Assembly: GCF_921293095.1 (NCBI RefSeq)
Contig: NC_060259.1
Span: 6,324,001-6,388,000, forward strand
Length of the DNA: 64,000 nucleotides
Direction: 5' to 3'
Source of the DNA: Ischnura elegans
Lineage: Eukaryota > Arthropoda > Insecta > Odonata > Coenagrionidae
The notes below the pieces were generated by a model that saw only the letters and a program-made list of their open reading frames with translations, had not been told where the DNA came from and made no database searches. Every line of letters starts with the position of its first letter. The stretch's first letter is position 1. Position numbers and translations under genes: made by a program. Shown one piece after another: positions 1-64,000 of this stretch.

Positions 1-2049
1 ACTCTGAAATCTGCAATGAAATTAACAAAGTAAATACATGTTAATCTTCATTTTCAAAGGTAGATGTGTCAAGTCTTTCACAGAATGGCAAATATTCATG
101 ATGATACAATTTTATAGGAATCTGTCGCATGAGACATTTAACCTAACAATAGTTTCACCAGCATTATTGCTAGTTTCTTCAGGTTTTATTGGCAATTCAG
201 TTATGTCCTGTTTATTGCACATTGAATTCACAAACTGATATCCAATATACATTAAAACCAGTTGAGATATTATTTTTCGAAGATATTATTTTTTCCTCAA
301 TTCCAACTTCTACAGAAATTGCCAGCAAATTGTGAAAATTGATAACGATATAATCTCTTTATGACTTCCCTTGCAATTTAGGCATTTGTGAAAAATGAAC
401 TGAAGCACAAATCAATACCTAGATGATAATGATCGGAGAGAGTTAAATTGATGGCTATGTTATATGAACAGCTTATTAATTACTATAATTATTCGACATA
501 TTTTTATTGGTTATTCATTTTCATGAAAAAAACCTTCGTATACGAGTTATTGAGACTGATACTTAAATACCATAACGAACTGCTAACAAAGTGGATTCTT
601 CTGCGAGAAACCTGATATTTCAACTTAATCGGTGAATGGATTGTATTTTTACTATGGCCGCGAAAGCTAAGATCATGCTTAGTTGTGTTTACACTGTGAA
701 CATAGTAATTAATAATCTTAAATACTTATTGGATATAAATTAGCGGTTCATTAATCGTATTATTACATACGAAAGGGTACATGGGCACAAGTTCGGTGAT
801 TCACTGACGAATCGAAAAAATGTTCCATTTACTTACAGGGTCAGCTCAGCAGATATGTGTTGATGATGACAAAGGTATCTTCTTATATCTCTTCGTGCCA
901 CTAAGATCCACTTTATCCGGTAATTCAAAATACAGAAACTTAATCCGGCGTTGATTTCAAAGTAGTTGTGTTGGTTGGGAAAACTGTGGGCCAAGGTAAC
1001 ACAACTTTTCAAAGCGCCTGAAATAGTATTTTTCCAATTCCTTTTTGCCAGTCTTCACAGCGAAACACGGATTATTTTCGTCGTCCTTAGCATACTTCAG
1101 CGTAAATTTGCTTGTAAGATAAGATTCTACTGCATAGCTAAATTCGCAAAGTCAAAAAACACAGTAACTACGAATGTAAACAGTTTCAGCTGTGGTTTCA
1201 GGAACATTTGCGATGGCCTTGGCGATGGCAGTTGGGTCACGTGCAATGCAAGATGGCCGCCGGTCTTTATGGCGCAAGTTTCAAAATAAGATATTTAATC
1301 CGTTATATTGAAAAATAATTACGCAATATAATAGGCAAAATATGTAACTTAGGTATTTATAACGCCAAATATATATTTCCCATAGTTACCAAAAGTTACG
1401 AAAATACTTGCTTGTCCCTATTTTCACTTTTTGTTGCCTAAATTATATTTGCAGTCCTTTATCATTGCAACCATAGTATACATCACTAGCGCAGCGAGGG
1501 GGGTTTGGGGGATAAACCTCCCTACCCTTAGAGCTTAGGGAAATTTTAAAGTTTAATCCATTTCTTTTAATTTGATTAATATTACTGATAGAATATATAG
1601 TGTGAGCGATCAATAAAATATCCCTCAGAAAGCCGTAAAACTCACCTTTTGAGACATTTATCTGAAAATTATTCTAGGGGAGGGCCCTTGCATATCCCAC
1701 TTACCCTAGCGGGTATTCCAGACCCTCAGACCCCCCAGTGTTAGTTGCGCCTAAAACCATTTCTTCCTGGCTGCTCCCCTGGTGCACAATGTATTCACTA
1801 ATTATGTTCAGGTATGTTTGAATGGAATTAAAGAAATGTCTATCATTCCCATTAATATCCAAAAGTCAATAGAAAATTAACATCATTACAATATCCACAC
1901 AATATTACTTTTGGATATTATGCTTTTTCAAAAAGCCAGCACATATCAATATCCTCACAATATCCATACAATATTACTTTTAGATATAATGCTTATTGGA
2001 TATTGGTAACCATCTATGGATATTATATGGATATCGATTGCTACTAGGG
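1..2049. mobile_element. Element R, right part; core related to element O
   Basis: The left end lies outside the window. Bases 470-1380 match 48765-49640 of element O at recognisable but diverged identity. On the minus strand both hold a decayed THAP-like stretch next to a splice-donor-like GTAAGTAAATGG. Near the right end a block of about 37 bp is repeated twice (about 1889-1925 and 1951-1995), built on ATATCCA/TGGATAT motifs, with more copies up to 2035. The element appears to stop at CTACTAGGG (2049) followed by GT. That resembles the GGG ends of elements M, N and F, but without the left end no TSD can be tested. A GGGGGG-rich segment at 1486-1756 looks like a small separate insertion. Confidence 0.5.
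1486..1756. repeat. Possible small insertion with G-rich/C-rich ends
   Basis: The stretch starts CACTAGCGCAGCGAGGGGGG and ends with CCCCCCAGTGTTAGTTGCGC, so its two ends are loosely inverted. It interrupts the otherwise AT-rich element R, and the matching part of element O lacks it. No convincing TSD was found. It may be a short non-autonomous transposon. Confidence 0.3.
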
Positions 2050-2497
2050 GTGTATTATCCCTCCTCGTACGGGGCAGTCCGGGGTATCCATGAGGCAGGA
2101 AAAGTGGACGGCAGTCGCCAACGCGTCGAAAGAAGAATTCGTTATTGGCTGCATGACCCCCGAAAAAGGAGCTTGTAATCCTAAAACGTGCCTGGATTAA
2201 AACACGTATTCAATGTCAACGTTCTCACGGCTAAACATGGAAGGAATAAACATGCCATCAGAGAAGTTAAAACGCTTACCTCCAGTTATGACTGCAGTCA
2301 CCACCACCGACCTCGTTCTCCTCTTCACCTTAATTTCGATTAATTCTTGCCGTTAACAAACGTCGAAGTACCGGGAAAATATTCATGCCATCAATCTTTT
2401 CATGCCAAAACCCACGCTCATCACTCGTCTTTCGCTCCTAGCAACTTGAGAGAAATAACGGCAACCGACAGCTTGACGCGCGGGAAAAGATATACGT
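2050..2497. other. Unassigned spacer
   Basis: This is spacer between element R and THAP element copy 1. It is somewhat richer in GC than its surroundings and has only short open frames. No domain, RNA gene or repeat was recognised. Confidence 0.5.
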
Positions 2498-2922
2498 CCC
2501 AGACGGCACAGGAAGTTTTCGTACCTGAATACGAGGGTGGACCATCAAGATACAAAAATCGCGCTTAGGAAGTTACTAAAAAGGTATTGTTTCTTTATTT
2601 CCTATAATGACGAAAAAAGATGTAAGAGGACTGGCAAATTCATATGCATCGATAAAATTGTATCTCATCGATAAAACTGTATTCGGTCTGGGACTATTTT
2701 CTTTCGCGGGTGGTGCCATCGTGCCATATCCTCCTAGAAAGATCACATGTCTTCACAAGCCGTTGGAGATCGCGTCGTTTACGTAACGTCTTACCACATT
2801 TCAGGGATTTTTGTGGTTAAGTTTGTGAAAAATAGATTGTCTGGTAAAAGTGAAGTTTCCCTTAATCTTTAATTTCATTAACTGGGCTTCAGAAACGTGT
2901 TTGTGGGATATTTTTGTTAAAA

Positions 2923-3072
2923 ATGCCTTTCGTGTGTTTATTGTCGGGATGACGTAATGGCAACTCCGGGACATGGTTCAAGGTTTTAGCTTTCCAAAAG
3001 ATCCTGAGTTGAAGAAGAAGTGCATTTGGGCGATAAGAAGAAAACATTTCACCCCTACGAAAAGCTGTGAGG
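2923..3072 (+). pseudogene. THAP domain, first exon (copy 1)
   Basis: The exon encodes the start of a THAP (C2CH) zinc finger. One frame gives CVYC followed by RDDVMATPGHGSRF. A shifted frame gives SFPKDPELKKKCIWAIRRKH and FTPTKSCE, matching the family pattern FPKDP-L-KKW--A-RR--F-PT. The exon ends at GAG followed by a GTATGT donor (3073-3078). The frame change near 2985 means the reading frame is broken. In related transposons THAP domains bind the element's own end sequences, so this was probably the N-terminus of a transposase. Confidence 0.7.
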
Positions 3073-3126
3073 TATGTACTCTTTCTCGCTGTAATTATTT
3101 GGATGTAATTTTAAGTTAGAAGTGGC

Positions 3127-3156
3127 TTCGGGATGTTGATGCATCAACATCCCGAA
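3127..3156. repeat. 30-bp perfect palindrome inside THAP element
   Basis: The centre is TTGATGCATCAA, with 15 complementary bases on each side and no loop. It is conserved in copy 2 (29720-29749) and lies in the intron between the two THAP exons. The role is unknown; it could be a protein-binding site or a remnant of an older insertion. Confidence 0.85.
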
Positions 3157-3543
3157 CTATTCAGTACTATAGTACTATTCAGTACTAAAAATGGTGATTG
3201 AAAATATTGTAGCAGTTATTCTTCCGAAAATTCTTGCATTTTAGTTGTCTTTTTTGTATTATTTCATTCGGTGAACGTGTGGTTAAAAGGAGAAACTAGG
3301 AATAAGCTGCCAAGTTTATAGGATCGAATATTGCTTCTTAGCTTGCCCTATGGTGTATTACACGTCGACTTTCATCATTTCAAATTATCTTATGCTATAG
3401 TGTAAAACAATAAAAATATCAGGCATACAAATATTTACTATATTTACGAGCCTAGTAATTTGATTTCTCATGCAGAAATACCAAAAATTGGAAATGATTT
3501 GACCTAATAAGTTACATGGTATTTTATTATTTATTAATTTTAG

Positions 3544-3736
3544 GTGTGTGAGCTTCACATCGCACCATTGTGATATCAGAAAGTAATCTGTGGCCTTGGA
3601 CGAGAAGACGAGGAGAAAATTCTTGCTGAATTGAAGGTGCCCAGATTGGAGGAAGGTACCATTGCTTCACTGTTACCTGTCGCCAAGAAGACAGACATTG
3701 TGGCAGAAGTGACATATTTGTGGATGTGGATTTGAT
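3544..3736 (+). pseudogene. THAP domain, second exon (copy 1)
   Basis: An acceptor (TTTTAG, ending at 3543) is followed by codons for VCELHIAP, which supply the last Cys and His (C-x2-H) of the THAP finger begun in the upstream exon. A TGA follows eight codons later. Downstream the frame is open again (GREDEEKILAELKVPRLEEG), consistent with the linker of a former transposase. The catalytic part is absent. Confidence 0.6.
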
Positions 3737-4513
3737 TTGTGCAAGTTGATGCTGTGATAGTGGACGTTCAGCGGAGAAAGTATTGAAGATATTTTTTATG
3801 TATCGACCAGTCCTCTTTTTAATAATTTTCTATTCGAAAGAGAATATGAGTAATTGTTTCGCTAAATTAGATGTGGGATAGAAGAGAAAATTGGAAATAT
3901 TATTGTGGTTGACAATAGAAAATACATAATGTATGTATTGTATTTCTGTGGGTTTTTTCTTTCCTGCCTCTTTAAAATTTCTTGTGGTGGTGACTTCATG
4001 CAAAGTAAGTATAAAATCGGAGGTGTGATCTAAGAGATACCATGTTTTATTTTACAAGTGTTTATGCTGGTGATTTGGCAGGACTTTCATATTTTTAATA
4101 GGTTGATACATTTACTGCAGTGACCTAGAGACTTTTACTCATCCCAAATAATTTTTCAAATACTTAAGCGCCTGATATGGGTAAGTTTTAGTAGCTGAGA
4201 CTGAACTATACGTTAATTTTTGCTTTCATTTTGATGAATTCGATCATACTAATAGCAGATGTGTCAGCAATCCTGTTTCATCGGCAATTTTTATTTAAAA
4301 ATTTTATTTCGTCAGGCTTTAGGGTAAGCTTTTTAATGCTCGTGGGCTATGTGATGTCTCATTTAGTGTCAAAATTAATAAGAATTTACTCTTATTAACA
4401 TCTCAAGGTTTCCAAGTAAGTACGAGCCACTTAACAATGCTGGATGCTGGGGATGCGTGAATTAGCCTTAAGAATCTCATTTTTCGCAGTTATTTAAGTG
4501 GCCGAATAAGTTT

Positions 4514-4662
4514 TGTAAGTTCTCAATGGGTAAATAATACTATATCATGAATTCTAATTACCATGAAAAACTCACAACCGACAAAAACTTTGTCGGTCGT
4601 GAGTCTTTCATTGTAATTAGAATTCATGATATGGTGTTATTTACCTATTGAGAACTTACAAT
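4514..4662. repeat. Long hairpin inside THAP element
   Basis: The arms begin TGTAAGTTCTCAAT and meet around ACAAAAACTTTGT, with over 70 bp per arm and few mismatches. The same hairpin is in copy 2 (about 28214-28362). It may be a small palindromic element that entered the ancestor of both copies. Confidence 0.8.
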
Positions 4663-4988
4663 TCATAATGATTCGTATCAAGGTTCTCGCTACGGTCGGT
4701 AGCTATCGATTGTGTTGCGTTCGATACATTTTTCGATCGTGCGAGTTACGATATATCTAATTTCGACCTAATCGATTGAGATTAGCCTGAGTGCCGTGTT
4801 CCTGCGCGCTTCGTATCCAATCGTACGTGCTTAGTAGCGGACATTCACATGCTGCGTACGCGCTTCGTCGACAGGCCGCGAATGGAAATTATCCATTGAC
4901 GAAAAGCGACGGAGCGGCACAGTATCCCCTTAGTCAATGGGTACTATGTACATACGAATTAGATACGGAGGGTTCTGTGCCGTCTGGG

Positions 4989-6273
4989 GTGTTGCCAAAA
5001 GCTAAATAAAAAAAATTCATTGCCGCTGAAAACAGGGGTCGCGTATATGTCCGGTAGAAGGGTTCCGTATGTTGGCAAAACTTAAAGTGGGTAGCACCAT
5101 AGAGTAAGTATATATAGAGAGCTCACCACACGTGCAAAAATCGTATACGTTTTTGGTGTAGTTCTAGAGCGATTAACCAGATGTCACTAGAAGAATTTTG
5201 GCAATTTTTTTATTTTGCTCGTTCCACAAGTCTAAAAATATATTCTGAAGCAGAAAGGGTTGCTACGATAAGTGGAGACATTAATTATTCGATTTTATTT
5301 ATAACAATTGTTATAAAAAATAATTTCTCGAATTTCGGCTAGTTACTTCACTTTTCCGAGGTTATAATCCTAATCCATTTTCCGGCAGACTGTTCTTAGT
5401 ATAAAGTTGAAACTTGCAGGAAATGTTCATAGCACATTTTTTTCCATACTAGTAAACTTTAATTTGTTCATAACTCAGTTTCAACGTTGTTATGTGTGTT
5501 TATATATCTTTCGGACGAAAAATCTGGAATTTTGCAGGGTAAAAATCAATCGCCTGCTAACTTTCGTATCTTACGCTATAGGTCCATATATGCTGCGTAT
5601 GAAATTTGGACAAAACTATAAATTTATTTTTGGTGAAAGAATTGTAACTTTATCTCAATTACAAGGGGAGTTATGCAATTTTAATGGCCGCACCTCGTCA
5701 GGCTTTCCTTACTGGCCTGGGTCTACGCAGAAAGCTCCCGCCTCCTAAGGAGTTCGTTTTGCCATCAGATAGGTTGGCGAGGCGAGGGTTTTGTTTCGAC
5801 GAGGAAGAGATTTTCCGTGAGGGAAGATCTTTTCGCTTCAAGAGACAATATAAATCTTATTGATGGTCATCGCATCGTTGAACGATCAACCTATCGAATG
5901 AAATACATTTCGCGTTGTGTGATTCAGAACTTCAGATAGGAAATACCTCACTTGGGTGAAGTGTAAATGCTATTTACAACACCAAGTGCCGGAATATTAC
6001 GATAAAAGGGAATGCGAGATTGGATCTTTACACTGAACAACAATGCACTGTTTGCCTTTCGCTAACGGTCATAGCCTCTTCACCACAGTTGGTAATTAAA
6101 GCTTAAACGTATTTGGTAATGAATTCTTAAGCGCGCAGCTTCAAACGAACACAAAGAGGTATGGATCAGCAGTAGCATTTTTGGGAATAGGGGTGGTCGG
6201 TGACCTTGATTTGTTTGCTCGATAGCGGGATGAGTAATGGCCCATTCTGTTACCACGTCGAAAATGGAAAGGT
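4989..6273. other. Unassigned DNA
   Basis: The longest open stretch is about 113 codons (5407-5748, + strand). It has no ATG start of its own and no recognised motif, so it is not called as a gene. No TIR pair or RNA gene was seen. Confidence 0.4.
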
Positions 6274-6303
6274 TTCTTTCGGCTGTACGTACAGCCGAAA
6301 GAA
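6274..6303. repeat. 30-bp perfect palindrome
   Basis: The centre is GGCTGTACGTACAGCC, with 15 complementary bases on each side and no loop. It lies 10 bp from a larger perfect palindrome, and the bases between the two are TACGTACGTA-like. Confidence 0.9.
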
Positions 6304-6313
6304 GTACGTACGT

Positions 6314-6371
6314 ATACGTAAGACCTGAAGTAGAAAACTGGTACCAGTTTTCTACTTCAGGTCTTACGTAT
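6314..6371. repeat. 58-bp perfect palindrome
   Basis: The centre is CTGGTACCAG (6338-6347). All 29 base pairs are matched, with no spacer and outer ends ATACGTAAGACC/GGTCTTACGTAT. Perfect palindromes this long decay quickly, so this is either young, maintained by gene conversion, or an assembly fold-back. Confidence 0.95.
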
Positions 6372-7046
6372 GGGGCCGGGGATCATCTAATGCATGTTTT
6401 TGTCTTTCCTTGAGACCTTATTCTGATCTTAGTTGTGATAATCGTCGTCTCGTCAATAACAAGACGCATTGTTGTTTGAGGAAAGTTTTGTTTTAAGCGT
6501 TAGCATTTAGTTGAGGTTCTTAAAAGTAAAACAAATAGCGGCTGCAATTGGGCCCGGGTTCACTCATTGCTTAAATTCTTGCCTCATTATATGAATGAAT
6601 CCCTTCTCCCAGGGGCCGAAAAACTAAATATCCAAAGATACATTTTACGCGGTGAGCATTTATATAGCAATATCGAATGGAGTATTTTTGGCATATTCCA
6701 ATTGTAAGTTGCTGCGGCACTAGAAAAATATAGCGATTCAAAACTATCCGCCCTCCCCTTTTTCGGAATTAAACCTCCTATTATGCAGTTTTGTGTATCG
6801 AAACTGCAAGCAAAATTTGCTTCGTAGGCCTCATGGGGAATCCTAATTCGTAGGCTAAAATATGTTATCGCGTTAGAATCTTGAGTTATCCATTCATTAA
6901 TTGTTATAAAACATTTGATTCAATGTATATTAGATATTGATTGCTTTTCGTACACATTTTAACAGTCCAAAACCTATTTTTTTGTCTTTGATATCAAGTT
7001 ATTCATTTAAGTACAGATTTTCAACACTAATACAGGATTTGTTATA
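6372..7046. other. Unassigned DNA
   Basis: AT-rich sequence with no open frame of note, no recognised domain and no paired terminal repeats. Confidence 0.4.
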
Positions 7047-7217
7047 ATCATGCAACATAAAGTAGGTTCGAAGATTTTCGCGGCGTTGATCAGATTATCT
7101 CTGCATTCTCCTCGGGTTTCCACCGCGTCCGTTGGCTTTTGTCGAAACTGTTCTCGCCAAAAGGCAACGGACGCGGTGGAAACCCGAAGAGAAGGCAGAG
7201 ATCATGCAACATAAAGT
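7047..7217. repeat. Hairpin segment flanked by 17-bp direct repeats
   Basis: The sequence ATCATGCAACATAAAGT occurs at 7047-7063 and again at 7201-7217. Between them is a hairpin with 44-bp arms (7097-7140 and 7159-7202), a few mismatches and an 18-bp loop. The arms contain GGGTTTCCACCGCGTCCG. The direct repeats could be an unusually long TSD or a replication-slippage footprint. Confidence 0.75.
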
Positions 7218-7789
7218 TTTAAGTCCAAACTTCGAACTGCAACCGACCTGTTGACGAGCCTTTCCGGAGGTACTTCCTCTGAGTGGCTGAAATGTCATCT
7301 ATCAATGATTTTCCCGAGGTGTAACCCTCATTTTCCTCCATTGTTGGGGACTTAGGTCCCGACGAGTAAAAACTAGTGATGTGTTTATAGAAGGTTAAAA
7401 AACTTCCATCTGATGTAAAAACATTTCGACGGAGTCGACGTACAAGTAGCCCTCCGGCGCGAGAATGATGGAAAATAAAATTGTGCAATATATATAATTA
7501 TATTACCTTTGCTAATCCAAGTACATCTCACCGTATGAAAGTTAATCACAGCCAAGTTGATTTTGATCAATCAATTAGAAGGTAAACGAAGAAGATTTTA
7601 TTATTTCCAAAGCAGAAAAAAAGGAACAGTGTGCTAATCCGTAATAAGGTCTCATGCATCGCCAAATGTGATGATGTGTTGGAGGATACCTCATTCGTGA
7701 TTCTCCCCCGTGATCCAACGGATAGATTCCAAAAAAGTGTTAAAAAAGCTTTATCTTCCTGCTGTAATTTTATAAATTAGCCCCTAAAT
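7218..7789. other. Unassigned DNA
   Basis: Overlapping short minus-strand frames (7219-7570) have no recognised motif. No TIR pair was seen. Confidence 0.35.
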
Positions 7790-9020
7790 TAAATATCATC
7801 TTTAGGCAATTGCCTGGGTTTTCACCAAAATATAATATTAATAGCCCCATCATTTTGCCACAGAAACTTCAACACCTCATACGTCACCATCCATCTCCAA
7901 GCTAGTTTCATTTGATGTAAAAAATCTATTTACTTCTTTACCTGTACAAACAACTCTGTTACTTATTGAGAGACCACAATATTAAAATCAGTGTGTCTTG
8001 TGAACTTCATTGTCTCTTGGAACAGCTTGACAGCCAAAATTATTTTTTGTACAATAAGAATATTTATCACCAAACAGACGGCCTTGCGATGCGGTATTCC
8101 CTTTCACCTGTAATACCCGAAATATTTACGACAATTCAAAACGCCAATTATTTGATTCGGGCATTCTATCTCATCTAACATCTTCTGGTACCGTTATGTT
8201 GACTACATCATTTGCCGCTGGACCCGAATTGTCAGACAATTAGATAATTTTCTGAATCTTTTAAATCCTCGACATCCTAATATTACCTTCGTTGTAGAAA
8301 TAGAATCCAAAAAGCACCTAAACTTTCTCGATCTCTCCATATCCATAGTTGATGACAAACATGAATTTGGTTTATACAGAACCCCTTGTTATGGTGATAC
8401 AATCATTCCGAGTTACTGATGCCATCCAACCTCCCAAAAGTTATCTTCCTTTCATTCTATGTTACATAGATTGGTCAATCTATCTTTAAATGCAGTCAAC
8501 TTCAATTGTGAACTTTCCACAATGAAATCAATTGCATTTTCAAATGGCTACAGCTTTAATACTTAAACTAAAATCCTTCAGAGAAAGTTGAAAACGCGAG
8601 CTATTTCACAGCTTTGCTCCCTTCCCCCATCACAGAGAATTTCTAAAAATTGTTGGTTTCTAAAAATGTAAATCATTTTTTGTGGGAGACCTTTCCAACA
8701 GGCTTGCAAACAAATTCCCCAAAAATAAATTCAATGTTTCTTTTTACAACCCTTGCACTCTCGGTGAAGCTCTGTGTCGTAACAAAGACAAAATAGAACC
8801 CATCCATCAATCCGGCATTTACAAAGTTAATTGTGAATCATGCCACTTGAGTTTCATTGGTCGAACAGGCAGAAGTTTTATTATGAGAATGAAAGAACAT
8901 AGAAGGTGCAGGAAACTGGGATGAAACGTCACTTATCGCCAAACATTTGGTACAGACTTTTCATTCTTGTCATTTTCAACCAGAATTTTATCCACCCCTT
9001 CATTAACGGCATAAGGCTTG
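7790..9020 (+). mobile_element. Penelope-like retroelement fossil (RT plus GIY-YIG)
   Basis: The pieces are in family order. A VSFDVKNLFTSLP stretch matches reverse-transcriptase motif A of Penelope-like elements. QTDGLAM followed by SLSPVI matches motif B. A YVDYI stretch (near 8196) stands where YVDD is expected. Then comes a C-terminal GIY-YIG endonuclease-like segment, GIYKVNCESCHLSFIGRTGR followed by RMKEHRR (about 8810-8910). It is clearly broken in several places, lacks its 5' part, and belongs to a different subfamily from the element at 60.3 kb. It looks old. Confidence 0.8.
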
Positions 9021-10015
9021 ATTTTTAGAGCAGTTTGAAATAGTACAAATTTATAAAAATATTCTTATTAGATATTAGATGTTCCCGTGGACATACCCCG
9101 TTAAGACGGTCTAAGGCTCCCCTCCGCGGTGTCATAAAACGTCCGTTTTCGCAGTAAAATCCTGGGGGTGAGGGATCGGAGAGTAAAGAAGGTATTAGTC
9201 TCAGCCGGTATCTTTCTGGCAGGTCTTTTGTATGATTTCCGGGAAAACAAGTCACTTTTTCGAAGTGTGAACGCTTTTAATAGAAGCATGGTCTTTGATC
9301 GTATCCAAAGAAAACGAAATGAACTTCAATGAAACGTGCACTCACCTCGGCTAAAATACTTCCACTGCCTTCACCACAGACCATTTGAGAATCGGTGACT
9401 TGAATAAAAACATAAAAACGGTGAATGCTGAGCGATAAAAACCCATACAGTTTCAATAACATTACCGCGTCGCGGCTAATCCAACTCCCGACGCGCGCAG
9501 ACGAACCCTGCCGCGCGATCGATAAATCAATGTAATTTTCGACGTCGCAAACATATTTCCAAGATAACTGTATAAACACCTCAAAAAATCTTCAAAGAAT
9601 GCTCTCATATAAGTTACAAAGCGTGACTTTGCCGAAAAATCATTTGAAACTCTACCTCAATGTAGAACTTTGTCGCAAAACAGTATCCGCCATTTTGTAA
9701 CTGCACGGTAAGAATTGATCGATGATATTCTTAAAAATTACGGAAAATTAAAGAAAGAAAACCATGCCAACAGATAATGTGGTTTTTTATTCTGCATGAA
9801 TCCACCTACAACTTCACCTTCTACTTACTTTGGAAGATTTTCAGAGAAAATTGAAGACGGGCGTTATTATGGAACGTTGCTCACGTTTAAGCCTGTGTAT
9901 CTCAGAATCGGGTTGGATCTTTGTCAAATTAAGTGCATATCCTTAAATTTCAATCAGTTTTGAGTATACCTGCGAAGTTTCAAGTTTATTACTCAAAAAA
10001 AGTCATTTTGTAATT
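9021..10015. other. Unassigned DNA
   Basis: There is a minus-strand open stretch of about 100 codons (9277-9579) and overlapping ones at 9025-9289, none with a recognised motif. No paired repeats were found. Confidence 0.35.
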
Positions 10016-10295
10016 TTGTCCGGCTTTTTCCGATTTCCGCCCACTGTGCGATATCCAACGGTCAAATTTGAATCAAAATATTTGCATCAAAATTTGATGC
10101 AACTAACGCGCACCCTATCACACGGTCAAAATTTCATCCAACTGGCTTTTGGTACTATAATTTGTACAAAACACCGTTTTGTCCAAATGGATAGGGCAGG
10201 TTCTAAATTTTCATCCAATAGGATGAAACCAACCATTCACTGGGCCCTTGACAAAAAAGCATCGCCAAGCGCTGACACAGAGGCCACATAGGTTA
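10016..10295. repeat. Diverged repeat related to the left end of repeat G
   Basis: It contains several copies of motifs seen at the start of repeat G: ACGGTCAAATTTG, GCATCAAAAT and ATTTGATGCA. It probably belongs to a related element whose ends cannot be set. Confidence 0.4.
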
Positions 10296-11280
10296 AGCCG
10301 GTGTCCCACGGTCAAATTTGCATCAAAATAATTGTCCAAAAATTTTGATGCAAATTGCAAATATTTTGATGCAACCGGACTGGGGTGTCCCACGATGCAT
10401 ATCATTTGGAGGAAAAGGAAAAAGACGATATTTATGTAAACAAATTTGGAAGCTTATGGAAGTGAAGGATTCTGTCTTTTTTAGCAGGCGAAATTGTCTG
10501 AACAGGCCTCTTGAACATTAAAGAGGCGAAAAAAAGAAAACAGAAAGAATGCTGAACTTGGCCTTGGCTGGAAAGGGGGTATGAGAGCGTTGGAATAAGC
10601 ATGCTAAACATGATGGAGAAGGAGTTGGTCGCCGATGTTCCCGTATATTATCGATATTAACTGACGATAAGTGAGGATATTTGCATGTCCCTTATTAGCA
10701 AGGCTGAGGGCAGAATAAAACGGCAGGATACAAACGTGAGGCAGTTTATTCCCGCGGTGAAAATATTATTAATAATTAGATGGATATTGTGGTTGAGAAG
10801 ATGTTATGAATAGTGCTGTAAACGTGCATTTAAATCAAATTTTTCCTCTCTTAATCTAGCAGTTGCTAAAGACCAATTTTTGCTCATTTTTACTTTTAGG
10901 ACCACACCAGGCGATGAAATAGACGATCACGAACGTGTATATATATATATATTCGGAATAATGTTTTGTGAATTCACTTCGCGGTATGGTGACATTATAA
11001 ATTCAAAACTAAACCATTTAGTATTCAATACAGTACTAATGAAAAAACTCAACCGGTTTCGATATTTTCAGGCATTTATCTAGAGGTTTACGATAACGCT
11101 AATGACCTGAAAAGAAGGAAACCGGTTGGGTTTTTAATGCATACTGTGTGGAATACAACCAAGTTTGCAAATGAGCATTTTAATTAATAAAATATATATT
11201 ATGGGCACAAAAATAAACTTTGTTGTATTCCACACAGTATGCATTAAAAACCCAACCGGTTTCCTTCTTTTCAGGTCTTT
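10296..11280. mobile_element. Repeat G, copy 1
   Basis: It starts AGCCGGTGTCCCACGGTC after TTA. Copy 2 starts with the same sequence at 51411 after TAA, and the two stay alignable across 51411-51630 and 59448-60277. A TWA target and an AGCC-type end suggest PIF/Harbinger-like non-autonomous DNA, but no matching right end was found. The TTAA at 10518-10521 is the intact version of the site that the piggyBac element occupies in copy 2. Copy 1 carries an inverted repeat at 11106-11277. Confidence 0.65.
11106..11277. repeat. Inverted repeat, about 63-bp arms
   Basis: The left arm starts GACCTGAAAAGAAGGAAACC and the right arm ends with its complement. The arms are nearly identical, with about a 45-bp spacer. 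It contains AACCGGTTGGG and CCACACAGTATGC motifs, and lies where the shared part of repeat G fades out. It is probably an independent foldback element. Confidence 0.8.
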
Positions 11281-12540
11281 AGCGTTAATTGTATTGTATT
11301 CGATCGCTTCTCAGAACGACTTCAATCGCGTTTTGGTTATCTATTGAAGTAAATACGATAGGCTGCATGCTCTGCTAATGGGAAAATCCACTACTGGCTT
11401 CCCTTTCTTTCAATCCGAAGTGGCAAGAGACCCGTTTCCCGAACACATGCCGGACCTTAGGGACGTGGGAAGTGGTCCTTAATCGGGACCTTTTGTTATC
11501 TTAACTTGGTGCACCACCCAACTTGAGTTTTTTGCTTTCCTAGGGGCGGTCTGACCTGCAATTGAAGCTACACGTGTTAATAGATGAGGTCTTTACCCTC
11601 CACCCGCCTCCTTTTGGACGGGTTGTATTGCAGGTCCGCCGCTAGCATGCATTTTCGCACAAAATCTAAACATTTCACATTCTCTTTACGGGGTCCAACC
11701 CTACCCCTACAAGTTATCTGGGGGAATGGCCACATTTCCATGGCTCTTCTTTTTCACTCCGTCCAAATAGCGGTCAAAACATTTTGGTACCCTTCAGTTT
11801 CTCCTTTTCTGTCGATGTGAACGCATACCCATTACTAATTGAGAAGTCCTATTTTGGCCACAGTTTTTGTGTTTAAGAGTGATCTCACAAAGAAGTTATA
11901 GTGATGTGATAACTAAAAAAATGTGATTCAGTAATTTATTAGTTCCTGACAACCACATAAATAAGAATTGTTGAGCAGGTATACTATGTTTCATTTATTT
12001 CCGTTTCTAGTTTCCGTTTTTTTTTTAATTGGTCTGAGACGAGGCACGCACTATTTTTCATATTTTCCCTTCTATTTTATATTTAAACTTTGTAGAAAGA
12101 GGACTGTTGTGTAGCTTTTTACAAACCTGTGTAATTATTGTTGACTGTCAAAAATTTCATGGACATTTACGCGGCGAGAACTGCACGGAAAAATGCTGGA
12201 GAAAAAAGAGAAAACCATAGTTGCTCGAAAAAGGAATTTGAATGCATATCTAGGGGGTTGTTTCAGGTTACACGGAGATGAAAGGCAAAACTTGAGCTTA
12301 TTAATTTTTTGAACATGAAATTTTTTTATTCCGACGAGAGAAGATGGCGAGCTAGTTCACGATCAATCTCTTTTTTTTAGAGGAATGGCAACTGGTTGAA
12401 CAAAATTGCTGATTTCCCTGATGTATTTCGCAACCTTCCAAGCACCTCGGGTTCGTATTTTCCTAGTATTTTAATGGTGACATGGGGTCCCCTGGGATGT
12501 TGTTCTTGTAGTCTCATTTTTTAACAGGTACATCCGATAT
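11281..12540. other. Unassigned DNA
   Basis: The open stretch at 11584-11820 (78 codons) has no recognised motif. The 3' part probably includes upstream flank of the Transib remnant, but no Transib terminus (CACWATG-type) could be fixed. Confidence 0.35.
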
Positions 12541-13127
12541 ACAAAGGGGTAGGCCAAGTAAACAATTCACTGACGTTACTACGCGCTCCAAAATTAGGAA
12601 AACGAAGCTGCTTGAAGTCAAGTAATTTGCAGGAGTAGAAGAAGAGTTAATCTTTCAATTCTCAACAATTTTGAGATCTCTGTCTTGCGGATTATTGATT
12701 GATCCGGTAAAATTTAAGAAGTTCTGCTTAGATACAGCATAAAATTTTGTGAGACATTATGGATGGTTTTACATGCCACCCACGGAGCACAAAGTGCATA
12801 CATGGTGCAGATGTAATCGAGTCGGCTCTTCTTCCTATTGAAGAACTATCGGAGGAGGCCCAGGAATCTCGCAATAAAGATATTAGAAAATACCGCGAGC
12901 ACTACGCGAGAAAAATATCTCGAATTCATACGAATGAGGATATTTTCCGGTGACTGATCCTGACATCGAACCCTTTTATTAGCACATTAGGAACTGACTG
13001 AACAAATGTCGGGGCCTTAAAGATCTTTCGCAGGAGGTTCGTGATCTCTTGGTCTTGCTAGAGTCTCAAAATTCTGCGAGCGAATGCGAAGAGAGGGATG
13101 GGTGGGATTGGGAAGAATCTGATGATG
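12541..13127 (+). pseudogene. Transib (RAG1-related) transposase remnant
   Basis: Transib transposases are cut-and-paste enzymes of the family that gave rise to RAG1. Codons from 12548 read as GRPSKQFTDVTTRSKIRKTK, resembling the Transib N-terminus. After an apparent internal deletion come KFKKFCLDTA, a stop, NFVRHYGWFYMPPTEHKV and, in another frame, HGADVIESALLPIEELSEEA then QESRNKDIRKYREHYARKIS (12820-12930). The last part aligns from memory with the RAG1 block [20 protein letters not shown], whose Glu is the third catalytic residue; here that Glu is at 12864-12866. A C-terminal EVRDLLVLLESQN and an acidic tail end in a stop at 13128-13130. At least two frame breaks and the loss of the DD region make it inactive. 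Confidence 0.75.
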
Positions 13128-13130
13128 AAT

Positions 13131-15763
13131 AATAGGGAACTTGCATACATTTCAGAAACAGTTGTGAGCTCCAAAATCATGTAGAAATACATGTTTGCGT
13201 ATCACAGTGAAAAGGTTTTATTACTTTTTGATGTCGTTAGCGATATTTTATTCATTAAAGTTCAAGAGAATTTTCAAATACGAGTGGGACTCGAAAACGC
13301 CCGATGATTGGCTAGCGGCAAATTGACGTCATAGTTCAGTACGAGGAAGCGAAGGAAGCAGCATAGGCATTTGGACACAAGCGACGGCTTGGTTGTGAGG
13401 CATTTCTTAGTTCCAGTACAGTGAGTCCTCGTTTAACGTTCCTGAAAAATGTGACGATAAACGAAATGACGTTAATCGAAACATATATCCCATAAGAAAC
13501 AATGTTCAAAGTGAATATCGGCTTCTATACGCGAAAAAAATTTAGCGTATCATATCTGGGGCATTTTTTACGATGGGAATTCGATATGGTGGTCGCCCGG
13601 GCAACATCGTCGCAATTAAAGGAACCAACCGATGTGCATCTGAAATGTTTTATAGTTCATAACAAAGTGAGACTTGCGTATAACATTGGCGAAAGCGCAT
13701 ACTCATGTGAAATGTGTATTCTTTTGGCAGTCCGGTAGAGAGTCTTACGGTGAACCTATTTCCACCTCGAAGCTGTCGATGATACTTTCAACTTAAAAAT
13801 ACCTTGCCTGGAGGGCGACAGGAAGCTCTGAGGAAGCCAGACTATTAATGTTTCAATTTAGTAGCGATAATATAGACGAACTTCCAACACAATCTACCAT
13901 CTTGTAACTCAAAACCCCGAAACCACTTCCTATTCTGCAGAAAGAATCGGTCAATCGCATTTCGATTAATATAATAGATACAACGTCTTCAGGTGTTAAT
14001 AAGTTACTTTTGTAATTAGAAGGCCTTCCTAAAGTAACATTAAAATTTGAATATTTTCCAAACAGAGTCTTTAATACATTTTGGGAGCTTTTCTCACGAT
14101 ATATCTGAAACCTACTCTAAAGGCGAGCTCATCATCATTGCGATCGGTTGTCACTTAAAAATTCCGTATCGGAAATCCTAGAGGGATGACCTTCGACGAT
14201 GACCATGATCACCTGCACTCTCACTATCACTGGAACCCGTGGTGAAAATATCATCCCAATCCAATTTCTATTTGGTTTTAACTGGGGAAAGAGCAACATA
14301 GAACTGCACATTCTTTGGACAACTTTGGGTTTGACTTTCCCTCAAACATCCCATTTCCCCTGTGGTGCACATCAGTCCTATCTTTATACGATAGCCTAAC
14401 AACCTTTAAATGGATCCTTGGTTTATCCTGACAACCAACTAAATGGAAATTGCTGATCCACACGTCTTCCTCTATCTCCACAGTTTCCAAATCAAGGGCC
14501 GCGGAACTTTCCTCATTGTGACTCAACTTTTTCTGAAAAGCAAGCCGGCGTAGAATAAAATCAAAGAATGCTGCGATTCATTTTTTGTGACCACCTCTGG
14601 ATTCCATTCTTTTTCCATCTACAACTTCCTTTATCTTTGGGACAAGACGATGTTTAAATATTTTCATTAATTTATAACAAAATATAAGTTCTAAAAATAC
14701 CCAAAAGCCATTTTATTAATCCGCACTGACGAGTGTAAATTAATGTGGAAGATGAATGCTGTAGACGTAGTAGTTTTCCTTAGGTTGAGTTGCAAAGTTC
14801 ATGAAGTTGACAAAACGGCTAATTTTTCGGTGCGCGGAGTCATTTATATTGCACTGGCCGTGTCTATACATTTTTCAATTTTTTTGTAATAAAATAAATC
14901 AGAATTTAGGATAAAATTTCCTTTAAAATGACATATAGTTCATTATTATAGCATGCAGTGAAGCCAGGGTATAAATTTGCAAAGTACTGCGGCACATCAT
15001 TTTGACGCCGACAGTAGAAGACAACGCTGTCTTCTTGGCTGGCACTCGAATGCATGAGGATCAACGTTGGTCTATATTTTCATATTTCCTCCCTTGATTT
15101 TAAACGTCATGGAATTTTCTATGTCCTTCCGTAACTGAAATTGAACAAGTGCCATAAATAATTTGAGTCCATCATAACCATCGAGAAACACCTATCTCGA
15201 TTTTTGTTGTGAAGTTGAGTTTTTATTCTACGGCGGCCGAATTATCGAAAAATCTCAGTTTCAAGTTATTCAGTCAATGAAATATGGATATATTATTAAT
15301 ATTAAAGTTATCTTCGCTCACATAGCACACGGGTTTATCATTCCGTTAATTATACTCTTATTTTTCCGTAACGCTCATCCCGACAGACGGCATGCATCGA
15401 GGCTTTTCTTCTAATTTCCTTCGTGGGAATGCAGACGAAAATTTTTTCTGGGGTGTTATTGCATAGAGGAACAATGCACCACTTGTAATTTTTCCTTATT
15501 TCACCCATGTTCTCCTTTAAACGCAACGTAGCTCTTCCAAACCTGCAGTTTGGGCTTGGATCTTGGACTCCTACTGAACTATGACGTCACGGCCAAAGAT
15601 TAGTGGGGGCGGTATTTTTTAGCCCGCGAAACTCGGGAGACTTTTGGGAGTCATTTCCTAGTGTATAAACTGAATTTTAAGCGGAATAAAGTATATTGCG
15701 GTACTAAGTATTTACTGTAGTATATCAGCATACTGTTTATAAAAAGTATGCAATTTCCCTATT
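13131..15763 (-). mobile_element. Element A, copy 1 (2.63 kb, THAP-bearing)
   Basis: The ends are AATAGGGAACTTGCATA and its near inverse (GTATGCAATTTCCCTATT), flanked by AT on both sides. The insertion lies immediately beyond the stop codon of the Transib remnant. Homologous copies are A2 (40217-42876) and A3 (17041-18102 plus 45249-45450). A THAP-domain frame is on the minus strand (15311-15508). At about 13415-13620 A1 and A2 do not match, and A1 has CAGTGAGTCCTCGTTTAACG there, probably a small insertion or replacement. A minus-strand frame at 14278-14526 recurs in A2 (41367-41564), so it may be a decayed transposase exon. Confidence 0.8.
15311..15508 (-). pseudogene. THAP domain frame in element A copy 1
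   Basis: From an ATG at 15508 the minus strand reads MGEIRKNYKWCIVPLCNNTP followed by EKIFVCIPTKEIRRKASMHA, then a frame change. In the shifted frame, KPVCYVSEDNFN completes the pattern. The C-x4-C start, the P-K-I-F-V-x-P stretch and the basic RRK match THAP fingers. The final His is replaced by Asn (EDNF instead of EDHF), so zinc binding is doubtful. This is probably the N-terminus of a dead transposase. Confidence 0.65.
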
Positions 15764-16493
15764 ATAATACATAATCCGTAAAGTTATAAATCATTAACCA
15801 TGCTTATATGACAATAAAAGAGTCACTTAAATACTATTTTGACATTTATTTAAAAATTACTTTTAGTCCATACAGAAGAACCTCACGAAATCTGGAAATC
15901 GCACCTCTTTAACGTAAGTCAATGAACCCAACAACCCTCTTTTTAGCCTTTTTTGTTTATTGACTAATTTCAAAGATCATTAACTCACTCTTCATAACTA
16001 ATCATCATTTATTTTCATGTTTTATCATGATTTGCGTTCGTCTATGCAGTCAGCGTTACGACTAGCCATATAATAAGTTAAAGTTCCACGTCTCGCCTAA
16101 AATAATATTTTTTCGCAAAAATAACTGCAGAAATGAAAGTAGCATGCCATAAAAAGTGTATAGAGCAATTTTCAAAGACATCCAACGAAAATCGGATTTT
16201 GGTCAAACTTTTTCGCGATCTGGGCCTTTGTGCGCCGCCTCTCCTTCTCCTATGCTCTCTCAGGCCGATATAAACATGTCCCCGTCTTCCCTTCCTTCGA
16301 TGCTTGGGGGACTGAGTTTGGAAGACGGGGAGCGGGAAGGAAAGGGGATAGGCGAGGTGACCTTGAAGAAAAAGACCCTCTCGCCTCTGGCTAGCTACTG
16401 TCGTGCCATCTTCCTGCTTTTAGCGAATTAAAACTGTCGATACGATTTCCTCCTATTCCGTGAGCCCTCTAGAGTATACTTACTCTATGGTAG
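15764..16493. other. Unassigned DNA
   Basis: It contains a 91-codon open stretch on the + strand (16156-16431) with no recognised motif. A GTCTTCCC...GGAAGACGGGG inverted pair (16282-16330) lies within it. There is no sign of a conserved gene. Confidence 0.35.
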
Positions 16494-17030
16494 CACACGC
16501 GCAGCAAGGGAGAAGCAGTTCAAATTCATGGGGGAGAGGGGATACCCAAATGCTGCAGCAGCTCTGTGGCAGGGCAGTAAAGTCATACGGCAAGAGAGAT
16601 TCAGTGGAGTTATTAAGTTGGCCTGGCCTATGAACCTACCGTCCAGTTCAGTGTCAGTGGAGCTCATGTGCAGCAAGGGAGAAGCAGTTCAAATTCTGGG
16701 GGTGAGGGGATACCCAAATGCTACAGCAGCTCTGTGGCAGGGCAGTAAAGATATTCGGCAAGAGAGATGCAGTGGAGCCATAAATTCGACCTGGCCTGAG
16801 TCTATTGTCCAGTTCAGTATCAGTAGAGCACACATGCAGCAAGGGAGAAGCAGTTCAAATGCAATGGACTCGCAAGGGAGAATAGCATCAGAGTTTCAGT
16901 TGAGTGCTCTTTTTCTTGTTGAGGACAAGGCAGTGCAGTGCAGTGACAAGGTTGTTTCAAGGCAGTTTGAGTGCATTCAGTGGAGTTTCAGCCCAGAATC
17001 AGCTCTGTTTCAAGGGAGAAATTTTTACTT
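16494..17030 (+). repeat. 167-bp tandem repeat with a 172-codon open frame
   Basis: The motif GCAGCAAGGGAGAAGCAGTT recurs at 16501, 16670 and 16836, so the units are 166-169 bp, with two and a part copies. The + strand is open across the array (16528-17046) and the two full units give similar peptides (RGYPNAAAALWQGSK and RGYPNATAALWQGSK). Spacing within the two full units keeps frame. Downstream is a CAGTGCAGTG-rich tail. No known domain was recognised. It ends against the truncated left side of element A copy 3. Confidence 0.7.
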
Positions 17031-17040
17031 GAGAATCCTC

Positions 17041-18102
17041 TTGTGACTCAACTTTTTCTGAAAAGCAAGCCGGCGTAGAATAAAATTAAAGAATGCTGCG
17101 ATTCATTTTTTGTTACCACCTCTGGATTCCATTCTTTTTCCATCTACAACTTCCTTTATCTTTCGGGGTAAACTATGTGACAAGATAATGTTTAAATATT
17201 TTCATTAATTTATAACAAAATATAAGTTCAAAAAATACCCAAAAGCCATTTTATTAATCCACACTGATGAGTGTAAATTAATGTGGAAGATGAATGCTGT
17301 AGGCGTAGTAGTTTTCCTTAGGTTGAGTTGCAAAGTTCATGAAGTTGACAAAACGGCTAATTTTTCGGTGCGCGGAGTCATTTATTGCACTGGCCGTGTC
17401 TACATTTTTCAATTTTTTTGTAGTAAAATAAATAAGAATGTAAGATAAAATTTCCTTTAAAATGACGTATAGTTCATTTTTATAGCATGCAGTGATGCCA
17501 GGATATAAATTTGCAAAGTACAGCGGCACATCATTTTGACGCCGACAGTAGAAGAAAACGCTGTCTTCTTGGCTGGCACTCGAATGCATGAGGATCAACG
17601 TTGCTCTATATTTTCATATTTCCTCCCTTGATTTTAAACATCATGGGATTTTGTATGTCCTTCTGTAACTGAAATTGAACAAGTGACATAAATAATTTGA
17701 GTCCATCGTAACCATCGAGAAACACCTATCTCGATTTGTGTTGTGAAGTTGAGTTTTAATTATTCTACGGCGGCCGAATTATCGAAAAATCTCAGTTTCA
17801 AGTTATTCAGTCAATGAAATATGGAAATATTATTTATATTAAAGTTATCTTCGCTCACATGGGACACGGGTTTATCATTCCGTTTATTATACTCATATTT
17901 TTCCGTAACGCTCATCCCGACAGACGGCATGCATCGAGGCTTTTCTTCTAATTTCCTCCGTGGGAATGCAGACGAAATTTTTTCTGGGGTGTTATTGCAC
18001 AGAGGAACAATGCACCACTTGTAATTTTTCCTTACTTCAGCCATGTTCTCCTTTAAACGCAACGTGGCTCTTCCAAACCTGCAGTTTGGGATTGGATCTT
18101 GG
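17041..18102 (-). mobile_element. Element A, copy 3, left piece
   Basis: It begins inside the element (matching A1 from about 14519), so its left third and left TIR are missing. It stops at GGATCTTGG (18102), exactly where element B begins. The rest of A3 resumes at 45249 on the far side of B. It retains the longest open THAP frame of the three copies. Confidence 0.85.
17811..18044 (-). pseudogene. THAP domain frame in element A copy 3
   Basis: It is open for 77 codons from an ATG at 18044: MAEVRKNYKWCIVPLCNNTP, a diverged middle (EKISSAFPRRKLEEKPRCMP), then SVGMSVTEKYEYNKRNDKPV and SHVSEDNFN. Compared with copy 1, the CxxH region has lost both Cys and His (SHVSEDNF), so the finger is unlikely to fold. 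The shifted middle restores an open frame by chance. Confidence 0.55.
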
Positions 18103-18233
18103 GGCGTAGTCCAGTACAAGCTACCAGTGCTCCGAAGCACTGGGAGCGAGTCTTTGCGTGGTCCAGTAGAAGCTACAAAAGCTACCGTGGCGCTCTCGTA
18201 CGTCACGCATGACGTCACTATATTCGCTTCTCT

Positions 18234-19176
18234 GGGTGCCTTCATAGCTCGGCGTTGCGTACTTGGGGGCGGAGCTAACTCATCGCAGCAAGTTGGAGCC
18301 CTTCACAGCTCTGCGTTGCGAAAACAAATGAAAGGCAAAAAGCGTCGGCTCCTAAAAATCAGCCTATGAGCATATCATCTTATGATTTCGAACTAATCGC
18401 ACAATACATACGTTGTTTTCTGCATGTTAACACAATTTCATTTCTTAAATATTCTTCTTAACTATAAATAGCATTTGAAGTTAATATGGCGACCATAAAG
18501 TCGATAATAATGCATGTAGTGATGGCCCTTGCCTATGCATTATTATGACCTTTAAATTTTATTTCCTAACTCGGAATATTCGACAAATAGCTAATTACAT
18601 ACACTCAATGAACATGAGTAACGTGGAATCTTATCAGGAATATTTATTAATGATATCTATTGTTCAAACAGATTGTCCTAGTCATGTTATCTAAATAGCT
18701 CTAACTGAGTAGATCATGAGGGCACAATTATTGGATATAAAATGGAATTTTAACTACCTTAGCTACCAAAAAGCACCTCTCACGCTGTATTTAGCTTTTG
18801 ATACCATTTACGGGTATTAGTTACGCTAATCTATGCTCCTCAGTGATTGTAATCTAATTTAGGGTTAACATTTGTCTTATGTTTAGGAAAGATACGAAAT
18901 ATCTAAGCTGAACACTTCAATTTAATAGTAAATAATGAAATAAATAGCATTTGCCACTCCCATTAGAGCTAATCTTGCATATTTGTATACCCAGAAACAA
19001 ACACCAATTCGAAATCGTCGGCGTACTGCCGCCTTGACGCAGAGAAAATCCGACAGGTTCAGTTTTTCTGCGACGACGCAGCGAGCTGGAGACGTGACGT
19101 CATCAATTCTCAAAGACGGACTCTGATTGGCTCACTAGCCGCGGCGTCAACGCAACGCCGAACTGTGAAGGCCCCC
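18234..19176. mobile_element. Possible element K inside B
   Basis: The left GGGTGCCTTCATAGCTCGGC and the inverse of the right end, GGGGGCCTTCACAGTTCGGC, are alike over about 26 bp. A second partial copy of the motif lies at 18291. No clean TSD was found, so the exact limits are uncertain. The interior is AT-rich and has no recognised gene. Confidence 0.45.
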
Positions 19177-19753
19177 ACAAACGCTCCCAAGAAATAGGTA
19201 AGGCGGCTGGAGCGAACCGGTTTTCAGCGCGAATTTGAACGGGAAGGAAGGCAAAAGAAAATTCTGTTCATAACAATTGTGGACCTGGCCGGCAATAATA
19301 TGGCCATTTGGAGTTGATAGAAGAAGTCGCTAAGAGAGCCTGGATAGTAAATGCTAAAAACAAATGGTTAAAGAACTATTCGGGGGATATTACGGTGGGG
19401 CAAATGGCTGTAACTCAATGGTTTCACAATTCAGAGTCGCCACGGGCCAGATCGGGGAAGAAATTGAGCGGCAAGACCAAGATATCTTATAAACTTTGTT
19501 GTTGTGATAATTAATTATATATAATATTATTTAATTATTAGTGGTTTAAGCTTGAGCTAGCGAGAAGGGTAGATAGAAAATGGCTATTCGAAATTAATAA
19601 GACATGTAGTGAGTGAACTTTCCGGTCGAAGCATTCCGTCCGTTACATAAGAATTATGTTAATTTTGTAAGTTATATTGATTTATTTGTTATTTAGATCA
19701 ATTATTAGTTATTTGAACTTGATATTGCGTGAAATTGAGATAGAATATGACTT
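19177..19753. other. Element B native DNA
   Basis: It includes a 68-codon open stretch (19308-19514, + strand, MELIEEVAKRAWIVNAKNKW at its start) with no recognised family. It could be a remnant exon of B, but support is weak. Confidence 0.35.
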
Positions 19754-20031
19754 CCCAGCTAGCACACGGGAGACTGTCTCTGGAGAAGGGTAAGAGACCG
19801 AGAGGAGACGGCCGCTTTTCCTTGCGTTTCTTCAATTTTCGAGTGTACCCCCCTCCCACTTCCGCTTCTTTCCGAGGTCAACGCTTAGCTTTACCGAAAT
19901 TACATTATCTGCCAGAAGCAGTTTGCTGAGATTGAATGGTCAAATCAATAATTTTAATTACTCCCTAATTTAATAGCTGTAATACGGTTTAGTATAACTC
20001 GAAATCAACCGTAATTAATATAGTTATACCG

Positions 20032-20195
20032 TTGATTGCGCCGACACCGGAAAGGATCCCTCCGCTGAAACGCATCCGCTTGGAAAATGGCCGAACATGG
20101 CACGTCCTGACTTCGAAGATACCAACACAGCGTTATTATCCTCGTTCCTGTTCTTGTTATAGCTTATTCAACTGCATATTCTATCACCGGTTTAA
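20032..20195 (+). CDS. Candidate exon in element F
   Basis: The open stretch reads APTPERIPPLKRIRLENGRT and ends at TTTAAG before a strong GTAAGT donor (20196). No family was recognised. Together with the terminal-exon candidate at 25165 it may be the remains of a spliced transcript of element F. Confidence 0.25.
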
Positions 20196-21289
20196 GGTAA
20201 GTACTATATTATGGTTTATCCCTGCCAATGTTTGTGGGTTTATCGTCATATTGTTTTCGCGTGTGCGCTATACTTCTCATGCCCGAAAGACTTGGATATT
20301 GGCGTTAAATGCTTAGAGAATTTGGTTCTCGTATGATTAATATTTGCATATATTTTCATTTTTTTACATATTCTCTTCGTAGTGGAAAATATTCGTTGTA
20401 TGATGTGCTTAAGTATTTATCTCGAATAACTTAGTTTGTGTGTGTTGATATTTTCACTAAGAATGGCCATTATCCTTTCGACCTTACTATTAGTTACTCG
20501 GTTGATTGTTAAGTTCCGTTGAATTCCCGTCAATGAGCAATGTGAACATCAGCTTTATTTTTCAGACATTAAAATCAATTAAAATACATTTGCGTAATAC
20601 CCGGCAAGCCACCATGTTGTGTCGTGGGGGTGAATTATTACCGACTATGCACTACATATCATGCATGTATGGAATTTGGAGTAGGGTAGTAGTCAAAACT
20701 TCACCATCTCGAAAGAAAAAAGTAGTAAGCTGGGGTTCACAATATATTTTTAGTCATCACTGAAACTGTTGACTTGGAATTTTTTGAGAGATTAGATAAA
20801 AACTCTACCAGCGACATCCACGATTCCCATTTCAATTCATTTAAAAGGCTTGTTACGATATTATAGTCATATCGCCGAAATCTCGCCGTTCTTCGCAGTA
20901 CACGTTCTTGTTCATTATTTATGCAGGTTTAGTGGGAATCTCATGTAGGTACTGCTAGCGTATCCCGAATTAGGTCTGATAATAAAGAACTAGCCGATTT
21001 CTCGCTTTGTCACTCTGGATTGCATGAATATGAACGTATAATTCTTGTGTATAAATAATTATCTCGTTTAGTGCTCGTGCGCCTAAGGGCTCATATGCCA
21101 TGTGTGGACAGTGAAGTTATATTATGGACTTCAATAATTAGTTATCGTAGGAGTCCGTGTATGTTTTTGGAGAAAATATTACAAATCAACAATATGGTTT
21201 TCTGTTATAATTACCCGATGTTCTATTTAATCCAGGCTTTCCTACCTTGCTTTCTTGATTACCTGGAATTTATGAAATCATAACATTTC

Positions 21290-22450
21290 TTTTTTATTTC
21301 ATGATTGATAGGTGATGTGTATTAATTATCAGGAGATGGAACCTCTTTCGCTGTTTTTGCTGTAACGTAATATTCACTACCAGGATGATTCTTCTGTGAC
21401 ATTGTGCCAGACATGCAGTTTTGGCAGATAAAACTTAAAAGGAAATGTTATTTATGGATTTCTAGGCAGGTGTGCCTGTAGTTTCTGTGTTGACATTTGG
21501 GTGAGGATGTTTAACTAGGTAAGTTACCCACTGGACTATTAATTGTTCTTGAATCTAATGTTAATGCATGGAATCATGCCGATTTTTAATTTTAATTAAT
21601 ATGTGATGTGTAATAATTTGGATGGAATTAGTTGGTGCAACCTATTTGATTTATTTTGGTGGTTTGCAACATACACAATGAGTATGATTCTCCAGTTAAA
21701 TTATGCCAGACATTTAGTTTAAGCAAAAGCAGCTAGAAAGGAACTCCTTTTATGGATTCCTTGGTGGATGTTTGATGAAAGAATCCATAACAAATCTTTT
21801 TATTTATTGATTAATAGGTGGCATATGATAATGTGAATGCTGCAAGGTGATGGGACCAATTTGGTTTCTTTTGCTGGTGGACAACATGCACTACCAGGAT
21901 GATTCGCCAGTGACATTTTACCAGGCGTGCTTAAAGAGGCAGTGTAAAAGGAAATGTTATATATGGATTTTGTGGCAGATGTGCCAGTAGATTCTCAGTT
22001 TAAGTTTGGGTGAGGATATTAAACTTGCTAAGTTCACAGAAATATTATTTGTTATTGAATCTGATCTCCATTCATGGATTCATAACAATTTTATATTCTG
22101 ATTAATACATCATATGTAAGTAGTATCGGGTGATGGATCCTCTTTGTTTTGATGTTAAACTTGCTAAGATTTTCACTGGAAAATTATTTGCTCTTGAATC
22201 TGATCTTCATGCATGGAATCCTTACAATGTCGAAAAAAAAATCTTGATAAATAGGTGATGGATCCTCTTTGGCTTCTTTAATGAGACTGTGCCAGTCCTG
22301 AAAGATTGGCAGAAAGCACTGGGAAGGAAATTAGTGGATGGATTCCTTGGTGTATGTGCGTATATTTTTTCTGTTATGGTTTGGTTGAAGATATTGAACT
22401 CAGGATTATACATTATTCATTCTTAAATCCACTGTTAATGTTAGGAATCT
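21290..22450. repeat. Diverged tandem array, roughly 200-330-bp units
   Basis: About four units share an order of motifs: TGATTAATAGGTG, GATGGAACCTCTTT, CACTACCAGGATGATTC, AAAGGAAATGTTAT, TATGGATT, GTTTGGGTGAGGATATT, TTCTTGAATCT and GCATGGAAT. Unit length varies through deletions. Similarity is clear but imperfect, so the duplications are not recent. Confidence 0.75.
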
Positions 22451-22730
22451 TAACTTTTTTAGCATAACTAGGTGGATAATACTATTATTTTGCTTAATTT
22501 GTTGGTATGATATTGAAATTCAAATGTAGTGGTTCAGAGAGAGCTATTTTGTAATTTAACCGTTTTGTCTAGGTTTCTTGTTCGCTTGTGGCACGTGGCT
22601 AGTGATGCATTATTTATTTGAGAGTCCCAATCATGCATGTTTTTCTAGAACAGTTTCCAGGCTTTGTGCCACATGACTTTTAGCAGCTACCATGTTACCA
22701 TTTGGTGCACAAGGTTTATTGGATAGTGTA

Positions 22731-22743
22731 CCCAGCTAGCACA
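22731..22743 (+). repeat. Internal copy of element F terminus
   Basis: CCCAGCTAGCACA repeats the first 13 bases of F, preceded by TA. No GTCTCC motif array follows it. It may mark a second element nested in F or a shorter derivative that shares F's right end. Confidence 0.6.
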
Positions 22744-25164
22744 TTATAAGTCATTGAGATAAGGTGAAAGGAAGAAATTAGGAAGGCTCTCATCAAGTAA
22801 GTTTGTTATGGGTTTCTTATGGGCATGCTAAGGCCGACAATCATCCAGAGTAATGACAAAATGGATGCCAAACTTTCAGCAATTCCGTAGATGTTGTTTA
22901 GATTCCATCATTTTTGAGCATTCATTTAAGGGATTTATGTATAGGAATATTTTTTCCATTCTTGGAACTTCTATGAGTAAGTATAACATCTTACTGCTGT
23001 ATTCATACTGGGTTATCAAGCCATAAATTAAAATTCATAAATGTTAAATTGTGTGGACCTTGAATAATTTCAGTTTTTCGTGCACATATCAAACAAGTTT
23101 TTCTACATAATAGGATTTTAAACTGGTAACTACACCATTCTCTCTCATCAGCTGCTGTGGTGTAGTGGCTAGAGTACAGAACGTCAGATACGTAGGTCTG
23201 TCATTCAGTTCTCCCTGATGTTTTTTTCTTTCTGCCACAAGTATAAAGTACTAGTATTGTGCTTTATATCTTCACTAGCCAGTCGCTTGCCGTTATTAAT
23301 TTTTTTCTATTTACGGGTAAATCTGTTATCAGTTGTTAAGCCCTTATAAAGACTCACTTAATTTCACCAGTAGCCTTTTAATTCATGTCGGGATGAGCTG
23401 CATAGCATATGTAGTATGCTGTTCAGCCGCCTTTGGTGCTCCAACAGAAGTGACTTACTTGCCTGAGGACATTTGATAGCATTCCTTACCTATTCTTCCC
23501 TAGCATCTTACCCTTGCCTTAAATTAGCTTACCATCTTACCCTTAGCTTATGATAAGCTGCTTATCAATTCTTTCCGAAAGAAAACCATAAGAAACTGTT
23601 ATCTCTCTTACTTTGTGCTATCTGGGTAGGTAATCGAAGGTTATTTCTGAATATAAGCAGTAAATGTGGGTTATTAAAATATTTTTTTTGGATCATTCCA
23701 TGTGAAATCACCCAGGAAACTTTCAAAACGACACCCACCAACTCTGATTTTAATAAAATTTTGGTCTCTTCCTACTATCACGTATTTCATTACTCATGTA
23801 AATATTTCCTCTCACTATCATAGCTTACAAGATACGAAGGGTCGAAGTTTGAGATGTTTGCAGGGGCAGCTAATATTCCATTGTCTCTGAAAAGTTATCT
23901 TGCTGGTGGATCGTGTATTCACTCACATGAAGCTCTTTCATTACCCTCTTTCTGCTCCTAGAAATTGCTGCCATTGTTAAGAATTGCACCATTCCCTTAT
24001 GGGTGCTTGATGAGTTAACTGATTCCTTGATTTTTGAAGCCTGTGTACACATCCATATCACAAACTTTGTGGAGTAATTCTTTTGGCAATTTTTGGTCAT
24101 CCTTTTTAGAGGATAACCTTTCATTGAGAGCTATTTTAACTCTGCTTTTAAATTTACTGCATGTGTCTCTACTTTCCTTTTGACGTAGGTTGATCTTCTG
24201 TGAGATGAAATACCATGCAATTTTAAAGGTTTACTTTGTGAAACACCAGTTTAGGTGGACTCATTTCACTCTTTAAGAGTAAGTTTAATGATTGAAGCGT
24301 ATTATTTGAGTAATTTTATCTAAATTAGTATTGTCATTTATCTTTTATCGTGCAGTAAGAGTCCTATGTATGGTTATACCATTTTTCTATGAACTAAGTA
24401 CCTAAAAAATAGGTGGATTCCAGGAAAAGAGCATCATTTCAGTGTGTGCAAGCCATTGGGATCTTTTCCCCTCAGCTGCCGCAAGTTAAGTATTGTTCTT
24501 AACAAATAATACGAACTGGAGCCACATTCACCTTTACTCTGCATTTTTGTGGTAATTCTGAAAATATGAAGTAATGTTTTTATCTAAAAAAATCTGCTAA
24601 GTAACAAAATTTGACATTATTTTGGCTAAAGTAGCAATGCATGGGGAATGAAAAACATTATGTGGAAGCTTCCTACTTGGATAGACAAGGGGTCCAAATT
24701 TCATTCAAATTTATGTGGTTTTTGAGTTATGAATTTTTACCTTGTGCCCTGCACTCAGGAATTTGAATCCCACCACCGCCACTTCTGAGCAAACATCTCA
24801 ATCTTCGGCCCCTCATGTCTTGCAAACTATGAGGGTAAGGGAGGAAATATTTTACATCATTCATTAAGTTGGTTGTAGTAGCTAGTGACAAAAATATTAT
24901 AAAAATCCAAGTAGGTGGGTGCCATGACCTGGGTGAACTGACATGGAATGGCCCTTTTATGTGAGTCCTTTTAGCTCCAAAAATCTCAGCCTTTCCTTGT
25001 GCATCAAACTATTTTCAAAATGTATTAACCATATCTAGTGAGCATTGTATTATTATTTTGCTAGCCTGAGGGAGTACATGTTATACTGTCTCAAAACCAC
25101 TATTAATATATTTTTATTGGAGTCATCGAGTTTCTTGATTCTGGTATTATGCTTCTACTTTTCA

Positions 25165-25393
25165 GGCCTTGATTCAGTCTCTTGATGTTCAGTTTACTTG
25201 TGAAATGCAATTGATATCCAATTGGGAGATACATTTGAAGCTTCACTTACATGATCTGACATTAATGGCAGTCAAATTGGAAGACAACTTTGCCAACGTC
25301 AAGGTTCAACTGCTTACTGGACTCAGGTGGACATGGGTTCACTCAGGTTCATTAATGTCATGTCTCTGTCTACTTTCATTAAACAATAGATAG
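25165..25393 (+). CDS. Candidate terminal exon in element F
   Basis: An acceptor (CTTTTCAG) precedes an open stretch starting ALIQSLDVQFTCEMQLISNW and ending with a stop at 25391-25393. AATAAA follows at about 25421, a normal distance for polyadenylation. No domain was recognised. This is a low-confidence exon of an element-borne gene. Confidence 0.25.
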
Positions 25394-26264
25394 GGGATAT
25401 CCGTCCCATTGTATTTGTAAATAAACCAATATTTGAAAATATATAAATTTTTTGCCTTTTCCTATGCTAATTGTATGTTGTTATTTTTGTTTCTCAATTC
25501 TCATCAATGCTGAAAGCTGCCCTGTGTTACAAATTCCGTAAGTAATATGCTTATTTTTTAGGTGAGGTTGTAGTTTGCATGTGCCACGGTTTATAAGTGG
25601 TATGGTTACCAATTTTCTACGTATATTAATTCCAAAAGGGGGGCGGGGGTCGCTGTAACGCTAGTAGTACTTAAATATGCCACTAGATGGCGCAACCGGT
25701 TCACTATTCTCGTACCTAGTTTGCAAACTTATCGCTTGATGGCGCATCAATCGGAAATCGGAGACCGTCTCTTGAGTAGTGCGGACATTTCGTCATGGGT
25801 TCGTCATCGTATCGTCCGGCCGTCTCCTTGTTGTCTCCGGAGACGCTTACCGCTTCCGGGAGACGGTCTCTTTGGTTTCTGTAGAGAGTCTCTAAGGATT
25901 CGGGGGAGACAGTCTCCCGTGTGCTAGCTGGGTTCTTAGGTTAGGGTACGTGAACTTCTAGTTAAAGCATTCCGTTTGTTGCTTTTTGGCGGCCAACCTA
26001 GGTTTTCTTCAAGCTTTCCCCATGAAGATTGTATTCTTTGTTAAATGATGATATCTTCCTCTAATCTTCAACTGAAGTTTAATCAATTATTGATGTTCGG
26101 TTGTATTTTACTTATGTAATTTTCTTAAGGTCAGGTTGACACGCATTGCATTTATGCTTAAGGCTCGTTGTTGACGAGATTGGTTCAAGTGTAGGACTGC
26201 TTTTGAGACTGTCATACAATGTCATGAGTGCATGCGATAAATCGCATAAAGGACACTCCACTTA

Positions 26265-26522
26265 AGGCCTTTTTACACCTACATAAATCCGCACAAGTCT
26301 AAATGTACGAACGCGAGAAAGAACACGAAATGTACCGTACGGTTGCGTTGTTGCACGTTAAGTGGTTACACGTGTAACCACTCAACTTGTGCAAATGCAT
26401 GATCGGCAAATTTAACCTATTTTAGCTAGGTTCAAACATTCGTACATGTTCCGTTTCGGTCCACAAAAATAATTCACGCAAACAGGCATTAACTTGTACG
26501 TGTATCGTTTAAACGCAGGCTT
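26265..26522. mobile_element. Small PIF/Harbinger-like MITE candidate
   Basis: It is flanked by TTA on both sides (26262-26264, 26523-26525). The ends AGGCCTTTTTACACC and the inverse of the right end (AAGCCTGCGTTTAAAC) are only loosely alike. It contains a 22-bp perfect palindrome at 26361-26382 centred on ACACGTGT. Confidence 0.35.
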
Positions 26523-29136
26523 TTAGGTGAGTTAAGTTAATTATGCTTATTTTTGGTTTCATTGAAATTTCTCTAATAAGGTATTTAATCAGTCTTATCT
26601 TCTTTCATATGTATCATATGATCTGCTCTTTATAGTTTACGTTTATCACCTTGTTGTTAGAGGATTTGCAAACCAGTGGGTAAAATCTTCAGGACAAGCA
26701 TCGGTCTGCTGTGGTGCCCGATCATGGTATCCAATGAAGATCTAATATTAAATAGGTTTCTTGTGGTGTACCCCATGGTCATATTCTTTTTGTCATTTAT
26801 ATTACTGACCTCTCTAACACGCTAAGTAAAGTACAAGGGGCTATAACAATCCCTAATTCAGACGATCTAATATCCGAGCAGACGATACTAGTAAAACAAA
26901 CGACTAAGGGTGCGATTCATAGACGACACTGAAATTGCTCACTTTACAAAGTCTCTCTTTACGGTAAAGTGAGACTTTAGCTAAATTTCGTTTCAGAGTC
27001 GTCCCAAGGATCTCACTTTATAAAGTGGAACTTTAGCTCCTAAAGTCTCGATCATGAATTGAAATTTTTGAGTGTTGGCAATGAACGCTGCGAAAAAGTG
27101 AAGAAAAAGATGACACACGATATTAAATGCGTACTTGTTTACATGTTTCTGGCGACTGGGTTTTCGTGTTGTATTTTGCTAAGATTTATTAAGCTGTATT
27201 TTCTCGTTTTCTCATATTATGTGCAAATGTAAATGAATACTGCGTCATTGAAAGCTTTTCACCACTAGCTTTTTTGTACGTTAATGACTGAGTTGGCTGA
27301 ATAAAAGCTCACTTTTAATTAGCTTCGTGTATTGGTAATGCCCTTCGATGTTCCCAGCGAAGTAAATATTCAAATGCTGATATTTTCACGTCATTTATGA
27401 TAATTTTCTATGATTAACTGCATACGGTTGTTTGGACTACATGTTAGTCGAAGTTTGATGGTGTACGTTCATTGAAGGTGGGTGAAATAGTGAAATTCTC
27501 TCGCGTTAACTTGAAACTAGTGGTTGTCTCAGTTGGACGCATATTTTGAATGAGGCATGGGTGTTTGTTGAATTCTTTTGTGCTTATCAATATTTTAATT
27601 CTTGGAATGTTGACCTAAGGGGTTATATATTCTAGAGAAATGGACGAGAATGTACAGTCAAGAATATCTATATCATCAAAACCAATGAATGAATGGCCAC
27701 GCAATGAAACATGTTGAATGTGAGAATGGACTTATATCAATAAATATCTCTTTGTCTACTTTAAAAGATGCCTCGACATATGTGAATACCTAACCAGAGT
27801 ATCCATTCACGAATTTTGCAGTAGAAAATGTCTGTGATGCTGTGTAAATAACATTTCATAACAATCCTACATCCTCGAGGAAACATCCCAGACGGCACAG
27901 AACCCTCCGTATCTAATTCGTATGTACATAGTACCCATTGACTAAGGGGATACTATGCCGCTTCGTCGCTTTTCGTCAATGGATAATTTCCGTTCGCGGC
28001 CTGTCGACGAAGCGCGTACGCAGCATGTGAATGTCCGCTACTAAGCACGTACGATTGGATACGAAGCGCGCAGGAACACGGCACTCAGGCTAATCTCAAT
28101 CGATTAGGTCGACATTAGATATATCGTAACTCGCACGATCGAAAAATGTATCGAACGCAACACAATCGATAGCTACCGACCGTAGCGAGAACCTTGATAA
28201 GAATCATTATGAATTGTAAGTTCTCAATAGGTAAATCACACCATATCATGAATTCTAATTACCATGAAAGACTCACGACCGACAAAGTTTTGTCGGTTGT
28301 GAGTTTTTCATGGTAATTAGAATTCATGATATAGTATTATTTACCCATTGAGAACTTACAAAACTTACTCGGCCACTTAAATAACTCTGCGAAAAATGAG
28401 ATTCTCATGGCTAATTCACGCACCCCCAGCATCCAGCATTGTTAAGTGGCTCGTACTTACTTGGAAACCTTGAGATGTTAATGAGAGTAAATTCTTATTA
28501 ATTTTGACACTAAATAAGACATCACATAGCCCACGAGCATTAAAAAGCTTACCCTAAAGCCGGACGAAATAAAAATTTTAAATAAAAATTGCCGATGAAA
28601 CAGGATTGCTGACACATCTGCTATTAGTATGATCGAATTAATCAAAATGCAAGCAAAAATTAACGTATAGTTCAGTCTCAGCTACTAAAACTTACCCATA
28701 TCAGGCGCTAAAGTATTTGAAAAATTATTTGGGATGAGTTAAAGTCCCTAGGTCACTGCAGTAAATGTATCACCCTATTAAAAATATGAAAGTCCTGCCA
28801 AATCACCAGCATAAACACTTGTAAAATAAAACATGTTATCTCTTAGATCACACCTCCGATTTTATACTTACTTTGCATGAAGTCACCACCGCAAGAAATT
28901 TTAAAGAGGCAGGAAAGAAAAAACCCACAGAAATACAATACATATATTATGTATTTTCTATTGTCAACCACAATAATATTTCCAATTTTCTCTTCTATCC
29001 CACATCTAATTTAGCGAAACAATTACTCTTATTCTCTTTCGAATAGAAAATTATTTAAAAGAGGACTGGTCGATACATACAAACTATCGTCAATACTTTC
29101 TCCGATGAACGTCCACTATCACTGCACCAACTTGCA

Positions 29137-29326
29137 CAAATCAAATCCACAAATATGTCACTTCTGCCACAATGTCTGTCTTCTTGGCGACAGGTAACAG
29201 TGAAGCAATGGTACCTTCCTCCAATCTGGGCACCTTCAATTCAGCAAGAATTTTCTCCTCGTCTTCTCGTCTAAGGCCACAGATTATTTTCTGATATCAC
29301 AAGGTGCGATGTGAAGCTCAGACACC
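29137..29326 (-). pseudogene. THAP domain, second exon (copy 2)
   Basis: The acceptor is followed by VSELHIAP, where copy 1 has VCELHIAP. The third zinc-binding Cys has become Ser, so this copy has drifted further from a working finger. Confidence 0.55.
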
Positions 29327-29804
29327 TAAAATTAATAAACAATAAAATACCATGTAACTTATTAGGTCAAATCATTTCCAATTTTTGCTATTTCTGCATG
29401 AGAAATCAAATTACTAGGCTCGTAAATATAGTAAACATTTTTATGCCTGATATTTTTATTGTTTTAAACTATAGCATAAGATAATTTGAAATGATGAAAG
29501 CCGACGTGTAATACACCATAGGGCAAGCTAAGAAGCAATATTCGAACCTATAAACTTGGCAGCTTATTCCTAGTTTCTCCTTTAACCACACGTTTACCGA
29601 ATGAATTAATACAAAAAAGACAACTAAAATGCAAGAATTTTCAAAAGAATTGCTGCTACAATATTTTGAATCACCATTTTTAGTACTGAATAGTACTATA
29701 GTACTTCAGTACTGAATAGTTCGGGATGTTGATGCATCAACATCCCGAAGCCACTTCTAACTTAAAATTACATCCAAATAATTACAGCGAGAAAGAGTAC
29801 ATAC

Positions 29805-29953
29805 CTCACAGCTTTTCGTAGGGGTGAAATGTTTTCTTCTTATCGCCCAAATGCACTTCTTCTTCAACTCAGGATCTTTTGGAAAGCTAAAACCTTGAAC
29901 CATGTCCCGGAGTTTCCATTACGTCATCCCGACAATAAACACACGAAAGGCAT
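29805..29953 (-). pseudogene. THAP domain, first exon (copy 2)
   Basis: This is the same as the first exon of copy 1, including the shared frame change and the GTATGT donor. It would encode the first Cys pair and the FPKDPELKKK stretch of a THAP finger. Confidence 0.65.
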
Positions 29954-31113
29954 TTTTAACAAAAATATCTCACAAACACGTTTCTGAAGCCCAGTGAATG
30001 AAATTAAAGAATAAGGGAAACTTCACTATTACCAGACACTCTATTTTTCACAAACTTAACCACAAAAATCCCTGAAATGTGGTAAGACGTTACGTAAACG
30101 ACGCGATCTCCAACGCCTTGCGCTAGCTTGTGAAGACATGTGATCTTTCTAGGAGGATATGGCACGATGGCACCAGATGGCACCACCCGCGTAAGAAAAT
30201 AGTCCCAGACCGAATACAGTTTTATCGATGAGATACAATTTTATCGATGCATATGAATTTGCCAGTCCTCTTGCATCTTTATTCGTCATTAAAGGAAATA
30301 AAGAAACAAAACCTTCTAAGTAACTTCCTAAGCGCGATTTTTGTATCTTGATTGTCCACCCTCGTATTTAGGTACGAAAACTTCCTGTGCCGTCTGGGAT
30401 TGCTTTGCTGCTGATAATATGGCTATGAAGGAAAGTACGTTTTACTTTTTATTGCTGCCTTTCATGACGAGATCTTATATCATCATTGTAAACATGCAAA
30501 TGCATAGTCGAAAAACGAAACAGAAACTCGACTCTAGTTTCACAATCACAGAAACATGTTAAGCGTGATATGGAGGCATACGGAAAGAGTACATTAAGCA
30601 AATATTGAATGAAAACGCTTAAAATGCAATACAAGGTGTAGAAACTAGTATTTGGCTGGCCAAACGATATGAAAATCAAGTCTTTGTTTACGAAGGCTAT
30701 TGACGCCAATGTATAAACAGAATTTTGCTATCATATTCAAGTATCTTTAAGGAAAATTCTAGAATATGAACGTATAAATAACCTAAGAACTTAACAATTA
30801 ACTTGTATATAAAATCAACATAAATTATGCCAACCTGTTCAACCACTTACTGTAATTATCACACGACCGATAGAGTTAAACTTCAAAATATAAGAATTGG
30901 GTCATCTCCATCAATACCGACTCGATGTATATTCAGGGAAAAGACATATATTACTTGTCTGGTTATTTCTTGAAACGCGCCAGTTTGCTGCTGTGTTCTC
31001 ACCAAAAAATTAGTTCATATTCATTTCCGTAACCCAAATATCTTCATATTTCAACTTCAATAACAGCCGGTGCAGCCATATTTATTCATCCGTAAAGGAC
31101 ACTTTAGCCCTAA

Positions 31114-32020
31114 AGCCCGTATGACACTTGCCAATTTATTGGCCAATCCATTGGATATTGGATTGTGTACCCACTGACACACGCCAATTTCTAGCCCAAT
31201 CTCAGTTTCACAATATTGGGCACAATTTCTTGGCCAATCTACAATTTAGAACAGGTTCTATTTTCTCGAGGCCAATCTCCAATCAGAACTCAGTCTTGTC
31301 GACTCCTAGTGGCCAAAACTAGAAGCTCTTTGCAAAACATTTCACCTCGGAATTTTAATATCATATATAAAAACTTTACAAGCATAGCAACCCATGAAAT
31401 AGCTCAAATAATTAATGTGTACTTTGAGAGAATATAAATTCACAAACATCAACTGTCTAAAGTGGGTAATTCGGAAATAACATTTCGGGTATGTAATGAA
31501 TAAAAACGTCGTGTTTCTCCTCGATAGCGTCTATATTTTGTTTATTTTACAATTATTAAACTATTTTTCATGATTTGAGCGCTAAAGTTTCGGGTGAAAG
31601 TCCCAATTGATGACACAATCTCTGTTTATTTCATGAACATATTCCAGCCAAAACGAGCCGCTACGTTATCTTGGCTCACCTATGAGATCACCATATTGCC
31701 TATCTCTCATCATTCAAGGAACTCACCCGAATGAAATTTCGAGCAATTCGAGAATATCTTTGCAGCCCCTCGAAATAGTTATTAAATTTACAATTATTAT
31801 GCCACCTCCCATTCTGTAGCTCATTGGCAATTAACCTGCGTCTTGAGATGCTCTTTTGTCATTTTGTGTTATGTGGCGTTCTCTAGTGGGGTATTAGAAC
31901 ACTATAACGGCCAATATTGGTGTAAATATTGGTACGTGTCATACGATGCGTAAAGCCCAATATTTTTACCAATATTGGGCCAATTTATTGGCCAATAAAT
32001 TGGCAAGTGTCATACGGGCT
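31114..32020. mobile_element. Element D, PIF/Harbinger-like MITE (0.9 kb)
   Basis: The TIR of at least 34 bp starts AGCCCGTATGACACTTGCCA and is identical at both ends. TAA flanks both sides (31111-31113, 32021-32023). Subterminal sequence repeats GGCCAAT and ATTGGCC many times. It has no coding capacity and is inserted in E. Confidence 0.9.
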
Positions 32021-32991
32021 TAAGGTGAGCTCCGGTTGGGCACTTTACGGTAAAGTGACGATTCGGCCATTTTTCCTCTAAAGTGGCGTTTATGAAACGG
32101 AAAAAGCAGACTTTAGCCCGGCTAAAGTATACTTTAGCCTAAAGTGCCGTCTATGAATCGCACCCTAATGCCCCGTTCACACTACGTCCTTTTTACGCCG
32201 GTTAGCCCCGACCATGGTTACAAAACGAGGTGTGAACGCAAGTTCCCGTTAACCGTGGTTGGGATTCTGACCACCGTTTTCCGACCATGGTTGGCGGTAG
32301 TTCATGCGGGTGTGAACGCAAGTTGGTTAAAAGCTGGTTAGAAAAAGAAGAAGGCGAAGCAGCAACGAAGTGGGATAGGAGGAAAGAAAACAGAAAATAA
32401 AGTTTCGAAGAGGAGACGGCCGTTATTGTTGAATTATATTCGTCAGAATTAATTCAAAGGAAAGTGCTATTGATTCATTCCATAATGTGTTTGTAGTATG
32501 AGATTTTAAACCTGATTTAAGTTATGCGATATACTTTATAGTTCGTGGTGAATTAGCTATTAGCTCGTATTGTATTGTCACGGACAGATTGAATAATCTA
32601 TATTAATATTTTGCTAGAAATAAGTAAAATGTGCGAAACTACCATAATAAAAATCCGAAGGTCACAATGATTTTAATGTTTTGGTAAGAGTTCTTTGTCC
32701 CAGTTTGAAAAAGATCACTTATGTTCATCCTTGAACAAAAGTTCTTCCCATATCAATATAAAGTATCAGGCTAACGGCTAGTCAGATGTAACGATAGAAA
32801 ATAAATTTAGAAACGTCGGGTGATACCACATATCGCAAAAATTACCACGTTGTCTCTCTTATTTCATAAGTTAAATTTCAACAATCGTCACATTTCTGCA
32901 AGTTATTCGTCCACATTTGAAGAAGAGGTAAAAGAGTTTTAATTTACGGTACAGCATCAGATTGGATCATGTCCTTTCTCAAAGTCAGAAT

Positions 32992-35900
32992 CAGTGGCGG
33001 CTCGTGAGTCAAATGCTAGGGGGGGCGCACTCCACCGGGGGGTCATAATTTTTTAATATTTCGTGTATTTTATTAAGTTTTTACGGTAATATAGGAATTA
33101 AATTCTGTGATGCCATACGTTCCGTTTTTTTTTCAACAAAAATACCTAGTTTTCCTAATAAAGCTTGATTAATAAATACTAAATGCAGTAGACTCTCGGT
33201 CATACGGATCGGCTTAGTCCGGACTCTCGATGATACTGATCAATGATCTTGAAGAATAAAAATATATTTGCTGCGATATTTTGCAAATACAAACGAAAAT
33301 ACGTAACTTTAGGTTTTAGAGTCTACATTCTTCGTGCGGATATGCCCGCAATACACTTCTGTTGTTCGTTTTGCAATAATAATGCGTTATTTGTCAAATC
33401 TATACAACATTTGCAATGATTTAGGTAGCAATGACACTTGTAACACCTGAGGAGGGAGGAGAGTGTCACTGACTTCCACTAGGCAACAAACACTACTAGA
33501 ATGCCCGCGCTTTGCTTTGCAGATGTAAACTTTGATGGCGGTGTTCGCGATACTTCTTGAATACAGTATGATTTAAAATCAACAATTAAACATTTCTCAC
33601 ACATTTTTAACAAAATAGGAAATACTCACAGGCCTTTAGTTGTATTGCAAAAGTCCATCCTTCTTTCATTTTGTCCAGCAAAGTGATCAATTACACGTTC
33701 GTTGAAATCAGCGCTGGACAACAATTTCTTTCTGATTGAACACATGGCAAGGGCACTAGTCTATAAATAAACAAGGGACGACACAAAATAGGCCGACGAA
33801 AAATACGACCAAAAAGAACAAGGTGCCTGGACACAGAATTGGGACAATTTTTCCCTATATTTCCCTTAAAAAAACGAGCACTGTTGATTAATTCAAAATT
33901 GTCTTCTTGAATGTACACACCCCAGGAAAGAAAAACTGATTTCCAACCGTTTTGAACCTCATTTGAATCTGATCTGAATCGTTAAAATCTGATTTGACTC
34001 TGTCTTGACACTGATTTCCACTGGTTTCCAGCGGACAGGAAATGGAAGGAAGTGATTTGAATCTCATTTTCATTGTAACTGGTTTCCAGCTGTCCTCCAC
34101 ATGGACTGTATTGACACTGAATTGAATGTCATTTGAAACTCTTTTCCTTATTTATTGGCTTGAAAGTGTTTTCCACAAGTGCTTTCCAACTGAGTTGAAT
34201 CGTAGAATGAATTTGAAATTCTCCTGATATGAGTGTCTTGTAGAAACCCATCTCACACAGGCTTTACTACTGCGTTGATTGGAAAATTTTTGGATTTTTC
34301 TGAGGTGTCAATGAGTATATTTAATTTAAAATCATGGTCAGAAATAAAATAATGACATAAAGGAGGAAACATGTACTTTGCCGTCTTGCAAAAATGCACG
34401 GGTGATGAAAAAATTTAATGTACATCATCCGCACTTTGCATTGCATATCATTTCACCTGTTGGAACTCACTACCACCAATATACCAAACTGTACATAACT
34501 TTGGAATGAAATCACGTAAAAACCTCACTTCGCATTTAAAAAAATATAGCCGGTATAGTGCTGCCACCTAACTACAAAAGATAGTAAAACATAGTAGCAA
34601 CGCCGATACCCGATTTCGTTTTGAATGTTTACGTGCTTGTGGTTGTCTCTTTTGTGCTAAAGTTATAGGGTGTGGAGAAAAAAATAATCATATCAGTATT
34701 ATTTAACCAGTGCTAAATTCCCGCAGCGTTGAATTAAGCCATTCGTGCATCTCTTCAGGTTTTAAGCGACAGTGAAATTCTTGATGTGATTTGGATTTCT
34801 GTGTTTTCATTGAATAATTTATCTTTTGTCTACAGTTTTTGAGCGATTGCTAATATTTTTGTTTGCAATATGTATAATATGTACGCGCGTTACGTCGCCG
34901 ACGAGAACCTACCAGGATTTTCAGAGTATTGTGTATCTTGCAGGTTTGTTTGTGCTAAGTGAAACGAACTTGTGTTCGTGTATAAACAGTATGGCAAGTT
35001 TCTGTAGTGAAACTTACAGATATGGTTGGCTTAATGCTGAATCAGAGTTATTTTCATAAGGCATGTAAAGAAGTCTTTCTTTCATGAAGGCATCTGAAAT
35101 ATTTTCTAGTGTTGTGGTTTTTCTGTTAATCACGGAAAAATTTGTGTTCTTCGATAATTCAAGATTGTGAACTCTGATGTAAGCTGTTGTTCTGGTGCAA
35201 TGATTGTTCTTTTACTCCTGGCAAACCTTGTGCCTTTCGATGAGTGTTCATGATTGTTAGAACTGATAAACAGTGTGGAAAAGCACTACTAATTTGTCAA
35301 ACTCTCCTTCAAATGAGATTTCATCTGTAAATTCTGTGTTTCACTAAATTATTTCTAATGCATGACATTAAGATTTTAAGTGTATTCAGCCATAGAAATT
35401 TATCAAATTAGATGACAATGTATTTTCAATTGAATATGTACTCCCAATAGGGTTTGTGCATACTTAATAAATACGTTAATAGAGCCTGTGTTATTTCATT
35501 GTGGTGGGAGACTTACATGAAGTTCATTTTGTTAGGTTGTATTTTGTAAACTTTTTTGCTGCCGAGTCTACATCCAGATTGATGACAAAGATGTAGTATG
35601 TGAAGTTAGAAACGTTGGTTGAGTGCAGCTCTGCGAAACTTGGAATTGGCGGAAGTAAGTCATGCATCAGCAGGTCATAGGAGGTGAGAATCGAGTTGCA
35701 AACAAGATTCAGATCGGTATGACGGTGGAAAACAGATTCGAAATAGCTAAAACGGGGAAACCTGTTGAACGGTGGAAACCAGAGTCAAACCACATTCATG
35801 GAAATGAGTAGGAAAACAGCCGCCATGTTGGACCTTCACAACTGATTTCCCACTGTCTTCCTACTGATTTCCAGCTGTTTCAATTTTCAAAACAGATTCA

Positions 35901-37411
35901 AAGGAGAAGGAAATCAGTGCGTCAAACCTGTTGGAAATCACTGTCAAATCTGATGGAAATCAGTTTTTCTTTCCTGGGACAGCACTAAGAAACTTCTTAA
36001 TCGCCAATTACGCACAATTAACTCCTCGAAAATGATGTCTGAACTCATTTCACTCCGTTCTTTCCGAGAGTCTTACCGTTACTATAAGGACGACTCAAGG
36101 GAGATAGAAGTCGTGGTCCACTAATGCTGATTCAGCTGAGGGACGAATTTAAGGTCAGCAAAGGCATTCACGCAAACAAAGGACGTCACGGACCATCTCC
36201 TTGAGTCTAAGATTCATATGTGGTAAACACACGAGACGCCAACGGGTCGCATTTGGAATAACCGTGTCTTCGAAATCATTGCCATGATATAACAGAAAAT
36301 AAGTTCTAGATCGTAAAAGAAGACGACTCGACTGAGCCACAGATGGGAGCTGTAAGGATTTCCTCACTGATATGAACTCTTCGAGGCCACTTAAATCAGA
36401 CCCAAGTGGGAATTTTCCGTCAGATAGCTACCGCTCTGCCACTGAGGAATTAGGTGAACATGAACTAATACAACAAGGACGGCTAGAAAAATGATGAACC
36501 TACACACAAAAGGTGCATTGTACGCGGCACTTCATGACATTAATTGAATGACTCTATTTAAAGTCACGCTTAAAGATTTAAATCATATTTAATCCTTCAC
36601 CCTTTCACGCACGCAACTATTTCTTAAATTATAAATCAGTGGGGAATGTTAACTGATTTTTCCTAATACTGCAGGTCTTTTGATAAATTTATCTGAAAAA
36701 TAGGTACCGTATTTCTAATCATCGGGAAGATATGAATACATTGTTAAGGCCTAAATATTATAATATTAGTTTCCCCAAGGTTCTTGAAATTCGTAATCAT
36801 AACAGAACTGTGTCAAATACTCGAGAATAGTTTTCCTTCGTCAATACGGCCTTTAACTGGTTGGATTTTATGTGTTCCGGAATTCAAACACCAAAAAACG
36901 CAAGCATAATGGGATAATTTATTTACTGTAGCAATACCTACCAGTAATTAAAAATTAAAATCGTATAACTACACCCAGTACAGTGACCATTCTGATTCCG
37001 TACGTCCCTTTTCTGTGGCAGCACCAAGTAGACGCCAGATTGTACGCCCGCCGGCCTGCGCAGCGATGTCAACTCACACGTCGCTCTGCGCATTCTCGGA
37101 CGACGTCCCAAGACTTCCATAAGACACAACGTTAGACGCGTCATAGCACCAGCGGCCCCCACCACTACCACTCTCCATATAACTGCATGGGGATGGATTG
37201 GGACGTTCTGGCCAGCGCCCCACGGCTACAAATACGAACTTCTCGCGCTATTTCTTTTCGTGTTTTTCCAACACTTTCGATGTATGGGACTGAAAAAACG
37301 CTTTGATTAATCAGATGTATAATTATAAATTAATGGATATTTATTTTTTTTACTTTTTCAAATATTTGGGAGGGGCGGCGTCCGAGAGTCCTTATGGGCA
37401 AACCGCCACTG
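32992..37411. mobile_element. Element L, hAT-like (8-bp TSD)
   Basis: The ends CAGTGGCGG and CCGCCACTG are inverted, with a perfect 8-bp TSD, GTCAGAAT (32984-32991, 37412-37419). Both points fit hAT elements. The sequence just inside is G-rich (GGGGGGGCGC and AGGGGCGGCG). Own DNA is about 2.4 kb after removing M. No hAT transposase domain was recognised, so it is probably non-autonomous. Confidence 0.9.
33921..35978. mobile_element. Element M (2.06 kb, TIR CCCAGGAAAGAAAAACTG), inside L
   Basis: The TIR CCCAGGAAAGAAAAACTGAT is inverted at the right end, and AC flanks both sides (33919-33920, 35979-35980). About 250-350 bp inside each end carry many GATTTCCA/TGGAAATC and GTTTCCAGC motifs in opposite orientation. 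The core (about 34553-35390) is homologous to the core of N although the ends and motifs differ. A 77-codon open stretch (34826-35059) starts in the shared core and has no recognised domain. Confidence 0.85.
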
Positions 37412-37700
37412 GTCAGAATACAATAATAGCTAAGAATGTAATGCAGCGAAAAGTGTATCTCCATCCCAAATCACAAGTGTCTCAAATTGAGGCTCAAGTC
37501 TCAAGATTAGGTCCTCTATTTTCTTCACCTACATCAATGATTTGTCGACACATCCGAATCAAGGGCAAGTAGTAGTATATGTTGTTGATATCAACCTAAT
37601 TATCAGTAATATTCGCTTTCATTCGTATTAAATAGAGCAGTAGAAGAATGCAAGCCACACTATGGATGAAATGATTAGTTGGACGAACACATTTGAATTA

Positions 37701-39703
37701 CCCTGTCGATTTCTGAAACAACAATGCCTGTTCGCTGTCCGTTTGAAGTCTGTTGATAGCCTGTTGGAGATTAGTGAACAGAGTATAAACAGCCAACGAA
37801 CAATCTCGGGTCACTCACAAGTAGGAACAACTTACGAACAGCCTACCAACAGTTTGTACTCTGTTTGCAGCTTGTTCCTTAACAGGCAGGCAACAAGCAT
37901 TTCGGGAACAATAGTGAACAAGCTTTTAACAGGCAGGGGCCGGTTGGTAGTATGTTTCACCGAACAGGGAATGAACAGACAACAGTGAACAAACACTAAA
38001 CACCCTATCGATTTACGTAAAAATGATGCCTGTTCGCGGTCAGTTTGGAACCTTTTGGAGATTTTGAGAACAGATTATGAACAACGTACGAACAATTGTT
38101 TTAAGTTTCGGAATTTGGACAACAATTTGGATTAATCCAAATTTAATTGAGTACAAGGAAGTTTGATTGAATCCAAAGAAAATATCGTCTACTTAAACAG
38201 TAATTATATACGGTTGAATTCATTATCACGATTACCATCAACCACGGATGACGGTTATTGAAGTGAGCACGCAAATTATATTAGCTATCTGCTCGGCTTA
38301 CGCACGTTAAATACTTTACTTCGCCAATTACAGGCAGGGGCCGTATGTTTCAGCCAAAGAGTATGTACTCTGTGGTTTCAGCGGACTGGGAACGAACAGA
38401 CAACAGTGAACGGACAGACAACAGTGAACGGACAGTCAACAGTCAAGGGCCGGTTCATAGTCCGTTTCACGGTACAGGGTACGAACAGAAAACAGTGAAC
38501 AGCTAGTGAACAGGTTCTCAACAAGGACGGAAAGATAGCGTGGTGCTGCTACCTACCTATAGAAGATAGCAAACGCAAACAATGACGCCAATAACCGATA
38601 CCGTTATCCGGACAGTTTACGAGCACATGGTCGACTGTGTTGTGGTGAAGTTGTTGGTTGCGGAGAAAACAGTTATTTATTTGATTATTATTTAACCTGT
38701 GCTAAATGCCCGCAGTGACGAAATTAAGTAATTCGTGCATCCATTCAGTGATAGTGAAAGTCGTGAAGTGATATTTGTTCTTGAGTGTGTTTATTTAATA
38801 ATTTATTGTGTCTCTTAAGTTTTTGAGCAAGTACTGAGATTTGTATTGTATTTGCATTATGCGTATGTGCGTTACGTCGCCAATAAGAACCAACAAACAT
38901 TGTCAGAGGACTGTCTTTCTTGTAGGTTTGTTTGTGAGAAGTGAAATCATCGTGTTCATAAATATTCTTTAAAGGCGTGTTTCTCTTTTAAAATCACACG
39001 TATTATATTGACATAGTGCAGAATCCGAGTTGTATTAATTTAAGGAAGTACATATTTCTTTGATGAAGGCATGTGAAATATTTGTTGATGTAGTGGTTGT
39101 TCTGTTAATGATGACAAAGCTTGCTTTTCTGCAACTATTCAAGATTTTTATAACTAATGGAATATGTGGAAAAGCACAATAAAAGTTTTTCTTACAATCA
39201 TTCAAATGAATTTCAACTTTTAATTCTATTTTAACATAAATTATCTCTTGTCTATTATGTCCAACTTAGCAACAGCGAACAGTTAAGGAACAAAGTATGC
39301 GCATAGGGAGAGAACAGACAAATAACCATCTTCCCACATTGTCACAGACAAGGAACAGACAAGGCGTTCCAATTTACATTCTACGAACAGTCGCCTGCCT
39401 GTTCTCTCTTGGTCAAGGAACAGGGAACAAACAACCTAAGAAAACAGGCAATGAACTGACAGCGCACAGTCCCCTGCCTGTTCATTGTCTGTGGTCCAAC
39501 AGGTAAGGAACAGAGAATGCCGCTTTCTTAACAGGGAGGGAACAGACAAGTAACCCTTTTCTCACAGACAAGGAACAGACAAGGCGTTCCAATTTACATT
39601 CTACGAACAGTCGCCTGCCTGTTCTCTCTTGGTCAGGGAACAGGGAACGAACAGCCAACTGACAGACAATGAACAGACTTTATTGTTACAGAAATCGACA
39701 GGG
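37701..39703. mobile_element. Element N (2.0 kb, TIR CCCTGTCGATTTCTG)
   Basis: The ends CCCTGTCGATTTCTGAAACA and inverse CCCTGTCGATTTCTGTAACA are flanked by TA (37699-37700, 39704-39705). Both sides carry dense GAACAG/CTGTTC motifs. A second partial copy of the TIR (CCCTATCGATTTACG) lies inside at 37999. The core (about 38538-39250) matches the core of M in order and sequence. No recognised protein domain. Confidence 0.85.
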
Positions 39704-40216
39704 TACCTTCTACGTAGCAAGGAACAATGATTGTCGACGCTGGAATGCAATTTTTAATTCATAAGCAGCTCATAATATGCACATATGTTTAAATTCAAAA
39801 ATCAATATCATTGCAATTAACACAAGAACTTTTCCCTGCACATTCTATATTTCCTTCCAACAAGTTATTCGCTCTTGTCAATTCATTTTTCACTTGGAAT
39901 TCCTCTACCACTCATCAGATGTCGCCAGGGTCTAACCATGGTTGAGTGTGAACGCGCGTTGGTTCTGACCAAGGTGCGTATAATAGGAGGTGGTCTCAGC
40001 TGAAACTCCGTGCGGGCGTGACGTCACGAGGTTCCCAACGTAGACGTATGCCAGGGAATAACAAGCAGGAACCGGGTCGTGATATCGCCTTTCCGCATCA
40101 AATTCTTATGAGTTACAATAAAAATATCGTTATTAGCCATCAGATTACGTTGTATATTCTTCCGGAATGTCCATGTTTCCTTTTCAATCGCATCATAAAA
40201 CTAGCTAAGTAAGCAG

Positions 40217-42876
40217 AATAGGGAACTTGCATATATTTCAGATATAATCAATAGCCCCAAAATTATATAAAAATATATGTTTGCATACCTCGGTGAAAGT
40301 TTTTTTTATTATTTTATGACGTGGTTTGCGATATTTAATGCATCAAAGTTCACGAGAATTTTCAAATGCAAGTGAGAAGCGAAAACGCCCGATGATTGGC
40401 TGGTAGAAAAGTGACGTCATAGTTCAGTACGAGGCACGGCGGCACGGCCATAGTATAGGTTGCATGCTTGAATACATGCGACGGCGTGGTTATGATTCAT
40501 TTATTGAAGTGCAGACTTATCGGAGTTGTTCATTGTGACTTCAGGGCTATTATTTGATCTATTTCTCCTCCATTGAAAGCGATAGATTGCGTAAAGATGA
40601 AGGCATATGGTTATTCTTAGGCTGATCCTAGCAAGCTTCCTGTTACTGATTCCATCATGATAACAGGGTATTTTAGTGAAACTGTAGACTTCGTCGGCTC
40701 GGAAAGTCGATGCCGAGAAATGGAAAGGTAGCTGATGTGCATCTGTAATGTTTTATAGTTCATAACAAAGTGAGACTTGCGTATAATATTGGCGAAAGCG
40801 TATACTCATGTGAAATGTGTATTCTTTTGGCAGTCCGGTAGAGTCTTACGGTGAACTTATTTCCACCTCGAAGCTGTCGATGATACTTTCAACTTAAAAA
40901 TACCTTGCCTGGAGGGCGACAGGAAGCTCTGAGGAAGCCAGACTATTAATGTTTCAATTTAGTAGCGATAATATAGACGAACTTCCAACACAATCTACCG
41001 TCTTGTGACTAAAAACCCCGAAGCCACTTCCTATTCTGCAGAAAGAATCGGTCAATCGCACTTCGATCAATATAATAAACACAACGTCTTCAGGTGTTAA
41101 TAAGTTACTTTTGAAATGAAATACTTCCTAAATTAGCATTAAAATGTGCATGTTTTCCAAACAGAGTCTTTAATACATTTTGGGAGCTTTTCTCACGATA
41201 TATCTGAAGCCTACTCTAAAGGCGAGCTCATCGTCATTGCGATCGGTTGTCACTAAAAAAATCCGTATCGGAAATCCTAGAGGGATGACCTTCGACGATG
41301 ACCATGATCACCTGCACTCTCACTATCACTGTAACCCGTGGTGAAAATAACATCCCAATTCAATTTCTATTTGGTTTTAAGTGGGGAAAGAGCAACATAT
41401 AGAACTGCACATTCTTTGGGCAACTTTGGGTTTGACTTTCCCTCAAACACCCCATTTCCCCTGTGGTGCGCACCAGTGCTATCTTTATACGATGGCCTGA
41501 CAACCTTTAAATGGATCCTTGGTTTATCCTGACAACCAACTAAATGGAAATTGCTGATCCACACATGTCCATTCTTATCTCCATAATTTCCAAATCAAAG
41601 GCCGCGGAACATTCCTCTCGTGACTCAACTTTTTTTGAAAAGCAAGCAACGGCGCAGAATAAAATCAAAGAATGCTGCGATTCATTTTTTGTGACCACCT
41701 CTGGATTCCATTCTTTTTCCATCTACAACTTCCTTTATCTTTCGGGGTAAACTATGGGACAAGATAATGTTTAAATATTTTCATTAATTTATAACAAAAT
41801 ATAAGTTCTAAAAATACCCAAAAGCCATTTTATTGATCCGCACTGATGAGTGTAAATTAATGTGGAAGATGAATGCTGTAGACGTAGTAGTTTTCCTTAG
41901 GTTGAGTTGCAAAGTTCATGAAGTTGACGAAACGGCTAATTTTTCGGTGCGCGGAGTCATTTATTGCACTGGCCGTGTCTACATTTTTGAATTTTTTTGT
42001 AATAAAATAAATCAGAATTTAGGATAAAATTTCCTTTAAAATGACGTATAGTTCATTATTATAGCATGCAGTGAATCCAGGATATAAATTTGCAAAGTAC
42101 AGCGGCACATCATTTTGACGCCGACAGTAGAAGAAAACGCTGTCTTCTTGGCTGGCACTCGAATGCATGAGGATCAACGTTGCTCTATATTTTCATATTT
42201 CCTCCCTTGATTTTAAACATCATGGAATTTTCTGTCCTTCCGTAACTGAAATTGAACAAGTGCCATAAATAATTTGAGTCCATCGTAACCATCGAGAAAC
42301 ACCTATCTCGATTTTTGCTGTGAAGTTGAGTTTTTATTCTACGGCGGCCGAATTATCGAAAAATCTCAGTTTCAAGTTATTCAGTCAATGAAATATGGAA
42401 ATATTATTTATATTAAAGTTATCTTCGCTCACATAGCACACGGGTTTATCATTCCGTTTATTATACTCTTATTTTTCCGTAACGCTCATCCCGACATACA
42501 GCTTGCATCGAGGCTTTTCTTGTAATTTCCTCCGTGGGAATGCAGACGAAAATTTTTTCTGGGATGTTATTGCACAGAGGAACAATGCACCACTTGTAAT
42601 TTTTCCTTATTTCACCCACGTTCTCCTTTAAACGCAACGTGGCTCTTCCAAACCTGCAGTTACTGGGCTTGGATCTTGGACTCGTACTGAACTATGACGT
42701 CACAGCCAAAGATTAGTGGGGGCGGTATTTTTTAGCCCGCGAAACTCGGGCGACTTTTGGGAGTCATTTTCTAGGGTATAAACTGAATTTTAAGCAGAAA
42801 AAAGTATATTGCGGTACTAAGTGTTTACTGTAGTATATCAGCATACTGTTTATAAAAAGTATGCAATTTCCCTATT
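40217..42876 (-). mobile_element. Element A, copy 2, inside U
   Basis: It is full length, with the same ends as copy 1 (AATAGGGAACTTGCATA; TATGCAATTTCCCTATT). The flanks are AG and AT, so no TSD is visible. High similarity to A1 runs from about 40750 to the end. The left portion differs at 40490-40730, where A1 has other sequence. Confidence 0.85.
42411..42616 (-). pseudogene. THAP domain frame in element A copy 2
   Basis: The minus strand reads GEIRKNYKWCIVPLCNNIPE and KIFVCIPTEEITRKASMQAV. The start codon seen in copy 1 is GTG here. The same frame change precedes PVCYVSEDNFN. The THAP start Cys pair is kept and the last His is Asn. Confidence 0.6.
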
Positions 42877-44960
42877 ATCGTATTCTACATCCTATAGTTC
42901 CATCCATAAAATTTCGCAATGTATCATGCTATTTGAAATTATAAACTCATAAGAGGAATAAGCTACCGTAAAAAAATAGTTAAACACGTATTTTATTTAA
43001 GTATTTTTAGCTTTAGAATTTAAACTGAAAACCAGGACTGCAGATTCATAGCCACTCCAAAATTGCAAATGGAATTCTATCGATATCAAGATAATCTGAG
43101 CTAAGTCAGCACCAGAAGTAGTTAATTCGCCACAAAAAAGTAATTAAGGGAAAACTATAAGCGTGCCTTAGACAAGTTTTGATGCTTTTACAGGACGTTT
43201 TTCCGGGTATGGAACTTACATATGTATTAACATGGTAAATCATATCTGAAAGTACTAGTATTAATCTCATGCCCACAAAGTAGCAATGCTTACTAGGAAT
43301 AATTTGAGCTTTAGGAAAGTAAAATATAAGCTGAGAAACAAGATCGAAGGTATTTCGCACATAATTTCCAAGTAAACTTCCATTAAGGTAGTGCAATGAA
43401 CAGAATTGAGCACGAATCTGGTCAATTTTAAGGGCTGACTAATCAGAAATATTACTTCCCGAAATAAGACAAGAACAACTACGGAAACCACAACCTAACA
43501 TGCAGTACCGAGAGCTTTTCATGAGAGTTGCCGCATGGATAACAGCTGCATCAAATGGAATCACAGACATATATAGGTGTTAAAAACGAAAACAATTCTC
43601 ATTTTTCAAACTTTTATAATGTACACACATTCAAATGTTACATTTTCAGAATGATATAAGAACGCCATTGAAACTATAAGATATCATATTAGTTAATAGA
43701 TACTTAATATTATTTATACAATCAATGCAAAGTAAGCAACTTAATAATAAATCTTAAGTACAAATGATGGAACAATTCTATTGAAAAAGTTTCAAATTAG
43801 TGAGAGAACCATGAATAGGAGATGAAAGCCGCCACGCATATTCCATTAATTGTTGCTGGCATATAGCTGAACCTGTAATTGAAAATGTGTATTAATTGCT
43901 GAGCTTGATTAGACAAAAAAATAAAGAATTTAATAATTTCAATGAATATCATCAGAGTGATATATACATTAAATGGTCAGTATCACCAATCATCATACAT
44001 TCTAAAGCCTTTGGATCTTTATCAAACATGCTATGACTCAAGTTTCTAATTCATCTTTCAAGGTTTGTACTACAAGAAGACAATGATTGAGCACTTTCAA
44101 TTTGCAGTATCAGCAATATACAATAATAACAGCAAAATGAAACTATAAAACATAATAATATGATATAACCATTACACAACAACCATTTTTCCTCGACAAA
44201 AAGATTTCGATATTTACCAAAATATCTGCATTATAATTAAATTTAATAACTACAATCATAAAAAAACTAATACATTTCTCAATCATGATCATTGTATTTT
44301 TTATGACTACTGAAAATAATAAGGTATTAAACCTGGCAACTTACCAAATAGCAGAATAGGTAGATGAATTTCACATTCAATAGACACTTCCAATCATATC
44401 CACAACTTAATGCTTCTCACCATGAAGATATAAAAACTGAATGAATCCAAATAAAACCATAACGGAATGTTAACTGGATATCCTTCAATCACTGACAAAA
44501 CATAATAATTCTCTAGGAAGGCCGAAACAATTGACATTCATGGAAAGAAACAAAATTAAAAACAGGATTTCAGAATGGCATTGAATTGATGGAAAAGCCA
44601 AACTTACCGGCGGACAGAAGAATGACCTTAGGTACTACATTGATAACAATCTTTGTGGACTACTGATATACATATTCATTTAAACATATTCCTCACGGAC
44701 ATATTCAAAAAGGTATAATACGAATCACGATGAAGTGATAACTATTTCTGTAAAAGAAAGGAATTGTTATAAAGGATCCTCAGAAGGGCAGTGAATTTAT
44801 CTTTAACAAAACAAAGAAATTCTTACCTGTCTAAAGAAATATTCTCTATTATTATGAAGTTACTTCAACCTCATATTCCAGTTACCCAAAGATTTCAAGT
44901 CAAAGTACATGGTAGCCGCGAATTGCTGAGCCACGATGCTAAGAACCCTAGGAACCACTA
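42877..44960. other. Element U native interior
   Basis: This is very AT-rich DNA. Overlapping minus-strand open stretches at 43106-43491 have no recognised domain. It may be decayed coding or non-coding cargo of U. Confidence 0.35.
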
Positions 44961-45248
44961 GGAACTCTGAGGAAGCGAAAGGCAATGAGGAACTTCGTGA
45001 CGTCACGCGCTTCCTCCCCCACTTTCAGCTGAGACCACCTCCTATTATACGCACCTTGGGTTCTGACGTCATCTTACGCTGGTTAAGAGAGATCGTAATG
45101 TGAACGGGGCATAACAAATGCTACAATCGCTCCAGCCGTGATCCAGTAGGGTAGCACTGGGAGCGATAGGAGCGAAAGTGGACCACGAATCCGTAGCGTC
45201 TGAAGCGGGAGCACTCGGGAGCATTGGGAGCGTGTACTGGACTACGCC

Positions 45249-45450
45249 CTTGGACTCCTACTGAACTATGACGTCACGGCCAAAGATTAGTGGGGGCGGT
45301 ATTTTTTAGCCCGCGAAACTCGGGAGACTTTTGGGAGTCATTTTCTAGTGTATATACTGAATTTTAAGCGGAAAAAAGTATATTGCGGTACTAAGTGTTT
45401 ACTGTAGTATATCAGCATACTGTTTATAAATAGTATGCAATTTCCCTATT
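45249..45450 (-). mobile_element. Element A, copy 3, right piece
   Basis: It resumes at CTTGGACTCCTACTGAAC, directly beyond the right end of B, and continues to the A terminus (TTTCCCTATT, 45450). With 17041-18102 it makes one A copy interrupted by B. Confidence 0.9.
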
Positions 45451-46033
45451 GCTGCCGTGTATTTCGTCGTGAAAGATAGATCACTCTGCCTGGTGGCGCT
45501 GCGAGTGGCGATATTTGAAAACTGAAAATAAAGCGCGCGGAGCGACAACAATTATTTCGGCGGACTTGAGAACCTGTATTGTAATATTCGTGGATAAGGG
45601 AAAAGAAATAAGCTGAATAACGCGGAGCGTCAAGGTTTCCTTCTTCGAGGATATCGCGGTTCAGAGAAATGTGCACGACCGTCGTGACCGCGCAGCTACC
45701 TTTGCATTCCGAATTAGTAATGTTGATGTGCATTCTAATTGGTGTCGTTCGGGTTCCTGGTGTTTTAAGGTGGTAATTGCATCCCTCAAGGTTGATGTCA
45801 GGATGCTTAGGTGGTAATATGTAGGATACAACAATCATGTATCGCATTTTCGCACATCGCATGCATGGGGAGTCAGTTTGGGTTAACTTGATGAAAACTC
45901 ATGCTGGTTGTCAAGCTTCGAAGAATGCCTGTCCCTGCCGGAATACGGAACATGTTATCAATGGTAAACAGAGGTTTTGATTAATTTTGTGGGATACATT
46001 GTCAAGGATTTCTTTTTGATTTGTAATCGGAGT
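45451..46033. other. Low-repeat flank, CpG-containing
   Basis: No repeat partners elsewhere in the window. Several CG-rich stretches (GCGCGCGGAGCG, 45533-45544) could be a promoter or 5' UTR region for the exons downstream. A 138-codon minus-strand open stretch (45446-45862) has no recognised motif and starts inside element A, so it is not called. Confidence 0.3.
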
Positions 46034-46165
46034 TGGGTTAATTAGGTCGGCGAACTTCGTCGGTGATTGAGAGAAGCCAGGTGACATGGACAAATACTGA
46101 AACAAGACTCGCAAGGAAAAGGAGGAGATACAGGCGGCACTTTAACGATGTTAATTTAAGTGAAG
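46034..46165 (+). CDS. Candidate host exon, basic N-terminal segment
   Basis: The frame is open from about 46034 and reads RTSSVIERSQVTWTNTETRL then ARKRRRYRRHFNDVNLSE. It ends with a GTATGAGT donor (46166). No ATG is in frame after the preceding stop, so the start would lie in an upstream exon or this reading is wrong. Joined across the 115-bp intron it continues in frame into a hydrophobic segment, which would give a type II membrane protein with a basic cytoplasmic tail. The family is not recognised. Confidence 0.3.
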
Positions 46166-46280
46166 GTATGAGTGAAAACAGTCGATCATCTCCGTTTGCA
46201 CCGACATCATTACAGTGGTTGCATTTCTACTAATTTCACCGATGATAATACCGGATTTGTATTTTAACTTCCTCATTTAG

Positions 46281-46532
46281 TGGTTATATTATGCCTGCTT
46301 GTAGTAATTATTAAGCTGTCACTTCCTTTATCGTCAGTTGCCCGCCTCTCAAGCTCATCGAGTGGAGCCCCAGCAAGCAGCCTGAAATCCAAGGACTTGG
46401 ATATGCTGATTTACCCGGACGAGGCGGAATGCACTCGAGTTTCTTCAACAATTAGGAAAATAGAAAATGCGAAAAAAGTTACTGAGATGGACAGTACTAA
46501 GTCCCTGGAAGCATTGTGGGACGTCAAACACG
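46281..46532 (+). CDS. Candidate host exon, membrane segment and stem
   Basis: The acceptor CCTCATTTAG is followed by VVILCLLVVIIKLSLPLSSV, a good membrane anchor. A Ser/Ala-rich stem (SSSSSGAPASS) and YPDEAECTRVSSTIRKIENA follow, and the exon ends at CACG before a GTATGT donor (46533). The exon is 252 nt with both ends in the same phase. This stretch has no repeat partner in the window and normal-looking splice sites. A secreted or type II membrane protein is possible; the function is unknown. Confidence 0.35.
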
Positions 46533-47193
46533 GTATGTATCTAACCTACCTGATGCTTCTCAGGTTCGCTAGTTAGGAATATTTCGGTGGAAGCTGTTAC
46601 ACTCATCACTGGATTTTTGGAATTAAGAACGGAAAGAGACTGCGTGTCCAAGCGTTACTAACTCTAGGGAAATCATGTGGAACTGCTTCATAACCCTATT
46701 TCAATGCGAACATACCTATTAATTTCTCAAAGATAAGTTTTCCTTAAATTGAGATTTTTATAATGTTTCATCTCTCACTTAAGAGATTTTTGTTCCATTG
46801 GTTCAGCTGAATTACTTGCCCACTCAATTGGAATACGCAGGAATTATATTTTTCCAGTACAGTAACCGTTATTATTAAGTAATAACCGTTATTGCTAAGT
46901 AGTGTATTATTTGCATGCCTTCACGCCCCACCAGGAAATTTTCCCAAATATCCATTAATTTTTTCTACCACCCATCTTTAATGGCAATGAGTAGATCGTA
47001 TTTCCATAAATATATTCTTTGTTATATTTTATCCTCACATTCTTTTGGATAAGGTTCACTCAGGTAGTTATTTATTATTTTCATGTCATGGGATATATCC
47101 TATTCCTATGAAATATATTCTAAATTTTTTGAATTTTCCTCCCCGCTGCATCATATTTTTCTTCAAAATCACCCCCTTTCTATCATATGTCTA
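46533..47193. other. Unassigned DNA (possible intron)
   Basis: This lies downstream of the candidate donor at 46533. It is AT-rich, with no recognised exon or paired repeat before element O starts. Confidence 0.35.
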
Positions 47194-47558
47194 CCCAGAC
47201 CTGTACGGTCTGCAACTGGTCTGGACAACGGGTGGGTAAACTGGTCTGGACCCAGGTATAGCTTTGTCTGTAACTGGTCTGTACTGCTCGCCGCCCTGCT
47301 CTGGCGTTGGTCTGTTCTCAGGGGGACTATTTGGTCTGGAACTAATCTGTTCTAGTGACTAGTTGGTTTGTACTACTTAACCTGAGACTCGGGATAACTA
47401 AAAGATCAGTCAATCTCATTGATCTGACTGGTTCAGTTCAATTAGCGAAGAAAAGAGAACAGCCTATACAAATAAATCTGCGCAGCATACAGAAGACTTT
47501 TCCCAGCCTGCCAAATATGACAGATAGATACAAAGGCATACTGGATAGCAGTATTCTT

Positions 47559-48228
47559 CAATAGGGTGGTTTCCTATTATTTTTTTATTGCCTAAATCGA
47601 AAGATTATTACTCCTGGAGTACGTATTTCACGCTTTTAGATTTTTAAATGACGATATCTATTTTTCGCGATTAAATGAAAAGTGAAAATTTTCAAGCGCG
47701 CGAAAACGCGACGCTTAAGTATGAATGCCGGGAAATCTCTCCGTGTGACGTATTTCTGGTTCCCGCTGCCGCCCTGTGAGGTGACCTTGAGGCGAGTTGA
47801 GCGCTGATACGACGCAGGCTGCTAGCGGGTAGCTGAGTACCCTGCTGGCTGGTAGCGCTTGGCTTAAATAAGGATTATTGATAACTTATCAAACGAGGAA
47901 AACTTTCCGACCTTAGCCAGTTTTAATAAGTGATTGTTAAGACATGTTTCCCTGAGCTCTGCGCCTCATGCATGCAATGGTAACCTCAGACGACGTATAA
48001 CTCCTATCTTCTCGTATAGAAACTAGGTCCCTGTGACGTCACGTGGAGTGGCATCGCATGGGCGTCAATCTGGCCCTTTTCAAATGAGGATAAAAATGGA
48101 TCATTGCCATTCGTCTAACCCGGTTTTTCTAAAACAAAATAATTTGTATATTATGAATGCACTAGTGGTGGGTAACGAATCGCAATCAATGCCTTTCGTT
48201 TTCTTTGATGAAGGAAACCACCCTATTG
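47559..48228. mobile_element. Element P, MITE (0.67 kb)
   Basis: The TIR CAATAGGGTGGTTTCCT is inverted at the right end, with TT on both sides (47557-47558, 48229-48230). It has no coding capacity and is inserted in the left arm of O. Confidence 0.85.
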
Positions 48229-49043
48229 TTACAATAGCATTCATTACATAATCAGTATAATACATTGTCAATTTTGAAAAGCGATGATATATCTCTATGG
48301 ATGTATTCAGCTGTAAGGGGCAAGAAAGTTAAGTAATTCTTACTACAATAAAAAGCTCAGAATTGATGTATCTCCAGATTATACCAGTACGAGTGCAAAT
48401 GGTATTCTGAATTGAACAAATGTCAAACCGATCGTAAGATATTCATTTTACTCACACATGGCAATTGCATTTCAGCTGTGAACTCCCATCAATGTTCCAC
48501 GTTGATAAAACATGTTAGCATATTACTTTTGACAAACCATCAATAACATATCCCCTGCAACCGGAAATTTTGAATTCGTATGGAGGTGGATGATTTTCTG
48601 TGCAATAAAATAAATCCATAAATACAATTTAACATTTATTGATGTACTCATGACATTCTCTAGTACTAGTAACACAGTTAACATTTATTGTAGTAGAAAA
48701 AATGTCTAGTGTCCGTCGCCTTCAATCCTGGAAAATGAGAATTGTAACATTTTATAACCCGTTAATAAGTACTTAAAGTAGCTTAAAATTATTCCACATA
48801 TTCTCTAATATGGTTATTCACTTTCAAGAAACACCCTTCATGCAGGAATGAATTTATAGTGATACTAATACTTTTATGCTATAAAGAACTGCTAACAATG
48901 TGGTTTCTTATGCGAGAACTGTAACTTACAATATTTTAACTTAATTGATCTGAATGAATTGTATTTTCACCATACCAGTCAAACCAAAGATCAAGCTAAA
49001 CCGTAATCTCAGTGAGAACGTAGTAATAAATAATTTTATATAA

Positions 49044-49330
49044 CTATTGGGTTGAAAGAAGTAGTTCCTGAATTGCATTAGTCCTAAAAATTGTTGATAC
49101 ACAAGTTCGTTGATTTACTATCAATTGGAAAAATATGTTCCATTTACTTACATTAAAATAGTCAGCGCAGCAGAGATGGGTTGATGCTGACCAAGGCATC
49201 TTCTTTAAATCTCTATGTGCTGCAAGGAGCCGTTTTTTCCGCAAATCTGGTAAATAAAAACTTTATCCGGCGTTGATTTCATTGTGATAGTATACAATTG
49301 GCAGGAAACAGTATTTTTTTCGATTCCTTT
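49044..49330 (-). pseudogene. Decayed THAP-like frame in element O
   Basis: The minus strand reads LPDLRKKRLLAAHRDLKKMP then WSASTHLCCADYFN, followed by a GTAAGT donor-like site. The basic RRK/AHRD stretch and C-A-D-Y-F near the end match THAP fingers with the last His replaced (usual form C-x2-HF). Upstream KYCFLP could be the first Cys region, separated by a stop. It was probably a transposase N-terminus. Confidence 0.45.
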
Positions 49331-49867
49331 TTGGAAGTCTTCACTTTGAAACACGTTATATTTTCCTCATCCATAGCGTTCTTCAACAAATAGTTGCTTG
49401 TAAAACACTGTTTTAATGCACAGATTAATTCACAAAGTCGGAAGTGTCTACAAATGTAAACAAAGTTCCAGTACCGATGGGAACCAATGGCTGTTAGGTC
49501 AAATGGTATAGAAGATGGCTGCCAGTTGTTTTGGTGCAAGTTTCAAAATATGAATTTTAATCCATTATATTTAATTAAGTACGTAATATAATGGGAAAAA
49601 AATTGTAACTTAAATTTTTAATCCACAAAATATGTATTTACCGTAATTAATATATTCTTTTACAGAATTAAATTACTCTGGAGTAGGTACTCCTGCTTCT
49701 TATAGGTGCAAGGTGTACCTTCACGAAGGTACCTGAGGGACTTTTCAGATGTTTTACTCTTCAAAAAATGCTTTAACTTTAATGGGTTACTGAAATTAAG
49801 CATTATGTCCACCTTATTACCATGTTATACACGGTGTGCTGAATTGGGATCCATTTGCATATGAGGG

Positions 49868-49913
49868 GCAAACAGATACTGAAGTATATATATATACTTC
49901 AGTATCTGTTTGC
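49868..49913. repeat. 46-bp perfect palindrome
   Basis: GCAAACAGATACTGAAGTAT is followed by an alternating TA centre and its exact complement. All 23 pairs match. Partial copies of CAGATACTGAAGTAT follow at 49948-49995. It lies inside element O. Confidence 0.9.
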
Positions 49914-51215
49914 AATAGTAGATAAGATAGTAGGTAGATAATAAAGATACTGAAGTATATAAACAGATACTGAATACACTGAAGTATTATTTTATACTTC
50001 CATAGCCCAAATAAAGTTGTAAGCTACTAGCTGGAAGATATTTAATCTTTCGTACGATCAGCTCATTAATTGCATCCCTCTCCTACAGAAATGTAATGCA
50101 ATTTTGTGAGAGAAGTATGTTAGTGTGTAACATGTATGTGTAGATGTTTGGTGAGTGAAGGAGATCTAAGTAAAGGTAGTACCATGAAGAATCCTTCTTC
50201 CATGGTAGTGCTACCCTTGCCTTACCCTCCACGGAATGTAGAGCATGGGTTGATGGAGGTTTAACTACACACCATGGAGGGTACTACCCTACGTCTACCC
50301 ACCATGGAGGAGTTAATTTTTATTATAGTGGAAGTTGCTGGTTAAAAGTTTTGCCTTAAATGGGTTAATACATTGGAATTATAATAAACCATTGCAAATT
50401 ATTTATTGACTGCTTACTACTTCCCCAAACCCTATTTCATGTTTCAACCTTCATTGCTTGAGCAATCATTTAGAAGTAATATTTATTTTTACCTCGCATA
50501 TTCATTTTTTACTATGTTACCCAGCTTGCTTAAATACTTAAAGTTTAAGTACTTGTGATATTAGTCTCAATTTATGATGCAGCCCATTGTAATGTCATCC
50601 AAATAGAGCAACTCTTCATAAGCCATGATTGTGGCTAGTGGGTAACTTTGAACCCATGTGAAATTCATCTATGTGATAACAAATATAAAATTGTGACTCA
50701 TCTTGAAAAAAATTATTGTACATTAAAAATTGACCACTCCATAGCCCAGGATTCCTAATATCATTAAGTACCAATGCCTAATATACATTATAATCATTTC
50801 ACAATTACAAAGAAATGTAAGAGCAATTGCAGAATACCAAATAAAATATCAGTTCTCATGTCACATCAGAATCCAGACCAGTTGACTCCCTTTGATTTTT
50901 TCAGAATAGTTCCAGTCCAGTTGAAACTCATAGAATATTTCAGCATAGTTACAGGATAGATCCAGACTAGATGCAGACCATCGAAAATTACAGTACAGTT
51001 ACAGGCAGTTGATCCAGATCAGTTACACACCATCGAATATTAGGGCGCAGTTACAGACCAGAATTCCAGACTAGTTACAGACCATTTTCCTTTGCCTCTC
51101 TGAAATCCAGACCAGTCCAGTTCTGTTACAGACCAGTCACAGAACAAAATTTAGCCTTTCAGACCAGTTACAGACCAGATCCAGATTAGTTACAGACCAA
51201 ATATGTATATCTAGG

Positions 51216-51410
51216 TTATATATTACCATGTATGCAAAATGCCTAGACACTGAAATTAAAACTAGGAAATCTCATATGGAATCCACTAGATTGAGAAAAA
51301 AAATGTGTTTTGAGGAAAAGACTTTGGTAGATGTGAGCTTAAGCCTGAATCACATGATCATTTTTTCTATCCCTTTTGAGGGACAGCTCCAGTGATCGAT
51401 TGCTCTTAAA
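51216..51410. other. Spacer between O and repeat G copy 2
   Basis: AT-rich, with no feature recognised. Confidence 0.4.
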
Positions 51411-51912
51411 GCCGGTGTCCCACGGTCGAATTTGCATCAAAATTTTGGACAAAAAATTTCATGCAAAAATTTGTATGCAACGGGACAGGGGTGTCCAACG
51501 ATGCATCTCATTTGGACCAAAAACAAACGAAAGACGATTTTTATGTAAACAAATTTGGAAGCTTGTGGAAGTGAAGGATTCTCTCGTTTTTAGCAGTCGA
51601 AATTATCTGAACAGGCCTCTTGAACATTAACCCTTTTCACTCCCAAGCGGCCGATATATTGGCCGTGGCCCTCCTACCCAATACGCCCAAGCGGCCGATA
51701 TATCGGCCGCTTGCTTAGAACAATATTTCACATGAACTATGATGTGTAATTATTTAATTTATTTTTATAATGAATGTATACATATTTTGCTATCCTTAGG
51801 TATTTTTTATATAATTTAATTTATACTTTAAATATTTTAATGGAAGCTATTTCATTAACTCCTTGTAAAATCTGACTCATTTTGTCGAAATTCTTACGCC
51901 ACTTTATGACTC

Positions 51913-53618
51913 ACAAGGGGAGACCACGAAACTTGCTCTGCCTTTTTCAATGCCGTATTTTTTATGGCTTTCGGAATGGTGAACACATCCCTGAACTAGT
52001 AGTGGTTCCGTTGAATGGGCCTTAATTTGGCTGTAATTAATTAATTTTCATGCGGTACTTTTCACAAGCCGCGTATAGTTTCATGATATCGCACCACTCA
52101 CCAGGCGGGTCGGGTGGGGTAGTGGTGAGCGTTTACGGCTACCACCCGGGGGACCAGGGTTTGAGGCTTCGTGGTGGCTGTATATTTTGTTGTCTTCATT
52201 GTGATTATACGGCGTCAACTTTTTCATTAGTTTTTATTGCGACAATAATAGACATGAGGCAATTTTTTTATCATCATAGTGGCATTTAGGTATTTAAGCA
52301 GTGTCATTTTCAACGCGGATAAGTGAAGGCTCCACTTTCTACTCTCCTCAAAAACATACCGAAAGGTTAACGGGGGGCTAAAACAGTGGCTTTTTTCGAA
52401 GAAATGACATTTGTTGGTGGGCATATTGGATGGGCTACGGAAGATTTTGGGAAGTGGCGAGCACAAGACACATTGGTATAATTGTTGCTTTTAACCCTCT
52501 AGCGGGCGCAACTGTTATTTCTACACAACCGGGCGAATGGCGTACTTTGCCCATGATATGTGCATAAATTATGACACTCGATTAAAAAAAATAATCTTTA
52601 TTTGTAGAAATTGGTAAAATCTTGTACATTTATAGGTAATACAGATATAAAGGTACAAAGGTGGTACACGACCGGTCGCGCGGCATAATGTATACGCCAA
52701 GGATGACGGGTTCCTCTTGCTGATCTAAAAAAATTAGCTACAATTCCTCGAACTTTGAAAACTCGCAACATAGACAGTCAAAGTCCATTGTAGGAATACA
52801 AGAGACCATTCTATCCCAGAATGTACGTACGATATTGAAGTCCTTGGTTTTCGAAGATTGACGTATTTTATACGCCGCCACGCCCGGTCCATTGTCATCA
52901 ACTTTTATTTCACCCTATTTGTTAATGGAAATTATATTTCGGAATGGTTCTTTTAGCACATACGTACTGTGTAAGTTAACTCCCTTTGGAGTAAAGTGAA
53001 TTACAAGTATTTGAGAAATATGGCATTTTATAATCGTTTTGTGTTCTTATTAATTATTTCTGTATGCATGTTGTTGATCGCCGCGAGCCTTTAACGGCAT
53101 GTGCTCTTGCAATAGTGGTTTTCATTTTTAACGTGGAAATTGATCACTATATGCAATGAAAAAAATTAACATTTTAGCGCACACCAACCCTTGCTTGTGT
53201 AGTCGTCGTATCTCTGCGTTTGTAATGACACTGCTAAAATACCTAAACGCCATTATGATGATAAAAAAATTGCCTCATGTCTATTATTGTCGCAATTAAA
53301 GTTAATGAAAAAGTTGACGCCGTTTGATCACAATGAAGACAACAAAATATACAGCCATCACGAAGCCCCGAACCCTGGTCCCCCGGGTGGTAGCCGTAAA
53401 CACTACCACTACCCCACCCGACCCGCCTGGTGAGTGATGCGATATCATGAAACTATACGCGGCTTGTGAAAAGTACTGCATGAAAATTAATTAATTACAG
53501 CCAAATTAAGGCCCATTCAACGGAACCACTACTAGTTCAGGGATGTGTTCACCATTCCCAAGGCCATAAAAAATACGGCATTGAAAAAGGCGGAGCAAGT
53601 TTCGTGGTCTCCCCTTGT
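51913..53618. mobile_element. Foldback element I (arms about 396 bp)
   Basis: Arms 51913-52308 and 53224-53618 are inverted and nearly identical. They start ACAAGGGGAGACCACGAAAC. Each arm includes a tRNA-derived SINE-like segment. The 0.9-kb loop starts with unrelated sequence, including TTAACCCTCTAGCGGGCGC at about 52492, which resembles another piggyBac-type end, but no partner end was found. It lies in the 5' non-coding part of the piggyBac. Confidence 0.85.
52107..52185 (+). repeat. tRNA-derived SINE-like segment in foldback arm
   Basis: GGGGTAGTGGTGAGCG resembles a pol III A box, and GGGTTTGAGGCT (about 52157) resembles a B box at tRNA-like spacing. The other arm has the same segment inverted (about 53345-53425). 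Confidence 0.45.
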
Positions 53619-56095
53619 AAGCGAAATTAGAAAATTTGTCTGTCGTTGTTGCTAATTTTCGTTTATTAGTGATATTGAGGATAAATTTTAATAATTATTT
53701 AATTTAAATGTTCTTTGTCTGTAATTTTTTATGTACACTGACAGCTTATTGAACTCCTTTTTCTCCTCTCGTAAATTGCCGCCACGGCTGACTAATGGCC
53801 TTATGATATTCTCAACAAGCTTTTGCACGCTTTTACGCGTGATTTATTGTTATTCACTTCACTGCATCACGTGCGTCTTTATTCATGTAACACATTGGTA
53901 CGTATGACTCCGTACTTTCCACGACATAACATTTTATCCAACCTCTTATCTCCCGCCCGCTGCAATTATATTTCGACGTCTCCTTAATACAATCAAATCC
54001 TTCTTCGGTAACGACATACATTTCAAAGGAATCTTCTTAACCGAATCATTTTACTAAATTTTATCCACAAGGAAACAATATTTCTTGTTTACAAGAAGGG
54101 TACACTAAGAGTAAGATTATCGTGCATGGCGCGCGAATAAAATGTTTTCAGCGAACCTCAGCAAGTGGCTGATAACGTCGCCGAATAGTCGCCGTGAAAG
54201 TGATGGCTTCACAGTTTTTTATCCTAATCTTCCTTATCTACATAAGTGATTCATTGTATCACTGCTTTGCTGACACCTACTTTGTGGGCAACTTCTGAGA
54301 ATGCGTCATCAGTTACTAATCTAATGGTTTGCATGTGGAGTCCCGACGGCTTAGTTTGCATCAACTCGTGTGTATCAGAGGTTCGGATGCGTTTCTTCGC
54401 ATTTTGTTTTCTGTGCATTGAGTCATTTGAATTTGCATCAAAGTTCATCATTGCAGTGAAATTGCATAAAAAAGTCTAGTGCCTTTTTTGAGTGGTGTGA
54501 GTGATATTTTTCAAAAAAAAATATCACCAATAATGGCTGGACCATCACGCATAACGGACAAGGGTATTTTGGAAATTTTAGACAGTTCATCCAATGAAAA
54601 TGAATCAGACTACAACGAAAGTGACAGTGAGTTGGGGAACAGTAGTGATGGAGATCAGCATTCGTTTCAGTCTTCGGATGAGCTGGACACTGACGAAGAC
54701 AGTGAATACGGAGAATGGAGGGAAGTACAAGCTCCTGAAGAACAAATTCCCACTTAGTTCAAGTTACAAGAAGTAAGTGGACCCAAGAAAGCCCCACCAC
54801 CTAACTCGCCACCAATTCTTTATTTTAGACTTTTTTTTACTTTCTTTTGAACCTCTTCGTCACTGAAACAAATAGATATGCAAAACAAAACATTACCTCT
54901 CATTCAGGAAGATCATCACCACCACTGAAGTGGGAAACAGTTACAATTGCGGAAATGAAAGGATTCCTAGCCTGTATTTTGAACGTGGGAATTATACGGA
55001 AGCCCACCATAGCTTCATATTGGTCGACTTTGCCTTCTCAGAGTACCCCTTGGTTCGGTAAAATGTTTCTGCGGAATCGCTTCCAGTAAATTTTGAGATT
55101 TTTTCATTTGGTTTTCCCTAAAAAATGTACGGCTCGTAACGATCCCAGATATGACCCTTGCATCAGGTACCAACCCTTGTTGACCATGCAAATAATGTAT
55201 TTAGATACCATTATACCCCTCACGAAACTCTGAGTGTAGATGAAAGTCTGGTAGGGACAAAAAACCGTACAAGTTTGTTGCAGTACCTGCCAAATAAGCA
55301 CCATCACCGCTGGGGAATCAAATTTTGGATGCTGTGTGATGCTTTATCAAACTATTGCTTAGGTTTCTTTACCTACAAAGGTAGATCAAATGATGAAGAA
55401 AGGATGGAGGTGAAGGAACATGGGCTGGGATATACAGTGGTATTGAAACTCCTCCAGATGAACAATTATTTATACAAAGGCTACCATGTTTTTGTGGACA
55501 ATTTTTTTATGTCAGTTCCCTTAGTGAACAAACTTTACCAAATGTGAACATATATGATAGGAACTGTTAGAAAAAAACGAAAATTTCTGCCCGAGTTTTT
55601 CAAAAAGAAGTTCACCATCGGGGAAAAAATGTTTTGCCGTTCCGGGTGTATTCTAGCCAGTGCATTTAGGGAAAAAAATGCTCAAAAAGGACCTGTGATC
55701 CTTCTTTCAAGTAAGGCGACTGCAAGGAATAGTGAAGGGACAAAACTGAGACAAGGCCGCAAGAAAAAAACTGTGAAACCGGAAGTAATTTTGGAATATA
55801 ACAAGTATATGGGAGGTGTAGACTCTTCAGTCATGATGCTCCTTGTATATTTAGATGAAAGGAAAACATTAAAATATTGGAAGAAAGTAGCGTTCAACAT
55901 TATTGGGAGGATGGTTTTGAATAGCTACATAATATATAAGGATAATTTCAAAGAACCTGGAAAACCTCTGACAAGACTTATGTACACAATTAGTATAATT
56001 GAAAACTTAAGAGCTGAGTGGTTGAATTTCAGGTAAGAGTGCGAAGTATTAGAGGGAAGTATTTCACCTGGAATAAGGTAACTGGGTGGGAGAAA

Positions 56096-58594
56096 CAGGG
56101 GCGGCTCCAGGATTTCCTTGAGGGGGGGGCGCGACGGGCTGCTTACCCCTCCCCACTGCCCCCACTCCCTCCCTTTCTCCCCCCCTCTCTCTCTCCCTCT
56201 CTCTCTCTCCCTCCCTCTCTCTCTCATGATGTGACATACAAGCGTCGAAATAAGATAAGAGTTTTGGCATTATAGTTGAGAAAGAATGAAGGAATTGGTA
56301 CAAATTGTATGGTTTTAATGAGCGAATTACACCGAATACACCGAGAAACTTGCAAAAGCCCGTGTTATTTTCTGGAAAAAGTTGTAAAAGCCATTTCCGA
56401 TTTTAGTGTGGAATTTCAAACGATCTGTATATTTTTCGTTCCAAACGGGAGACACAAGCTTTGAATAGACGTTCGAATCGTAGTTTTCGATGGAGAGTTG
56501 AAGGAAATAGGGCGAGAAAATAAAAAAAAACGCTGTGCAATCTTATGGGAAAATTGTGAGTATAATTTACGACTCATGTATTATTTATGCACTTTAAATT
56601 ACGATCAAATCATGAAAACAGAGAATCCACACCAAATACAGCAAACCCCATCCCTGTTGACCAAAAATTGAGAGAGAAAAAGCAGACATAAGCGTAACAT
56701 TTATAAATAAAGGGTAGTCTACGGTAAGTGATGCGAGTTCGCATTTTATACCCCTTGGCAAAAGTGCTTAGCGGGCGAAATGAAGTTTTCTCTTCAATGT
56801 ATTAAATTCCAATTTTACCCATAAGTATTTAACTTTTGGATTTCAGGAACTACTGTATGATTGATCGAGAAAATACAACTGAAGTCGACAGTAAAATCAT
56901 TTGCCGCATTTTATTTGAATATCTTGGAAAATATTTTTGAGAAGTCATTATAGAGGTTATTATCAAGTATTTATAAATACAATCATGTGCACACTCAAAG
57001 TTCTATGGCAGTTTTCATTGGTTTCATGTCATTAAATTCCGGAATTTTCTTCAAAAAAGTTATTATCTAATTCCGTTAACATTGTACTTTTATTTTTTCA
57101 ATAACGGTGCGCATTTATCACATATTTTTTCAAGCATGCTTTCTAACGAGTCCGAATTTTTTATTTCCATGAAAACAGCTGGGATTAGTGTATTCAACTT
57201 GAAGCACTCTACTGACTCTCCAACAAATCTGTCCTTGATATCCTAATTTACGTAATCTAAGATGGGAATAATGATTATTTTTTCCCAATACGCGATTATA
57301 TCGTCTTCATCATTGTAGCCGGGTAATTTGCTCGATTCTTTTGTCGATTGGCTGCACATGGAATGCGGATTTGAATGTCCATTTCCTCCATAATTTTCTT
57401 AGCCTTTGCAAAAATTCCATAAGTTTTAAGAAAATTTTATAAGAGTTCATCCGCTTATACTTAGTACTTCAAAAGTTAGGTCAACTTTTTTTTAGCTTGA
57501 AAAACATCTACAGTCTCATTTTGCAAATATCTGCTTAAAATATAAATTGCACTCAAAACATCACTCAGACTATATATATACAGTTCAAATTAATTCACAA
57601 TTACAAATTGATAACAATAAACATCTTCCTTTAGTTGCCGTTTTATAATCATCCCACTTTGACACTTTTTCGAGAGCTTTGGCAATATCATATGTGAATC
57701 GTCTCTAAAAGTTACAATAGCTTTATGCCTTTCTACCCTACTAGTCTCACAGTTACCTGTCATTTGATGAACTAAGATATCAACAATGGTTTTATTACGT
57801 TTACTTGATGCTTTAAAAAGTCGCGGGAAGAGATGTCGAGTCTCGTTCCTTTGAATCATTTTCTAGCCGAGGCTTCTTCCTTGTTAGCCACCTAACCATT
57901 TTGCATATCTATGCAAATCAATTTACATCTACACGTACACAAAGAAAGAGAAATCAATTTGATAACATAAAAAAAGAATACAACCCCAAAACGAAGGCAA
58001 CTGTCCAAGCTCACGTGGGATTGATGAATTACTCCAACCGTTTCAGAGAGAAAGTCTTCAACTTTAGAATGTGTCGTCAGAAGAAATCTTCGACAATTTT
58101 TGCTCGTAATTGTACAGACTTCCAACTTCAAACAGCAGGCCAGCAAAACAGATACCTGCGCTCCACCTTTGTGCTGCTTGACCGTGCGCACGAGTGGAAA
58201 CGACCGATGAATCTGTTGTCGGAGTTGCAGGCTTTCAAATTCGAATCATAGATCTGGCAAGCTAATCTAAGGAATATATATTGTTGCAGAAATTTTCTGC
58301 AAAGAAAATAAACTCGCCTGCCGACAGTGAAACAAATTATTCGGAACATCTCAACTTCGAGAAAAACTCTTTCTGGCTGTAGGAATGTATGTACCGTAGA
58401 ATGGGGTGACTTCGGTCACACGCGCTTCGCTTCACAAATTGATATTTGGTAGCACAATGGGTGACGAGCCATCATTTCATTCTCGCCTTTCCTGGCATAG
58501 GTAAGAGGAGATTTCAAGCAGCAAAAAATTTCCGTCAGTCACCGCCCAGGGGGGGGCGCGCGCCCCCCGCGCCCCCTGGCTGGAGCCGCCCCTG
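56096..58594 (-). mobile_element. hAT element J inside the piggyBac gene
   Basis: The ends CAGGGGCGGCTCCAG and CTGGAGCCGCCCCTG are perfectly inverted, with an 8-bp TSD, GGGAGAAA (56088-56095, 58595-58602). The element is 2.5 kb. Both ends continue into G- or C-rich tracts, and a CT-rich microsatellite lies at about 56158-56225. Minus-strand coding remains identify a hAT transposase. A + strand open stretch at 57901-58251 has no recognised domain. Confidence 0.95.
57090..57425 (-). pseudogene. hAT transposase remnant
   Basis: The minus strand reads IFAKAKKIMEEMDIQIRIPC then AANRQKNRANYPAT, the pattern P-R-x3-RQ-x2-R-N-x-P of hAT transposases. NDEDDIIAYWEKIIIIPILD then DIKDRFVGESVECFKL follow, matching YW/YY-R-x3-F-P-LD-x-I-x2-L-x2-RF. 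A frame change and at least one stop (in VN*DIKDRF) are present. The rest, including the C-terminal dimerisation part, is not clear. It resembles the hAT group annotated in animals as P52rIPK/ZMYM-like. Confidence 0.75.
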
Positions 58595-60277
58595 GGGAGA
58601 AAAGAATACAGATGCTGTGTCTGCAGCACAAAGGAACAAAGAAGAAGATCCAGAACAGTGTGCGTCACATGCAACAGGGGTTTGCATGGGGAGTGTTTGT
58701 ATAAGCATAAGTGCTAAAAGAGTGACTGTGAACAAAAGGCAAAATTTATTCCTACGTGATATTTTTATAAACTAATCAAAAGTGTACCTATGTACTTATT
58801 TCATTAACAACTTGAACAAATAATGAAAAATCCTCTGTGAAACAATTTTCATCATATTCGTTAGCCTTCGTTTTTATAGAAATAACATAGCATATATAAG
58901 TCATTCATATGTATAAATAAATGCAATGTTAACATTTAAACAATTCCTTTAGCTATAATTTAAACTAACAATAATTTGTATTATTTATGGCCTAGATGTA
59001 TACATATTTCACTTTTTTTACAGAAGACTGGCTTGGGCACTGCTCAAAAGTGATTGAGACAGATTAAACAATTAAATTTTTATGACATTTTTTCTCTTTA
59101 TGCAAAAAAATTAGATTGTCAAAAACTAAATTCTTAATGTAGCTCAATTTTCAATAATTGCAAAATGAATAAAATACTATGAATAAATAAGCCATAAAGT
59201 TAAGTTTTTCGTAAAAATTTTTAAAAGTATTAAGTTTATAAATTTATTATTGCAAAACTAAAATTTATACATAATGATAATTAACATTTTTGAAAACGTC
59301 ATTTATTTTTACATGTGTGATTTTTTCCATGTCTATAAAACCTAAAATAAATCCATGAGAATTTTTACAAAAAGTACTAATAATTTCATAAAAAAACCCT
59401 TGGAAATTTTGGGTATGCATGTTGAAAAATGCTTGGGATTGAAAGGGTTGAAGAGACGAAAGAAAGAAAACAGAAGGAATGCTGGACATGGCCTTGGCTG
59501 GAAAGGGGGTGTGAAAGCGTTGGAATAAGCATGCTATGCATGTTGGAGAAGGAGTTGGTTGCTAATGTTCCCATATATTATCGATAATAATTGACGATAA
59601 GTGAGGATATTTTCATGTCCCTTATCAGCAATCTTGAGGGCAGAATAAAATGCCAGGATACAAACATGAGGCAGTTTATTCCCGCGAGGAAAATGTTATT
59701 AATAAATGATGGACATTGTGGTTGAGAAAATGTTATGAATAGTGCTGTAAACGTACATTAAAATCACATTTTTTCTCTCATAATGTAGCAGTTGCTAAAA
59801 TAAGGTCCTTATCCTATAATCATAGTAATAGAAACGGGCAGCTGTAGTATTTCACAGGTATAATCGTCAGTTCATATTAGTAATTCCTCCAGCTGATCGC
59901 TCGTTCACATTGTATGCCCTCCACAAAGCTAACCTGTAGAATTCGGCCTCGATACCTTAAGTAAATCTTGTATTCTTTCCAAAACATCCCTCCTTGTATT
60001 GCGATTCTAAAGATCGCTTCCTTCTTATTAAAGATAAACTCATTATTACAGATTTCCTAGTTCATCACCTATCGAGACCAATTTTTGCTCATTTTTACTT
60101 TTAGGACCACACCAGGTGATGAAATAGACGATCACGAACGTATATATATATATTTGAAATAATGTTTTGTGAATTCACTTCGTGGCATGGTGGCATTATA
60201 AATTCAAAACTAAACCTTTTAGTATTCCATACTCATACAGTACTAATGAAAAAACTCAACCGGTTTCGATCTTTTCA

Positions 60278-63200
60278 ATCCTCTTCTCACATGAGAAAGA
60301 TCCAGATCGGTGAGTCGCTTCCATCTTTCTCATCTTCCTATCGTTCCTCTCCTTGCTATCATGTTTCCTTGTTTATTATTCACCTACTCCCTACCCTAAG
60401 TCCTGCTCCGAAACACACTCACTCACCAACATGCCTACGGTGGAAGCGTTTGATTCCATACTGAAGTCTATAAAGAAATCTTCCATCAAGCTAGCACAAT
60501 TCACACGTCACGCAGAGTTCCTCTCGATGTGCTTATCCTTGGGAATCACACCAAATGGTCTTATTATAAAACTTCCCCTGACTGGCCTGCCACCTGACCT
60601 ATGTCCATCTTTTCACTCTTTCGCCTACCAAATTTCCTTTCAGTTCTGCCAGTCAGTTCTCATAAGTGCAATAACCTGGTCACCAAATGCTATTCACATA
60701 TTGCATCCCTTATCAAAATTATTTGCCAATATATGCCGAACTCTCTGGCTTCGGTTAATCGAATTTTGCTTGCCTCACAACGCTCTCAATCGGACGCCAA
60801 AGGTCTCATAAGAAGCTTTCCTCGCTTATCCTATCCTTCTTCCGCCTAGGCATCTCTTTACCCGTACATCTGGTGAACCCTCCGCCCCCGCCTCCTCCTC
60901 TTCACAGCTTCAAACCCGACCTATCAGTGGTTTACAACCTTCCTCCCCCACCACCACCCCACGCCAAGGTCCAAAAGCGAGGCCATATGTACGATTCACG
61001 CCCGGGGCCTACTGTTGAGCCAGCCTCTGCTACCACGGAGGAACCCAAGGAAGAAAGTGTAGTCAACCTTTCTTCCACCCCCCTTTCTCCTGACCAGCTC
61101 TCTCTCCTCCACAAAGGGCTTTCTTTCTGCCCCACGCCGAAAGTAAACCCCATTCACATTCTCAAAGACACACTCCAGTTCTGCCGTAAACTTAAGTGGA
61201 AATTCTTCTGGGAGACCCATCCTAACCCCACCCAATATTCTTCTACCGTCCATAGTGCACTGATGAGATTTAAGCCTCCTTCTTCGCACGAACCAAAACC
61301 TCTTCCCTCCAACCATCCTATCGAAATATTCAGTAATCTCCTCCTCTCGAAATTTTCGGACGGATCTTTCATAAAATCAATAAAACCTAGAGACAACCTT
61401 TCGCAAACAGAAAAGATGGCATTAAGGTCACTCATCCGTAACCCGGACATTGTCATCACTCCGTCAGACAAAGGGTCTATGGTGGTCGTAATGAATGCGG
61501 CTGATTACAATAACGAGGCATTAGGCAGTTGTCAGATGCTTCGGCGTACCAACCCATTCCTGCTGATCCCAATCCCCAATACCGAGAAAAGTATCTTACT
61601 TTCTTCGAGGAAAACGGACCACAGGAAGGATTAACGGCCCAAGACATAGCATTACTATCACCTTCCAACCCCCGTAGCCCTCATTTTTACATAATACCGA
61701 AAATACACAAAGCTAACAATCCCGGCCGTTTGATTCTTCTATTCAATCTCCCACAGAACGAATTTCTGCTTTTGTCGACCATTACCTGCAACCCATAGTG
61801 CACTCTCTTCCTTCATACATTAAAGACACGTATCACTTCCTCCAACGCCTTCACTCGACCACCCTTTCTGGAGACAAAGACGTCATAATGGCGACCATCG
61901 ACGTCACATCTCTTTACACCTCCATACGGCACACAGAAGGCCTCTCCGCTCTCGAACACTTCCTTGAGCAGCGCTCCACTCCACAGGTTCCGAGCACAAA
62001 ATTTCTCGTTGACCTCTCCGAGATAATATTGAAACAATTCATTCTCGTTCAATAACAATCACTACACACAGTCTAGGGGGTGCGCTATGGGGAGCCGGTG
62101 CAGTCCGTCCTATGCCAACCTTTTTCTTGGCCACCAAGAACAGTCTTTTCTGTCCCAATACCCACTCACACCCACCCTTTGGGTCCGATACATAGATGAC
62201 ATCTTTCTTTTGTGGCCACATGGCATGGAATCCCTAATCACTTTCATCTCCTGCCTCAACTCATTTTCATCCGTAAATTTTACGTCCTATTCCTCCTCCT
62301 GTCTCGTGTCACATTCCTTGATGTGGACATTTTTCTCACAAACAATAAATTTCACACCTCTGTACACAGTAAAAACACTAACAAACAGCAATATCCACAT
62401 TACAATAGCTGTCATCCGACACATACAAAACGCTCCCTCCCTTTTTCTCTTTCCATCCGTGGTCTCAGAATATGTAATAATCCAGACTCCCTTAATAGAT
62501 TTCTTTACAATTTACACCATGCTCTCTGGAGAAGGGGTTACCCAGAATCCCTCCTCCGGAATAAGATCCGAAATAAATCATATGTCCCGAAACAACTTGG
62601 CGGGGACAATTCGTCACAGTTCCTTTCCCTCTGCACGACCTTTTTTCCGGGCGTGGACGTTCTGCATAGGACCCTAAAAGACCTTTTCCCCATCCTCTCA
62701 GACAACACAACCACGTCCACGATTTTTCCCACGATGCCCTTCACTCGTATTTAAAAGACCACCAAATCTGGCCAGCATTTTAAAAACAACAAAACCTCTG
62801 CCCAAGCTAAATATCTGTATTAAACCACAGCCCTCGCCCTGCAACCGTGCAAGATGCAAAACTTGTCACATCCTCATCACCGAACCCCTTCCCGATCAAT
62901 TCCTTGCCTTCCGTCTCCCCTCAGTGTCGGACATTTCCTGCACAACAAAAAACATTGTCTCTATACTGTTGTGCCAGAAATGTCCCTCTTTTTATATCGG
63001 CTTACCCACCACTCCCCTGTGCATCCGAATGAACGGGCATCGCTCTTCGTGCAATAGCGTTTCTTCTGTATCTGCTTCCCTTCCAGTTGCCGTTCATGCT
63101 TCCTCCCATAAAGCATTATTTGACGAGTGCTACAAAGTGGGAATATTGGCCTCTCTCCCCCCGTCACCCACCCCCTAGAGCTGAAGGATCTGGAGCAGGC

Positions 63201-63490
63201 ATGCATATGGGCTTTCCGTGCGTTTTCTGGATCAGGGATCAACCGCGCCCACTAGAACACAACCAATCCCCATCAACCGTATTTCCTCCCTCAATCTTTA
63301 CCCCCTGCTTTGCACCCTTCCTTCCACCCTCACTTTTCCTCCTCTTCTCACTGGAGAAAGATGGACAGCGTCCCATCGAAAATTTGAAACAACCTTGCCC
63401 CGTAAGTTCCCTACTTTTATTTTTCGTTTTTCTCTCCATCGCTAAATTTTTCTATGTGCCCACCCTAGGGCAAGAAGAAGTTCATTTATA
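60278..63490 (+). mobile_element. Penelope-like retroelement
   Basis: Penelope-like elements combine a reverse transcriptase with a GIY-YIG endonuclease. The N-terminal part has HAEFLSMCLSLGITPNG (about 60510). The reverse-transcriptase parts are ITPSDKGSMVVVMN, FYIIPKIHKANNPG, MATIDVTSLYTSIRH, a GCAMGSRCSPSYANLF stretch and YIDDIFLLW (about 62190). The C-terminal part has CNRARCKTC and CQKCPSFYIG with CIRMNGH, the GIY-YIG region. CCTCTTCTCAC with GAGAAAGAT occurs near both the 5' start (60280-60300) and the 3' end (63340-63362), consistent with the partial terminal duplication known in the family. It covers nearly the whole element but is broken in several places and looks inactive. It inserted into repeat G copy 2. 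Confidence 0.9.
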
Positions 63491-63533
63491 TTATTTATAA
63501 TGCTCGTGTGAGTTTATTTCAAATGTGTGTGTG

Positions 63534-63572
<39 letters not shown>

Positions 63573-63575
63573 TAA
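63491..63575. repeat. AT microsatellite
   Basis: GTGTGTGTGT passes into a long TA run (about 63531-63570). It is at the tail of the left SINE, a common place for such repeats. Confidence 0.85.
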
Positions 63576-63800
63576 TAACATATAATAGAAATTGAAACAA
63601 AGAGACAGAAACATGAATGCAGGACGATGACACACTGTGGCGTGGAGATGGAATGAAGACCGAAAACACATGGAAAAAAGTTCACCTGAACCGGGAATCG
63701 AACCACGGACCTGAATTCTTCGTTCGTGGCGGGACCTACGCCCAGAGCCATCTCTTGGCCAACTGACAGGGCTAGACCTTGGGGGATTTGGTTGTATGAA
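63576..63800 (-). repeat. tRNA-derived SINE, minus strand
   Basis: Read on the minus strand, TTGGCCAAGAGATGG resembles an A box and GGTTCGATTCC is a canonical B box, followed by a tail (CCATGTGTTTTCGG, GTTTCTGTCTCTTTG) shared with the SINE on the right. The head differs from the right copy upstream of GTCCGTGG, so the two have different tRNA-like 5' parts. Confidence 0.65.
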
Positions 63801-63830
63801 CCCCCACCGAAAACACTGGAAATTAGATTA

Positions 63831-64000
63831 GCCTGGATAGCTCGGTGGTCTGAGCATCTGCCCGGAAAGCAGAAAGTCCGTGGTTCGATTCCCGGTTCAG
63901 GTGAACTTTTTTCCATGTGTTTTCGGCCTTCATTCCATCTCCACGCCACAGTGTGTCATCGTCCTGCACTCATGTTTCTGTCTCTTTGTTTCAATTTCTA
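63831..64000 (+). repeat. tRNA-derived SINE, plus strand (cut by window end)
   Basis: Bases 63831-63902 fold as a tRNA: acceptor GCCTGGA/TTCAGGT, D arm GCTC...GAGC, anticodon stem TCTGC/GCAGA with loop CCGGAAA, and B box GGTTCGATTCC. Two mismatched pairs in the T stem, C instead of T before the anticodon and no long variable arm argue against a working tRNA-Ser(GGA). The downstream tail is shared, inverted, with 63586-63710, so this is a SINE head. Confidence 0.7.

Follow-up and report, generated by a model that had tools for sequence, protein, structure and literature searches.

A homologous core between unrelated ends in two families of apparently non-autonomous DNA transposons from Ischnura elegans

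Two elements, M and N, in a 64,000-nucleotide stretch of the Ischnura elegans genome (hereafter the window; contig NC_060259.1, positions 6,324,001 to 6,388,000) contain a homologous core in the same order and orientation, as the original prediction had proposed (34553-35390 versus 38538-39250). The alignment comprises 708 aligned sites, of which 503 are identical, and 151 gap columns; with two different scorings, its local score exceeds that of shuffled sequence by 122 and 129 SD. The arms flanking this core show no detectable similarity, in line with the proposal: four arm pairings under two scorings gave no similarity above shuffles (z -1.5 to 1.8). New here is the same 11-bp pitch in the arms of both elements, carried by different words. 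M and N each form a family with fixed boundaries, made up of DNA transposons that appear to be non-coding and non-autonomous (Table 1), and a discrete replacement of the ends, or a move of the core, is the account that fits best and that we consider somewhat probable.

Table 1. Positions of the parts of elements M and N in the window
Feature	Position	Strand	Remarks
Element M, apparent non-autonomous DNA transposon, 2058 bp	33921..35978	+	CCCAGGAAAGAAAAACTG at both ends, inverted order
M target duplication, 2 bp (AC)	left copy 33919..33920, right copy 35979-35980	.	read in the window copy
M left arm, 11-bp-pitch array (e.g. CTGATTTCCAA, CTGATTTGAAT)	33921..34210	+	lag 11 strongest of lags 4-40
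M left spacer, no N counterpart, fastest-changing part of M	34211..34552	+	43/317 sites, old versus young
Shared core, M copy	34553..35390	+	503/708 aligned sites identical to N 38538-39250
M right spacer, no N counterpart	35391..35620	+	
M right arm, 11-bp pitch, closing with inverted terminus 35961-35978	35621..35978	+	lag-11 z 6.1
Element N, apparent non-autonomous DNA transposon, 2003 bp	37701..39703	+	inverted terminus CCCTGTCGATTTCTG
N target duplication, 2 bp (TA)	left copy 37699..37700, right copy 39704-39705	.	window copy only
N outer left arm, GAACAG array, 11-bp pitch	37701..38002	+	lag-11 z 7.2
N inner (older) left arm, opening with decayed terminus CCCTATCGATTTACG	38003..38537	+	16/21 letters of outer terminus
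Shared core, N copy	38538..39250	+	alignment to M core
N right arm, 11-bp pitch, with 98-bp duplication 39339-39436 / 39559-39656 (96%)	39251..39703	+	lag-11 z 5.5

Structure, target sites and content of the elements

The search space was the 1.72-Gb genome in 110 contigs (C1, C2 and so on denote contigs, and L009-L048 extracted loci). With the M core as query, the best 40 places of 467 candidates were kept, the window copy among them; the other 39 (L009-L047) are closest relatives and no random sample. For N, the N-core query gave the best 40 places of 459 candidates, and the whole element listed 41 matches (40 scored of 622 candidates), likewise closest relatives and no random sample. Both M boundaries recurred in full in 33 of the 39 other places (best 40 of 467 candidates), and N was full length at 98-100% in 38 of its 41 listed matches, window copy counted. 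End-to-end similarity to M was lacking in L024, where the first 17 bases are absent, and in L040, L044, L045, L046 and L047. The homologous core is bounded on both sides and occupies a comparable place in M and N.

Seventeen of the 33 full-boundary places are copies of one insertion within a duplicated repeat, of which L024 is also a part. These 18 copies (L011-L014, L016-L019, L021-L029, L034) have common flanks of up to 6.8 kb at 98.7-99.97%, and the repeat sits 0.1 to 4.4 Mb from contig ends, on the minus strand at low ends and the plus strand at high ends (18 of 18); they are one M insertion in an oriented subtelomeric repeat. The 17 same-flank places (the same loci without L024) were counted as one site in the target analysis, and L010 second copy, L024, L040, L044, L045, L046, L047 and L048 were dropped, an end being missing, altered or outside the locus. 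A 2-bp target duplication was present at 18 of the 19 independent M sites having both ends, with 11 kinds of dinucleotide; the sole site without it was L033 (AG versus AT). In L010, M (2413-4475) lies two bases away from an end of element A, described below. Eleven M termini (C1-C5) without a nearby exact core match were considered as coreless M elements, yet several have an M right arm about 2 kb away, and no such elements are claimed.

The start of N had to be corrected: the element begins at 37701, and position 38003 is the decayed inner terminus of a doubled left arm. This inner terminus lies 302 bases inside the outer one in the window copy and 301-307 bp inside it at 34 of the 43 outer left N termini on C1-C4; at the other 9, no inner terminus was present among the matches listed (100 of 133). 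Compared to the outer end, the decayed end is 72% identical over 71 bp, 16 of which are outside the element, and 66 of 84 alignment columns are equal between the inner and outer array stretches. N-type ends thus remain recognisable at 70-80% identity. Doubling was also seen elsewhere. An array in L009 (~905-1555) runs twice into the same GGG end, its status as a terminus being read from the letters alone; the CCC pattern of this array family has 273 genome matches, and 82 of the 100 listed form 41 same-strand pairs 271-347 bp apart, 34 of them at 293 or 294 bp. End doubling is recurrent (both N arms and a third array family) and would supply new outer ends. Three pairs of N right-type termini, 1337, 1337 and 680 bp long, have no exact core match; at these lengths they could not hold the core in addition to two complete right arms. 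The 8.5-kb N-ended pair at C3:2719188-2727656 has no exact core match either. Ten longer N-ended pairs on C1-C5 (2.5 to 25.6 kb) were read as nested insertions, since every length is different. At C1:154344446-154344448 two N right ends are separated by one base.

The core matched nothing in Pfam in three forward frames of the M copy, and the longest ORF among those of at least 50 aa in 33921-39703 was 108 aa. Coding DNA was rejected as an identity for the core: mismatches between M and N show no phase (73, 68, 64), and the one shared frame, of 27 codons, has 2 synonymous versus 10 non-synonymous codon differences. A structured RNA was likewise rejected (covariation term -0.44 with four sequences; no tRNA; no Rfam match at the family threshold).

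No autonomous partner, or full-length element with a transposase, was found in the searches made. Six-frame translations gave no Pfam match for L010:4473-6840 (E 0.01), for element A (up to E 1) or for element C (19754-25932; curated cut-off), and a DHFR_2 hit in element C (E 0.003, an 86-aa fragment below its cut-off) was taken as chance. Elements A and B are an inverted pair of another CCCAG element (window 2498-4988 and 27887-30398, 96%, duplications GT and AT), and a relative in L010 seems by eye to hold a broken THAP-like exon, with no Pfam match. Element C, also of the CCCAG type, is 6.2 kb long and encodes a protein fragment on the minus strand (23873-24130); the fragment has many genome relatives, some of them within long open frames that reach 878 aa (C19:1277956 and 1280056). 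None of these relatives was seen by eye inside long M- or N-ended pairs (150 places listed of 410 candidates). The window also contains a piggyBac-type transposase frame (DDE_Tnp_1_7) interrupted by a stop at 55155-56036; at 62033-62674 lies part of a reverse transcriptase, whose match stays under the cut-off.

Arms without detectable similarity but with a common 11-bp pitch

The predicted layout of CCC terminus, array, core, inverted array and GGG terminus stood in part. CCC...GGG termini are present in both elements; the inverted array holds as a tendency for M, where the word TTTCCA has 6 of 7 forward matches in the left arm and 5 of 7 reverse matches in the right arm, and does not hold for N, where GAACAG is forward in both arms (9/11 left, 12/15 right). 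The dense GATTTCCA array attributed to M was not confirmed, with 5 exact copies when both strands are counted; the regularity is the 11-bp pitch found in both families. A small EM motif search for the array unit gave no clean unit. Searching each element for the termini or words of the other revealed no relic (best partial matches 12/18 and 10/15 letters).

We assessed the pitch in the outer 300 bp of each arm against letter shuffles. Lag 11 gave the best self-similarity in all four outer arms, with z of 7.4 (M left), 6.1 (M right), 7.2 (N left) and 5.5 (N right), but was not the best lag in the M and N cores. Elements A, B and C also have a CCC terminus and a 2-bp duplication (A and B being copies of one family), but their ends gave z of -0.2 to 3.2 and a best lag that was never 11. 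Segments of 250 bp with best lag 11 and an excess of at least 0.12 made up 142 of 966 inside M/N versus 13 of 3033 outside, counted over overlapping segments from the window and 23 loci, those inside being mostly M copies. The 13 outside segments lie at 16751-17050 and 31951-32200 of the window and in L009 and L030. Lag 11 was also strong at window 50851-51200, but the best lag there was 52. Arrays with the 11-bp signal and other words were noted at window 50851-51200 and 16651-17050, L030:6000-6400 and L009:905-1555; these are perhaps ends of further families. Eleven bases correspond to about one helix turn, which would put the array words on the same side of the double helix.

Association of the core with ends, and rates of change

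To relate cores to ends we used exact patterns, with 209 genome matches for the core (reversed control pattern, 0), 146 for the M terminus and 295 for the N terminus. Allowing up to 3 mismatches raised the core matches to 326. The comparison covered C1 to C5:9.65 Mb, where the core, M-terminus and N-terminus lists are all complete, and comprised 67 core matches; C5:9651704, in range, and 32 listed matches beyond the range were left out. Within 2.4 kb, the only terminus present was of M for 21 core matches and of N for 40; no core match had both, and 6 had neither. The 61 with a terminus nearly always had it at the family's usual distance, a few being displaced (e.g. C1:154343607, C2:92809198). 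Of these six, C3:137760640 corresponds to the second copy of L031, whose sequence includes M ends; C2:126190205 lies between an N inner terminus, upstream, and an N right terminus located 8.5 kb downstream; no M or N ends were assigned to the other 4 of the 67 (C1:82282733, C4:3386033, C3:2603053, C3:59935503). The free letter of the core pattern agrees with this: all 21 matches with M have T or C there, while those with N have G in 39 cases and T in one; among the six without termini it is G (3), C (2) and T (1). The idea that the core is a separate repeat inserted in both elements, raised with the original prediction, was checked on these 67 matches and not borne out; with no match carrying both termini and 61 carrying one, the core lacks the appearance of a repeat that was inserted on its own.

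We compared majority sequences of 3 old M copies (L046 and the second copies in L031 and L010) against 18 younger ones. Differences were found at 3/287 sites of the left arm, 7/360 of the right arm and 52/825 of the core, and at 43/317 and 10/229 sites of the left and right spacers, respectively. From old to young, the rate of change in the M arms is thus roughly one quarter of that in the core (10/647 versus 52/825; Fisher p = 2.9e-6). Over 23 single M copies, mean pairwise diversity was 0.035 and 0.038 in the arms and 0.055 in the core, a contrast of about 1.5-fold; such weakening would follow if no selection acts on a copy once it has inserted. Arm and core distances agreed among 21 M copies (Mantel r 0.69 and 0.85), which gives no hint of exchange inside M, though some may have occurred. 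Regarding the two origins first suggested for the dissimilar ends, these rates contradict, within M, ends evolving much faster than the core and leave replacement favoured.

By extrapolation, arms with the same history as the core should still be about 90% alike between M and N, where the actual arms show no similarity; the figure is based on rates within one family, M, from three old copies over a short span. Diversity inside M was 0.045 versus 0.071 when core sites were split by M/N identity, the lower value at identical sites, while the windowed correlation between M diversity and M/N identity was not significant (rho 0.26, p = 0.14). Parts of the core may be constrained, making the split between M and N older than it appears, and this weakens the 90% extrapolation.

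Explanations and relation to known transposons

In the explanation we favour, M and N would represent a single general type of cut-and-paste transposon (CCC...GGG termini, 2-bp duplications, 11-bp arrays), each family moved in trans by its own putative transposase reading its own array word. The shared core would be a passenger that acquired other ends in a single discrete event, older than the divergence of the sampled M copies. One element could have been repaired on the other as template, by template switching after a break or excision; alternatively, the ends of a second family could have come to surround a core-bearing element or have recombined with it, and the former ends of that element would then have been lost. 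The swap, its route and age, the two transposases and their recognition of the arrays are all inferred. The swap is supported by a core that aligns between arms that do not, by arms slower than the core in M, by N-type ends recognisable at comparable divergence and by the unmixed core and end types. N ends also exist without an exact core match (the 1337-, 1337- and 680-bp pairs), although these could be deletion products of N, and outer ends can be added, as in the N left and right arms and the third array family. Template switching, described in animals (PMC8277862), and exchange of the centre among Galileo subfamilies (PMC3573991) offer precedents. Against it, neither relics of the other family's ends nor a hybrid M/N copy nor a donor element was found in the matches examined; the rates come from M alone, and the core is possibly constrained in part, with 4 of 67 core matches lacking assigned ends.

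The shared pitch also counts against a swap, suggesting architecturally related arms such as common descent with a burst of co-evolution would give. In that case the array word and the DNA-binding part of the transposase would have changed wholesale, by array turnover via unequal exchange, while core, pitch and layout were kept. The same layout and CCC termini agree with this, as do lag 11 being best in the four outer arms and not in the cores and the segmental duplications that the arms do undergo. However, the arms differ least between old and young M, which align across them, and the decayed inner end of N keeps the N word; we regard such a burst as unlikely.

Independent capture, in which M and N would each have acquired the core from elsewhere (part of a gene or some other element), would explain a homologous stretch bounded on both sides and M spacers without N counterpart, and published Pack-TIRs carry captured fillers (PMC8277862). 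Core copies with neither family's letters at two diagnostic sites, however, gave 0 full matches and five with one mismatch in a narrow test, two of the five being M copies (C1:163584361 and, as its M termini show, C2:92809188), and the lack of matches in Pfam (three forward frames of the M core) and in Rfam at threshold speaks against capture, which we judge rather improbable. Insertion of the core as an independent repeat into both families is very improbable: it accords with a bounded core in a comparable place and with the 6 of 67 matches without an exact terminus nearby, but 61 have one family's terminus, nearly always at the usual distance, and a core identity of 71% would require insertions older than either family.

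Subterminal repeats are a feature of CACTA/CMC elements, the target duplication of piggyBac is TTAA and that of Tc1/mariner is TA. piggyBac was rejected because M and N have 2-bp duplications, not TTAA, and Tc1/mariner because M uses many dinucleotides (the single N copy has TA). Animal members of CACTA/CMC (PMC6004678) have a 2-bp target duplication, like M (18 of 19 sites) and N (one copy), but their termini are 5'-CAC rather than the CCCAG and CCCTG seen here, and no transposase was identified here. ISL2EU (PMC4482050) also has a 2-bp duplication, which is AT there versus 11 dinucleotides in M. With termini that are not CAC and duplications that are not AT, the superfamily of M and N cannot be named.

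The closest precedent is the chimeric Galileo elements of Drosophila (P-element superfamily), whose copies combine the centre of one subfamily with both ends of a second, and whose long ends contain tandem repeat arrays that grow and shrink (PMC3573991). M and N similarly have the same centre between different ends; in contrast, the subfamily ends of Galileo, as described there, are alignable and its duplications are 7 bp, whereas the M and N ends have no detectable homology and M duplicates 2 bp. For Pack-TIR elements of animals, PMC8277862 reports fillers found elsewhere and proposes template switching between TIR elements and nearby DNA; they differ from M and N, whose common stretch is in two transposon families, has no Pfam match in the tested frames and has 209 exact pattern matches. 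No literature on shared centres with different termini was found among open-access papers.

Together, the same middle, different ends and same 11-base spacing suggest that working ends can be exchanged as modules. It is possible, though doubtful, that M and N belong to a group of transposons with one end grammar (CCC terminus, 11-bp sites) and family-specific, exchangeable words, in which a body persists while new outer ends change its transposase, M and N being two sides of such a change and doubled ends an intermediate. The common pitch predicts sites on one helix face. Non-autonomous elements depend on ends that a transposase reads. If such ends are exchangeable under a constant body, classifications based on termini and on internal sequence will disagree, the M/N pair is a natural experiment on the change of transposase binding arrays, and passenger elements can outlive their transposase.
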